DNA of 45,531 nt from a virus. Positions within the stretch are counted from its first letter, which is position 1, and the number at the start of each line of letters is the position of its first letter. The position numbers and the translations under genes were made by a program. Shown here piece after piece: positions 1 to 45,531 of the stretch. Where the stretch lies: positions 1-45,531 of the IMG/VR virus record IMGVR_UViG_3300043331_001889. One strand, written 5' to 3'. The notes beneath the pieces were generated by a model. The model searched no databases, had not been told where the DNA came from, and saw nothing but the letters and a program-made list of their open reading frames with translations.

Positions 1-1132
1 TGGACCTCACCACGGTAGGCCGCATGATCACGATGTCGGTGGGGTTGCCGGTCAGCGTGATGAAATGGTTGACGGCAGTCGTGTCGTAGTTCTCGAACCA
101 CGGCGAGTTGAACACCACCCCCCAACAGGTATCAATGCGCACGTGGTTCACGTCGTCCTCAGCCTCGAAGATGCACTGACCGTCGAACGAGACTCCTGCC
201 GCGAGGTGCATGTCCACGCAGCCCGATGCGAACTGGCCGCCGAGGAAGGCACACCGGTAGAAGGACTGCGCGGTGCACGCGCGCGAGATACGCGCGACGT
301 AGCCAGACCGCTGCCCGTGAATGTGAACGCCGTGGTAGTCACAGTTCACCGCCAGCGACCCTGATGCATCCGTGTCGCCCATGACGTAGAGCGAGGTCGC
401 AGCGCACTCGGCGATGGCGATCTCGCTCAGGATCACATTGCGGATGAGCGATCCGGCCAAACCGATCACGATGCCGCGTCCCGTGCCGCTGGCGTTCGGA
501 CCACGCAATAGGAAGTTCGAAGCCTTCACGCCTTCCGCCTGGATCTTGAAGAGGTCGGCGCTCGTGCTGTCCTTCTTTTCAAGGACCGTGCCCTCGTTCC
601 AGAAGCCTATAGGGTTTCCGGTCCCACAGATTTCAAGACTGCGCTTCGTCACCGTGAGCCCATTGAAGGCCGGGGTCGTGGCGGGGCTGAACACGCCTTC
701 GGGCAGCATTAGCTTTGACCCCACAGGCGCGGCGTCGTGCGCCAACTGAAAGGTATTGAATCGCGCCGCGTTGATGTAGGTGTCGCCGACCCACGCAGTG
801 TCGCCAATGTTGCGCTCGACGAAGCGGCCCTTGTTCATGTCGAAGACGCGCCAGCACGGCTTGTGGCCGACGTCGATCCACGTGGAGCCGTCCCAGAAGG
901 TGACGTTACCCACCGGAATGCCGGACCAGGCTCCGCCCTGGCCGGCGGTGATGTGGCCATCCCACAAGTTGGGTGACGTCGGCGCGGTGGTCCGCGTCGC
1001 GTCGAGCACGACGAGCGTGACCGCGACCTTGTCGGCCTTCTTGCGCGCGAGCGTCATCGGGGCGGCCCACCCGCCTTCGTGCTCGTCCAGGCCGCCGATC
1101 TCGCCGATGTTGGGGTAGGTGTTGATCGGCAT
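1..1132 (-). CDS. Tail fibre/spike protein, beta-helix type (5' part, runs off left edge)
   Basis: I read 377 codons from the ATG at 1132 to base 1 with no stop. The ATG overlaps the stop of the upstream 1045-residue tail gene (ATGA). The first ~120 residues contain FWDGSTWIDVG, a short motif common in phage fibre and baseplate proteins. The stretch LMLPEGVF opens a segment with regularly spaced short hydrophobic strands (LEICGTGN, ASNFLLRG, IRNVILSEIAIAE), typical of a right-handed parallel beta-helix of the pectate-lyase kind found in tailspikes. Position after the tail-hub-like genes agrees with a receptor-binding or glycan-degrading role. The frame appears to continue at the right edge of the window (45531 to 45290), giving 457 residues in total. 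Catalytic residues are not identifiable. Fibre/spike is well supported; substrate unknown. Confidence 0.75.
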   Translation of the reverse strand, partial: MPINTYPNIGEIGGLDEHEGGWAAPMTLARKKADKVAVTLVVLDATRTTAPTSPNLWDGHITAGQGGAWSGIPVGNVTFWDGSTWIDVGHKPCWRVFDMNKGRFVERNIGDTAWVGDTYINAARFNTFQLAHDAAPVGSKLMLPEGVFSPATTPAFNGLTVTKRSLEICGTGNPIGFWNEGTVLEKKDSTSADLFKIQAEGVKASNFLLRGPNASGTGRGIVIGLAGSLIRNVILSEIAIAECAATSLYVMGDTDASGSLAVNCDYHGVHIHGQRSGYVARISRACTAQSFYRCAFLGGQFASGCVDMHLAAGVSFDGQCIFEAEDDVNHVRIDTCWGVVFNSPWFENYDTTAVNHFITLTGNPTDIVIMRPTVVRS

Positions 1133-4100
1133 CAGCCACCACCCCAGTTGAAGCCCCAGTCGTCGCCCCAACCGGCGCCCGGGACGCCGACGCCGACGCC
1201 GTGCACGGAAACTGCGACGACGCGGGTGGCAAAGCTGGTGGGACCCAAGTTCTGCTCGACCTCCGTGACGACGAAGCTCTTCCCGGTCCAGCTCCCGTCA
1301 CTGATCGGGTCCGGGTAGGGCAGCAGCTCGCCAACATCGGCCGCGAACTGGATCACCTGGCCGCGCTGGATGTCCGGCGCGCGATGGGTGCTGAACGTCA
1401 GCACCGTACGCGGCACGCCGGCCAACGCGACGACGCGATTGCGCACCTCCCGCGCCGTCTCGCTATCGTAGATCACCTTTCCGTCCAGCACCAGGGCTCT
1501 GCGAACCCCATAACGCGAGGCTGTGCTGGCCAGGTCGCGCTCTCGGGCGTTCTTCGGGCAGACGCCGGTCCAATGGCGCCGCGACCCGATGGCGCTCAGG
1601 TCCTCGCCGGCGTCAAAGCCTAGCAACCCGGCACAGGTGCGCCCGGCGTTCGGCCCCGTGAGCCAGGGCAGGTCCATCGCCGACGTCAGGCAAGCGACCT
1701 GGAACCGCTCCTCCTCGACGACGTTCTGGCCCGTGACCAGCGCGCCGATCGAGCCGGCGCTGACGTCCGTCGGATTGAAGCCCAGCGTCGTGTAGATGCT
1801 CGTGGTCAGGTGGCCGCCGGACTGGCACATGTACAGGGGCAGCGCGCCGGCCGTGCGCTGGAAGCTGACCTTTTGCGTGGTGCGCGAGTATGACACCACA
1901 AAGTTGCTGGAGACGGCGTTCATGGCCGTCTGAACTGCCGCGCACAGCGCCTCGAAGGTCGGGTACGCCAGGGCCGGGATGGTCACGGTCTTCGTGCCGC
2001 CGTCGTTGAAGTTGAGCTTGTCGTTGTAGCCCGCGACCACTTCGGGGCCGTACGTCACCATGAAGTGCCGCGGCGGGTCGGCGGCCTTCATGCGCGCCAT
2101 GACGTACTGGGCGAACGGCATGCCATCGTAGTTGCCGCCAGTGTCGAGCGTGGCGACCTTGGCGCCAGCGGTGTTGAAGTCGAGCCGGTCGTTGACGCCC
2201 GACAGGACGGTGAGCTGCTCGTCGCGCAGGTTGCGCCAGAAATGTCCGGCGCTGCTCGCCGCCGTGCCGATCGACGTCTCGTGGGCGTACGAACGCGAGG
2301 CCGCGTCCCACGCGTACGGCACCCGCACGCCCGTGACCAGGCGGGACGACGGGATCGGCGCCGCCGAAATCTCCATCAGGTCGTCCCTGCCGAACGTCCA
2401 CGGGTAATCCACCGCCGACATGTCCGGCCGCCACACGATGCAATGCCACTTGTCGTCGAAGCGGTTGATAAAGAACCAGCACAGGCCGCCGTTGCCCACG
2501 CTCTCCAGCGCATCACCCACGTCGGTGTCCTCGGCGATCGACAGCCCCACCTCCATGTCGGCCTGGTTCCAGGTCCTGAGGTGGGTCCGCGCGGGCACGA
2601 AGCTGCCGACCGTCGGACCGCCGCGCTCCATTTTCGCCATGGGCTCGCCGCCGTACGTTCGCAGCAGGTGCATGGCGACATCGCTAGGTCGCGCCACCAC
2701 TGCGTTAGCCAGGGCGGTGAACGTGCCCGCGGCCTCGATCTGGCCGTCGTCGGCGTAGCCCTCGAAGTTCGCGAAGAAGCGCCCGCGCACCTCCTGGACC
2801 GGCGGCGCCCACGTCGGCGCCCAATAAGGCGCGTAGCGGGCCCACTTGCTCCGGTGTTGGACGTTCCAGCCGATGATGCGCGACGACTCCAGCAGCGTGA
2901 GGGCCGGACGGAATCGGACGAAGATGCCGGCGAAGTAGACCTTGCACGTTACGTTGGTGCCAGCCCCCAGAAAGTAGATACGCACCATTGAGTCGCTGAA
3001 GTTCCATGGCGTCTCCGGGGTGCCGTCCTGCCCCCACGGGACGATCGTCATGTCCAGCTGGTAGAAGTGCGTCCCGGGCGACGACTTCACCGGCAACGTG
3101 ATGGACGACTCGGTGGCGTTGGCGGTGTTCAGCAGCGACAGCTTCAGGTTGGTGTTGACGCCGGCCGGCGTCTCATAGCCCGCGTACACCAGCACTTCGC
3201 TGATCAGGCCCAGCGTGGACGGCGTGCTGAGGCGCCCGCGCAGGTCGCGCTTGGAGTTGTTGTAGTCCAGGTAGGCGAAGCGAAACTCGTTGCGGGCGTC
3301 CAGGATGTGGCGCGGGTTTTCGGCCGCGTTCACTGGAATCTCCACATCCGTGGGCACCATGGGGAAGTAGCAGGGAAACTCGTCGTCGGTGAACTCGAAC
3401 CCGGCGCCGGTCGTCGTGTTGATCGTCGCCGCGGCCGGGCGCAGCAGCGACAGTCGGCCCTCGTTCTCCATCCACAGCGAGCAGCCGTTGTTTACGTCGT
3501 TCAGGCGCGCCAGCTTGTGGCTCGCGACCAGGACCTTGGCTGGGCGCGCCCCCGCGCTGGCTTTGCCGGTGTCCACCTGGATTGCAGCGCCCGCGCGGCG
3601 GCACCCCACCAGTGACTCGAAAACGTTCTGGTCGTTGCCGTAACGGTTGGCCCACGGCGCGCGCAACGGCGAGCCGCGCAGACGGCCGTACTGCGCCGGG
3701 ATCACGGCGTCCAGTGAGTCTTCGGGCGCGTCGAAGAAGTCGGCCCGGGTGACGCGTCGCGAGTCGATCGGCCGGTTCCAGTCGACGCGCTGACGACAAT
3801 GCAGCGTGAGCGCGTCGGGCCCGATCTCGAAGTCCTGCACCACGCCGCCGAACACCACGAGCGCGTCGGCGATCGACGTCAGGCTGCGCTCCCACAGCGC
3901 GACCCACACCTTCGTGCCGGCGTCGAGCCGGTAGCCGTCGCCCGACACCAGGTCGTGGATCGTCCCCGCGGCGATGCCGGGATTGGCCCGCGCCAGCCGC
4001 ACCGTGCACGTGCAGAGCTGGATGCTCGTCTCCATCCACGCGCCCGGCGCGTTCACGGGCCCGGTGTCGAGCAGCATATCGACCCAGTGCAGGCGCGGAT

Positions 4101-4269
4101 ACGTTGAGCCGTCGGGCCCAACGCCAGCGCCGGTCATCACCGCCGAAGACGCCACGTACAGATTTTTCGGCGACGAGCCGCCCGTGTGCGGCATGTAGAC
4201 CTGGACCAACACGACGGCGTCGCGATGCTTGCGGTTCCAGGCCGCCGAGAACGTCGGAGTGGCCGCCAT
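1132..4269 (-). CDS. Large tail protein (putative tail hub/baseplate)
   Basis: This 1045-residue protein is the second gene after the tape measure gene, in the slot where siphoviruses encode tail-tip/hub proteins. It starts directly after the TAG of the preceding tail gene and its TGA overlaps the ATG of the fibre gene. Composition is that of a beta-rich structural protein with many Trp, Tyr and Pro and no membrane segments. The C-terminus is glycine- and tryptophan-rich (GWGDDWGFNWGGG). I do not recognise a specific family; hub/baseplate is inferred from length and position. It could instead be a large minor tail protein with adhesion domains. Confidence 0.7.
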   Translation of the reverse strand: MAATPTFSAAWNRKHRDAVVLVQVYMPHTGGSSPKNLYVASSAVMTGAGVGPDGSTYPRLHWVDMLLDTGPVNAPGAWMETSIQLCTCTVRLARANPGIAAGTIHDLVSGDGYRLDAGTKVWVALWERSLTSIADALVVFGGVVQDFEIGPDALTLHCRQRVDWNRPIDSRRVTRADFFDAPEDSLDAVIPAQYGRLRGSPLRAPWANRYGNDQNVFESLVGCRRAGAAIQVDTGKASAGARPAKVLVASHKLARLNDVNNGCSLWMENEGRLSLLRPAAATINTTTGAGFEFTDDEFPCYFPMVPTDVEIPVNAAENPRHILDARNEFRFAYLDYNNSKRDLRGRLSTPSTLGLISEVLVYAGYETPAGVNTNLKLSLLNTANATESSITLPVKSSPGTHFYQLDMTIVPWGQDGTPETPWNFSDSMVRIYFLGAGTNVTCKVYFAGIFVRFRPALTLLESSRIIGWNVQHRSKWARYAPYWAPTWAPPVQEVRGRFFANFEGYADDGQIEAAGTFTALANAVVARPSDVAMHLLRTYGGEPMAKMERGGPTVGSFVPARTHLRTWNQADMEVGLSIAEDTDVGDALESVGNGGLCWFFINRFDDKWHCIVWRPDMSAVDYPWTFGRDDLMEISAAPIPSSRLVTGVRVPYAWDAASRSYAHETSIGTAASSAGHFWRNLRDEQLTVLSGVNDRLDFNTAGAKVATLDTGGNYDGMPFAQYVMARMKAADPPRHFMVTYGPEVVAGYNDKLNFNDGGTKTVTIPALAYPTFEALCAAVQTAMNAVSSNFVVSYSRTTQKVSFQRTAGALPLYMCQSGGHLTTSIYTTLGFNPTDVSAGSIGALVTGQNVVEEERFQVACLTSAMDLPWLTGPNAGRTCAGLLGFDAGEDLSAIGSRRHWTGVCPKNARERDLASTASRYGVRRALVLDGKVIYDSETAREVRNRVVALAGVPRTVLTFSTHRAPDIQRGQVIQFAADVGELLPYPDPISDGSWTGKSFVVTEVEQNLGPTSFATRVVAVSVHGVGVGVPGAGWGDDWGFNWGGG

Positions 4270-5151
4270 CTACGGCAGCAACTCCAATCGAACATCCACA
4301 TTCCAGCGATCATTGGTGCCGTCGGAGAAGGCGTGCACCTCCGTGAGCGCATCGTCCAACAGCAGGTAGTGGTGCAGTGCACCGAACGGGTCCATCAGGA
4401 GCATGGGACCCTCGTAGCCGCCTTCGTCGAACACGGTGCGAACCTTGTCCCGTGTGGATGTGTCGATGTTGGTGAACTGCATGCTTAGCTCGCGGCCCCA
4501 GTCGCCCACCTCCGTGACGATCGGGATGCCGCCGATGGTGCGTTCGCGAATCCGACGGCGTCGCATCGTGTACTCCGCGCCGGGCGAGTACATCAGCCCC
4601 AAGTCACTCACGGTGGCCGATGCCATGCAGTTGCCCAGCGTGAAAGCATTGGTAATGGCATTGAACGAAAAGGCGAGGAATCTCATGTTCTGCCCCGCCC
4701 CATTCGACAACTCAAGCCCGACGTTGCGCGGTGCCGCGCGGCTGGCTTCAAACCCCAGGCCCAGCGTGGCAATGGCAGTCCAGGTGCCGGGATTGAACGC
4801 CGTCCAGCCCTGCGAGTCGGTGCGCATGTACACAACGCAGCTGGTTGGAAATGCAGCCGTCTTGTGGAGGTTGAGAATCCCCACCATCTTGATGAGCAGG
4901 TCTCCTGATCCCGACGCACTGCTCGCCCCCGTCAGGTCCCACAACACCACGTGCGGGCTCGGGGGTGACGTCCCTGTTTGCCACACGGCATAGCGGTCGG
5001 GCAGCAGCAAGTTGGTCATCGGGTAGGCGGCCGTCTCGCTCTTAGCAGGGGCGCCGCTGTAGGCGCCGTTCCCGTTGATGAGCGTCGCCACGCCGCCCGG
5101 CGTTGTGATCAGCCGGTTGGTGCGGATGAAGCGTGTGGCCCGTGGCGCCAT
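4270..5151 (-). CDS. Minor tail protein (distal-tail-like position)
   Basis: A 293-residue protein whose ATG shares its A with the TAA of the tape measure gene (TAATG). It abuts the next tail gene with no gap. The sequence is beta-rich and without membrane segments, containing MTNLLLPDRYAVWQTG and a C-terminal VDVRLELLP. Gene position immediately after the tape measure is the usual place of the distal tail (Dit-like) protein, and length fits, but I see no decisive motif. Tail structural role likely; exact part inferred from synteny. Confidence 0.65.
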   Translation of the reverse strand: MAPRATRFIRTNRLITTPGGVATLINGNGAYSGAPAKSETAAYPMTNLLLPDRYAVWQTGTSPPSPHVVLWDLTGASSASGSGDLLIKMVGILNLHKTAAFPTSCVVYMRTDSQGWTAFNPGTWTAIATLGLGFEASRAAPRNVGLELSNGAGQNMRFLAFSFNAITNAFTLGNCMASATVSDLGLMYSPGAEYTMRRRRIRERTIGGIPIVTEVGDWGRELSMQFTNIDTSTRDKVRTVFDEGGYEGPMLLMDPFGALHHYLLLDDALTEVHAFSDGTNDRWNVDVRLELLP

Positions 5152-8100
5152 TAGTGTTCTCCAGCGATTTCGACCCGGTCGTGAGCGCGCCGCAGCGAGC
5201 CGCTGATGCCGCGGATGTCTGCGATGGCGCTGCGCGCGTCAATCGAATGGATTTCGTACACGTTGGTGATTCGCGGCGGCTCGCGACGTCGCGTTTCGGC
5301 GTGGCCGGGTGGGCGCGTTTGTTGAGGGCTGACACGCACCGGCGCCGGCGTGGACGGCATCGCCACGGTCACGCGCAACGACGTGGGTGGCAGCGCGGGC
5401 ATGCGCACGACGCGCACCGCCGCTGCAACGGCGGGAGTGCCGCGTCGTTCGTCGCGCATGCTGCGCATCAGCCGCTCCAGGCCATCCAGGCGCAAAGACG
5501 GCGGCGCGACCGTGGGCCCGGCCAGGCGTGGTGCCGGAATCGGCGCGGTTGGACCCACAGCCGGGAGGCGAAATGCCGCTGGTGATGGAGTGGGTCGGCG
5601 CTCCTCGCGCATGCTGCGCATGAGGCGCTCCAACGTCTCCAGCCTCGGCGGGGGCACCGTGACCACTGGCCAGGCCCCGGCGCGTGCGGGCGCAGCCGTG
5701 GGCGTCGTCACGTTCACGCGCACGGGAACCGGCGCAGGAGCGGGCGGCGGCGCAGCAGCGGCCCGAGGCGCAGGAGCGGGCGGCGCCGACGCGGTCGCGC
5801 GCGCGGGGGCTGGCGCTGGGGCGGTGGGGGGCGCCGCATCGGGCCGCCGTGCATCGGGCGGGCGCGGCGCCGGTGCCGCCGTTCGGGTTCCGCTTTCGGT
5901 TGCGGCGTACGGGAGAACAACACCGCCAAGGCCGCGCCCGGCACCTGCCGCAGCGCCTGCCGCAGCTCCGGCCGCGCTCGGCAGTTTGAGTGCGAGTCCA
6001 ACGAGCGAGAGAAGCAGCCGGAACACGAACGACGCCGCCAGCTTCGCGAACAGGCCCAGGATTTCCGCCACGAGCGCGCGGAAGAACCCACCCATCACGC
6101 TCTTGAACGTGGCCCCTTTTTGCAACAGCTCAGCGAACAGCGACGAGAACGCCGCGCCGAGCCCGCTGTGCAGCGTGCGCAGCGACTCCTCGACGATCGT
6201 GGTGGTCTCCAACGCCTGGTCCACGAACCGCCGCCACTCTTCGACCGCTTCGCGCGGGCCGAAGATGCGCCGCTTAGCCTTCTCGGACTCGGCCTCGGTG
6301 CGTTCCCTCATCTCGGGCAGCGGGGTTCGCCGCAGCCGCTTCTCCTGCTCATCCAGGTCCCGCTTCACCTTCTCCGTGGTAATCTTCTGCATCGCTTCGG
6401 CGATGGAGCGGGCGTTCTTCGCGACATCGGCGAAGTCCTCGCGCACCTCGTGCCAGCGGGCGCCGAACTTGTCGGCCAGCGCCGCGAACAGGTCGGCGTT
6501 CTTGTAGGCGTCGTGCAGCAGCTGGGGCGTGTGGGCCAGCTCCCGGGCCATTGCACCGAGGCTGATCTGGCCGCGCGCGAACGCCACGCCCAGGTCGGCG
6601 GCGCGTCGCCCGGCCACGTCGATCATCGAGCGCAGCTCGGCCATCCGCTGGGCCGCGGCGTCGGTGCGGCGGCCCAGGTCGCCGATGTGCTCGGTCTCTT
6701 GCTCGGTCAGCGCGAGCACCGCGCGCCAGTCGTCGCCGAACCGGCGCATAAACGCCTGCACGACGTCCTTGCGCCCCAGCACCTTCTCGGCGACGTCGAT
6801 GCCGCGCGTGCGCGCGATGGCCTCCAGCTCGGAGCGGGCCCCGCTGAACGACGCGGCGAGCGTGTCCACGTCGGCGGCGCTGGTGCGCAGCAGCTTGGCG
6901 CGGGTGATGATGTCGTCAATGGACTTGGCGAACTCTTTCGCCGCCTCGGCCGCCTCGTCGGTCTTGCCCAGGAGGATGTCCATGGCGTCGGCGATCATCT
7001 TCGCCAGCTCGGTGTCCGCGCGCACGCCGTGGGTCGTGAGCATGCCGGGGCCGGGTCCGTGATGGTCGTCGTGAGCCGGTTTTGGCTTTTGGTCGAACAA
7101 CGCCTGAAGTGCGACCCCGGCCGGGCCCAACGCCGACGCAATCGTCCGCGGGAAGCGGAAGTCTTTGTCCTCGCGCGCGAGCTGGCCGAGCAGCCGGTTG
7201 ATGCGCTCCAACATCGTCGCCACCGCGCCGAGCGGGCCCGTGGCGCCGATCTTGAGGCGATTCGTGAACCCCTGCCATGCCAGCTCGGCACGCGCCACCT
7301 GGTTCGCGTAGGAGACCAGCGCGCGGTCGCCCTTGTGCGTGGTGATCACGCCCAGCTCTAGGCCGTCGCGGATGTACCGCTGGAAGCCGGCGCGTCCCTG
7401 GATCAGGAGCGGGATGAGCGTCGTGCCCATGCGCCCGCCGAACAGCTCGGTGGCCAGCTTGATGCGCAGCGTGTTGTTCTCGACCTTGGCGAACACGTCG
7501 GCCAAGTCGAGCAGCACGTCCTCGGTGCTGCGCAGTTCGCCGCTCGCGGTGCGCGTCGCGATGCCCAGCGCCTTGAGTGCCGCCGAGTCCTCGACGATCA
7601 GCCCGGCCAGCTGGCGCATGCCGAAGCGCAGCGACGACACCTCGATGCCCGACGCCTTGGCGGCGAACTGGATTGCCTCCAGAGCGTGTACGCTCAACCC
7701 GAGCACCAGCGACTCCTGGTTCAACTTGCGCTGCTCGTTGGCGTACTCCTTGACCGACTCGATGGCCTCGCGGAACTTGTGCGGAATCTCCTCCAAGGTT
7801 TCCAGCACCTTGTTGAATCCGGCGAAGACGACGCCGCCCGCGATGCCGCCGACGATGCTGCCGCTGAGTACCTGTTTGAAGTCGGGTCCCAGGTGGTGCT
7901 CGGCGGCCTTGCGCAGACGGTCGCCGAACGACTGCGCTTGCTCGCCCGCGTGCCGCGCCGCCTCGCCGGTCTTGCGGAACCGCTCCTCGATCTTCACCAG
8001 CCGCTGCTCGGCGCGGTCCAGGTCGGCCATGGTCTTGGCGTTGACGATCGTCCCGGCGAAGGCGCGCCCCTGGTCGCCGCCCTTGATCGCGCGCTGGAAC

Positions 8101-8477
8101 AGGTCGCGCTTGGTTGCCCGGAACAACATGCGCTCGGCCACGGCATCCAGCTCCTTGAAGCTGGCGGCGGCGAGCACGGCGGCGCGGTCGGCGCGGTTGA
8201 GCGCCATCGGCAGCAGCTGACCAACGCGGCGCTCGAACTCGGGGATGGCGCCGGACTTCATGCCGGCCACCTGGACGAGGAACTTGTGGAACTGCTCGGT
8301 GGTGCGGAACACGCCGCGCTGCATGCCCTGCAGCGACGTGTCGGCGCGTTGGACGCCCGCGGCTGCTCCGTTCAGCGCCGGCTGGAGCCGTTCGGCGGTG
8401 CGCGCTACATCGTTGAGCGCGCGCTGCGCCTGTTGGTGGACGACTTCGACGGCGATCTGGACCTTGTTATCCGCCAC
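5151..8477 (-). CDS. Tail tape measure protein
   Basis: At 1108 residues this is the longest gene and lies right after the overlapping tail-chaperone ORFs, the standard position of the tape measure that sets tail length. The N-terminal ~700 residues are Ala/Arg/Glu-rich with long predicted helices and coiled coils. A hydrophobic stretch at roughly residues 800-845 (including LLLSLVGLALKL and an Ala/Gly run) could be the membrane-active segment seen in many tape measures. From about residue 865 to 1060 the protein turns proline/alanine-rich. In that part the motif LERLMRSMR(E/D)ERR occurs twice, about 50 residues apart. The Pro/Ala-rich tail is unusual and may be a disordered linker. By the common rule of about 1.5 Angstrom per residue the tail would be roughly 165 nm. 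Confidence 0.9.
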   Translation of the reverse strand: MADNKVQIAVEVVHQQAQRALNDVARTAERLQPALNGAAAGVQRADTSLQGMQRGVFRTTEQFHKFLVQVAGMKSGAIPEFERRVGQLLPMALNRADRAAVLAAASFKELDAVAERMLFRATKRDLFQRAIKGGDQGRAFAGTIVNAKTMADLDRAEQRLVKIEERFRKTGEAARHAGEQAQSFGDRLRKAAEHHLGPDFKQVLSGSIVGGIAGGVVFAGFNKVLETLEEIPHKFREAIESVKEYANEQRKLNQESLVLGLSVHALEAIQFAAKASGIEVSSLRFGMRQLAGLIVEDSAALKALGIATRTASGELRSTEDVLLDLADVFAKVENNTLRIKLATELFGGRMGTTLIPLLIQGRAGFQRYIRDGLELGVITTHKGDRALVSYANQVARAELAWQGFTNRLKIGATGPLGAVATMLERINRLLGQLAREDKDFRFPRTIASALGPAGVALQALFDQKPKPAHDDHHGPGPGMLTTHGVRADTELAKMIADAMDILLGKTDEAAEAAKEFAKSIDDIITRAKLLRTSAADVDTLAASFSGARSELEAIARTRGIDVAEKVLGRKDVVQAFMRRFGDDWRAVLALTEQETEHIGDLGRRTDAAAQRMAELRSMIDVAGRRAADLGVAFARGQISLGAMARELAHTPQLLHDAYKNADLFAALADKFGARWHEVREDFADVAKNARSIAEAMQKITTEKVKRDLDEQEKRLRRTPLPEMRERTEAESEKAKRRIFGPREAVEEWRRFVDQALETTTIVEESLRTLHSGLGAAFSSLFAELLQKGATFKSVMGGFFRALVAEILGLFAKLAASFVFRLLLSLVGLALKLPSAAGAAAGAAAGAGRGLGGVVLPYAATESGTRTAAPAPRPPDARRPDAAPPTAPAPAPARATASAPPAPAPRAAAAPPPAPAPVPVRVNVTTPTAAPARAGAWPVVTVPPPRLETLERLMRSMREERRPTPSPAAFRLPAVGPTAPIPAPRLAGPTVAPPSLRLDGLERLMRSMRDERRGTPAVAAAVRVVRMPALPPTSLRVTVAMPSTPAPVRVSPQQTRPPGHAETRRREPPRITNVYEIHSIDARSAIADIRGISGSLRRAHDRVEIAGEH

Positions 8478-8480
8478 GTC

Positions 8481-8738
8481 CTACTCCTCGGCCAGCATCC
8501 GCAACGCGGCGCGGATCACCGTCAGCCCCATGTCGCTGCTACCGCCGGCAGCGTCGGCGTGGTCCAACATGAGCCGCTTCAGCCGGATGGCGCCGCGCAT
8601 CACCGTCAGATCAACCGCCAACGCCTCCAGTGGTCGGAGTCGGCTGGAACGGCTCGGGCCCAGCAGCAGCGTCGAGGGTCGCGTCCCCGTTGCCGAGGCC
8701 AGCGTCCACAGCTCCCACGCCAGCGCCGTGGCCCGCAT
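8481..8738 (-). CDS. Tail assembly chaperone, downstream overlapping ORF
   Basis: An 85-residue ORF in the +1 frame relative to the chaperone gene it overlaps by 128 bases. It ends three bases before the tape measure start. A strong Shine-Dalgarno sequence (GGAGGAGGAGGCG) sits directly before the ATG at 8738, so independent translation is possible. Two overlapping ORFs just upstream of the tape measure are the classical layout of tail assembly chaperones (lambda G and GT), normally linked by a programmed frameshift. The frame is +1 (or -2), not the usual -1. The ORF is helical, Leu/Ala/Arg-rich, without recognised domain. Confidence 0.6.
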   Translation of the reverse strand: MRATALAWELWTLASATGTRPSTLLLGPSRSSRLRPLEALAVDLTVMRGAIRLKRLMLDHADAAGGSSDMGLTVIRAALRMLAEE

Positions 8739-9195
8739 CGCCTCCTCCTCCGTCGTCGCCCCGTGGCCGCTCAGGAAAGCTGACGGCGTCGGCCGTGTCC
8801 CCCGTCCATCCGCACACCCGCATGGCTGCCTCGAACAGCAGGCCGCGGTCGTGCGCGCTGAGGTAGCGGCCCGGGATCGAGCCGGCGGGCACGGGATCGG
8901 CCCACGAGAACGCCGGCCGGATCAGCGCGTCGTCCCCTTGGAGGAACGTCGTCGCCTCGATCACCGGGGCGGCGTAGCGCAGCATCTCGCGCGCCGCCTT
9001 TTCCTCGTCGGGCTCCGGTTGGCCAGCGACAGGCGCCGTAGCCCCGGGCAGCCCGCGCACCAGGTCCACCAGGCGCTCCTCGGCGATGAACTCCACGCCG
9101 ACGCGCACCGGCGCGCCCGAGACGGTCTTCATGCGCGTCAGCTCGACGTATTCGATGGGCAGCGCGACGTCCGTCGCCCGGGTCACGTCATCCAT
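8611..9195 (-). CDS. Tail assembly chaperone (upstream ORF)
   Basis: A 194-residue protein beginning MDDVTRATDV with a good ribosome site (AAGGGGGG) eight bases upstream, located between the tail tube and tape measure genes. It is acidic and helical in the first 140 residues and ends in a Gly/Asp/Pro-rich tail where the second ORF overlaps. Position, size and overlap fit the tail assembly chaperone (lambda gpG-like), which coats the tape measure during tail assembly. In-frame codon 170 is GGG followed by G (8688-8685). A +1 slip there would join this ORF to the downstream one to make a 237-residue fusion. The longer open frame upstream of 9195 overlaps the tail tube gene and is rejected. Confidence 0.7.
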   Translation of the reverse strand: MDDVTRATDVALPIEYVELTRMKTVSGAPVRVGVEFIAEERLVDLVRGLPGATAPVAGQPEPDEEKAAREMLRYAAPVIEATTFLQGDDALIRPAFSWADPVPAGSIPGRYLSAHDRGLLFEAAMRVCGWTGDTADAVSFPERPRGDDGGGGDAGHGAGVGAVDAGLGNGDATLDAAAGPEPFQPTPTTGGVGG

Positions 9196-9212
9196 TGCGG
9201 CCCCCCTTCTTG

Positions 9213-10238
9213 TCAGAAGCCCGACGCCATCGTGGCGAAGTTGTTGTCGCGCACGCGCACGACCATGGCCGAGGCGTCGGTGGTGTTGTACTGGAACACG
9301 TACGCCACGCGCTGCGTCGTGGCGGTGAAGCCGGGAATCTCCTTGCTGTACTCGACTGCCGTGGGCGAGGAGCCGGTGATCTGCAGCTCGTAGAAGTTGG
9401 CGCCCAGCGCTCCACCCCGGAAGAACAGCTTGATGGGAGTGGTGGGTGTGCCCGCGAGCGCATTGGCCATGAGTGTGTGATCGTTCCACTCTTGCGTCAT
9501 GGCGATCCGCACGTTGGCGTAGCCGCTGCGCACCGGCGACTCGGCGTTGACCGAGCCGAAGTAGAAACGCGTGGTGTCGTGCGGCACTTCCCACGAGAAC
9601 TCGAAGTCACGGATGCGGATATCGGCAAGCGTGTTGCCCGAACCGTCGCCGAGATTGCCCGACGTCAGCAGCAGGTGGTGGTAGATGATGCCGCGCGCCG
9701 TGTCCACGGTGGCCGGGGTCATCGGAGTGGTGTTGGCCGTGGCGCTCTTCGCCACCACGTCGATGTCGGCCAGGAGCATGGCGTTGTCGCCGGTGCCGGC
9801 CGTGCCGGCGATGCGGAAGCTGGTCAGGAAGCACCCGACCAGGCGCGTCACCTTGCCGGAGGGGACGTCGCCCCAGGAAATCTCGATCGTCCAGCTGTCC
9901 AGCGACAGCGCCTCCTTGAAGGTGTGGTCGCCGGATACGCTCGCCTCGGACACGGCGAAGGTGTAGGTCGGCAGCAGCATCTTCCACAGGTGCTGGCTCT
10001 TCGAGTAGTTGACGCGCACCCGAAAGCTGGCGGTCGCGTACTGGCCGCCCTGGCCGATGAAGCGCGGCGACTGCGCTACGTTGTTCATACTCGGGTCGGT
10101 GATCGTGCTCAGGTTGCCGTTGACGCTGGCCGTGACCAGCTCGTAGCGGTTGGTGGCCGCGGACGGCGCGGTGCCGTATATGGTCTCCTTGGCCAGCTGG
10201 AGGAAACTCTTGTGACCCAGGCCGACTACGGTTCCCAT
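9213..10238 (-). CDS. Major tail tube protein
   Basis: A 341-residue beta-rich protein beginning MGTVVGLGHKSFLQLAKE. The N-terminal pattern (KETIYGTAPSA, then sites with Thr/Ser-rich strands and SFRVRVNYSKS) is that of phage tail tube proteins that start with a short helix and the phrase 'E..YGT'. The C-terminal ~100 residues look like an additional immunoglobulin-like domain (NATIRVR-type strands before the end). The gene lies between tail completion and chaperone genes, as the tail tube does in siphoviruses. It polymerises into the tail tube through which DNA passes. Confidence 0.75.
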   Translation of the reverse strand: MGTVVGLGHKSFLQLAKETIYGTAPSAATNRYELVTASVNGNLSTITDPSMNNVAQSPRFIGQGGQYATASFRVRVNYSKSQHLWKMLLPTYTFAVSEASVSGDHTFKEALSLDSWTIEISWGDVPSGKVTRLVGCFLTSFRIAGTAGTGDNAMLLADIDVVAKSATANTTPMTPATVDTARGIIYHHLLLTSGNLGDGSGNTLADIRIRDFEFSWEVPHDTTRFYFGSVNAESPVRSGYANVRIAMTQEWNDHTLMANALAGTPTTPIKLFFRGGALGANFYELQITGSSPTAVEYSKEIPGFTATTQRVAYVFQYNTTDASAMVVRVRDNNFATMASGF

Positions 10239-10241
10239 CTC

Positions 10242-10712
10242 CTACGCTCCTTCCATGTGCTTCCAGTCGTAGACGGCCTCGAATACCACTGTGGCGATGC
10301 CCAGGCCCGCGCCAGCCCGCTCCATCGCCTCCTGCTGCGGTTCGTAACGCTGAGGGTAGATCGACGCAACCACCTCGCCCAGCGACTCGTTGACGGCAAT
10401 CGCCCGCACAACGTCACGCGCCACCTCGTTCAGCTGCACCTCGGCGTCCTTGCCGTCCACGATGATGTGCACGCCGATGTGTATGGTGCCGAGGTGCCCC
10501 GTCGCCCACGGGCGCGTGTCCTCCCAGTCGAGCACCTGGACCGCGAGCAGGGGGCGGCTGCCCAGCGTCAGATCGCCGACCAGCAGGCCGCGCTTCACCG
10601 TGCGCGGGCTCGTGCGCCAAGCGCTGGCGTCGCGGGCCGAGTTGATCTTGGCGAGCAGCTCAACGATTTCGTCGGCCACCTGGTTGGCGCGCGATCCAGT
10701 GGCGAGCGCCAT
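10242..10712 (-). CDS. Tail terminator/completion protein
   Basis: A 156-residue protein starting at MALATGSRANQ. The start was chosen because the ATG overlaps the upstream TGA (ATGA) and is preceded by GGAGGCAAG; the longer frame upstream overlaps another gene. The sequence has a mixed alpha/beta pattern (PLLAVQVLDWED, TIHIGVHIIVDG) typical of tail terminator proteins of the lambda U / HK97 class. Its position between the gp10-like protein and the tail tube agrees. Inferred mainly from synteny and fold pattern. Confidence 0.5.
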   Translation of the reverse strand: MALATGSRANQVADEIVELLAKINSARDASAWRTSPRTVKRGLLVGDLTLGSRPLLAVQVLDWEDTRPWATGHLGTIHIGVHIIVDGKDAEVQLNEVARDVVRAIAVNESLGEVVASIYPQRYEPQQEAMERAGAGLGIATVVFEAVYDWKHMEGA

Positions 10713-11338
10713 CACTTGCCTCCGCTCAGGATGGCGACGCGGGCGGTCGCGCGGGCGAACGCGTCGCGGATCGCCCGCCGGTTGCGGTCCAGCGCGGCGG
10801 CGAACATGCGCCGCGGGCGCAGCGTGACCGAGCGGACCAGCAGGTACAGCGGCGTCAGCTTCTTGCCCTGGCGCAGCATGATCCACAGGCCGCCCTTCTT
10901 GCCACGCAGCAGGACGGTATCGGGAATCTGGCGCGCGCTCATGCCGGCGTAGCGGTCCACCCCGGCGCCGGTCTGGGCGTGACGCGTCGGGATGCGCAGC
11001 CACCGCCCGCTGATCGTCACGCCCAGCTCGTGGGCGCGCACGTGCGTGAGCGCCGATCCGACGACGCCGAGCAGCGTGCCGGCGGTGTCGAACACGCGCG
11101 CCGTGACGCTGCTGCGGGTGTTGCCGCTGCGCACGCCGAGCGCATCACCCTTCGCCCCGGTGACGCCGAACAGCGGGTGACGCCCCTTCTTGCCGGTCAG
11201 GCTGTGCCGCTTGACGTCGCGCTCGATCGTGCGGACCAGGCGCTCCATGGCCACCGCCGTCGTCGGGCGCACCGCTGCCGCGCCGCGGTTCAGGCGCGTT
11301 ACCACGGCGCCCACGCCGGTCACGCGGAGCGGGCTCAC
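10712..11338 (-). CDS. HK97 gp10-like head-tail/tail completion protein
   Basis: 208 residues starting with GTG at 11338, which overlaps the TGA of the upstream connector (GTGA). It is strongly basic with many Arg, including TIERDVKRHSLTGKKG near the N-terminus and RRMFAAALDRNRRAIRDAF at the C-terminus. Basic proteins of this size next to the connector are usually gp10-like or virion morphogenesis (minor tail Z-like) proteins. The long open frame reaching 11995 is an out-of-frame extension over the connector gene and was discarded. Family assignment is by pattern and order. Confidence 0.5.
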   Translation of the reverse strand: MSPLRVTGVGAVVTRLNRGAAAVRPTTAVAMERLVRTIERDVKRHSLTGKKGRHPLFGVTGAKGDALGVRSGNTRSSVTARVFDTAGTLLGVVGSALTHVRAHELGVTISGRWLRIPTRHAQTGAGVDRYAGMSARQIPDTVLLRGKKGGLWIMLRQGKKLTPLYLLVRSVTLRPRRMFAAALDRNRRAIRDAFARATARVAILSGGK

Positions 11339-11925
11339 AGTACCCGCCGAAACGGGCCGAGCATCTGCGCGACGTCGCGCGGCATGGCCACATCGAGGAA
11401 CGTCACGCCGCCGGTCGCCACGTTGATGCCCATGGTGCGGCCGGCGCCCGAGTCCTGGTCCATCCACATACACTGGACCAGTCGCAAGCACGCCCCCTGG
11501 AGCGCCTGGAGCTGGTGGTCGTGGGTGCCGGCCAGGTAGCCCGCCGTGTAGTCGAGGAGAATGTTGCGTTCGCCGCGCGGGAAGGTGTCGTTGGGCAGCG
11601 TGATCACGCCGCCGCTGGTGTGGGCACCGGTCGTGTCGAGCGCGGTGAGCGTCGTGCCGTCGGCCTCGACCGAGTGGATAGCGGTGACGGTCGTGACCGG
11701 CCACTGGCGCGCCGTGATCCACGAGCCGCCGGTGCCGTCCAACCGCTCGTCGGTGTAGCTCTGGGACAGGAGCCGACGTCCCGTCCAAACGTAAATCCAC
11801 CCGGTGGCGTAGTTCAGCACCCGGCGGATCATCTCGTCGTCGCTCTCGTCGTCGCGCTTCAAATATTCGCGCGCCTGGTCGAGAGTGGCGAGCAACTGCG
11901 GCAACGGCGTGGCTTCTGTCGGCAT
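11335..11925 (-). CDS. Head-tail connector (HK97 gp6-like)
   Basis: A 196-residue protein with an N-terminal helical part (LDQAREYLKRDDESDDEMI, about residues 13-31) followed by TGRRLLSQSYTDERLDG and RQWPVTTVTAIHSVE. This is the typical pattern of the phage DNA-packaging/head-tail connector family, where short helices bind the portal and a 'WP(V/I)..V..V' strand follows. It stands after the capsid gene and before the gp10-like protein, as in HK97-type phages. It seals the head and forms the adaptor ring under the portal. Confidence 0.7.
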   Translation of the reverse strand: MPTEATPLPQLLATLDQAREYLKRDDESDDEMIRRVLNYATGWIYVWTGRRLLSQSYTDERLDGTGGSWITARQWPVTTVTAIHSVEADGTTLTALDTTGAHTSGGVITLPNDTFPRGERNILLDYTAGYLAGTHDHQLQALQGACLRLVQCMWMDQDSGAGRTMGINVATGGVTFLDVAMPRDVAQMLGPFRRVL

Positions 11926-12035
11926 ACCGGTGTGACGTTACGGGTCGGAGCCGCTTCGGCGTGTTCGGGGGCCGCGCCCGAGGGCACGCCTCCACGGCCC
12001 GACCCTTCTATCCTCCAGCGGTTGAAGCGCGCGGC

Positions 12036-12380
12036 CTAGTAGTTCTTGTCATACCAGAACACCAGCAGCCGCCACGAGGCGGTCGAGTCGGTGCATTGGA
12101 TGTTGCCGGCCGAGGTGATGGACGTGGTCGCCGACAGGTCCACGAGCGTGTCCGCGAGGACCTCCTCGCCGGTGCCGTTGATGCCGAGCACGGCGAGCAG
12201 GGTGTCCTCCGTGGCGATGCCGGAGATGGCGATATTGGTGTCCGCGGTGGTCCCGGTGACGACCGCCACCTTAAGGCCACGAATCTCCTTCAGGATCGCG
12301 CCGACGTTGTTGCTGCTGCTGCCGACAATCTCCGGGTTGTTGGTCCGGTCGAGAATCTCGGCAATGGTGCGCAGGGCCAT
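12036..12380 (-). CDS. Small protein after the major capsid gene
   Basis: 114 residues, starting MALRTIAEIL, located directly downstream of the major capsid gene. The first 40 residues are helical and the rest is Thr/Ser/Val-rich with predicted beta-strands (VAVVTGTTADTNIAISG). Small proteins in this position are often head decoration or stabilisation proteins. I see no specific motif, so that role is only inferred from location. Confidence 0.55.
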   Translation of the reverse strand: MALRTIAEILDRTNNPEIVGSSSNNVGAILKEIRGLKVAVVTGTTADTNIAISGIATEDTLLAVLGINGTGEEVLADTLVDLSATTSITSAGNIQCTDSTASWRLLVFWYDKNY

Positions 12381-12467
12381 GCGTTGTCCTCCGTGTTGCC
12401 GAGCCGGGAACCTACTTCGCGCGCCCCTCGAAAAGACGCCTTTCGGTCCCCGGCCGGCGCTCCAGGG

Positions 12468-14066
12468 TTACAGGATCGAGTGCACGGCTCCGACGTGCAG
12501 GTTCGCGCTCGCGGTCGGCACGGTGAACGGCTGGAAGTCCTGCCGACTCGACCCGACGAACACCACCTGGTCCGTTTCCATGTACAGCTCGGTGCTGCCG
12601 CGCACGGTCGCGGCTCGCCGCTGGCCGAGCGCCCACAGGTCGCGGTGCACGTACAGCACGAGCCCGCGGGTGTTGTTGGCCGCCGTCGCCGACGTCTTGC
12701 CGGTGTTGGCGGCGTTGTTGGTCTCGGGCACGAACTCGCTGACGATGACCGGCGAGCCGACGAGGCTCGCGATCTGGCCGTTGAGGATCGTCGCCTGGGG
12801 GCCGAACTTGTCGAGCGTGATCACCTCGGCCAGCCGCATGATCGACTTGAGCCCGTGGTAGTTGACGATGAAAGCGCTGCGGCCCGGCTGGTTGCCGTAA
12901 ATCTTCATGTGCCCCTTCATGTCCCAGATCATGTCGGTCGTGAGCGCCGCGCCGCCCGCCGAGACGAACGGCAGGTAGGAAGCGACCATCGTCGGGTAGC
13001 GCCGCAGTCCGTGCCACGCCGCCTTGGGCGAGTCGGTCGCGATCTGCGGCAGGTCCATGTCGCGGACCGTGTCGCCGTTGATCAGCGCGTCCTCGATCGC
13101 CCGCGCCAGCACCTTGGCGATGTTGCCGACCAGGAACGGCGCCACCGCGATGATCGAGTCCTCCAGCAGCTCGGCCGACGCCAGGGTGCGGACGAAGAAC
13201 TTCTTCGCCGTCCACGTGGTCTTGCCGAACGTCGCCTCGCTGGCCGGGTACTTGGTGGCGGTGTCCGACGTGGACTCGCCGACGAAGTAGGCGACGGTGT
13301 CGGCCGTCAGCAGCGGCCACTCCAGCGTCTTGCTGGTCATGGTGAGCGACGGGAACAGCGCCGCGACCCGCAGCTGCTCCTGGACCAGGTCGAACAGGTT
13401 GGCCGACAGCACCACGGGCACCAGGTGGCCGCCGGCGGTGGTGGTGCCCTCGTTCAGGGCCCGGTGAATCTCGCCCATGATGCGCTCGTACTCGGGCCAC
13501 ATGCGCAGCGTCTTCATGCGCACGGCGGGCGAGCCGAGCCGGGCGTAGGCGCTGTCGCGATTGGCGGCGAGCAGCTGGTCCGTCACCAGGAGCACGTCGT
13601 TGAGGTGTTGGGCCTCGGCGAGCGTGTCCATGGTCGCCCGCTTGCGCGGGTCGTCGGCCAGCCGACGCACGCCGGGGAGCAGGCCGGGAACGTCGCTCAT
13701 GTGCGCCGCGGCCAAGCTGACCAACTCCGAGGGCTTGAGCGCCATGAGGTTGAAGTAGGTCGGATCGAGGCCCGGCATGTCCTCCGGGACTTCGAGCCGC
13801 ATCGCGGCCTTCTGGATCAGCAACCGCTCGTCGCCGGCGCCGGTGCCGTTGGGTCCGCCGGTCGCCTTGAAGGCGGTCTCGATCGCCGACTGACGCGCGA
13901 CCAGCGCCTTCAGCTCCTCATCGACCTTGGCGTGATCCTCGGCCGAGACGAAGCCTTCCTTCTCCCGCTCGGCCAGCACGTTGATGCGGGCGGCGATGTC
14001 GGCGACGGTCTTCTTCAGACCTTCGGCGGTCTTGTCGTCATGGACTACGGGTTCCACTCGCCCCAT
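12468..14066 (-). CDS. Major capsid protein, HK97 fold
   Basis: 532 residues. Residues 1-75 are a helical, charged segment (KKTVADIAARINVLAEREKEG) like the scaffolding delta domain of HK97-type capsid precursors. The body carries typical motifs: SLTMTSKTLEWPLLTADTVA, AEATFGKTTWTAKKFFV-like strands, then ELLEDSIIAVAPFLVGNIAK, and DMIWDMKGHMK with NGQI/SLVGSPVIVSEFVP near the C-terminus. It follows the prohead protease gene, as expected. The ribosome site before 14066 is weak (GGAG 11 bases upstream), so the true start may be slightly internal. It forms the icosahedral shell after cleavage of the delta domain. Confidence 0.9.
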   Translation of the reverse strand: MGRVEPVVHDDKTAEGLKKTVADIAARINVLAEREKEGFVSAEDHAKVDEELKALVARQSAIETAFKATGGPNGTGAGDERLLIQKAAMRLEVPEDMPGLDPTYFNLMALKPSELVSLAAAHMSDVPGLLPGVRRLADDPRKRATMDTLAEAQHLNDVLLVTDQLLAANRDSAYARLGSPAVRMKTLRMWPEYERIMGEIHRALNEGTTTAGGHLVPVVLSANLFDLVQEQLRVAALFPSLTMTSKTLEWPLLTADTVAYFVGESTSDTATKYPASEATFGKTTWTAKKFFVRTLASAELLEDSIIAVAPFLVGNIAKVLARAIEDALINGDTVRDMDLPQIATDSPKAAWHGLRRYPTMVASYLPFVSAGGAALTTDMIWDMKGHMKIYGNQPGRSAFIVNYHGLKSIMRLAEVITLDKFGPQATILNGQIASLVGSPVIVSEFVPETNNAANTGKTSATAANNTRGLVLYVHRDLWALGQRRAATVRGSTELYMETDQVVFVGSSRQDFQPFTVPTASANLHVGAVHSIL

Positions 14067-14130
14067 GGGGGTGCGACTCCACTTCGAGGGGCGGGTCGGT
14101 ACGGCGGCCAGGAAAAAAGGGTGTGGCGGG

Positions 14131-15225
14131 CTAGGTCTTCTGCAGCCACTCCTCCAGCGTCATCGGTGCAGGCGCCACGCGTTCGGGGTCGGGCGCATCG
14201 GGCATGGCGATGCTCGCTGCCACGCCGGGGTCGAGCCGCTGCGACCGCAGCTTGGCGCCGTCATGCGGCGCGAACTGGTCGAACACGAAGTCGGTCTCGG
14301 TCTCGCGACAGCGGTCGGCGCGCCAGTCATGGTCGCGCACCCACCGTGCCGCGGCGGCGCGAGTGTCGAACCGCTCGCGCGACATGACCAACGCGTGCAC
14401 GTTGCCGCGCAGGCCGAACTCGACCTCGCCGAAGCCGGCCCACCGCTCGCCGGCGGCGACGCCGCGCTTGAAGCCGCCGACGTCCGACCACAGCAACTGG
14501 GCGCCGCGCCGGGCCGCGAAGGGATCGGGCCGCGAGTTGGCCTTGATCCCGGCAGCGCCGTCCACTGGCAGCTCCGCAGCTCCGGCCACGGCGCCGTCGG
14601 GCACGAACGTGGCCGTGTCTTTCTGGCCGCCGCGGTACACGTGGCTGCCCTCCAGGACCGCCGTGATACCGGAGAACTCGAACTCGCAGATGCCACCCTT
14701 GTACACGTCGCCCGGTACGTGGCGACACATCCAGATCGGCTCGTGGCACTCGGAGCAGTCGGCCCCGACGCAGCGCCAGCCGATGCTGACCTCGCGCTGG
14801 ATGCCGAGGTCGATGCGCCGCGTGATGGCGTTGCCGATGTCGTCGGCGGGGATCGCGTACAGGCACTTGACCCAGTTGCTGTCGCGACGCGGAACGTTGG
14901 GGCGCGGGATCGCCGTTCGCTGTGCGGCGACGAACACCCCCTGGGGCAGCGTGCGGTAGTCGTGCGCCGCCATGACCGGGGCGCCCGGCGTCAGCTCGGC
15001 GATCTCGTCGAGCGCTTCGACGCTGAAGCGCGAGTAGTAGTAGTCGCGCGCGCTGTTGCACAGCAGCATGCCGCGCACGTGATACTCCTCGGGGGCGACG
15101 GTGCGCTTGGCGAACGCCTGCACCTGGGCGTGGTATTCCTGCTTGGCCTCGCGCTCGAAACCATCCTCCAGCGCGAACTCGCCGCCGTAACGCATGTCGC
15201 GCGGCAGCAGCCGCGTCAGGATCAT
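14131..15225 (-). CDS. Prohead maturation protease
   Basis: 364 residues from the ATG at 15225, chosen because it overlaps the stop of the Com-like gene (ATGA); the frame stays open further upstream but that stretch is another gene. The core reads YHVRGMLLCNSARDYY, then GAPVMAAHDYRTLPQG, LGIQREVSIGWRC and ITAVLEGSHVYRGGQ. This is the pattern I know from phage prohead proteases that carry a 'HDY.LP.G' histidine and an 'EVSIG(F/W)' strand. A Cys/His cluster (CVGADCSECHEPIWMCRH) follows, probably a zinc site. The C-terminal ~130 residues may act as scaffold. It lies immediately before the capsid gene. Expected function: removal of the capsid delta domain. Confidence 0.75.
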   Translation of the reverse strand: MILTRLLPRDMRYGGEFALEDGFEREAKQEYHAQVQAFAKRTVAPEEYHVRGMLLCNSARDYYYSRFSVEALDEIAELTPGAPVMAAHDYRTLPQGVFVAAQRTAIPRPNVPRRDSNWVKCLYAIPADDIGNAITRRIDLGIQREVSIGWRCVGADCSECHEPIWMCRHVPGDVYKGGICEFEFSGITAVLEGSHVYRGGQKDTATFVPDGAVAGAAELPVDGAAGIKANSRPDPFAARRGAQLLWSDVGGFKRGVAAGERWAGFGEVEFGLRGNVHALVMSRERFDTRAAAARWVRDHDWRADRCRETETDFVFDQFAPHDGAKLRSQRLDPGVAASIAMPDAPDPERVAPAPMTLEEWLQKT

Positions 15226-15392
15226 CGCTCGAACCTCGGCGCGGCCACGCGCACGCGCGAACCGCACACCTCGCACGCGACCACGAACTCGTCCTCGCGC
15301 AGTCGGCACGGATGACCGCACGACGGGCACTTCACTGCCTTGGCGTCGCCGCTCGCGACCGGGGGCGGAACGTTCTTCTTGTCATCGGGCAC
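15222..15392 (-). CDS. Com-like zinc-ribbon protein
   Basis: A 56-residue protein starting with GTG at 15392. The start overlaps the portal gene's end by 11 bases and is preceded by GGAGG. The stop overlaps the protease ATG (ATGA). It holds two Cys pairs, CPSC and CEVC, about 18 residues apart (residues 22-43), with extra Cys/His in CGHPC, and GC-rich third codon positions typical of real genes here. This is a treble-clef/zinc-ribbon like Mu Com, which binds RNA and activates translation of mom. Here a mom-like gene lies far away at 39.5-40.3 kb. It could equally be an unrelated zinc ribbon acting in head assembly. Confidence 0.7.
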   Translation of the reverse strand: MPDDKKNVPPPVASGDAKAVKCPSCGHPCRLREDEFVVACEVCGSRVRVAAPRFER

Positions 15393-17610
15393 TCAGGAAC
15401 TCCTCCACGGTCAGCGCGTGGGCGCCGTTGCCGTTGGTATGCTCCCCGTGTCTCTCCGCGAACCCGCGGCGCGGACGCCCAACGCGGCGCGAACGTCCCA
15501 CAACAGGCAGCACAGTGCAACGACAGTTGATAACGTTTTCGGCCGAGCCGGACGGGTCGCCGGGGAAGTCGAGCGCCTCGCCGCCGACGGTGAACGGTTG
15601 GTCGAGGGGAACGATCTGGCCTTCGGCGTCGGCGTGGGCATCACGCACCACCTCGTCGCCGGCAGTCAGCCATTCCTTCGAGTCCACCACCTCGCTCTGG
15701 TCCCAGGCGGCGACGGCACCGAAGTTGTAGGCCGGCGTGGTCTCGGTGCGGGCGATGGTGACGGCATTGGCGCGGCGCCCACCGAACACGTCCCGCACCC
15801 GCGCGACCAGCTGGGCCAGCGACTCGTTGCGGCCCAACCCCTCGGCCAGGGTTTCGCGAAGGGCGGCGCGCGTGGTCTCGTTGACGTGGGTCACGGCGCC
15901 CGCGGCCTTGGTTTCGACCCAGCCGGCCACCGGGCGCGCCGACACGTCGAACAGCAGGTCCAGGCCCAACTCGGCCAGCGCCTCGGCCCCGGCGTCGGCG
16001 ACCACGGCCCGGATCAGCCGGCGCACCAGCCGCCGGTCGGCCTCGATGTCGAGCAGCAAGTCGTTGACGTTGACCACGCGGCGGTCGCGGCCGCCCTGCT
16101 CGCGCAGCCGGACCAGCACGCGACGCTCCTGCTCGGCAAACAGCCGACGGAACCCGCGCGCCATGCGCCGGGCATGGAGCGTTTGGAGCCGCGACGCGCG
16201 CACGCGCAGCGACTCCCGGCGGTCGCGCCCGCGGGTCAGCGCCGCCGCCGTCCCGTCGCCGGACTCCTTGTCGGGCTGGTCGTCGCCCGAAAGCGGCACG
16301 GGTTGGGCGGCGGCAGCGGCTTCGGCCAACTCGTTGTCGAGCGCCAGCTGGCTCTCGGTCGTCATGTTGATGGGCACCAGCAGCTCGCGCGTGGCGGGGT
16401 CGTCCAGCTCTTCCAGCTCCATCTCGTCGCGGATTTCGGCGCGCGTCATCACCGGGCCGCCGGCGATCTCGGCGTACGACTTGGCCCGGGCCAGCCGCGA
16501 CTCCTGTACGGCGGCCGCCTGGCTGTCGTCGAACTCACATTCAACGCCGGGACCGAACTCGCCGGTGCCGAGCAGGCGTTCGTTCATCGTGGACGACACG
16601 CGCCGCAGGATCGGCAGCACGGCGTGCTCGTGCATGAGCGACCGCGCCACGCTGGCGACGTCGCTGTTGAGGCCGGACCCTTGGACCATGCCCGCCATCA
16701 TCGGCGGCAGCTTGTACACGCGCAGCATGTCCTCCAGCGTGAGCCGGTGGTTCTCGATGAAGGCCATCTCCTGCATGTTGAGCCCGGCCCGCACGTATTC
16801 GAGATTGCGCGGCAGCAGCACCATGCGCCAGGCGTTCTCGGGCCCCTCGAAGCGTGACTCGATCTCCCTCTGCAGGCGGTTGCGCTCGTCCGGCTCGATG
16901 GCGAACTCGGTGCGGTAGTGACCCGCGACCATGCCGCCGCGCGCGTAGAACGCCTCCATGAAGCGGCCGGCGTTGTGCTCGGTCGAGTAGCGACGCTGCA
17001 GCGCCTTGAGCGGCGACAGCCCGACAATGCCGTGGTCGGGGTCGTACATGCGGAACTGGACGATCTGCTCGCGCGGCACCTCGACGTCGCTCGCCCCGCT
17101 GCGAATCAGGTAGTGGGAGACGGTGCGGCCGCGGCCCGCGACCGGCGACACCGAGTTGGGCGGGATCATCCACAGCTGCTGGATGGTCTTGGTGCCGAGG
17201 TAGTCCTTGAACAGGTAAGCGTTGCCGTGGATCAGCAGGTCGCCCACCAGCTTCTCGACCAGCTCGTAGGCGGTGTCCTCGCTGTTCGCGGCAGCCCACA
17301 GGTCGGCGATGCCGAGCGGAGCGCCGAGCGCGGGCCGGCGTCCGGCGGGCGTGCGCTCGATCTCCTCGTACTCGTCACCGCGCACGGTATAGAAACGCAA
17401 CGGCAGCGACGCCACGGCGTCCTGAATGATCGACACGCAGAAGTGGATGCCGGGCAGCAGGCGGTACGCGTGCGGGAACTCCAGCGCCTCGGGCGGCAGA
17501 TACCAGGGACGCCCGATCGCCCAGGGGTCGGCATCGGGAAGGCGGACGCGACCCCTGACGGCGCGGGCGAAGCTGAAGGCGAGGCGCGCCAGCGACTGGC
17601 GCAGGGACAA
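15382..17610 (-). CDS. Portal protein fused to MuF-type head morphogenesis domain
   Basis: 742 residues. Residues 1 to ~430 are an HK97-type portal: PHAYRLLPGIHFCVSIIQ near 45-62, LVGDLLIHGNAYL, EQIVQFRMYDPDHGIVGLSP, and RLTLEDMLRVYKLPPMM in the crown/stem region. After an Ala/Gly/Asp-rich linker at ~430-460, residues ~470-700 form a Phage_Mu_F domain with the classical ending: IARTETTPAYNFG (from 619), KEWL, VRDAHADAEGQIVPLDQPF, FPGDPSGSAENVINCRC (to ~698). Portal and MuF are usually separate genes; here they are one polypeptide. The portal forms the dodecameric DNA gate and the MuF domain enters the head. Confidence 0.9.
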   Translation of the reverse strand: MSLRQSLARLAFSFARAVRGRVRLPDADPWAIGRPWYLPPEALEFPHAYRLLPGIHFCVSIIQDAVASLPLRFYTVRGDEYEEIERTPAGRRPALGAPLGIADLWAAANSEDTAYELVEKLVGDLLIHGNAYLFKDYLGTKTIQQLWMIPPNSVSPVAGRGRTVSHYLIRSGASDVEVPREQIVQFRMYDPDHGIVGLSPLKALQRRYSTEHNAGRFMEAFYARGGMVAGHYRTEFAIEPDERNRLQREIESRFEGPENAWRMVLLPRNLEYVRAGLNMQEMAFIENHRLTLEDMLRVYKLPPMMAGMVQGSGLNSDVASVARSLMHEHAVLPILRRVSSTMNERLLGTGEFGPGVECEFDDSQAAAVQESRLARAKSYAEIAGGPVMTRAEIRDEMELEELDDPATRELLVPINMTTESQLALDNELAEAAAAAQPVPLSGDDQPDKESGDGTAAALTRGRDRRESLRVRASRLQTLHARRMARGFRRLFAEQERRVLVRLREQGGRDRRVVNVNDLLLDIEADRRLVRRLIRAVVADAGAEALAELGLDLLFDVSARPVAGWVETKAAGAVTHVNETTRAALRETLAEGLGRNESLAQLVARVRDVFGGRRANAVTIARTETTPAYNFGAVAAWDQSEVVDSKEWLTAGDEVVRDAHADAEGQIVPLDQPFTVGGEALDFPGDPSGSAENVINCRCTVLPVVGRSRRVGRPRRGFAERHGEHTNGNGAHALTVEEFLSAR

Positions 17611-17614
17611 CGGG

Positions 17615-17692
17615 CTACTCCTCGTCCGGCTCCGGTTCGGGTGGAGGGGTCGGCTCGGGGGCGGGGGGTGCGGGCGGGTCTTCGTGTCTCAT
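17615..17692 (-). CDS. Very small Pro/Glu-rich ORF before the portal gene
   Basis: A 25-codon ORF beginning MRHEDPPAPPAP and rich in Pro, Glu and Asp. Its ATG overlaps the stop of the upstream gene (ATGA) and its stop lies four bases before the portal ATG. It may be a real micropeptide or simply a translational-coupling leader for the portal gene. No function can be assigned. Confidence 0.35.
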   Translation of the reverse strand: MRHEDPPAPPAPEPTPPPEPEPDEE

Positions 17693-17949
17693 GTCGTCGT
17701 CGTGCTCCCAGCGAGGGGCAGGGATGCGGTGTACGCGTGCACGGCCGGGATGGAACCGCTGAAGATGGTGTGGACCCATGCGTTGCCGTCGAACCACTGC
17801 ATCAGCGTCGAGCTCGACCAGTATATCTGGGCGGCCGGGCGCCCGGGCTCGCGCGCAATGGCGCGCAGGGTCAACTCGGCCTGCATGGCGCGGTACTGAC
17901 GACGGATGCGGTGGCGGGCGCGCCGCTCGCGCTTGGTGGCCTGCTTCAT
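17689..17949 (-). CDS. Small basic protein, unknown function
   Basis: 86 residues: a highly basic N-terminus (KQATKRERRARHRIRRQYR) and a C-terminal part with QIYWSSSTLMQWFDGNAWVH, a Trp-rich 'W..S..MQWFDG.AWV' phrase common in small phage virion domains. The ATG overlaps the upstream stop (ATGA) in the terminase-portal interval. Unknown role; possibly a small head or fibre-like virion protein. Confidence 0.6.
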   Translation of the reverse strand: MKQATKRERRARHRIRRQYRAMQAELTLRAIAREPGRPAAQIYWSSSTLMQWFDGNAWVHTIFSGSIPAVHAYTASLPLAGSTTTT

Positions 17950-18224
17950 TCGCGGGCGATCGCCGACAGAACCAGGTCGGCCTCGTTGTGCACGTGGTCG
18001 GCGTTCAGCTTCAGGTTGAAGCTCGGCACGGTGTCCTCGAACACCTCGCTCGGCACGACCAGCTTCACTTGGACGGTGCGCTCGTTATTGTTCAGGCGCG
18101 ACGGCTTGCTCTTGACCAACCGCGTGATGCCGTTGGGCGTGAACACCAGGAACGCCGTCATGTTCAGCTCCCACTTGCCCGGCGCGATCCAGCGTTTCGA
18201 GCAGTGTTCCGAGTAGCGGCCCAC
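17946..18224 (-). CDS. Conserved-looking hypothetical protein
   Basis: 92 residues starting MGRYSEHCSKRW, two bases after the large terminase stop. The beta-rich middle (ITRLVKSKPSRLNNNERTVQ, VKLVVPSEVFEDTVPSFNLK) and lack of membrane segments suggest a small soluble protein. It sits in the terminase-portal interval. I do not recognise a family. Confidence 0.6.
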   Translation of the reverse strand: MGRYSEHCSKRWIAPGKWELNMTAFLVFTPNGITRLVKSKPSRLNNNERTVQVKLVVPSEVFEDTVPSFNLKLNADHVHNEADLVLSAIARE

Positions 18225-18226
18225 GG

Positions 18227-19774
18227 TCAGTCGTCCTCGTCGTCGAGCAAGTCGCGCGACCGGCGCTTGGGCACCGGCTCGAACAGCGTTGCGACCTGCA
18301 TCTCACCATGCGCTGCGACCGTGTGCAAGAGGTAACGCACGGCGTCGAGGCCGTGGTCGCTCGCCTTGCGCGGCTCCTCCTTGGGCGCCTTCTCCGAGGC
18401 TGGCTTGACCAGCTTCGGATAGCGGTAGGCCGGCATCTCGTCGGCGGTGCCCATGATCAGCCGCTCGGCCTCTAGGTACGGATCGGACTCGACGGTCGCC
18501 TTCTGGACGATGAACAGCCGCTCGGCAGCGAGCAAGTTGTAAACGGTTTGCACGCCGCTCGTGACGTCCTTGACGGCGGGGTAGGTCGGGAAGCCGGCCG
18601 CGTCGAGCGTGGCGCGGTCCTCGGCATCATGGTCGCTGACGCTGAGGCTGACGGGAAGCCGCGGCCACGGCTCGGTCAGCTCGGGCTCGGTGCCGTTGCG
18701 GCGACACGCTTCCACGTGGGCGTCGAGGCAGGAGTTGATCGTGTCCACCTCGCGCTGCTCCAGCAGGCGCATCTGGGCGGCGTGTTCGTTCACAGTGCGA
18801 TGGCTCATATAGATTTCCCGATACAGCCACCAGGCGCCGCTCGGGTCGCGCGCCCACCATTGGCACACGAACGGATTGACGTAGCCGAAGTCGATCGCGC
18901 GGTAGCGGCGCCAGCTGGGCGGCGGGAACCAGCCCCACCGGCGCCACGCGTCGGGCTTCTTCGGGTTGTGCACCAGCGGGTTCCAGTTGTCGTAGACCTG
19001 GCCCTCGTACGCCACCCACAGGCCATCGACGTACCGCATGCGGTAGCGGCCGCTCATGCGGGCCAGCCGCATCTTGTAGTCGTCGGGCAGGTTGTCGTAG
19101 TTGTCGGCCTGGCCCGACACGATGCATTCGCCGTGCAGGTGGTGCGTGTACTCCAGCGAGCCGTCGGGCCGCACGCGATCGAGCCGGTGCCAGATGCGAT
19201 GGGTGCCCCGGTCGGGACGGAAGCGGCGGAACAGGAAGTGGTCCGGCGAGTCCGGGTTGCATGCCCCGCCCAGCTGGCGGTACGGGCCCACCTTGTGGCG
19301 CAGGCGGCCGCCGATCGCCTCCCACTCCTCCTCGTCCAGCTCCTCGCACTGGTCCACGTAGGCGGCCGTGTAGGCGCCCGACCGCGCGCGCCCCGGGTTG
19401 TCCAGGCCGACGACGATCAGCTCGCTCTTGTTCGGGTAGAACAGCGTCGAGCCGCCGTCGGCCCCCGGCGCCCAGCCCTTGGCGATGTACTCCGGGTGCA
19501 CCACCTCGTCGAGCAGCGTGCGCAGCGTCGTGCCGCCGATGTGGGCCCGCTGCTTCCGCGCAAGCACAACGCGCGCACCGGGATAGACAAGGCACAGCCA
19601 GTGGGCCTTCTCGCACAGCACGCGCGACTTGCCCTTGCCGTAGGCGCTGCTGATCAGCACCTCGGGGGCTTCGCTGCGCATGAACATGGCCTGCACCAAC
19701 GAGTTCGGGCGGAAATAGCTGGTGGGATCGGCCGGAGGCGAGTCGGCCGGAGGCGCGGGCGCCGCCTCTCTCAT
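18227..19774 (-). CDS. terL: Terminase large subunit
   Basis: 515 residues. The Walker A is at residues 43-50 (SAYGKGKS), followed by a GARVVLARKQRAHIGGTTLR segment. Walker B with catalytic carboxylates is at ~139-145 (YVDQCEE). The RNase-H-like nuclease domain starts near residue 293 (AIDFGYVNPFV), has VSDHDAEDR in the middle and ends with DHGLDAVRYLL. This is the ATPase-nuclease motor that cuts and packages DNA into the prohead. The start at 19774 has AGGAG eight bases upstream. The small terminase lies two genes upstream with a glycoside-hydrolase-like gene between them. Confidence 0.93.
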   Translation of the reverse strand: MREAAPAPPADSPPADPTSYFRPNSLVQAMFMRSEAPEVLISSAYGKGKSRVLCEKAHWLCLVYPGARVVLARKQRAHIGGTTLRTLLDEVVHPEYIAKGWAPGADGGSTLFYPNKSELIVVGLDNPGRARSGAYTAAYVDQCEELDEEEWEAIGGRLRHKVGPYRQLGGACNPDSPDHFLFRRFRPDRGTHRIWHRLDRVRPDGSLEYTHHLHGECIVSGQADNYDNLPDDYKMRLARMSGRYRMRYVDGLWVAYEGQVYDNWNPLVHNPKKPDAWRRWGWFPPPSWRRYRAIDFGYVNPFVCQWWARDPSGAWWLYREIYMSHRTVNEHAAQMRLLEQREVDTINSCLDAHVEACRRNGTEPELTEPWPRLPVSLSVSDHDAEDRATLDAAGFPTYPAVKDVTSGVQTVYNLLAAERLFIVQKATVESDPYLEAERLIMGTADEMPAYRYPKLVKPASEKAPKEEPRKASDHGLDAVRYLLHTVAAHGEMQVATLFEPVPKRRSRDLLDDEDD

Positions 19775-19935
19775 ATCAATCTCCTACACTGATAGAAGCT
19801 AAGACTTCCCCCTGCGCCCGCAGAACTAAATGCAGCATGTTTCCGCTCTTACGATCTTGCAAGGGGGGACGCGTACGATTTAGCAAAGGCCGGACATTGA
19901 ACTGATTTCTTTCCCCAGACCAAGGGCCCGGACAT
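19775..19935 (-). promoter_or_regulatory. Leader region upstream of terL
   Basis: A 161-base non-coding gap, one of the few in this tightly packed strand and A/T-richer than its surroundings. It contains the ribosome site GTAGGAGATTGAT for terL. The 9-mer CCGGACATT occurs here at 19890-19898 and again at 19928-19936, at the edge of the gap and overlapping the end of the upstream ORF. I could not find a convincing -35/-10 pair. The gap may hold a late promoter or a site recognised by the packaging machinery. Confidence 0.35.
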
Positions 19936-20142
19936 TCAAGACCGAGCACGAGTGGCTGAGCGGTGGGTGAAGACCCACGTGTCCAGGCCGTCATCGGCCG
20001 CGGCGAAGTCGGTCAGGTCGTAGAAGGCGGTGCCGCGGCTCGGGCAGGGATGGGCCAGCTCGATGGAAGGCGGCGGCTGCTCGTCGCTGTAGAGCACGAG
20101 CCCGTCTTGCGGGCCGCGGATGAACACGGCCCGGTGATGCAC
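19936..20142 (-). CDS. Small hypothetical protein between GH-like gene and terL
   Basis: 68 residues from a GTG at 20142, which lies four bases after the stop of the upstream gene and has GGGGG seven bases before it. An ATG at 20187 in the same frame would overlap that gene by 41 bases and lacks a better ribosome site. The sequence (HHRAVFIRGPQDGLVLY, then GTAFYDLTDF) looks like a compact soluble fold. No family recognised. Confidence 0.55.
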   Translation of the reverse strand: MHHRAVFIRGPQDGLVLYSDEQPPPSIELAHPCPSRGTAFYDLTDFAAADDGLDTWVFTHRSATRARS

Positions 20143-20146
20143 GTAG

Positions 20147-21283
20147 CTACCCCCGCGCCAGAAACGCAGTATCACGCGGCGGCACAATGACTTCCTTCCC
20201 CACGGTCGAGCCGTCGTTGACGCCCGGGCACACCGTGCCGGCCAGCCGGCGCCAGCGCCCGCGCGGCACGACCAGGGGCAGCTCGATGTCGCCGGCGTTC
20301 ACGGCCACCATGCCGCCGCTGAACCGCCGGCACCACAGCGCCCCCTGCGTGTAGGCGGGCACGGTCGGCTCCCCCAGCCACGGCGCATCCGCGTCGCAGC
20401 CCAGGTACTCGTCGGCCCACCAGTCGTGCTGGCCCCCGAGCGCGGGCACATCGCTCGGCGCGTACACGCTGGCGGCATCGGTCAGGCAGGCCGAGCCCGC
20501 CACGAACCGGAGCGCGCGCTGCGAGTCGGGCGCGGTCCAGGGCTCCGACACAAACCCGCCGGCCTTCTCGCCGTGCCCCGCGAATAGCAAGTTCATGCGC
20601 GGCTTGCGGTAGGAGTCGATCATGGCGCCGCCGGTTGGGGCCCGCATCACGGCGTCCCAGTCGGCCCCCGGCCAGCTCCACGGGAAGTGCTCGCGCATCC
20701 AGCCGTTCAACTCGTGGAGCGCGCACGGGTTGTCGGCGCCGCGGCCCGAGTTGGCGATCAGCGTTTTGCTGCCGGCCAGCGTGCGCAGCCCGCGCGCGAA
20801 CTTGTGCAGCGCCCGGTCCCAGAGCATCGGATCGTCGCCGGCCGGGGCGCGCGGCGGCAGGCCGTCCATGTACAGGCCGTGCCATTCGGGCATGCGCAGC
20901 AGCTCGCCGTAGATGCGCAACAGCCCCTCGACGTAGCCCGCCACGCCCAGGTCGGCGTGCCCATCGGGACGCAGCGCTCCCGTCTGCTCGGCCAGCCGGC
21001 GGAAGCGGACGTAGTACACGGCTGGATCGGCCGAATCGGGGTAGCTCCATGTGCTGATGGGCATGACGTAGCAGTAGCGCTTTTGCTTCGGACGCGCCGC
21101 TACCAGGGCGGCCAGGATGTCGCGCCGTCCATCGCACAGCGGCGTCGGCGGCAGCGCCACGATGGGCCAACGGGCGAACGCCGCCAATGCCTCGGGGACA
21201 ATCGGCGTGCCGTAGCCGGTGGTGAGCGGGCGCCCGGGCCCATCAAGCCCGGCGTACAGCAGCGGGCGCGGGTAGCCGATCAC
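20147..21283 (-). CDS. Glycoside-hydrolase-like (TIM-barrel) protein
   Basis: 378 residues with repeated strand/helix order and phrases typical of glycoside hydrolase-like TIM barrels: RYCYVMPISTWSYPDS near the N-terminus, MPEWHGLYMDGLPP, SKTLIANSGRG, GAMIDSYRKP, then a C-terminal beta part with LWCRRFSGGMVAVNAG and LPLVVPRG. Acidic residues at the ends of strands (YMDG, MIDS) are candidates for catalysis. It resembles the hypothetical glycosyl hydrolase families such as GHL15, but I cannot assign one. Its ATG overlaps the small terminase stop. The place between the two terminase genes is odd; it could be a virion-bound enzyme acting on capsule or cell wall. Confidence 0.55.
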   Translation of the reverse strand: MIGYPRPLLYAGLDGPGRPLTTGYGTPIVPEALAAFARWPIVALPPTPLCDGRRDILAALVAARPKQKRYCYVMPISTWSYPDSADPAVYYVRFRRLAEQTGALRPDGHADLGVAGYVEGLLRIYGELLRMPEWHGLYMDGLPPRAPAGDDPMLWDRALHKFARGLRTLAGSKTLIANSGRGADNPCALHELNGWMREHFPWSWPGADWDAVMRAPTGGAMIDSYRKPRMNLLFAGHGEKAGGFVSEPWTAPDSQRALRFVAGSACLTDAASVYAPSDVPALGGQHDWWADEYLGCDADAPWLGEPTVPAYTQGALWCRRFSGGMVAVNAGDIELPLVVPRGRWRRLAGTVCPGVNDGSTVGKEVIVPPRDTAFLARG

Positions 21284-21600
21284 TGCATGTGCTCCGGCTC
21301 GGCGCCGTTGCCTTCGTGCTCAGCCGCGGGAGGGTCGGGTGGCAGACCTGCAGGTTCCCACCCCCGCAGGTCGTACAGCTTCACGGGGAAGTCGCCCTGC
21401 ATCTTCTGCTCGGTCATGCGCGGCTGGCCGAACCGGTCGTGCAGGTTCTCGGCCGCGCGGTTGCGGTCGGCGGCGTTCGCCCCTGGCACCAGCCCGCGCA
21501 GACAGTCGATCCAGTAACGTGTCGCGAGCAGCAGCGCGTTTTCGCCCAGCTCCTTGGCAAGCGCCACCTGTTTGGCGCCGAGCCCTCGTCCCCTACCCAT
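21280..21600 (-). CDS. Terminase small subunit (putative)
   Basis: 106 residues. The N-terminal pattern (GAKQVALAKELGENALLLATRYWIDCL, as two helices, then AADRNRAAENLHDRFGQPRM) is like small terminases and related packaging proteins that end their DNA-binding part with 'LLDR.YGKP'. It is followed by an acidic Pro-rich tail. Located upstream of the GH-like gene and terL. Expected to recognise the packaging site. Assignment rests on pattern and order. Confidence 0.6.
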   Translation of the reverse strand: MGRGRGLGAKQVALAKELGENALLLATRYWIDCLRGLVPGANAADRNRAAENLHDRFGQPRMTEQKMQGDFPVKLYDLRGWEPAGLPPDPPAAEHEGNGAEPEHMQ

Positions 21601-21669
21601 GGTGCGGGCAGCATAGGACGATTCTTTCGACTACGCCAGGACTTCGCTCACGCGGGCGTCTGTAGTCAA

Positions 21670-22140
21670 TCACGTCTCCTCCCCACGGGCGCGCGGCTCC
21701 TCGGGCTGCGGGGCGCGGGCTCGGATGCGCTCTCGGTACGCGCGGTTATATAGGCGATGGCACTCTGGACAGACGCGACGCGTGAGGCCGTTGCGACCGG
21801 GCTTCGTGGTCGTGAGGGGATGCCCGCGTCTACACGTCGGCCCGTTGTGTTGGTGCCGCCCTTTCGCCGAGCAGTCACGCATGTTGTCGCTTCTGGTGCC
21901 GATGAATAGGTGGTCCGGGTTCACACACGCGCGATTGTCGCAATGATGGCAGACGTCCATGCCGCCGGGAATCGGGCCGCGCGCAAGCTCCCATGCACGC
22001 CGATGTGCTCGCTGGTAGATACAGCGCTGGCCCTCGCGGCGGACATAAGCGCGGCCATAGCCACTCCGGTAGCGCCACGATAGCCACGGCCAGCATCCCG
22101 ATGGGTCGCTGCGGTCGGCGTACTTCCAGAAGTCCGTCAT
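21670..22140 (-). CDS. HNH endonuclease
   Basis: 156 residues. An HNH_3-type core is visible: [35 protein letters not shown] (about residues 64-81) and SDNMRDC. A second Cys pair region (CRRGHPLT.. and [14 protein letters not shown]) follows near the C-terminus and probably binds zinc. It is placed just upstream of the small terminase, where HNH proteins assist terminase in cos phages. It could also be a homing endonuclease. Catalytic His is in CHHC. Confidence 0.85.
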
Positions 22141-22733
22141 ATCTCGTTCGCCATCGCTCTCAGGCGCGCCGCACCGTGAAGTAGATTCAACGTTTCGGCC
22201 TCCCCAAAGGCTCGCTCTAGCTCTGCGGCACCGGCTTCCAGCGCCGCCCGCCGCACCCTCGCATCGTGCTCGGCGGCGCGCTCCGCTCCGCTGGCGGTCG
22301 AGACGCGCTCGATTGCGTCAGCCGCCTTGCAGCACGGGCAGTCGCAATCGTCATCGTCGGGGTGCTCACAGCGGAGCGTGAGGTACGGCGAGAGCTTCAC
22401 GGCCGTCACCAGCGCCGCGACCTCTGCCTCGCGCTGCCGCAGCGCGCCGCGTAGCTCGTAGATGCTGCGGTTGGGGTCGCACTCCCCCGCGTACTGATGG
22501 CGGTCCACGCCGAGCGCATCCGCGCAGACGTTGATGAACTCCTGGGGCGACAGCGTGTCGGCGCACACTGCGATGTTCCGCAGGGCGATCCGAGCATCGT
22601 ATAGGTCCAGGCACAATCGAGTGCCTTCCATGCGCGTAAATAGGTGGGGGATGCCCGCCGGGCTTGATTCAACCCAGGACGCAATCTCGGCATCGGTGAC
22701 ACGGAGTCCGGTATCGCTACTTGTTGATTCCAT
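22137..22733 (-). CDS. Hypothetical protein with Cys cluster
   Basis: 198 residues; the stop overlaps the HNH start. N-terminal half is mixed alpha/beta, then helices ([20 protein letters not shown]), an acidic Cys cluster [12 protein letters not shown] near residue 130, and an Ala/Glu-rich helical C-terminus. The Cys cluster may bind metal. No family recognised. Confidence 0.6.
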
Positions 22734-23106
22734 CGCTGATCCCCTCGTTCTCCATCGTGGCCTTGACTCCGGCGAAGCACCCAGCGCGGTAGGCCGCCGC
22801 CCACTGCTGCTCGATCAGGTCGGCGAGGCTGGCTTCCTCGGGAACGTTGTTGCCGGTGCCGCTCCAGATGAGGCGCCCCCTCGCGTCCCTGGCGCGCGGC
22901 AGAGCCAGCCACTCCCGCGCCAGGCGTTCGGCGTCGGCGCGGGTCCGCGTGTTGGGAGGATGCGCGGCCCCCATTACGGCATGCTCCCGGCTGGCGCGTA
23001 GGGCATCTCGTTCGGGTTCCTGGGGATAAACCTGCTGCGCTTCATGTGTGGCATCACCTCCTGTCGGCGAGCGGAGCGCGGCGTCGATCTCGCCCACCAG
23101 CGCCAT
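22717..23106 (-). CDS. Hypothetical protein (start uncertain)
   Basis: 129 residues from the ATG at 23106. The C-terminal part (EEASLADLIEQQWAAAYRAG) is well coded. Two start models exist: ATG 23106, or ATG 22974 (85 residues), which forms TAATG with the stop of a small ORF in another frame. Third-position GC favours this frame at 23165-23070 and below 22974 but the other frame between ~23055 and 22974. An open, well-coded stretch without start codon also precedes 23106. A frameshift or nested genes are possible. Confidence 0.5.
   Translation of the reverse strand: MALVGEIDAALRSPTGGDATHEAQQVYPQEPERDALRASREHAVMGAAHPPNTRTRADAERLAREWLALPRARDARGRLIWSGTGNNVPEEASLADLIEQQWAAAYRAGCFAGVKATMENEGISDGINK
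22974..23045 (-). CDS. Possible 23-residue ORF nested in the preceding gene region
   Basis: ORF starting MKRSRFIPRNPNE, nine bases after an excellent AGGAGGTG ribosome site, ending TAATG on the next possible start. Its codons end in G/C more often than the overlapping frame does. A real micropeptide or translational leader; low certainty. Confidence 0.3.
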   Translation of the reverse strand: MKRSRFIPRNPNEMPYAPAGSMP

Positions 23107-23161
23107 GTAGCCGTCGATGCGGGGGCTGGGAGCCGGTGCATCGCCGATGTCCGCTCCGTTG

Positions 23162-23461
23162 TCATTTCGCTTCCTCCTTCGCTTCCTTCAACATCGAATC
23201 CAACGCCCGCGCCGTCAGCACGGCGTCCATCGTCTCCTTGGCCGCCGCCAGGGCCGCACGCGTCGCCATTAGGCCAACATCGGTCACGCCCGCTGCGTTG
23301 TCGATCACCCGCTCACCGCCCACGAATGGCGCGAAACTCGCGGCGGCGACCGTCATCTGCAGGTCCGTCGTTGCGTACGTCCGCACCAGCGCGCACGAGG
23401 CCCAATACAGCCACGCGAACGCCCACTCGTCCACCTGCACCATGCGCGTGTCGTCGCTCAC
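23162..23461 (-). CDS. Hypothetical protein
   Basis: 99 residues starting MSDDTRMVQVDEWAFAWLYW. The ATG overlaps the upstream stop (ATGA). Mostly helical, with a Trp/Tyr-rich N-terminus and Ala/Lys/Glu-rich C-terminal helix. Not recognised. Confidence 0.6.
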   Translation of the reverse strand: MSDDTRMVQVDEWAFAWLYWASCALVRTYATTDLQMTVAAASFAPFVGGERVIDNAAGVTDVGLMATRAALAAAKETMDAVLTARALDSMLKEAKEEAK

Positions 23462-23730
23462 GGGATGCGCACACCCAACTCGCGCAGCACGCGCTGCAGC
23501 TGGTTGTACGCCTCGGCCGACATCCTGACCCGCAGGTTCAGCTCGATCACCATGGGCGGATCGACGCGCAGCGAATACTCATAAAGGCGCCCGAACATCT
23601 CACGTAGGATGCTCTCCATTTCGGCCCGCGTCGGACGATCGGCGACCGCTCGCAACGTAGCGTCCGCGTCCACCTCGTTCGTGTTCACCGTAAGGTCAAT
23701 GCCCACCTCGTTCACCCTCGTCCACGCCAT
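23458..23730 (-). CDS. Hypothetical protein
   Basis: 90 residues from MAWTRVNEVG. The start was chosen for its AGGAGGAAAC ribosome site; it overlaps the VRR-NUC gene end by 35 bases. The sequence alternates strands and helices (ADATLRAVADRPTRAEMES, then VIELNLRVRMSAEAYNQLQ). No family recognised. Lies in the nuclease-containing block. Confidence 0.55.
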   Translation of the reverse strand: MAWTRVNEVGIDLTVNTNEVDADATLRAVADRPTRAEMESILREMFGRLYEYSLRVDPPMVIELNLRVRMSAEAYNQLQRVLRELGVRIP

Positions 23731-24130
23731 GTTTCCTCCTCCGCTTGGGGCTCCACGGGCCCACGATCGCGTCCCACCCCTGCAGCGCCGCCATCTCGCC
23801 CAGCCGCTCGATGTCCTCCTTGCCCACGGCGACCAGCACAATGCCGCCCGCCGCCCGCACCCGTTCCAACCACGCCCGTTGCTCCGGGCGCAGCGACCCG
23901 CCGCCCGCCTTGACCTCGACCTGCACGATGCGGCCACCCGGCGCGATGCCGCCGACGTCGGCGATGCCCGGCTGCGGCGCGCCGTGCATGCGCACCTTCA
24001 CCACGCCCGGGCCCGTTCGCTCCAACACCGTGAAGGCGGGCATGTCGTTCTGCTTCCAAGCCATGACGCCGATCTTCTGCAGCGCACGGATCACCTCGCG
24101 CTCGACGCGGCGCCCCTCCTTGCGGCTCAT
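23696..24130 (-). CDS. VRR-NUC domain nuclease
   Basis: 144 residues from MSRKEGRRVER; the ATG overlaps the upstream stop. The core pattern is that of VRR-NUC (PD-(D/E)XK) nucleases: EREVIRALQKIGVMAWK, then GIADVGGI with the catalytic Asp, VQVEVKAGGG with E-x-K, and LRPEQRAWLERVRAAGGIVLV. Stand-alone phage VRR-NUC proteins of this size act as Holliday-junction or flap-type structure-specific nucleases. Likely role in recombination or resolving replication intermediates before packaging. Confidence 0.8.
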   Translation of the reverse strand: MSRKEGRRVEREVIRALQKIGVMAWKQNDMPAFTVLERTGPGVVKVRMHGAPQPGIADVGGIAPGGRIVQVEVKAGGGSLRPEQRAWLERVRAAGGIVLVAVGKEDIERLGEMAALQGWDAIVGPWSPKRRRKHGVDEGERGGH

Positions 24131-24375
24131 CGACCGGTGCGCGCCGAGCGGAAGTAGCCTGGCCTCGGGTACATGCGCAGGTTCCACCTCGGCACCGGCC
24201 GTCCCTCCACCGCGCGACCCGTGAGGATCGCCTGGTAGATCGGCGCGACGCGATCGAGCATGCAACCGATTTCCGAGCCGGGCGCGATTGCCTGGTTCTT
24301 TAGCGCCGTGCGCCAGAACGCTTCGGCCGCCTGGAACAGCAGCACAAGGTCGTCCTCGGAGATTTCGACGTTCAT
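24127..24375 (-). CDS. Hypothetical protein
   Basis: 82 residues from MNVEISEDDLVLL; the ATG overlaps the upstream stop. N-terminal helix is acidic, the C-terminus is basic and ends in RPGYFRSARTGR. Unknown function within the nuclease block. Confidence 0.55.
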   Translation of the reverse strand: MNVEISEDDLVLLFQAAEAFWRTALKNQAIAPGSEIGCMLDRVAPIYQAILTGRAVEGRPVPRWNLRMYPRPGYFRSARTGR

Positions 24376-24758
24376 TCGCCCGCCCCCGCCAACACCATCA
24401 GCGCGTGTTCCTCCATCCACACCCGCTCCACCATCGCCAGGTCGGGACCCCATACCATGAGAAAATCGGGACCCGCGCGGCGCACGTGGGCCGGGGCCCA
24501 CGACACCAGCCGCCAGCGCTTCACCCTGCCCGCCCCATCAATGTCCCGTGGCGCGGGCCACCACTCGACCTCGGCGCCGTTGGGCGCGGCCTGACACAGC
24601 CGCACGCACGCCTCCTTGGCTTCGCTCGGCCACGCGTCGAAGTCTGTCATCGGTCGATAACCCAGTTCGTCACGTTGGACCGGCTCATCCAGTTCGAGGC
24701 CCGCCCTGATCGGCGGTAGCTCCGCCAGCAGCTGCACCACCACCCGTGCTTTCTTCAT
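24372..24758 (-). CDS. Hypothetical protein
   Basis: 128 residues from MKKARVVVQLL; ATGA overlap with the nuclease gene upstream. Contains EVEWWPAPRDIDGAGRVKRW and PDFLMVWGPDLAMVERVW, Trp-rich and soluble. Not recognised. Confidence 0.55.
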   Translation of the reverse strand: MKKARVVVQLLAELPPIRAGLELDEPVQRDELGYRPMTDFDAWPSEAKEACVRLCQAAPNGAEVEWWPAPRDIDGAGRVKRWRLVSWAPAHVRRAGPDFLMVWGPDLAMVERVWMEEHALMVLAGAGE

Positions 24759-25573
24759 TGCCGCGCCCCCTGGCGCCAGCGCCACACCGCCAGCGCCGGC
24801 AAGAACGCATCACGGTACAGCTCCTCGATCGCTTCCGTGCCTTTCAACGACAGCGGGCCCAACGTCGCCACGTCCGGCGCCACGGGCAGGTGCACGACCA
24901 TCAGCGCATCGACCGGGTCGCCGCCCTCGCGCAGCGCCGTCGCGTAGGCCGCCGCCTGCACCATCGCCGTGCTGTAAAGCCGGCGCCCGCTCTTGAAGTC
25001 CACGACCGTGCGTCCCAGGCCCTCGATCTCCAGGTAGGCATCGAGCGTTCCGGCGTAGCCCGCCTCGCCCGCCACGGTCAGCTCGGTCGCCAGCGTCACG
25101 GGCCGCACGTTGCGCAACCACTTGCCGAACTCCGTCGCGGCATGGCGCAGGTCCACGTCGTAGCTCGGCTGCGGCCCCTGTTTGCCGTCCAGGCCCCACG
25201 CGATCAGCCGATGCAGCCGCTGGCCCGCCGAAGCCGCCGCATTGCGCACCTCATCGCAAGCGAGCGGCTCGTATCGCGCGGCGTTCTTCAGGCGCAGCAC
25301 GAGGTTCACCAGCACCGACTCCGTGGCGACGCCCGCCTGGCTCAACTGCGCGGCGGCCTCGTGCGACTTTTCGATGTGGCCCCTGAACCGTTCGCGCTCC
25401 AACTCGACGGCCCACCTGAGCCCCGGTCCCTGGTCCAGGCACTTGACCACCGACGTCACCGCGGCCCGTTCCTCGCCGCTGTCGCGATGTACGTACACGC
25501 CGCGCGGCGCGTCCTTCACCCACGGCGATTCGCCCTGCAATGCCTGCAACGTACGGCGTGGGGCGTCGTTCAT
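24755..25573 (-). CDS. PD-(D/E)XK nuclease, Cas4/RecB-like exonuclease
   Basis: 272 residues from MNDAPRRTLQ, whose ATG overlaps the upstream stop. The nuclease core is clear near residues 190-225: AGTLDAYLEIE gives the first Asp, GRTVVDFKSGRR gives the D-x-K pair, and VQAAAYATAL gives the QxxxY-type motif of RecB/Cas4 nucleases. The N-terminal part has H-containing helices. Such phage proteins serve as 5'-3' exonucleases that feed the single-strand annealing protein, here the RecT/Bet-like gene at 30.3-31.7 kb. Confidence 0.75.
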   Translation of the reverse strand: MNDAPRRTLQALQGESPWVKDAPRGVYVHRDSGEERAAVTSVVKCLDQGPGLRWAVELERERFRGHIEKSHEAAAQLSQAGVATESVLVNLVLRLKNAARYEPLACDEVRNAAASAGQRLHRLIAWGLDGKQGPQPSYDVDLRHAATEFGKWLRNVRPVTLATELTVAGEAGYAGTLDAYLEIEGLGRTVVDFKSGRRLYSTAMVQAAAYATALREGGDPVDALMVVHLPVAPDVATLGPLSLKGTEAIEELYRDAFLPALAVWRWRQGARQ

Positions 25574-25824
25574 GGCTCGACGCCCCCGATCAGGGCGCGC
25601 TCCAAGCGTTCGACCAAGTTCGCGCGCGCCCTGATGCCAATCAGCTCCCATTTGTCAGGCGTGCCTATAGCGAACAGGGCCGGGACGTCGCGGTCGGGCA
25701 GCTTGACCGTGATGCACGCTAAGTGTCGATGGCTCGGGCATTCATCCAGGCCCTGGTTGCACCTGACGTTCATGCCCGGGAACTCCTCGTCCAGCTCGCG
25801 CTGCACTTCCTCCCGTGTTTTCAT
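25570..25824 (-). CDS. Small protein, copy A of a tandem pair
   Basis: 84 residues. It shares with the next gene upstream the pattern 'L-x-E-E-F-x-G ... C-P-S-x-x-H-x-A-C-I' (LDEEFPG, CPSHRHLACI), so both appear to be tandem duplicates. The paired Cys and His could bind a metal. Unknown function; ATGA overlap with the exonuclease gene. Confidence 0.6.
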   Translation of the reverse strand: MKTREEVQRELDEEFPGMNVRCNQGLDECPSHRHLACITVKLPDRDVPALFAIGTPDKWELIGIRARANLVERLERALIGGVEP

Positions 25825-26057
25825 TTCGCGATCGCCCCCAACGTGCTCTCCGCGACGAACTGCTTCGCGTCGCGGTACATTTTCGTCCAGCTGACTCGGT
25901 GCCCAAGAGGGGTCGCAGCCACCACAGTCAGTGTTTCGCCCTCACCTGCGAACATGGAAATGCACGCGGCGTGATAGCCCGAAGGGCACGGCTGTGTCGC
26001 GACGACGGGCCCTCCGAACTCTTCCTCCAGCCTACGCAACGCCTCATCCTTCGTCAT
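25821..26057 (-). CDS. Small protein, copy B of a tandem pair
   Basis: 78 residues from MTKDEALRRLEEEFGG; ATGA overlap with the upstream gene. It resembles the adjacent 84-residue protein (LEEEFGG, CPSGYHAACI), suggesting a local duplication. The C-terminal half diverges. Unknown function. Confidence 0.6.
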   Translation of the reverse strand: MTKDEALRRLEEEFGGPVVATQPCPSGYHAACISMFAGEGETLTVVAATPLGHRVSWTKMYRDAKQFVAESTLGAIAK

Positions 26058-26311
26058 CGTTCCCTCCACGCGTCGCCCATGCCGCGGTAGCGTTCGATCT
26101 CCGCCGACTCGATCTCCGGGTGCAGCTCGCGGCACGACTCCAGGTAGTCCGCCACGACGCTCGGCGTCCACTTGCGCGCCAGAATCAACGCGACCAGCTC
26201 GAAGCGCATCGCGGCGTAGGCGTCGCGGCACAGCGGCGCCGACATCCAGCTCGGCTCTTTCGCGACGACGGCCCGTGAAGGCGGCAACGGCAACAGCGGT
26301 TTGGTGATCAC
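26054..26311 (-). CDS. Hypothetical protein
   Basis: 85 residues from a GTG at 26311 that forms GTGA with the upstream stop and has AGGGG before it. The longer frame to 26551 overlaps another gene. Helical, with MRFELVALILARKWTPSVV and an acidic C-terminus. A 24-base repeat shared with the replication gene covers the region just before its start. Confidence 0.5.
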   Translation of the reverse strand: MITKPLLPLPPSRAVVAKEPSWMSAPLCRDAYAAMRFELVALILARKWTPSVVADYLESCRELHPEIESAEIERYRGMGDAWRER

Positions 26312-26583
26312 GGGTTCCCCTTTCGGAGCCTCGAACGGAGGTCGTTCCACGCTGGCTGGAAAAGGCGTTCGAGTTCGACGTATCGCGCCGATCCAAACAG
26401 CCTTTTCAGCCCGATGTTCAAGTTGCTCGCGGTGTCTAAGATCACAACGCGACGGCCTTGGCACCACAACGCGATCGTCGCGGGCGCGAGCTGATACAGC
26501 GCGAAGTCGGGCTCCTGGGAACGGATCGTCTTGCACGTGTTGCACAGGCACAGGACGCCCGACAGCGCATCCAGTTCCCTCAG
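26308..26583 (-). CDS. Hypothetical protein with CxxC, apparent CTG start
   Basis: 91 residues if started at CTG 26583. This CTG overlaps the stop of the replication gene as CTGA and is preceded by GGAGG seven bases upstream, exactly like the ATGA/GTGA couplings elsewhere. The only other nearby start is GTG at 26601, six codons upstream, which lacks a ribosome site; no ATG or GTG follows for more than 40 codons. The protein has LCLCNTCKTIRS near the N-terminus (possible metal site) and YVELERLFQPAWNDL at the C-terminus. Confidence 0.45.
   Translation of the reverse strand: MRELDALSGVLCLCNTCKTIRSQEPDFALYQLAPATIALWCQGRRVVILDTASNLNIGLKRLFGSARYVELERLFQPAWNDLRSRLRKGNP
26321..26344. repeat. 24-base repeat, copy 1
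   Basis: The 24 bases beginning TTTCGGAGCC and ending GGAGGTCG are identical to 27024-27047. The two copies lie in different coding frames of two different genes, so the conservation is at the DNA level rather than the protein level. Confidence 0.7.
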
Positions 26584-27536
26584 CCCGGTTCCTCCAACCA
26601 CCGCTGCTGGTTCAGCCACGTCGCCGCGTGCGGGATCATGTTCGACGGCGTCGATTGGCTGCGCCAGTACTCCCGCCACTTCACCAGCCCCAGGAATACT
26701 CGGTTGAACGTCTCCTGACCATACGGCCGCACGCCACGCCACGCCCTCAGCGCCGCCAGCCGCGCCACCTTTCTCGGGTATTCGGGCCATAGCAGATTCG
26801 CGAACGCCTCCTCCCACTCGTCGCGCCCCATCGTCAGGGCATCCAGGACCTGACGCGCCTCCGTCGAAACGGAAACCGCGCCGTTGACCGGTTGGGTTGG
26901 GTGGGGTGGTAAGTCTTCACCCAAGAACCAAGTACCAAGTACAGGAGAGCGACCCTTGAGCGTGTCGCTCAACGCACGCTCAGCGACTTTACTCGTTGAT
27001 TTTCCATGGGTTACGAGGTCGCTTTTCGGAGCCTCGAACGGAGGTCGAACGGAGGTCGAACGAGAACGTTTTGCGTTCGTCGCGCGCGCTCCCTTGCTCC
27101 GCCCCTCCGTCACCCGGCGCTGGCGCCGCCCCTCCGTGGCCATCCAGCCGAGAATCCAGAACCGGCCCGACCGCACGAACGCCCGCCCGATCCCGTCGCG
27201 GCACGCGGCCCACCGGTCCCCGAGCCCCGAGAACCGGGCCAGCAGCGCATCGTCGGCCGGCAGGACGCCGGGCTGCTGCTCCTGCCACGCCTGCAGCGCC
27301 AACGTCCAGAAGCCTCCGCGTTCTTCCGGCGTCATGTGCTGCGTCGCTGCCATCAAGTCGTTCGCGTACACGAAGAACCCCGGCCAGCGGGGCTTGAATG
27401 GGTTCTTGAACCGCACGGCGGCACGCTCCCTGTGCGATGGGTCTCCTGGGGGTCGGATGGGCGCCCGTCCCCGCTTGACGGCGGTCAGGCTACCGTCGAG
27501 GGGTTGCGTGAGCCCGCGGGAGAGCGGGCGCGCCAT
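26580..27536 (-). CDS. Replication protein (DUF1376-like N-terminus, primosomal C-terminus)
   Basis: 318 residues from the ATG at 27536 (GAGG six bases upstream). GTG 27416 and GTG 27578 are alternatives; the conserved part starts near the former. N-terminal DUF1376-like pattern: FVYANDLMAATQHMTPEERG, FWTLALQAWQEQ, LPADDALLARFSGLG. The linker is basic and repeat-bearing. The C-terminal helical domain (LLWPEYPRKVARLAALRAW, then MIPHAATWLNQQRWLEEPG) is the ending typical of phage replication initiators and helicase loaders. Probably recruits replication proteins to the origin. Iteron-like repeats lie inside this gene, as the origin does in lambda gene O. Confidence 0.65.
   Translation of the reverse strand: MARPLSRGLTQPLDGSLTAVKRGRAPIRPPGDPSHRERAAVRFKNPFKPRWPGFFVYANDLMAATQHMTPEERGGFWTLALQAWQEQQPGVLPADDALLARFSGLGDRWAACRDGIGRAFVRSGRFWILGWMATEGRRQRRVTEGRSKGARATNAKRSRSTSVRPPFEAPKSDLVTHGKSTSKVAERALSDTLKGRSPVLGTWFLGEDLPPHPTQPVNGAVSVSTEARQVLDALTMGRDEWEEAFANLLWPEYPRKVARLAALRAWRGVRPYGQETFNRVFLGLVKWREYWRSQSTPSNMIPHAATWLNQQRWLEEPG
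26956..26972. repeat. Perfect inverted repeat in replication gene
   Basis: TTGAGCG, a 3-base loop, CGCTCAA. It lies in the A/T-richer linker part of the replication gene, next to the iteron-like repeats, in a stretch that also holds a short tandem ACCAAGT repeat (about 26926-26940). Confidence 0.5.
27024..27062. repeat. 24-base repeat copy 2 with tandem 11-mers (iteron-like)
   Basis: Copy 2 of the 24-base repeat spans 27024-27047. Overlapping it, the 11-mer GAACGGAGGTC occurs twice in tandem (27036-27046, 27047-27057) followed by a partial GAACG. Period 11 is close to one helical turn. Located inside the replication gene between its two domains. Confidence 0.6.
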
Positions 27537-27644
27537 CCGATCCTCGGCCATTCCAGGACCATCCCGACCGTGACTCACGCGCCGAGATTATGCCTCAACC
27601 GGACGCCCGTGGCGGTGAGTTTTTTCGCCGCGCCCGGCATGAGG

Positions 27645-27670
27645 GTTGTGGGGAGTTGTGGAAGTTGTGG
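27645..27670. repeat. Three phased GTTGTGG direct repeats
   Basis: GTTGTGG at 27645-27651, 27655-27661 and 27664-27670, spaced 10 and 9 bases, about one helical turn, so a protein could bind all copies on one DNA face. Upstream of the replication gene. Confidence 0.6.
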
Positions 27671-27761
27671 GGTGTCGCTCCCGGGATTCCGGGGGCGCTC
27701 CCCCCGGCCGCGTCTCCCAAGTCATACGTCTCCCAAGCATACGCGTTCCCTGCGACACCCC
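27669..27761. repeat. Inverted repeat enclosing a hairpin and tandem repeats
   Basis: GGGGTGTCGC (27669-27678) pairs with GCGACACCCC (27752-27761), a perfect 10-base arm. Inside lie a 7-base-stem hairpin, CCGGGGG/CCCCCGG at 27689-27707, and two near-identical 16-base units (CGTCTCCCAAG plus CATA/TCATA) at 27711-27742. Confidence 0.6.
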
Positions 27762-27997
27762 AACGGTTCCGGCTAAGGCTTCCGGCACCAGCCGTCTCTC
27801 TACGCATGTCTGGTTACAAGGCCGACGCGTTGCCTGCCTCAGCCGAACACATGGCGGATGGCGCTGCCGGGGGCGCGGTTCGCCTCACGGTTCGCTACAC
27901 CGGCCGCTTGCAGGGTGCCAACCTGGGCGTTCCCCTGCGCCATCCGCGTGACAACAAGGGCGGCTGACGCTACCGGCGCAAAGGCTCACGTGCTCCG

Positions 27998-28095
27998 GCC
28001 ACCCGCAGCGGTGCGCATCATGGCGCTTTCCGCGTACGTCGCCTGCGCCAGCCACCCAAAGCGGTGCCCCCGAGGGCGGGCATGCCCCCGGGGGC
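27998..28095. repeat. Operator-like 17-base repeats and GC palindrome
   Basis: GCCACCCGCAGCGGTGC (27998-28014) and GCCACCCAAAGCGGTGC (28051-28067) differ at two central positions. The near-palindrome GCCCCCGAGGGC (28066-28077) and the perfect palindrome GCCCCCGGGGGC (28084-28095) follow. They lie upstream of the plus-strand secreted gene and could bind one of the phage regulators. Confidence 0.5.
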
Positions 28096-28180
28096 GGGAG
28101 GAAGATGCGCGCCGGCTCTTGCGGGCGCCGGGCGCACCTGTCAACATCGCACGGTCGGTCGCGGCCGTGCAAGGGGTTCC

Positions 28181-28705
28181 TTGGCTGTCCTCACCTCCTT
28201 TCGGTCGGCCGCCTTCGCCGCCCTGGTTTGCGTGTGTGTCGCCGCCTCTCTCGCCAGTTCCGACGTCGTGCTGCGCTTCACCTACCCGGCATTCCAGGCC
28301 GACTCGTCCGGGTTCGGCGCGCCGAGCGCGGTGCCCGAATCTTCGCTCGTCCAGGTCGCCGTGCTCGGCTCGTCACGCACGCGCCCCTGGTTCCACGTCC
28401 GCACCAAGTCATGCGTCGGCATGGAAGGCCAACCCGACAGCGTGGCGCTGCCGCTCGACCTCGGCGGTGAAACGTGGCTGTTCTCCGTGAGCGTGCGCGA
28501 CAACTGGAGCAACTGGTCGTGGCCCGTGTACCTGCAGCTCAACCTGCCGCCGGTCGGCGTGGGCGACCCGCCGCACCCTAAGCCTGACCCGCCCCCGGCT
28601 CGTCAACGTTGCTACGACGTCCAGGGCCGCGCAGTCGATTGCGCCAACGTCCGTTCGGGGGTGCAGTTTCGTCGTGGCCAGATTCCGCTTTCAATCGTGC
28701 GCTGA
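28181..28705 (+). CDS. Secreted fibronectin-III-like protein on the opposite strand
   Basis: 174 residues from TTG 28181, with AAGGGG just upstream; the frame is open further upstream but has no better signal. Residues 1-27 form a Sec signal peptide: R8 in the n-region, then AAFAALVCVCVAASLASS. The mature part reads as one beta-sandwich of fibronectin-III type: VVLRFTYPAF, FHVRTKSC, SVSVRDNWSNWSWPVYLQ (the 'V.D..N.S.WS.P' ending), then a Pro-rich linker PPHPKPDPPP and a short Cys-containing tail. It is the only plus-strand gene found. Function unknown; a moron-type surface, receptor-blocking or adhesion protein is plausible. Its last 128 bases overlap the convergent minus gene. Confidence 0.65.
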   Translation: MAVLTSFRSAAFAALVCVCVAASLASSDVVLRFTYPAFQADSSGFGAPSAVPESSLVQVAVLGSSRTRPWFHVRTKSCVGMEGQPDSVALPLDLGGETWLFSVSVRDNWSNWSWPVYLQLNLPPVGVGDPPHPKPDPPPARQRCYDVQGRAVDCANVRSGVQFRRGQIPLSIVR

Positions 28706-28934
28706 GCCGCCGGGCTCGCCGATCGAGCGTCTGCAGCAGGTCCCTGTTGCTGTCATGGAACAGCGTCACCGTCATGGTCGCCGCCCACGTTGGTGAGTAC
28801 TCCTCGATCACCGTTTCGTCGTCCAGCTTCGGCAACGCCACGCCCGCCGTCCCGTCGGTGTTGAAGCAGACTGCCGCTGAGTCTGGCGGCAGTCCCTGAC
28901 ACCACCCCTGCGGTCCCTCCATCTCGTCGTTCAT
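28578..28934 (-). CDS. Hypothetical acidic protein, overlaps convergent gene
   Basis: 118 residues from MNDEMEGPQGWCQG; ATGA overlap with the upstream gene. Residues 20-80 look like a compact fold (VCFNTDGTAGVALPKLDDE). The last ~40 residues (GRWRNRLRGPGRRSN) overlap the plus-strand gene and look less protein-like, so the real end may be affected by a sequencing error or the overlap may be genuine. Function unknown. Confidence 0.5.
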   Translation of the reverse strand: MNDEMEGPQGWCQGLPPDSAAVCFNTDGTAGVALPKLDDETVIEEYSPTWAATMTVTLFHDSNRDLLQTLDRRARRLSARLKAESGHDETAPPNGRWRNRLRGPGRRSNVDEPGAGQA

Positions 28935-29263
28935 CCTTCCTCCCCCTTCACCTGTTTGCGGACGCTCGTCGGCAGACCCTCCAGCGCCAGCCGCCGGCAG
29001 TACGCCATCGCGATCGGGTCCACCGTGCCGTCGTAGTGGCAGATTTCGTGGGCGAACAGCATGCGCTGCCAGGTCGCGACGTCGTTGCTGCTGACGCCGG
29101 CGATCGCCGCCCACTTCACCACCTGGGCCGGCAGCACGCGCAACGGGCGCCGCGCCCGGCCGTGCCGCTCCGGCGCCAACGTGATCCCTGCGCGCGGCCA
29201 CGCGATGATCAGCTTGGCCACCACCGGGTTATCGCGGATCAAGTAGATGGCCTCAGGCTCCAT
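28931..29263 (-). CDS. Small protein with HExxH motif
   Basis: 110 residues starting MEPEAIYLIR with GGAGGACT before the ATG. It contains QRMLFAHEICHYDGTVDP: HEICH matches the zinc-metalloprotease HExxH signature, followed by Asp residues and a second helix (IAMAYCRRLALEG). At this size it would be a minimal metallopeptidase or toxin-like protein, or the motif could be chance. The motif is visible; activity is inference. Confidence 0.55.
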   Translation of the reverse strand: MEPEAIYLIRDNPVVAKLIIAWPRAGITLAPERHGRARRPLRVLPAQVVKWAAIAGVSSNDVATWQRMLFAHEICHYDGTVDPIAMAYCRRLALEGLPTSVRKQVKGEEG

Positions 29264-29420
29264 AGTCCTCCTCGATCCTGGCGCGCCGCTCCAGCTCGCG
29301 CGATTCGCGGCGCCGCGCGATTCTGGTCGCCTCCTTGATGAACTCCGTTACGTCGAAGTGGACCATGTTCGAGTGGCCGCGCTTATGGCCGCCCTCCGTT
29401 CTCTTGTAACGCCAAGCCAT
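29253..29420 (-). CDS. Small basic/coiled-coil protein
   Basis: 55 residues from the ATG at 29420, which overlaps the upstream stop (ATGA). It begins [18 protein letters not shown] and ends in a charged helix (RRRESRELERRARIEEDYG). The stop overlaps the next gene by 11 bases. Codons carry the GC-rich third positions of neighbours. Possibly DNA- or RNA-binding; not recognised. Confidence 0.6.
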   Translation of the reverse strand: MAWRYKRTEGGHKRGHSNMVHFDVTEFIKEATRIARRRESRELERRARIEEDYGA

Positions 29421-29731
29421 CACTCAGTCTCCTCCCCCCGCGCGATTGCCCGCAGCGTTTCGGCGGGCGTCGGCCTCCACCACGGCGCATGGAGGCGTTC
29501 GCACCGGTTCTTGGCCCACACGCAGGTATATATGAACGCCGCGGCGGCGCCACATCCGCCGAAAGCCGTCATCAGCACGCGGGCGGCTGGAGAGTTCCTG
29601 TATAGAAAAGCCAAGCCAACGGCTAGCCCTGTCAGCGCCGCCAAAGCTATCAACGCCGCGATCCCGAGCACGCCCCACGCCAAGTAGTCCAGAAATCCCC
29701 GGCATGCTCGCTTATCCCAGACCCGCGACAT
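29420..29731 (-). CDS. Two-helix membrane protein
   Basis: 103 residues with two clear membrane segments: about residues 17-44 (VLGIAALIALAALTGLAVGL) and 53-72 (VLMTAFGGCGAAAAFIYTCV). Charged ends lie on both sides. Overlaps the upstream gene slightly. It sits in the recombination block rather than beside the endolysin, so a superinfection-exclusion or membrane-anchoring role is as likely as holin. Confidence 0.6.
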   Translation of the reverse strand: MSRVWDKRACRGFLDYLAWGVLGIAALIALAALTGLAVGLAFLYRNSPAARVLMTAFGGCGAAAAFIYTCVWAKNRCERLHAPWWRPTPAETLRAIARGEETE

Positions 29732-30380
29732 CGCCGGCCTCCTCCGTCGCGATCATCTCCGGCCCACCCACCGCCGTGTGGTCGTGCTGGTAAATGCGCA
29801 GCCCCGGGATGTGGCGCGTCCCGTCGGCAATGGCCGCCCGCACCAGCGGCTCGTCCACGACGCGCTTCGTATATTCGATCGGCACCTGGTTGATGTCCTC
29901 TACCTCCCACGTCCATCGCTTCACTCGCGACACCCGGCCGGCCGGCGTGTCGATGCTGGTTGGCGGCGCCGGAACGTACTCCGTCACCTCGGGCTCGGCG
30001 TCCGGCGCCTCGGGCCAGGCCGTGCCCCACTCGGCCGGGGCCGGCTGCGCCAAGACTTCCTCGGCCCGGGCCCAGCCCAGGTACAGCTCGTCCAGGCGCG
30101 CCTTGGCGTCCTTGAGCGGTCCCAGGCGGCCCTTCAGCTCGTCGCTGAGCGCCCCCTTCGCCAGCTCAATCGGGACCGTCCAGCGGCGCTGCAGGCGCTC
30201 GGCCGCCACGATGGCCCGGCGCAGTACCGCGATCGCCCCGGCCGCCGCCGTCGCACCCAAGCGGTCCTGCACGTCGATCCCTGAACAGCCGGGCAGCAGC
30301 GCCTCCGCCGCCCGTAGCTCGGGCAACGCGTCCAGCTCGCGCCGCACCTCAGCCCGCAACTGCTCCGCGTTCACGACCAC
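29712..30380 (-). CDS. RecT-associated coiled-coil protein
   Basis: 222 residues. Helical N-terminal two-thirds (LRRAIVAAERLQRRW, LGPLKDAKARLDELYL), a Pro/Glu-rich linker, then the C-terminal phrase RVKRWTWEVEDINQVPIEY followed by VRAAIADGTRHIPGLRIYQ. That C-terminal pattern is known from phage proteins encoded beside RecT-type annealing proteins (DUF1351-like). It overlaps the RecT-like gene end by 32 bases, supporting a joint role. Exact function unknown. Confidence 0.6.
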   Translation of the reverse strand: MVVNAEQLRAEVRRELDALPELRAAEALLPGCSGIDVQDRLGATAAAGAIAVLRRAIVAAERLQRRWTVPIELAKGALSDELKGRLGPLKDAKARLDELYLGWARAEEVLAQPAPAEWGTAWPEAPDAEPEVTEYVPAPPTSIDTPAGRVSRVKRWTWEVEDINQVPIEYTKRVVDEPLVRAAIADGTRHIPGLRIYQHDHTAVGGPEMIATEEAGDVAGLG

Positions 30381-31677
30381 GCTTGCCCTCCCTCTTGGCG
30401 GCGATGATCGCCTCGACCGCCTCGCTCGCCTGCTGAATCTCGTCGCGACGGAGCCGCGCCAGCTGCAACGGCCCGCTCCGTCCCATCGCCTTGATCACCT
30501 GGCCGTCCGTGATCCACAGGTCGCCGCCGAAGTCCTGCACGAACAACCGCGGCGGACGCGTGAACATGCTGGCCGCCGTGCGCAGCAGGCCCAGCAGCTC
30601 CTTGCTCCGCTCGTCGTCGCTCGTCTCGGCCGGCACCCAGCCGTGCGCCGCCAGGTCGGGCTGCTCGGCAGCCTCCACCTTCGCCAGCAGCGCGGGGTCG
30701 GGCCGCAGCTCACTCACGAGGCTGTCCGGCTCCTGCTGCACGGCCGCGTCGGCCAACGCGTCATTGATCGCCTGGGCGTCCTCGCCGCCGCCCTCCTCGT
30801 ACTCATCCGGGTTCTCGGGCAGCGGCTTCATCCGTTCGCTCCCCGGCACGATGCCCGCCGCCACACTCGGCGTCCCCGCGGGCGGCGTAGCCCCCTCGTC
30901 CAGCACTTCGACCCGGTCGGCCCACTCCGGCGACGCCTCCTTGCCGCTTTCCAGGCCGAACTCCTCCGGCACGTACACCCGCCCGATCACGTGGTCGTAC
31001 GCCTTGCGCGCCGAGAACGCGATCGCGCACTTCTCGTTCATCCAGTCGGGCAGCTTGCCCCAGATCGCGCGCAGCTGGCGCTGCTTCTTGCCGGTGCGCT
31101 TGCCGTTCTCCCACACGTCGGCCCACTTCCACTGCGCCACCTGCGCGAACGGCAGCCACGTGGTGTAGTTGACCACGCGTCCGTGCATCGCGCGCCGCAC
31201 CGTCGCCCACGCCCCAATCGGCAGCACCGCCGCCACGCCGCCGGGCCCCTGCCCCTGGCGCAGCTTCTCGCGTTCGGCCACGTCGTACTCGTGGTGCACG
31301 ACGCCATCCGCGTCGATGCTGCACCGCTCGCCCGGGTACACCACCGCGCTCGCCAGCCCGGCGTAGTCCGACTGGCGCCCGACGATCTTCAGCAGGCCGT
31401 GCACGTTGATGATGACGGCGTGTTCCTTCTCCCACTGGCCGACGTCGTTCTTGCGGTCCATCGTGATCAGCATGACCTCGCGCCGCAGCGGGTCCAGCTG
31501 CAGCACGCGCGCGTAGTGCCACACCAGCGCGGCCAACTCCGGCTTGGCGCCCGGCGCCACCGCCTGGGTCCAGAGCGTGATCCGCTGCTCAGGCGTTTCC
31601 TGGATCAGCGCGAGCGCCCGCGTCGTTCCTTCCGGCGTGGCGTCAGCCCGCGGGCCACCACTCGTTTCCGTTGCCAT
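30349..31677 (-). CDS. RecT/Bet-type single-strand annealing protein
   Basis: 442 residues from MATETSGGPR, with GGAGGAAGACG before the ATG. Residues ~25-230 match the Bet/RecT core: LVWHYARVLQLDPLRREVML, HAVIINVHGLLKIVGRQSDY, PIGAWATVRRA and CAIAFSARKAYDHVIGRVYVPEE. The second half is acidic, Ala/Glu/Pro-rich, with VQDFGGDLWITDGQVIKAMG. It anneals complementary single strands made by an exonuclease, probably the Cas4/RecB-like protein at 24.8-25.6 kb. The 200-residue C-terminal extension is longer than usual. Confidence 0.85.
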   Translation of the reverse strand: MATETSGGPRADATPEGTTRALALIQETPEQRITLWTQAVAPGAKPELAALVWHYARVLQLDPLRREVMLITMDRKNDVGQWEKEHAVIINVHGLLKIVGRQSDYAGLASAVVYPGERCSIDADGVVHHEYDVAEREKLRQGQGPGGVAAVLPIGAWATVRRAMHGRVVNYTTWLPFAQVAQWKWADVWENGKRTGKKQRQLRAIWGKLPDWMNEKCAIAFSARKAYDHVIGRVYVPEEFGLESGKEASPEWADRVEVLDEGATPPAGTPSVAAGIVPGSERMKPLPENPDEYEEGGGEDAQAINDALADAAVQQEPDSLVSELRPDPALLAKVEAAEQPDLAAHGWVPAETSDDERSKELLGLLRTAASMFTRPPRLFVQDFGGDLWITDGQVIKAMGRSGPLQLARLRRDEIQQASEAVEAIIAAKREGKRGRERGAVAG

Positions 31678-31987
31678 CGTCTTCCTCCCCGGTTGGTACG
31701 TCCTCACCGTTCCGCCGCCACGGCCAATCGCGCCTGTATGGTCCAGCGCGCCGCCGCTTGTGCTTCCGGTGCGGATACGCCTCGAAGTTCAACTCCGACA
31801 GCCCATCGCTCAGTAGCCGGAACCCAAAGGCCAGGTTGGGCCCGCTGCGCTGGCCGACGTATTGCGTAATGGAACGCGTGCGGCTACTAGCCGCCTCGCT
31901 CTGCGCGCTCTTCCACGGCCCGACTTCGCGCCGGAATCGGTCCAACAACAGGTCCGCGACCGCGTAGTGAACCACTCGCGCGCTCAC
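31643..31987 (-). CDS. Hypothetical basic protein
   Basis: 114 residues from GTG 31987 (GTGA with the upstream stop). Helical N-terminus, then strongly basic YPHRKHKRRRAGPYRRDW and an acidic Gly/Asn-rich end. Overlaps the RecT start by 35 bases. Possibly nucleic-acid binding; not recognised. Confidence 0.5.
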   Translation of the reverse strand: MSARVVHYAVADLLLDRFRREVGPWKSAQSEAASSRTRSITQYVGQRSGPNLAFGFRLLSDGLSELNFEAYPHRKHKRRRAGPYRRDWPWRRNGEDVPTGEEDDGNGNEWWPAG

Positions 31988-32265
31988 GGCCGCGGCTCCG
32001 GCGGCTCCTCGATCGGAGCGCCAACGATCGCCTCGAACGTCGAAGCGGCCTGAAACAGGTTCGGCTCGTACTTCCAAAACCCTTCGCGAGCGTGCGCGTC
32101 GTCAATCCAGGACCATCGGCGACTGGTAACGTACCCGTCTGCCACTCGCAGCGCGCCACATCCAATACACTTGAGCTTGTAGTCCGGGAGAGTGTCGGTG
32201 CCGTACCTGCGAACCCATCCCGTGAGGCGCAGATCGTGCAGGCCAATCAAGCATTGCCACCTCAT
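31984..32265 (-). CDS. DUF1660-like small zinc protein
   Basis: 93 residues from MRWQCLIGLHDLRLTG; the ATG overlaps the upstream stop. The beginning 'MRxxCLxGxHxxx' followed by LKCIGCGALRV is the layout of DUF1660-type prophage proteins (N-terminal Cys/His then CxxC). Probably binds zinc. Role unknown. Confidence 0.55.
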   Translation of the reverse strand: MRWQCLIGLHDLRLTGWVRRYGTDTLPDYKLKCIGCGALRVADGYVTSRRWSWIDDAHAREGFWKYEPNLFQAASTFEAIVGAPIEEPPEPRP

Positions 32266-32531
32266 AGCTCCCGCTCCTTGTTGCAGGCGTTGCGCCAGAT
32301 CGTCCACCAGCATTTGGCGGCGGCCGTGGTGACGTGCTGGAACGTGACACCGACTTCCTTGAGAAAGAACGCCGCATCAAGCAGCAGCCAATGCGCGAGC
32401 TTCGCGATGCACAGCGCCACCATGATCGGCAGCCACAGGAACAGCGCAAGCCCCTGGCTGATCAGCTGCACCTGCCACGAGCGCCTAGCGCGCAACGCGT
32501 TGCCGACGTACGCTCGATCCTGGTTTTCCAT
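32262..32531 (-). CDS. Membrane protein
   Basis: 89 residues with a long hydrophobic region at about residues 23-57 (GLALFLWLPIMVALCIAKLA, then LLLDAAFFL), enough for one long or two short membrane helices. GGAGGAAGA precedes the ATG. It overlaps the XRE-type gene end by 47 bases. Function unknown. Confidence 0.55.
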   Translation of the reverse strand: MENQDRAYVGNALRARRSWQVQLISQGLALFLWLPIMVALCIAKLAHWLLLDAAFFLKEVGVTFQHVTTAAAKCWWTIWRNACNKEREL

Positions 32532-32775
32532 TCTTCCTCCATTGCGCCTCGGCCGCCTGACATGCCAGGTCCACCGCGCGGCGCGGTTTGCCGTACAGCG
32601 CGGCGAGCACGGCGCGCAGCTTGGGGCCCGCGCGCCGTCGGCCGCTCTCCACGTTGCTCAGGTGGCCCGGGGTGCAGCGCAGACCGTGCGCCCGCACCCG
32701 TTCGGCCACCTCCGCCAGCGTAGGCGGCACCGGCAAGTTGAGCCGATACCGCCGCAGCAGCGTTGTCGCTTCCAT
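32485..32775 (-). CDS. XRE-family helix-turn-helix regulator
   Basis: 96 residues. The Cro/CI-type fold is visible at residues ~15-65: PTLAEVAERVRAHGLRCTPG, then HLSNVESGRRRAGPKLRAVL (recognition helix HLSNVESG). Basic C-terminus. Likely a phage transcription regulator; candidate binder of the 17-base repeats near 28.0 kb. Confidence 0.7.
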   Translation of the reverse strand: MEATTLLRRYRLNLPVPPTLAEVAERVRAHGLRCTPGHLSNVESGRRRAGPKLRAVLAALYGKPRRAVDLACQAAEAQWRKNGKPGSSVRRQRVAR

Positions 32776-32805
32776 CTACACCACCACCTTTCCGACCGAG
32801 CCGCT

Positions 32806-33987
32806 TCAAGCGCCGCCCTTGATGCGTCCCTCGATGTCATCCAGCGCAGCCGCTAACGCTTCTTCGACCGCCAACACCAGCCGATCCCATAGCCGCCGAT
32901 CCGCGTCGAATGCCGCCGCAACTCTCAGCGCTTCATTCATGCGCACTACAAGCGTTTTTCTCACGAGCATCGTGGGCAACGATGTACTTTCCACCAGGCC
33001 CGACTCCCGAAGCAGATGCGACTTCGGGACAGCCGGCGCCTTGCCGCGCGACTTCGGGACAGCCGGCGCCTTGCCGCGCGACTTCGGGACAGCCGGCGCC
33101 TTGCCGCGCGCGGCCACCGGCGTGTGGCGCGGGTCCGCCGCCACGTACCGCTCCAGCTCGGCCTCGCTCACCATGCGCACGGGGTTCCTGCCGTCGGGCT
33201 CAACCGCCCTCAGCCGGCCCTTGCGCACCGCCCAATGCAGCGTGGTCAGGTGGACGCCGATGCGCGCTGCCGCCTCCGGGATCGTGAGCAGCCGCGACGG
33301 CCGGGGTGCGCGGTCCTTGTTCGTGCGCGGCCCGCGGTTGCGCTGGTGCGTGCGGTCCCAGGCCCGCGCGTCCTCCGGCCGGACCAGCCACAGCCGCCCG
33401 TGCCGGTGTCCCGCCATCTCGCCCGTGTTGCAGGCGTGCGAGACCGTCGTCTGCGAGATGCCCAGCTCGGCCGCGACCTGCACGGCGGTCCACATGCCCG
33501 GCTCCGGCGACTCCTGGTGGCCGCGCGGTCGGCCGCGGCGCGGCGCATTGCGACCCAGGAGCTTCCGCTTCTCGGCCCACTCCATCACGCCCGCGCGCCC
33601 CAGCTGCGTCCACCTCGGGTGCTTCGGGTGCGGGCGCCACGGGAACGCGCCCGCCTTGGCGTAACGCGTCAGCGTGCTCGCGGCGTAGCCGGTCAGCTTG
33701 GCGGCCCGCGGCGCATCCAGCCACTCGGGCCCGTTCTTCGACGTCGTTGCCTTCTTCGTCTCCTCCTTCGCGGCGGGTTTCGCCTCGGGGCGTGGCGCGG
33801 CCGGCTCCAGCGCATGCAGCAATCCGCGCAGGTTCGTGGCCGCCGCGACGCGTTTCTCCGTCGGCGACCACACCCACCACTCCGTGCGGCCGTTCAGCGT
33901 CTTCGTGTGTAGCTCGACGCGCGGGCCGAATCGCCGCCGCGCCGCCTCCTCGACCTGATTCATCAGGTCCTGCTTCTGCCCGTCCAT
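32806..33987 (-). CDS. Protein with three excisionase/MerR-like HTH units and perfect 10-residue repeats
   Basis: 393 residues. After an N-terminal ~85-residue region there are three separate winged/excisionase-like helix-turn-helix units: ~87-140 (LDAPRAAKLTGYAASTLTRY), ~165-215 (AVQVAAELGISQTTVSHACN) and ~230-285 (TIPEAAARIGVHLTTLHWAV). The decapeptide RGKAPAVPKS then occurs three times without change, coded by three identical 30-base units. The C-terminal ~80 residues are helical (MNEALRVAAAFDADRRLWD). It probably binds DNA at several sites at once. ATG forms TGATG with the upstream stop. Confidence 0.65.
   Translation of the reverse strand: MDGQKQDLMNQVEEAARRRFGPRVELHTKTLNGRTEWWVWSPTEKRVAAATNLRGLLHALEPAAPRPEAKPAAKEETKKATTSKNGPEWLDAPRAAKLTGYAASTLTRYAKAGAFPWRPHPKHPRWTQLGRAGVMEWAEKRKLLGRNAPRRGRPRGHQESPEPGMWTAVQVAAELGISQTTVSHACNTGEMAGHRHGRLWLVRPEDARAWDRTHQRNRGPRTNKDRAPRPSRLLTIPEAAARIGVHLTTLHWAVRKGRLRAVEPDGRNPVRMVSEAELERYVAADPRHTPVAARGKAPAVPKSRGKAPAVPKSRGKAPAVPKSHLLRESGLVESTSLPTMLVRKTLVVRMNEALRVAAAFDADRRLWDRLVLAVEEALAAALDDIEGRIKGGA
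33019..33108. repeat. Perfect 30-base tandem repeat, three copies
   Basis: Units at 33019-33048, 33049-33078 and 33079-33108 are identical and in frame, encoding RGKAPAVPKS three times. Perfect identity including silent positions indicates a recent expansion. Confidence 0.9.
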
Positions 33988-34772
33988 CAGAAATCCCCTC
34001 CCTCCATGCTGAAGCGCACCAGCAGCCGCGTCGATTCCGCCGGGACCACCAGCCCGGTTGTGGCTTGGACGCTCAGCGCGCCAAGGTCAGTGAACTTCAT
34101 GCGTCGTCCGTAGCCGCTCACGAACGCCCGGCCCCAACCGCTCGGGCCGTAGGTCGCGATCTCCTGCTCGCCGGTGTACGGATGCCTGGGCAGCAGCAGG
34201 CGTCCGTGCGCCGTCACGCGGCCAAGCCGCCGCACTGCCAAATACCAACCGACGCGGCCCCGCCCCGACGTGATCGGGCCGCCGCCGACGATGTGTGAGA
34301 GATTTTGGACCGACCCCGGCCACGTCGCCTTCAGCCGCCGCCGCACCAGCTGGCCGAGCCGGGTGCCGACATTCAAACTCAACGTGTCGCGGCGCGTGTG
34401 TGTGTCGGGGTGCCACAACTTCACGGTCAACCCCATCCGATAGCTCCGCGTTGCTCCCGCCACCAACCCCGCAAACCCTCCACCACGCGGCGCCCGATGC
34501 TGCCATCGCTTGCGTATCCAGGCATACACATACTGGCAGCCCGAAACCTTGTCGGGTTTGCCGATCGCGTCCAGCGTTGCCCACACCCGGCGCTCGTCGG
34601 CCGTGTGGTCGAGCAGGCGCAGCCGGCCACGCAGCGGCAGCACGACGCGGTGGAACCGGGTGCCGCAGCGCACCCGAAACGTCAGCGGTGCGTGCGGCGG
34701 CACCATGCGCGCTCGATTGTGCCGGTTGCCCAGTACGTAGCGCTGCGCCTCTAACCAGCGATGTCCCCACAT
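33987..34772 (-). CDS. Hypothetical Arg/His-rich protein
   Basis: 261 residues beginning MWGHRWLEAQRYVLGNRHNR. Rich in Arg, Gly, Trp and Tyr, beta-rich, no membrane segments or recognised motif. It starts four bases after the VWA-peptidase gene stop and may belong to that module. Confidence 0.55.
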   Translation of the reverse strand: MWGHRWLEAQRYVLGNRHNRARMVPPHAPLTFRVRCGTRFHRVVLPLRGRLRLLDHTADERRVWATLDAIGKPDKVSGCQYVYAWIRKRWQHRAPRGGGFAGLVAGATRSYRMGLTVKLWHPDTHTRRDTLSLNVGTRLGQLVRRRLKATWPGSVQNLSHIVGGGPITSGRGRVGWYLAVRRLGRVTAHGRLLLPRHPYTGEQEIATYGPSGWGRAFVSGYGRRMKFTDLGALSVQATTGLVVPAESTRLLVRFSMEGGDF

Positions 34773-34776
34773 GGCG

Positions 34777-36075
34777 TCAGTCCTCCGTGTCCACGCGAAC
34801 CACGTGGCGAATGTGCTCGGGCACGGCGATGTCCGTAACCACGGCGGCGACCAGCCGCGTCCGCACCGGCATTTCGTGCGGCGCCGGCCACGGCGTCTCC
34901 CCGTCGGTCAGGACGACCACGACATCGGGCCGATGCTTCAGCGCCTCGACCACGCCCACGCGCATGTCGGTGCCGCCGAACCCCACAGCCAGCCGCTGCA
35001 CCTGGGACTTGCGGCGCACCTTCTCGACGACGTGCACCGCAGCGTCCACCGCGCAGCACGCGACCGGCACCTGCAACGCGCGCACTACGCCCATCACCTC
35101 GCTCAGCGCCAGTTCCAGGCGGGTCGCCCCCGCCGTCCGCGCGGCGCAGGTCATGCTCCCGCTGGTGTCGAGCACGATCACCACCTTCGGCACCGGCGAG
35201 TTGAGCGACGGACGCGGGATCGCCCGGTCGCCGAGCACCGCCCGCTGCGCCCAGTAGCGGCGCGACAGCCGCGCCCACGTGGTGTTGTCGGGGCCGCTCC
35301 GCGCCGCCACCGCATTGCGAACCATGGCGCGCAGCCGCTTGCGCCAGTCCACCCGCGGCGGCGTCAGCACCGACTCCGCCCACGCCCGCAGCCCGGCCGG
35401 CACCGTGCCGCGCGACGTCGCCTCGTGCTGGCGCACGTTCTCGGCCGTGCGCCGGCGCAGCAGCTCCTTGTCCTGGGCGCTCATCGGATCGGGCACTTCA
35501 ATGCCCGCCTGGCGCGCCCGCTCCTCCATCGAGCCCGACCCCTCGGGCCCCGGGTTGCCGGCGCAGCCGCCGCACTTGCCCCCGGCGCCCGGCACGCCGC
35601 CCTCCTTCATCGCCTGCTCGATTGCCTTCGACACCTTCTTGCGGATGATCTCGTAGTACTCCTCGAAGGTCCCGCGCGGCGGCAGGCCGAACATCTGCGG
35701 CGTCAGCGGCGAGGCCCCCTTGCCATCCTTGTCGTGCGCGATCACCGGGAACTTCCAGCCCGCCTCCAGCACGTCGTCGTTGATCTCGCAGTCGGCCGCG
35801 ATGTTCGCCAGCATCATCTCGCGGTCGCCGCGCCGCCCGGCGTGGTCGCGGACCACGTGCTGCACCTCGTGCGCCAGCACGGCAGCGCAGCCATCTGCGC
35901 CCCACTCGCTCACCTTGCCGGGGTCCACATACAGGCGCCCGCCCTCGTCCACGCCGAACGTGCCGTAGCCGGGGAACTCGACCACGCGCAGATTCATCAG
36001 CACCTCGCAGAAGTACGGCTCGCGCGAGAACACCTTCACCCGCGCCGCTGCCAGCGTGTCACGCCACGCGCTCAT
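34777..36075 (-). CDS. VWA-domain protein with putative metallopeptidase domain (DUF2201-like)
   Basis: 432 residues from ATG 36075 (GGAGG five bases upstream; the stop of the 62-residue gene overlaps it as ATGA). N-terminal peptidase-like domain: LAHEVQHVVRDHAG gives HExxH (H69, E70, H73), and IAADCEIND near 92-100 supplies a likely third ligand. A Gly/Cys-rich linker (~160-180) follows. The VWA domain begins VVIVLDTSGSM (MIDAS, 303-308) with FGGTDM and VVVLTDGETPW. This architecture is the usual partner of MoxR AAA+ ATPases, and a MoxR gene lies just upstream. Chaperone-like remodelling of a phage or host protein is the expected activity. Confidence 0.8.
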   Translation of the reverse strand: MSAWRDTLAAARVKVFSREPYFCEVLMNLRVVEFPGYGTFGVDEGGRLYVDPGKVSEWGADGCAAVLAHEVQHVVRDHAGRRGDREMMLANIAADCEINDDVLEAGWKFPVIAHDKDGKGASPLTPQMFGLPPRGTFEEYYEIIRKKVSKAIEQAMKEGGVPGAGGKCGGCAGNPGPEGSGSMEERARQAGIEVPDPMSAQDKELLRRRTAENVRQHEATSRGTVPAGLRAWAESVLTPPRVDWRKRLRAMVRNAVAARSGPDNTTWARLSRRYWAQRAVLGDRAIPRPSLNSPVPKVVIVLDTSGSMTCAARTAGATRLELALSEVMGVVRALQVPVACCAVDAAVHVVEKVRRKSQVQRLAVGFGGTDMRVGVVEALKHRPDVVVVLTDGETPWPAPHEMPVRTRLVAAVVTDIAVPEHIRHVVRVDTED

Positions 36076-36260
36076 CGCCGCCTCCAGTCGTTCCACGCGA
36101 TCAGGCCGTCACGCCAAAGCGATGGACGTGGGCCACGAACAATGCCCGCCAGCGTTTCCTCAGCCACCTGCTCGGCACGTCGAGCACGCACGCGCAGCCG
36201 CCGCCTCCAGCTGCGCGTGCTGCGGTGCTTCGGCGCCCCTACCAGTCGTTGGCGTCCCAT
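36072..36260 (-). CDS. Small basic protein in MoxR-VWA module
   Basis: 62 residues starting MGRQRLVGAPKHRSTRSW, very Arg-rich. Joined by TGATG to the gene before and ATGA to the VWA gene after it, so tightly coupled. Unknown role. Confidence 0.5.
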   Translation of the reverse strand: MGRQRLVGAPKHRSTRSWRRRLRVRARRAEQVAEETLAGIVRGPRPSLWRDGLIAWNDWRRR

Positions 36261-36841
36261 CACGCCACCCCTTCCATGCGCGTCTGCTCGTAGGCCGCCG
36301 CGCGCTTCGCGGTCTCGACCTTGAGCGCGGCGCGGGCGAACCACGTTTCCTGCTCGGCCGCCACGTACCGCCGCACCGCCCCGAATAGCTCGCCCGTTTC
36401 GCCCATCAGGTCGAAAAACAGCGCCGACTCCTGCGCCACCGCCAGCATCTTCTTGGCGCCGCGCAGCGCTCCACGCACGTAGCCCCGCGCCTTCTTGGTC
36501 TCGCGCACGCTGGCCAACCGCTCGGCTCGGTCGAACTTCTCCTGGGTGCGCTCCAGCTTGCGCGCCAGCGCGGCGCGGATGCGGTGGCACTCGGCCTCCA
36601 ACGCCTCGCGCGCCATCGCCCGCACCGTGCCCCACTCGTCCACCGCGAACGCGACGGCGTGCACGCGCGCCCCCGCTTCGCGCCACTCGTGGATCGGCAG
36701 CGCGCCGACCGCGCCGACGAATCCGATGTAGACCGACTTGCTCGCCTGGACGAACCCGGCCGCCCGCAGCGGCCAGCACAACGACAGCTTGACGCCCACC
36801 GGGACGTCGTAATGGATCAGCGCCGCCTGCTTCGTGGTCAT
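36260..36841 (-). CDS. Hypothetical helical protein in MoxR-VWA module
   Basis: 193 residues from MTTKQAALIHYDVPVG (GGGAGGAAACG before ATG). N-terminal 75 residues mixed alpha/beta (VKLSLCWPLRAAGF, SKSVYIGFVG), followed by a long charged coiled coil (ECHRIRAALARKLERTQEKF). It lies between the MoxR and VWA genes in an uninterrupted overlap chain, suggesting a shared function. Confidence 0.6.
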   Translation of the reverse strand: MTTKQAALIHYDVPVGVKLSLCWPLRAAGFVQASKSVYIGFVGAVGALPIHEWREAGARVHAVAFAVDEWGTVRAMAREALEAECHRIRAALARKLERTQEKFDRAERLASVRETKKARGYVRGALRGAKKMLAVAQESALFFDLMGETGELFGAVRRYVAAEQETWFARAALKVETAKRAAAYEQTRMEGVA

Positions 36842-37005
36842 CGTTTCCTCCCGCGTTCCAGCACCGCATACAAGTACAAGGGCCCGAACGTGGCCAACAT
36901 CGCCCAGCCGCGCTCGGGCCGTGTCATCGGGTACATCCTGAACCGCCAGCCGCTGGAACGCCCAGCCCTGATCGACAGGGCCAGGCGTCCCACGCGAAGG
37001 ATCAC
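36838..37005 (-). CDS. Small protein, 55 residues
   Basis: Starts with GTG 37005 (GTGA with the upstream stop) and ends TGA inside the next ATG (ATGA). The C-terminal half is hydrophobic and aromatic (WAMLATFGPLYLYAVLERGR), which could be one membrane helix; the N-terminus is basic. Unknown role. Confidence 0.55.
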   Translation of the reverse strand: MILRVGRLALSIRAGRSSGWRFRMYPMTRPERGWAMLATFGPLYLYAVLERGRKR

Positions 37006-37256
37006 GACGTGCGCGCTCGCGGCTTCCTCGCCACGGCCCGCAGCACCTTGTTGGCGACGGCCTTCTTGCGGCGATCCCTCAGCCTTGCGGCGCGCGCTTC
37101 CTCGAAGGCGTACAGCTCAAACGCAACGCTCCCTGCGTCGGCTTGCGCCTGCGCGATCATCCGCAGCGACACTTCGGTTCCCTTCACCCGCGACGAGCGG
37201 CGTAGCAGCCGCGCCGCCCGATCTAGTCGCTCACGCCCGAACCTCGCGGCGCTCAC
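37002..37256 (-). CDS. Small basic helical protein
   Basis: 84 residues from GTG 37256 (GTGA with the MoxR stop). Basic, almost entirely helical (RMIAQAQADAGSVAFELYAF, then RDRRKKAVANKVLRAVARK). The long frame over the MoxR gene is a shadow. Part of the MoxR-VWA chain. Confidence 0.55.
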   Translation of the reverse strand: MSAARFGRERLDRAARLLRRSSRVKGTEVSLRMIAQAQADAGSVAFELYAFEEARAARLRDRRKKAVANKVLRAVARKPRARTS

Positions 37257-38410
37257 AGCAGCCCAGCTTCGCGCACGACGCCGCTCAGCTGCCCCAGGAT
37301 TTTCTGCACCGGCTTCTCCAGCAGCCCGCCCTGCGGACGCGCACGGCCAAGCATGCGCGCCGCCACCACGACCAAGTCCTTGCCCTGGTCCATCACATCG
37401 CCGATCACGGCCCATGCCGCGTTCCAGCGCTCGCGGTACTCCTTGGCGCCGTGCTGCTTCGACGTCGCCGCCGCCGCCACCGACACCAGCACCGCGAACG
37501 TCCGGTCGGGCCGCTTCGGGTCGCCTTTGAACTTCAACTTGCCGCTCAGCAGCTCCTCCGGGTCGGGCAGGTCGGTTTCGCGCAGCCACGCCGCCAGCTC
37601 GACCGCGCCGGGCTCGCCGATCGTGCCCGCCAGCAGCGGCAGCGGCGCGTCGGCGTCCTCGAACGCGTAGCACGTGGCGAGCAGCAGCATCGCGTTGTCC
37701 CACGTGCGGTAGGAGGCGAACTGACCCACGCCGCGCCCCTCCGTCTTGATGCAGTCTTCGTTGGCCAGCCCGGGCCGCGTGCGCAGGAACGCCGTCACGT
37801 GCGCGCGGGCCAGCGGGACCTTGCGTTCCCACAGCTCGGCGTCGAACGACGGCAGATCGGTCGCCACGCTGCGCCCGCTCAGGATGAACTCGGACCACAC
37901 CTCCAGCGGCAGCGCCGGCCAGTTGATGTGCGTTGCCCGGTTGCTGAGCGCATGCGCCAGCTCGGTGCCGTTCGCCGCCATGTCGGGCGGGTTGGCGGCG
38001 CCGACGATCTTGACGCGGTCGGGCGGCAGCACCGTGTCGCCCGCCTTGCGCTCGTGGTACAGGCGCATCAGCGGCGCCTGGACGTTCTGCGGCGCCGTCG
38101 TCATCTCGTCCGTGAGGATCAGCACGATCTTGCCGGTGTTGGCGACGTCCAACGCCTCGCGCACCCAGTCGGCCGGGTAGCGAGTCATCCGGTCGCCGTG
38201 GGCCCACGGCGTGCCGCCGATGTCCTCGGGCAGCACGTCGCTAAAGATGCGGTGAATGAAGTGCCAGCCCGCCGACTGCGCCAGCTGGCCGACGATCGCC
38301 GTCTTCGCCACTCCCGGCGGCCCCCACAGAATCGGGGGCAGCGCGCCGGGCGTCATCAGGCAGTAGTACAGCAGGCGAACCTGCATGGGAATCGCACTCA
38401 GTGCGGCCAC
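37253..38410 (-). CDS. MoxR-family AAA+ ATPase
   Basis: 385 residues. Walker A is GPPGVAKT at 30-37, Walker B IVLILTDEMTTA with D101/E102, sensor-1 region VKIVGAANPPD near 133-143, and an Arg-containing LSNRATHINW after it. This is the MoxR/RavA type, close to the start of the protein. The C-terminal lid and ~150 further residues (KLKFKGDPKRPDR) are less typical. MoxR ATPases work with VWA proteins, and such a gene follows four genes downstream. Functions known in bacteria include activating metalloenzymes; the phage role is unknown. Confidence 0.8.
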   Translation of the reverse strand: MAALSAIPMQVRLLYYCLMTPGALPPILWGPPGVAKTAIVGQLAQSAGWHFIHRIFSDVLPEDIGGTPWAHGDRMTRYPADWVREALDVANTGKIVLILTDEMTTAPQNVQAPLMRLYHERKAGDTVLPPDRVKIVGAANPPDMAANGTELAHALSNRATHINWPALPLEVWSEFILSGRSVATDLPSFDAELWERKVPLARAHVTAFLRTRPGLANEDCIKTEGRGVGQFASYRTWDNAMLLLATCYAFEDADAPLPLLAGTIGEPGAVELAAWLRETDLPDPEELLSGKLKFKGDPKRPDRTFAVLVSVAAAATSKQHGAKEYRERWNAAWAVIGDVMDQGKDLVVVAARMLGRARPQGGLLEKPVQKILGQLSGVVREAGLL

Positions 38411-38411
38411 G

Positions 38412-38786
38412 TCACACCTCCCTGTCCGCGGCGCAGTCGCTGTGCGTGCGCCAGTAGATGTCGTACTCCGTGTCGCTCATCAGGTCGAGGCCGTAGGCGT
38501 CGAGCAACGCCTGGGTCGCGGCTTCCTTGGTGTCGAAGCAGGACTCCGCCCCCTCGGTCCACGGCCGCTTGTCGTCGGCGTTGACCAGGCGCCACGGCCC
38601 GCGGTCGCGCGGTTGCAGCTGCGAGAACTCGGGGTGCGCGGTGTCGAGGATGACGCACCGAACACCCACGCCCTCCCCCTCCTCGTCGCGCCGCAGCAGC
38701 GCTTCCGCCGCCGTATCACAACGCGCGACCACCTCGGCGAAAGCCTCCTTGTACCCCTGCCGGAGAACCAAGAAACGCCCGGTCAC
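38412..38786 (-). CDS. Hypothetical protein upstream of MoxR
   Basis: 124 residues from GTG 38786 (GTGA with the upstream stop; AGGAGG before it). Contains RCVILDTAHPEFSQLQ and FDTKEAATQALLDAYGLDLM, soluble alpha/beta. It ends two bases before the MoxR ATG. Unknown. Confidence 0.55.
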   Translation of the reverse strand: MTGRFLVLRQGYKEAFAEVVARCDTAAEALLRRDEEGEGVGVRCVILDTAHPEFSQLQPRDRGPWRLVNADDKRPWTEGAESCFDTKEAATQALLDAYGLDLMSDTEYDIYWRTHSDCAADREV

Positions 38787-39136
38787 GACGCCACCTCCTT
38801 CTCGCCGACGCGTTGAATGTTCGCGAGCGCCTTCTTGCGCTCGGAGAACAACGCGCACGCCAGATCGACGCCGAGCCCGTTGCCCTGCACCTCGCCGAGC
38901 GAGTTGGGATGGGCATAAACGCCGTTGCGCTCCAGGTCATCGACGAGCCGCACCATCTTGTCCCGCAGCCACCGCGCTTGCTTCAGCAGTTCCTGCCCGG
39001 CGTAGATGGCTTCCCTGCGAGTGCTGGCTTCGAGGTCGTGAAGCGGGTTCGTCGGGTCCGCCAGTTCAATCTGGTCGCGCAGCGCCTCCGAATACTGCTC
39101 GTCGAGCCGCGTCTCCTTCGCTTCGATCTTTGCCAC
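38783..39136 (-). CDS. Hypothetical coiled-coil protein
   Basis: 117 residues from GTG 39136, with GGAGG five bases before. Starts VAKIEAKETRLDEQYSEALR, helical through LLKQARWLRDKMVRLVDDLE, then a short globular end. An open, well-coded stretch in a different frame (GTG 39273 to about 39137) runs into this gene, so an upstream part may be lost by a frameshift. Unknown function. Confidence 0.5.
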   Translation of the reverse strand: MAKIEAKETRLDEQYSEALRDQIELADPTNPLHDLEASTRREAIYAGQELLKQARWLRDKMVRLVDDLERNGVYAHPNSLGEVQGNGLGVDLACALFSERKKALANIQRVGEKEVAS

Positions 39137-39511
39137 AGCATCCTCCGCAACCGCTCGGCCGTGTGCTGGTACTCCAGCTGCCGCCGTCCCGCATCTCGGG
39201 AGGCGCCCGCGTCCCACCACGTGGAGGTGGCCGATTGGGACGCTGCGGAGCGCTCACCACGCTCCGCCTTCACGGGTCGATTGCAGCGCGCGCGACCGCG
39301 GGGATGGTGCCGCTCGTCGCGTCGATCCTTCGCCTCAACCGTTGCGGTGCGTCGCCGCTATCCTGGTCCGCTCCCCGTTGCCCGCTGCGCCGCCGTTCGT
39401 GTCGTGCGCGCGAGCCTGCGGAACCTCCGGGCCGACCAGGCACACCTGATCGACGCGTGCATGGTGCAGGACCAAGGATGAAAAAGCAACGAAATGATGG
39501 AGGCGGGGAAC
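39137..39511. other. Gap downstream of the mom-like gene
   Basis: 375 bases without a certain gene. A GTG-started frame at 39273 (MKAERGERSAASQSA-type reading) is open to 38983 and may be the displaced N-terminus of the next gene. A T-rich stretch (GCTTTTTC on the minus strand, around 39478-39486) lies after the perfect palindrome GTGGTGGGCACCAC (39516-39529) that straddles the mom-like stop, but spacing is too large for a standard terminator. A promoter for the genes below is possible but not seen. Confidence 0.4.
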
Positions 39512-40333
39512 CTACGTGGTGGGCACCACTTGCCGCGAAGATTGGAGCGTGCGCCTCGGATTCGAACCGGGACCTCCCGCGCGGGAACGCGGACGCGCTG
39601 CCGGGTTGCGCCACGCACGCTCTGACTTGGAGGGCAACGATGCAATGCGATCGTACATCTGCAGCGCGGGCACCACACGATGAATGCCCGACGCCTCCTT
39701 GATCGTGACGAACAACGCCGCGCGGTCAGGATGAGGCTGCGGCGTGAGCTTCAACTGCGCGCGCAATCGTTCGACATCGCGCAGCGGATACCAGTACCGG
39801 AAGATCGGCGCTTCAACTTTGACGGTGCCAGGGAAGACGCGCGCCATGTCTTTGAGCCCGGCGCGGGCATAGCGTTCGGTGCAGGATCGTGCGTGCAAGA
39901 ACCCAACGCCGGGCAGGTAATAGCAGTAGGATGGAAACGCGCCGAGATACTCGAAGTTGGCGGCCTGATAGATGCGCCCCGTGAGCCCCTGGTAGCCCGC
40001 GCCAGTTGTATAGACGAACTTGTACTTGGAGTGGCGCTTCAGCATGCGCAACACCAGCCCCAGCATCTGCGTCGGGCCCATGCGGCATGTCTGGCGACAG
40101 AACGAGCGGACGATTTCGACGTAGTCGCTCACGCGCGGCACGGGCTCGTGAAACATCGCCCGCAGCAACCCGGCTTGTTGGACGCCCCGGCCAAGACCGA
40201 CGTACCCCTGGAGGCCGCCATCTCGCCAAAAACCAATATACCTGTGCTGCTGGCCAAGCGGTTGTGGGCGGTCGGGAAAAGCCTTCAGTAGGTCGGCGCG
40301 ATCAATGGGCCGAATGAGCGTTGTCGATGGCAT
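39512..40333 (-). CDS. Mom-like DNA modification protein (GNAT-type fold)
   Basis: 273 residues from MPSTTLIRPIDRADLL; overlaps the ParB-like gene end by 32 bases. Central residues show the Mom/GNAT pattern: GFWRDGGLQGYVGLGRG (strands around an acetyl-CoA-type loop), DYVEIVRSFC corresponding to the 'E.NR.V' strand, KYKFVYTTGAGYQGLTGRIY and QAANFEYLG, the 'G..G.IYqA.NF.y.G' signature. Mu Mom converts adenine in DNA to a carbamoylmethyl form that blocks restriction. The last ~36 codons read through a tRNA gene on the same strand, so the original C-terminus ended near residue 240. Confidence 0.65.
   Translation of the reverse strand: MPSTTLIRPIDRADLLKAFPDRPQPLGQQHRYIGFWRDGGLQGYVGLGRGVQQAGLLRAMFHEPVPRVSDYVEIVRSFCRQTCRMGPTQMLGLVLRMLKRHSKYKFVYTTGAGYQGLTGRIYQAANFEYLGAFPSYCYYLPGVGFLHARSCTERYARAGLKDMARVFPGTVKVEAPIFRYWYPLRDVERLRAQLKLTPQPHPDRAALFVTIKEASGIHRVVPALQMYDRIASLPSKSERAWRNPAARPRSRAGGPGSNPRRTLQSSRQVVPTT
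39543..39620 (-). tRNA. tRNA-Gly (irregular, probable 8-base anticodon loop)
   Basis: 78 bases including an encoded CCA. Acceptor GCGTGCG pairs with CGCACGC, D-stem GCGC/GCGC with loop AACCCGGCA, T-loop TTCGAAT. The anticodon stem TCCGC/GCGGG closes an 8-base loop GTTCCCGC; either register of U33 gives a glycine anticodon (UCC or CCC). Glycine identity elements agree: U73, G1-C72, C2-G71, C35, C36. Irregularities: one C-A mismatch in the T-stem and one extra G before the 3' acceptor strand. It lies inside the 3' end of the mom-like ORF. A degenerate pseudo-tRNA cannot be excluded. Confidence 0.65.
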
Positions 40334-40889
40334 TGAGTAGAAACTGCTCCTTACTGCCGCCCGACGCTTCCAGGGCGGCTTCCCAATCGGCGATGCGCTC
40401 GCGCGGGATCGTGAAAGTGATCTGCACATAATCGCGGTTGCTGCTGGATTCCGGGCGCTCGAAGGCTTCGATCCAGTCGGTGTTATCGGGCGGCTTGATG
40501 GTATACGGCTTCAACAGCGCCCGCACCGCGTCGTCGATGTCGTCGCGTCGGTCCATCAGCTCACGCAACGCGTCGCCGTTAGCAGACGCCATGCTTGCAA
40601 TAGGGTCGATGCTGAGCAACAGCTTCTCGGCCTCGCCTTCATCGACGTCCAGAACCAGCACGGGCACCTCGGCGTCCGGCTCCAGCCCGGCCCGCAGGTG
40701 CCCGTCCACCAGCTCCAGCGTCCCGTTGTCCGTCTCGCGCGCCAGCACGGCGTCGGCCCAGCCGATCTCCTTGAGCACGCCGGTGAGCGCGGCGCGTTGC
40801 TCGGCCGGATGGGTGCGCCAGTTCTTCGGACTCGGTCGCAGGTCCCCAGCCCGGACCCGGCGCAGCCCCTTGATGCGGTCGCGGATCAT
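40302..40889 (-). CDS. ParB/Srx-like nuclease-domain protein
   Basis: 195 residues from MIRDRIKGLRRVRAGDL; ATGA overlap with the upstream gene. The ParB N-terminal pattern is visible: DLRPSPKNWRTHPAEQRAAL, GTLELVDGHLRAGLEPDAE (the 'DGHxR' box) and VPVLVLDVDEGEAEKLLLS. No ParB HTH domain follows, so it is not a partition protein. Phages often pair such proteins with DNA-modification genes; a mom-like gene follows here. C-terminal ~60 residues are a separate helical part. Confidence 0.7.
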   Translation of the reverse strand: MIRDRIKGLRRVRAGDLRPSPKNWRTHPAEQRAALTGVLKEIGWADAVLARETDNGTLELVDGHLRAGLEPDAEVPVLVLDVDEGEAEKLLLSIDPIASMASANGDALRELMDRRDDIDDAVRALLKPYTIKPPDNTDWIEAFERPESSSNRDYVQITFTIPRERIADWEAALEASGGSKEQFLLNAIDNAHSAH

Positions 40890-41017
40890 CGGCCCCAGAA
40901 CGCCACGAACAGGGTTAGAACGATGGCGAAGTCCACCGCCCAGCCCGGCACCTTGCCCGCCGCCGAGCCCACCGCCAGCAACAGGTCCACGAACAGCAAC
41001 ACGATCAGCAGGCTCAC
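40886..41017 (-). CDS. Tiny two-helix membrane protein (holin candidate)
   Basis: 43 residues from GTG 41017 (GTGA overlap). Almost entirely hydrophobic: VSLLIVLLFVDLLLAVG and WAVDFAIVLTLFVAFWG separated by a short GSAAGK-type turn, so two membrane helices. Encoded four genes downstream of the amidase. A pinholin/holin or other membrane helper is plausible from size and place. Confidence 0.55.
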   Translation of the reverse strand: MSLLIVLLFVDLLLAVGSAAGKVPGWAVDFAIVLTLFVAFWGR

Positions 41018-41379
41018 CGTCGCCCCCCAAGTCCAATGGTGTACGTCGCCGACGCGCGCCACACGGTATACGGGTCGCGCTCGTCCTCGTTCGGCCACAC
41101 TTGCATGGCCTCCGCCTCGATCGCCCACTTCGGCGCCACTGGCCACACGCCGCGCAGGAACAACTGGGGCGGGTCCTTGGGTTGGTTGGGCCGCGGCGGC
41201 GCGGGCAACGGACCGCACGGGGCGCACGGCTGCGCCTCGTCGTAGCCTTCCCACAGGAAGCCGGCGCCGATCACCAGGTGCGGGCCCATGTGGGAGCAGA
41301 TGCCGGGATGCTTACACTTCGCCCACGCGGGCACAGCCAGCAACGCGAGCAACACGGCCAGAAACACGGCCTTACGCAT
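41014..41379 (-). CDS. Secreted protein with signal peptide
   Basis: 121 residues. A textbook Sec signal peptide MRKAVFLAVLLALLAVPAWA with cleavage after AWA, then mature KCKHPGICSH. The mature part has a Pro-rich centre (GPLPAPPRPNQPKDPP) and ends ATYTIGLGGRR, like an outer-membrane strand end. The first Cys follows the cleavage site by one residue, so it is not a standard lipobox. Located in the lysis region; may help outer-membrane disruption or alter the host surface. Confidence 0.6.
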   Translation of the reverse strand: MRKAVFLAVLLALLAVPAWAKCKHPGICSHMGPHLVIGAGFLWEGYDEAQPCAPCGPLPAPPRPNQPKDPPQLFLRGVWPVAPKWAIEAEAMQVWPNEDERDPYTVWRASATYTIGLGGRR

Positions 41380-41388
41380 GACGCCTCC

Positions 41389-41724
41389 TTAGTGTGGGGG
41401 TTCCCCGGGGATGCCGCGCTTCAGATCGAGCGTCGGCCGGATGAACGTCTCGAACACCTGGCGGGCGAACATCGCTTGGACGATCGGCAGCATGGGGCCG
41501 AAGGTCGCGACCAGTCCCTTGCCCACCGCGCCGAGAAAGCCGGCCGCCTCGGCATCTTCGGGCGCCGCGATGCGCGCCAGGATACCGATGATGGTGTTCT
41601 GTAGCCAGATCAGGTTGTTCGGCACCCGCTCCAGGGCGGGCACGAACTTGACGACCAGGCCCCACACCACCATGACGACGCTGACGGTGAGGGGGTTGGT
41701 CAGTACCGCGATGATCGACTCCAA
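41389..41724 (-). CDS. Membrane protein in lysis region (holin candidate)
   Basis: 111 residues with a membrane helix at ~11-31 (PLTVSVVMVVWGLVVKFVPA) and amphipathic helices after it (NLIWLQNTIIGILARIA, GLVATFGPMLPIVQAMF). Placed two genes downstream of the amidase. Holin is possible but there is only one strong membrane segment. Confidence 0.5.
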   Translation of the reverse strand: MESIIAVLTNPLTVSVVMVVWGLVVKFVPALERVPNNLIWLQNTIIGILARIAAPEDAEAAGFLGAVGKGLVATFGPMLPIVQAMFARQVFETFIRPTLDLKRGIPGEPPH

Positions 41725-41769
41725 GGTTTTCCTCCGGTTCCCGAGGGGCCCGGCCTCAGCGTAGCACGC

Positions 41770-42078
41770 CTACTGGTCCTTGCGCCTCGCCCGACCGATC
41801 GAATCGACGACGTGACTGGCCCGCTGCGCTTCGAGCCAGAACTGATACCACCTGCCGTTGCTTGACGACTGATGCATCACGATCGTGTTGAGCCGCACAA
41901 TGATGAGCGAATCGGCGAACTGCCGCGCCAGTCGCTCCTCTGAGATGCTGCGCGCAATCGGGTCGGCGATGAGCCACTTGTTCAGCATCCCCATGGCGGT
42001 CGCCACCGCGGCGAACGCGACCGCGTACACCGTGGCCTTTTTCGCCATCTCGTAAAGGGTTTCGCTGTGACCGGTCAC
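41770..42078 (-). CDS. Single-pass membrane protein after endolysin (spanin-like position)
   Basis: 102 residues from GTG 42078 (GTGA overlap with the amidase stop). Residues ~15-38 (TVYAVAFAAVATAMGMLNKW) form one membrane helix near the N-terminus, followed by a mostly helical soluble part (QFADSLIIVRLNTIVMHQ). This layout and position resemble an inner-membrane spanin (Rz-like), but no internal Rz1-like lipoprotein is visible. Function inferred. Confidence 0.5.
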   Translation of the reverse strand: MTGHSETLYEMAKKATVYAVAFAAVATAMGMLNKWLIADPIARSISEERLARQFADSLIIVRLNTIVMHQSSSNGRWYQFWLEAQRASHVVDSIGRARRKDQ

Positions 42079-42536
42079 GCAAGCATGCTCCGCACGCGGC
42101 CCAGGTCGAACAACCGGCCGGGACAGCTCTTGTACTGACCCTTGCGCCAGTCGAAGCCCGCCATCAGTCCGACGTCGCGGTGCCCGATGACATTGCCGAC
42201 GGGAATCCTGTAGCGGCCCACCAGCGGCCGCAGCACGCGCCGCACCAGGCAACGCAACATGTCGAGCGGCGGCGCTTGGATGTCGTAGTTGCCGACGCAG
42301 CACACGTGGATTGCCGCCCGGTTCATGTCGGCCTCCGGCGCCGCAGCAGCGCGCTGGCGCTCGTCGCGCCCGATCAATGCCTGGTAGCCGGCCCCCGCGA
42401 CTAGCTCGACGCCGTAGTGGTAGCCGATGTCGTCCCAGGCGCGATCGACCGTGTGGAAGCGTTCAATCGCCGCCCACGAGACGGTCGGTCCATCCACCGT
42501 CGCCGAGTGATGGATGACGATATGCGTTCGCGTCAT
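42075..42536 (-). CDS. N-acetylmuramoyl-L-alanine amidase (endolysin, T7-lysozyme type)
   Basis: 153 residues from MTRTHIVIHH; ATGA overlap with the upstream gene. Amidase_2/PGRP pattern is complete: IVIHHS (H9), GYHYGVE with Tyr39/41, H77 in AAIHVCCVGNYD, GHRDVG (H119) and KSCPG (K136, C138). H9, H119 and C138 match the zinc ligands of T7 lysozyme. It cleaves the amide bond between muramic acid and L-alanine to lyse the cell. No separate cell-wall binding domain. Confidence 0.9.
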   Translation of the reverse strand: MTRTHIVIHHSATVDGPTVSWAAIERFHTVDRAWDDIGYHYGVELVAGAGYQALIGRDERQRAAAAPEADMNRAAIHVCCVGNYDIQAPPLDMLRCLVRRVLRPLVGRYRIPVGNVIGHRDVGLMAGFDWRKGQYKSCPGRLFDLGRVRSMLA

Positions 42537-42889
42537 ACCAGCGGGTCCTGGTTCCAGGCGACCATGAACTCGGGGCCGAAGTCGAACTTGCCGGCCGCGT
42601 CCCAGAACTTCACGCGCAGGGTCCACACGCCGCGTCGTGTTCCGGCCCCCGTCAGGTTGGCCGACGTGACGAACGTGCCGGCTTCCGCGAACGTAACTAC
42701 GCCTTGGGCCGGGTCGCTGATCGCGCCCACAACGTCCAGGTCCACCAAGGCGACCTCGTTGCTCTGCCCCTGCAGCCGCGGATTCGCCGTTGCACCCGTC
42801 AGGTTGATCGGCACGTCGTTCTCATCAACGAGCGTGATGATGATGGGCTTGCGCGTCGAGCCCACCACCAGCTCAGTAATCGTGGCCAC
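42533..42889 (-). CDS. BppU-like baseplate/fibre accessory protein
   Basis: 118 residues starting MATITELVVGSTRKP. The phrase IIITLVDENDVPINLTGATA and the closing VWTLRVKFWDAAGKFDFGPE are typical of BppU N-terminal/phage baseplate upper domains, a small beta-sandwich. Encoded between the virion genes and the endolysin. Probably a baseplate or fibre-attachment part. Confidence 0.65.
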   Translation of the reverse strand: MATITELVVGSTRKPIIITLVDENDVPINLTGATANPRLQGQSNEVALVDLDVVGAISDPAQGVVTFAEAGTFVTSANLTGAGTRRGVWTLRVKFWDAAGKFDFGPEFMVAWNQDPLV

Positions 42890-42902
42890 CGCCGCTCCCT
42901 TC

Positions 42903-44378
42903 TCAGCCCGTGGTCGGAGTCTGCAGCGTCAGACGGGCCGCGCCGCTCGCCTGACGCAGGGATACCGCATCCTGTTGTGCTCCAAGCGGCCCGTACACTT
43001 CCAGCCACATCTCGCTGATGCGAAGCGTGGCGTTCTCCAGCGCGTCGAGGCTCATGTCCACTTCGACCTTCATATCAACGAGCGCGTTCACGTCGGCCCG
43101 CGTCCACGCGCCGCCGCCGGGTTTGGTGGCCTGGTTGCCCGACGTCAACAGCCGGTGCCCGACCGCCGTCGTGTCCTCGGGGCCCATCTTGTACGGCTCC
43201 GCGATGCCGAGCGTGGCCGTTTGCGCGCCCACCGTCCACTTCATTCTCGTGGCCGTGATCGTTTGGTCGCCGGTGTTGTACGCGAGCGCACCGTATGCGT
43301 TGAGCACCACGTGGGAGATGGTGCGATCCTCGGCCATGTCATCGAACGCCGCGCCCGTCACGACGAGCGTAGGCGTGGCCGGCGAGCCGCCGCCAATGAA
43401 GGCATGCTGCGCGAAGGTCGCCTTGGAGCCGTCGCCCATGTCGGCCGGCGACGAACAGCGCAGCATCGCCGGGTTGAGTGACGTGACGACTCCGGCATTG
43501 TTGGCCCACGAGGTGATCGTGTCGCTTGGCTCGTCGATCGCCGCCGCCATCGCCGCGTTCTCCGCCAGGGCCGCGATCAGGCCCGGCGTGCCCGTGCTCG
43601 CGTCGCTGGCCGTGACCATGTCCACGACGTCCGGCGCGGAGGACACCGCCCCCGGCACCGCCGTGCTCGCATCGACCGCCGCCGTCATGTCCACGACCGT
43701 GGGCGCGCTGACCTGGGCCGCCCGGTACGTGGCGATCAGCGCGATCCACTGGCGCGCCGTGATCCCGGTCTTGCCCGTGGCGTAGGCGCCCGTGGACGTG
43801 ACGATCCGGTAGCCTTCGGATACCGTGATGTCCAGCGTGCCGTCGGCGCCGACACGTTGACCGTCGCTGAAGCTGTCCGTCCACGAGCCCGCCGCGTCGC
43901 CTGGCGGACCCTGCGTCACCACGTGGCCCACCAGGTACTCGTCCGCCACAGCGGTCGTGAGTGTTGGGCCAACGCTTGGCGTTGAGTCCGGGGATATGTT
44001 GGAGTTGCCGCCGGTCTTGTCGAGCGTCGATGCGGCCTGTAAGCCCTCAACTTCGATCACCCACATAGCGTAGGAGGCGGTCGGGTCGGGGGTCGACCAC
44101 GTAGCAACGACGTCCCCCGTGGCGCCGGTTGCGTTGTGAAGCGACCATATCTCGGCGCTGTGGCTATCATCGACGATGTCCGATTCCTGGCGGTTGACGG
44201 TAAGCCCGTTGCCGTTCCACGTCACCGAGGCTGCGAAGTCAACGGTTCCAACGGGGGCATTGCGCGCAAGGCCCACAATGACGCTGCGCCCCGTGGCGAT
44301 TGTGACGCTGCCGAGCGTCAGCGTGCTCGCCGTCGTGTCCGTCGCCTGCGCGGTGCCCTTGGCTACACGGGTCGGCAC
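42903..44378 (-). CDS. Virion protein, beta-rich (fibre/adhesion type)
   Basis: 491 residues, Thr/Ser/Ala/Val-rich with strand-rich repeats. The N-terminal ~210 residues (TLGSVTIATGRSVIVGLARN, then AMWVIEVEGLQAA) look like one or more Ig-like/jelly-roll domains. A Pro/Ala/Val linker with two similar halves (VVDMTAAVDASTA / VVDMVTASDASTG) follows, then a C-terminal beta domain ending near WLEVYGPLG. Likely a tail or head fibre. No enzyme motif. Confidence 0.6.
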   Translation of the reverse strand: MPTRVAKGTAQATDTTASTLTLGSVTIATGRSVIVGLARNAPVGTVDFAASVTWNGNGLTVNRQESDIVDDSHSAEIWSLHNATGATGDVVATWSTPDPTASYAMWVIEVEGLQAASTLDKTGGNSNISPDSTPSVGPTLTTAVADEYLVGHVVTQGPPGDAAGSWTDSFSDGQRVGADGTLDITVSEGYRIVTSTGAYATGKTGITARQWIALIATYRAAQVSAPTVVDMTAAVDASTAVPGAVSSAPDVVDMVTASDASTGTPGLIAALAENAAMAAAIDEPSDTITSWANNAGVVTSLNPAMLRCSSPADMGDGSKATFAQHAFIGGGSPATPTLVVTGAAFDDMAEDRTISHVVLNAYGALAYNTGDQTITATRMKWTVGAQTATLGIAEPYKMGPEDTTAVGHRLLTSGNQATKPGGGAWTRADVNALVDMKVEVDMSLDALENATLRISEMWLEVYGPLGAQQDAVSLRQASGAARLTLQTPTTG

Positions 44379-44379
44379 G

Positions 44380-44829
44380 TCAGCTGATCTTGAAGATGCC
44401 CGTCGCGGCCCACTGCACGGTGTAGTCGCCGCCGTTGGTGGGGATGTCCGGGCTCACGTCCACCACCGCGAGGATCGGGCTGTCGGTGTCGTCCGTCACT
44501 TCCTTGATCACCGCAGCATAGGCCGCGGTCCCAGCGCTGATCGTCAACCAGGTGGTGTCGGCGGCGTCGAAGTAGGCGATGTCGTTGGTGTCGTCCTTGG
44601 TCACGGTCTTGCTCGCGAGCGTCTTGCGACCGGCGCCGCCGAAGCCGGCCGTGTAGCCGGTGCCGCTCAGCTCCTTGGACGAGCCGCCTGTGATCGACGT
44701 GACGAAGTCGTGATCCTTGTCCGGCGTGTACGCGCTCGACACCAGCATGACCTTGATGGTGTCGGTGAGCAGGTTGATGCCGGAGTTCAGCAGCAGCTGG
44801 CGCAGCTTGTTCGACGTGATCGAAGCCAC
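44380..44829 (-). CDS. Structural protein of the fibre cluster
   Basis: 149 residues starting MASITSNKLRQLLLNSGINL. The N-terminal helix followed by TIKVMLVSSAYTPDKDH and SGTGYTAGFGGAGR is the pattern of a common phage virion protein family found near fibres. Ends with TVQWAATGIFKIS. Role inferred: small tail/fibre component. Confidence 0.6.
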   Translation of the reverse strand: MASITSNKLRQLLLNSGINLLTDTIKVMLVSSAYTPDKDHDFVTSITGGSSKELSGTGYTAGFGGAGRKTLASKTVTKDDTNDIAYFDAADTTWLTISAGTAAYAAVIKEVTDDTDSPILAVVDVSPDIPTNGGDYTVQWAATGIFKIS

Positions 44830-44847
44830 AGCGAATCGCTCCCCTCG

Positions 44848-45276
44848 TTACGGCAACGCCCGCGGGCCCGCGTCGTCCCGGTAGAACACCCAGGCGTCGA
44901 TGTTGACGCCCGTCACTGTCGTGCTCGCATGGCCCTGGATTTCCAGCGCCAGGTGCGGGTACGGGATCGGCGCGCCCGCCACCGCGTTGCGGATGATGAT
45001 GCACTGGGCGCTGGCGTTCTCGGTGCCGTTCATCGCCACGCCCGACGTCGGGTCCGTGGTGAGGCCCGTCGAGACGCCCGTGCTGTTGGTCGCGCCGTCC
45101 CACGACGGCCGCGGCACGATCGCCTGCGACGCCGACGCGCCGCTGCCTCCCCACAGCTTCACCAGGACCATGCTCGCGTTGAGCGTGTTCTGGATGTATC
45201 CGGCCAAGTTCACGGCCCCCGTGGTAATCGTGACGTTGGTGCCGATGCGCTGCTTGCCGGTTACTGCCTGACCCAT
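44848..45276 (-). CDS. Virion-cluster beta-rich protein
   Basis: 142 residues from MGQAVTGKQRIGTNV. Beta-rich, Thr/Ala/Gly-rich, no Cys motifs or membrane segments. Located 14 bases downstream of the fibre gene's stop, so cotranscribed with it. Perhaps a small virion or fibre-accessory protein. Confidence 0.5.
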   Translation of the reverse strand: MGQAVTGKQRIGTNVTITTGAVNLAGYIQNTLNASMVLVKLWGGSGASASQAIVPRPSWDGATNSTGVSTGLTTDPTSGVAMNGTENASAQCIIIRNAVAGAPIPYPHLALEIQGHASTTVTGVNIDAWVFYRDDAGPRALP

Positions 45277-45289
45277 GCCATTCCTCCGT

Positions 45290-45531
45290 TTAGGGGGTGA
45301 GGTTATTCAGCGCGATGTACTTGAACGCGGAGCCATCCCACACCTGAATGTTCTGGCCGGCCGTGACCGGGTTCGTGACCCACACCGGACCGCTGCCGGC
45401 GCGCTTGTCCACCATTCCGTCCCGCTCCGAGATGTTGACCTGCGGCAGGTCGGCAAACATCGCGCGGTCCCCGCCGGACATCAGGCGTCGGAACGGCCGT
45501 CCTGCCCCACTGACGCGGATCGGGAAGAACG
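45290..45531 (-). CDS. Tail fibre/spike protein (3' part, runs off right edge)
   Basis: 80 complete codons plus two leading bases, open to the right edge. It reads FFPIRVSGAGRPFRRLMSGG near the edge and ends QVWDGSAFKYIALNNLTP. WDGS-x-F is a motif shared with the N-terminal part of the left-edge gene (FWDGSTW). The frame fits the unused base at position 1, so this is probably the C-terminus of the same 457-residue protein. If the window is not circular, an ATG at 45481 would give a 63-residue protein. Confidence 0.65.
   Translation of the reverse strand, partial: FFPIRVSGAGRPFRRLMSGGDRAMFADLPQVNISERDGMVDKRAGSGPVWVTNPVTAGQNIQVWDGSAFKYIALNNLTP

Follow-up and report, generated by a model that had tools for sequence, protein, structure and literature searches.

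A MoxR AAA+ ATPase and a VWA-metallopeptidase in a 45.5-kb phage record and their relatives in phages and actinobacteria

NorQ-NorD, RavA-ViaA, CbbQ-CbbO, and midasin work by an AAA+ ring combined with a VWA/MIDAS adaptor, and the clients known for them are either enzymes or precursors of ribosomes. In viruses, a MoxR ATPase with a VWA partner belongs to the core genes across N4-like phages (PMC7650795), was reported in jumbo phages by Iyer et al. 2021, who proposed a function in virion assembly (PMC7824862), and has a counterpart in the AAA+/VWA pairs of archaeal tailed viruses, for which Liu et al. 2021 proposed a role in cobalamin synthesis (PMC8651126). The pair is one of the few core genes of the N4-like group and recurs in both jumbo and small phages. 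The most used annotation of the VWA partner, "HNH endonuclease," conceals it. No biochemical, genetic, or other experimental study of a phage member carrying the peptidase domain was found in the literature, and nothing was found there on the function of N4 gp24/gp25.

The MoxR and VWA genes and their surroundings

Both genes were found to be real and correctly placed on the minus strand of the 45.5-kb phage record IMGVR_UViG_3300043331_001889, the whole of which is referred to here as the window. Judged from profile matches, they are a further member of the phrog_1297/phrog_1314 pair, itself already known. The MoxR-type ATPase (37253 to 38410, 385 aa), a homolog of N4 gp24, matched AAA_5 (E = 5e-7) and phrog_1297 (E = 1e-38); the Walker A (GPPGVAKT) and Walker B (LTDE) motifs are present, and the sensor 1 Asn and the Arg finger are intact. 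The VWA protein, a phrog_1314 homolog of N4 gp25 with a zincin-like metallopeptidase domain and a VWA domain with MIDAS, matched PF13203 (DUF2201_N, E = 1e-30) and PF09967 (DUF2201, E = 4e-13). The gene was placed at 34777 to 36096, and relatives indicate that the ATG at 36075 is the more likely start (34777 to 36075, 432 aa). The motifs HEVQHVVRDH (HExxHxxxxH), AADCEIND (AxDxxIN), and the MIDAS DTSGSM...T...D were all recognized. These families and motifs confirmed the phage-borne MoxR/VWA-metallopeptidase pair with intact catalytic motifs that the initial annotation had described.

By sequence, the VWA protein had no significant match in the PDB. In its AF2 model (pLDDT 80), the N-terminal zincin domain resembles selecase (4qhi), and the C-terminal VWA domain resembles NorD of NorQD (9qhe) and the MIDAS domain of midasin (8ql1). 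A likeness of the model to Ro60/TROVE was rejected, the top Foldseek matches (TM 0.22 to 0.26, rmsd >20) being taken to reflect no more than a VWA domain and helices. Neither the window protein nor seven phage homologs matched an HNH model in Pfam, and on this profile evidence the phrog_1314 label "HNH endonuclease" is wrong, a correction that is new here. The loss of catalytic residues in close relatives, named in the initial annotation as counter-evidence, was mostly absent. Of 44 phage VWA proteins, 42 retained the HE of the zincin site and 43 retained H73, H78, and D95; the Atu_ph07 protein is among the exceptions, with HQxxH in place of HExxH. Active-site residues were kept in all actinobacterial proteins (26/26). 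Aligned together, the phage VWA proteins showed too much diversity for the alignment to be used in scanning.

The flanking genes were found as initially annotated, with a 124-aa gene of no family (38412 to 38786) upstream of MoxR after a 1-base gap and a 261-aa gene without family or relative (33987 to 34772) downstream of the VWA gene after a 4-base gap, both on the minus strand. No relatives of these flanking genes occurred in IMG/VR or phage records. The 261-aa gene overlaps by 1 base with a minus-strand gene for a 393-aa protein (32806 to 33987) with three HTH_17/excisionase-type DNA-binding domains, which by position may belong to the same transcription unit. In the window, the pair sits between Mom/ParB-like and RecT/replication genes, distant from the head genes. 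The portal search returned no close relatives of the whole phage.

Distribution, gene context, and candidate roles

The pair was detected in 38 other IMG/VR contigs, in jumbo phages, in N4-like phages as gp24/gp25, and in actinobacterial chromosomes; genes in these relatives were called as the longest ORF and are approximate. A MoxR gene was located near the VWA gene in 34 of the 38 distinct IMG/VR contigs, mostly at less than 2.5 kb, and the remaining four have the VWA gene at a contig end. Among phages only, MoxR and VWA distances were correlated (r = 0.86, n = 36), with a maximum of 0.36 in 2000 permutations; this co-divergence may reflect shared phage ancestry in part.

Neighbors of the pair in approximately 34 IMG/VR loci included helicases, ParB-like proteins, RusA, sigma-70, endonuclease VII, primase, and Dam, and the structural-type neighbors were two terminases and one portal. 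In N4, the pair is located between the RNA polymerase and DNA polymerase genes. In AR9, an annotated early promoter lies immediately before the ATPase gene, and the pair may be continuously expressed; late expression is reported for 41 of 43 AR9 virion proteins (PMC5312081). The virion proteome of the N4-like phage LIT1 lists no gp24/gp25 homolog (PMC3715699). Together, the DNA-metabolism neighbors, the AR9 early promoter, and the absence from LIT1 virions favor an early or middle role over virion assembly.

The preferred reading, with a rough probability of 0.45, is that in the phrog_1297/phrog_1314 pair a MoxR ring with a docked VWA protein remodels or cuts a client early to mid infection. 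The MoxR protein would assemble into an AAA+ ring. In the manner of NorQ-NorD, RavA-ViaA, and midasin, the VWA domain would dock onto this ring and use its metal site (MIDAS) to grip an acidic residue belonging either to the client or to the ring itself. Powered by ATP hydrolysis, the machine would then pull on the client and remodel it, and the fused zincin domain could cut it; proteolysis may not be essential, because the zincin site is damaged in two or three members. The target would most likely be an intracellular protein or nucleoprotein belonging to the host or to the replication, recombination, or transcription program of the phage. In the window phage, action would be expected early to mid infection rather than during virion assembly, and the short ORFs between the two genes would be lineage-specific additions within the same operon.

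It is doubtful that the pair serves as a virion assembly chaperone-protease, remodeling and cleaving structural proteins during particle maturation. Besides the proposal for jumbo phages, this role is suggested by p618 of Acidianus two-tailed virus (ATV), which is a virion component and binds other proteins of the virion as well as p892, the VWA protein (PMC4124505), and by the PA5oct ATPase record, which carries an ESI-MS/MS note like those of PA5oct structural proteins, so that the ATPase may be in virions there. The context, promoter, and LIT1 data above argue against it, and the VWA protein of ATV is without a peptidase domain (PMC7824862).

A device for host takeover, counter-defense, or action against competitors, which would disassemble or cleave a specific protein of the host or a rival phage, is considered unlikely. 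The early position in AR9, the patchy distribution across very different phages, and the MoxR-VWA cores of proposed conflict systems (PMC7159879) are consistent with such a device, but the core status of the pair in N4-like phages points to a general requirement and less to a conflict with a single host, and none of the PADLOC models of known anti-phage defense systems matched. The ternary MoxR-vWA-VMAP/beta-propeller conflict system was rejected, with bpMoxR PF20030 scoring 11.7 bits against a cutoff of 27 and no third component among the annotated neighbors.

Small ORFs between the pair

Between the MoxR and VWA genes, the minus strand carries ORFs of 84 aa (37002 to 37256), 55 aa (36838 to 37005), and 193 aa (36260 to 36841) and an Arg-rich ORF of 62/63 aa (36072 to 36263). 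The initial annotation had an unbroken chain of 1- to 4-base overlaps running through these as four genes. The overlaps held, with 4 bases each at 37256/37253, 37005/37002, 36841/36838, 36263/36260, and 36075/36072, or 1 base where the 62-aa start is taken; the coding of three of the ORFs is unproven. The chain argues only weakly for design, because a TGA stop after A, G, or T gives a formal overlapping start, and 12 of 37 adjacent pairs in a partial gene list of the window overlapped by 1 to 4 bases. The codon composition of the 193-aa ORF was reached by none of 710 null segments, which strongly supports coding. The value of the 84-aa ORF was reached by 7% of nulls, weak support, and those of the 55-aa and 63-aa ORFs were matched by 23% and 29%, indistinguishable from chance. 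The MoxR, VWA, and 193-aa genes are thus solid, and the 84-, 55-, and 62/63-aa ORFs unproven.

Homology searches of the four small proteins, those of IMG/VR and phage records included, returned no relative. The 193-aa protein is predicted to be helical at low confidence, and its single-sequence fold (pLDDT 49) was left out of fold searching. Of the 16 members of one clade, 13 have DUF6744 next to the pair, an association that is new here. The 193-aa protein was rejected as a DUF6744 member (hhalign E = 0.18 over 20 columns; HMM E = 0.39), and no DUF6744 was found anywhere in the window. It is unlikely, if conceivable, that the pair is a general early-to-middle machine remodeling or cutting a replication- or transcription-phase nucleoprotein, for which interchangeable third components would select the client, DUF6744 in one large clade and helical orphans like the 193-aa protein in others.

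That all six genes form one co-evolved module, with the small proteins serving the MoxR-VWA machine as its adaptors or substrates, is improbable. The overlap chain joins them, the 193-aa protein is clearly coding, and the DUF6744 clade provides a different constant third gene next to the pair. However, the occurrence of the pair without the small genes, which the initial annotation had named as counter-evidence, was found in all 38 of the further IMG/VR contigs, in named phages, and at 77 loci in actinobacteria, and no relative of a small protein was found beside any other pair. The genes between the partners vary freely from phage to phage, and therefore the six-gene module is not conserved; the lack of fit to DUF6744 and the three ORFs with weak or no coding support also speak against it. 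Compared across these loci, the small genes appear as local extras and not as part of the conserved machine.

Comparison with known systems

A viral CobS/CobT, the cobaltochelatase motor boosting cobalamin synthesis, is disfavored and highly improbable: the AAA+ plus VWA logic is shared and the MoxR protein weakly matches phrog_249 "porphyrin biosynthesis" (E = 1.5e-5), but its E-value for phrog_1297 is better by about 33 orders of magnitude, and the VWA protein has strong matches to DUF2201_N/DUF2201 and none to a CobT model, with its zincin site conserved.

The chromosomal MoxR-DUF2201 operon of actinobacteria shares 34 to 39% identity over the VWA protein and the same motifs. MoxR is upstream of VWA as in the window, there directly so; in contrast to the window, the genes usually abut or overlap with no small genes between, and a gene of approximately 470 aa is often found upstream. 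Group 2.2 jumbo phages such as Atu_ph07 (PMC7824862) have the same architecture and pairing, in jumbo genomes compared to the 45.5-kb record here and, in Atu_ph07, with HQxxH. ATV p618/p892 is alike by description as a viral MoxR ATPase with a VWA partner, but differs in lacking the peptidase domain (Iyer et al. 2021), in being a virion component, and in belonging to an archaeal virus. NorQ-NorD, RavA-ViaA, CbbQ-CbbO, and midasin are work-alikes without the fused zincin. N4 gp24/gp25, core in Schitoviridae, agrees with the window pair in families, MoxR-then-VWA order, domain fusion, and catalytic motifs, at approximately 21 to 23% identity and with different neighbors; unlike in the window, a 167-base gap with no annotated gene separates gp24 from gp25. 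For the N4 pair, the comparative data sharpen the question of a role in replication and middle transcription versus one in particle assembly only.

The MoxR-VWA region and its short reading frames

The window has a GC content of 68% over its 45,531 bases, and the minus strand carries its recognisable genes. The genes for the MoxR-type AAA+ ATPase (37253-38410) and the zincin-VWA protein (34777-36075) sit between those for a Mom-like DNA modification protein (39512-40429; PF25680, E=2e-17) and a ParB-like protein (40302-41036) and that for a protein with three HTH_17 domains (32806-33987), followed by RecT (30349-31707), a DnaD-like replication protein, exonuclease, terminase, portal-MuF, capsid and tape measure genes; a tail-fibre-like region is also present. 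The Mom-like and ParB-like genes adjoin each other, and the DNA of this phage probably contains a modified base. Locus L002, which also carries the pair, likewise encodes Mom-like and ParB-like proteins. A tRNA with undetermined anticodon called by ARAGORN (39543-39620, minus) overlaps the part of the Mom ORF that encodes the C-terminus; one of the two calls, tRNA or ORF end, is doubtful. In the triple-HTH_17 protein, a decapeptide of the SRGKAPAVPK type is repeated three times within the linker (about 33010-33070). Gene calls between the terminase and replication genes (20147-28900) are uncertain, with lower codon contrast and competing frames.

The initial annotation had linked MoxR and VWA into a six-gene module through four interleaved small genes (84, 55, 193 and 62 residues). 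Its positions and overlaps were correct apart from minor points: VWA most likely starts at 36075, the length of the fourth short ORF is 62 or 63 residues, and MoxR and the 124-residue gene are one base apart. A TGA stop after A, G or T always yields a formal start codon overlapping the stop, so chains of 4-base overlaps arise easily where TGA stops are common, as in this genome; overlaps of 1 to 4 bases occur in 12 of 37 neighbouring gene pairs in a partial gene list of this genome. Codon composition, trained on ten large genes and compared with 710 null segments, placed MoxR, VWA and the 193-residue ORF beyond all nulls. Of the proposed small genes, the 193-residue ORF is clearly coding and the 84-residue ORF weakly supported (7% of nulls equally good), while the 55- and 63-residue ORFs gained no codon support (23% and 29% of nulls as good). 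The 63-residue frame lies within an open frame of 265 codons beneath the 193-residue gene; long open frames under genes are frequent in GC-rich DNA.

Recurrence and gene order of the pair

Relatives of VWA and MoxR were detected by tblastn in 143 and 215 phage records, respectively. Scans of IMG/VR gave 12 and then 40 loci, leaving 38 contigs after removal of one contig's repeats and two near-identical contigs. In 34 of these MoxR lay near VWA, mostly upstream of it on the same strand, and the remaining four have VWA at a contig end. The intervening genes number from zero to about ten with no constant member: for example, phiFa has RNase H there, PA5oct a homing endonuclease and three small genes, and Planktothrix phage Pag-Yong1 five genes. 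At the 77 loci from actinobacterial chromosomes, MoxR immediately precedes VWA, and the two commonly overlap by 4 bases. Relatives of the window's small proteins were found neither beside any other pair nor elsewhere in the searches. Across the compared loci, the six-gene arrangement is therefore not a conserved unit, as the pair recurs in other phages and actinobacteria without these genes.

A conserved gene of ~470 codons stands directly upstream of the chromosomal operon in 49 of the 77 actinobacterial loci (e.g., L015, 7252-8664). At locus L123 (6224-10331, plus), the pair is surrounded by five short paralogues (67-88 aa) that look like a local tandem expansion. DUF6744 (PF20529, ~290 residues), a candidate third component, neighbours the pair in most phages of one VWA clade (13 of 16) and in several others, including loci L105 (9481-10386), L011 (9068-9967), L103, L104, L106, L116, L130, L131 and L139, and is absent from the seven named phages and the window; the L105 copy had no tblastn match in GenBank phages. 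The window's 193-residue protein looks helical and did not match DUF6744.

Protein identity and co-divergence

The MoxR protein matches AAA_5/AAA_3 and phrog_1297, and the VWA protein DUF2201_N, DUF2201 and phrog_1314. The PHROGs label of phrog_1314, 'HNH endonuclease', has been carried over into records of N4, PA5oct, AR9, Atu_ph07 and others (e.g., NC_008720 gp25, NC_071039 gp144 and NC_031039 gp029). The window protein and seven phage homologues all matched DUF2201_N and DUF2201 and none matched an HNH model; judged by these profiles, they are zincin-VWA proteins without an HNH domain, and the label is a propagated error. In an AF2 model of the VWA protein (mean pLDDT 80), the N-terminal domain is helical and zincin-like, matching selecase at TM 0.52 (by target length), and the VWA domain most resembles those of NorD, TFIIH-type proteins and midasin. 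The motifs hold in most relatives: 41-43 of the 44 phage proteins and all 26 actinobacterial ones compared retain HExxHxxxxH, AxDxxIN and MIDAS, with zincin-site exceptions in Atu_ph07, L009 and the frame taken from L013. In the VWA tree, the window's branch is long and falls among IMG/VR sequences, in the part shared with the actinobacterial clade, an approximate placement.

MoxR and VWA pairwise distances from 36 phages correlated at 0.86 (maximum of 2000 permutations, 0.36), to which shared phage ancestry contributes. Together with linkage across very different genomes, this speaks for a functional pair, also in the window with its ~1.2 kb between the genes.

Proposed role of the pair

With modest confidence, gene context favours an early or middle role, in which the pair would remodel and cleave a client. 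One live rival is virion assembly, which Iyer et al. 2021 (PMC7824862), who reported the pair from group 2.2 jumbo phages, proposed together with proteolysis; it is consistent with an MS note on the PA5oct ATPase record and with ATV p618 being a virion protein (PMC4124505). However, the genes around the pair in about 34 IMG/VR loci mainly encode helicases, ParB-like proteins, RusA, sigma-70, endonuclease VII, primase and Dam; two terminases and one portal also occur. In N4, the homologues gp24/gp25, family core genes (PMC7650795), lie between RNA polymerase and DNA polymerase genes, and the LIT1 virion proteome lacks their homologue (PMC3715699). In AR9, an early promoter is annotated before the pair, whereas 41 of 43 virion proteins are late (PMC5312081). 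Targeting of the host or a rival by the pair is a further live alternative to the early or middle role. A CobST function (PMC8651126) is disfavoured by the unmatched CobT model and the conserved zincin site. The observation is real, and the window pair belongs to an already known kind.
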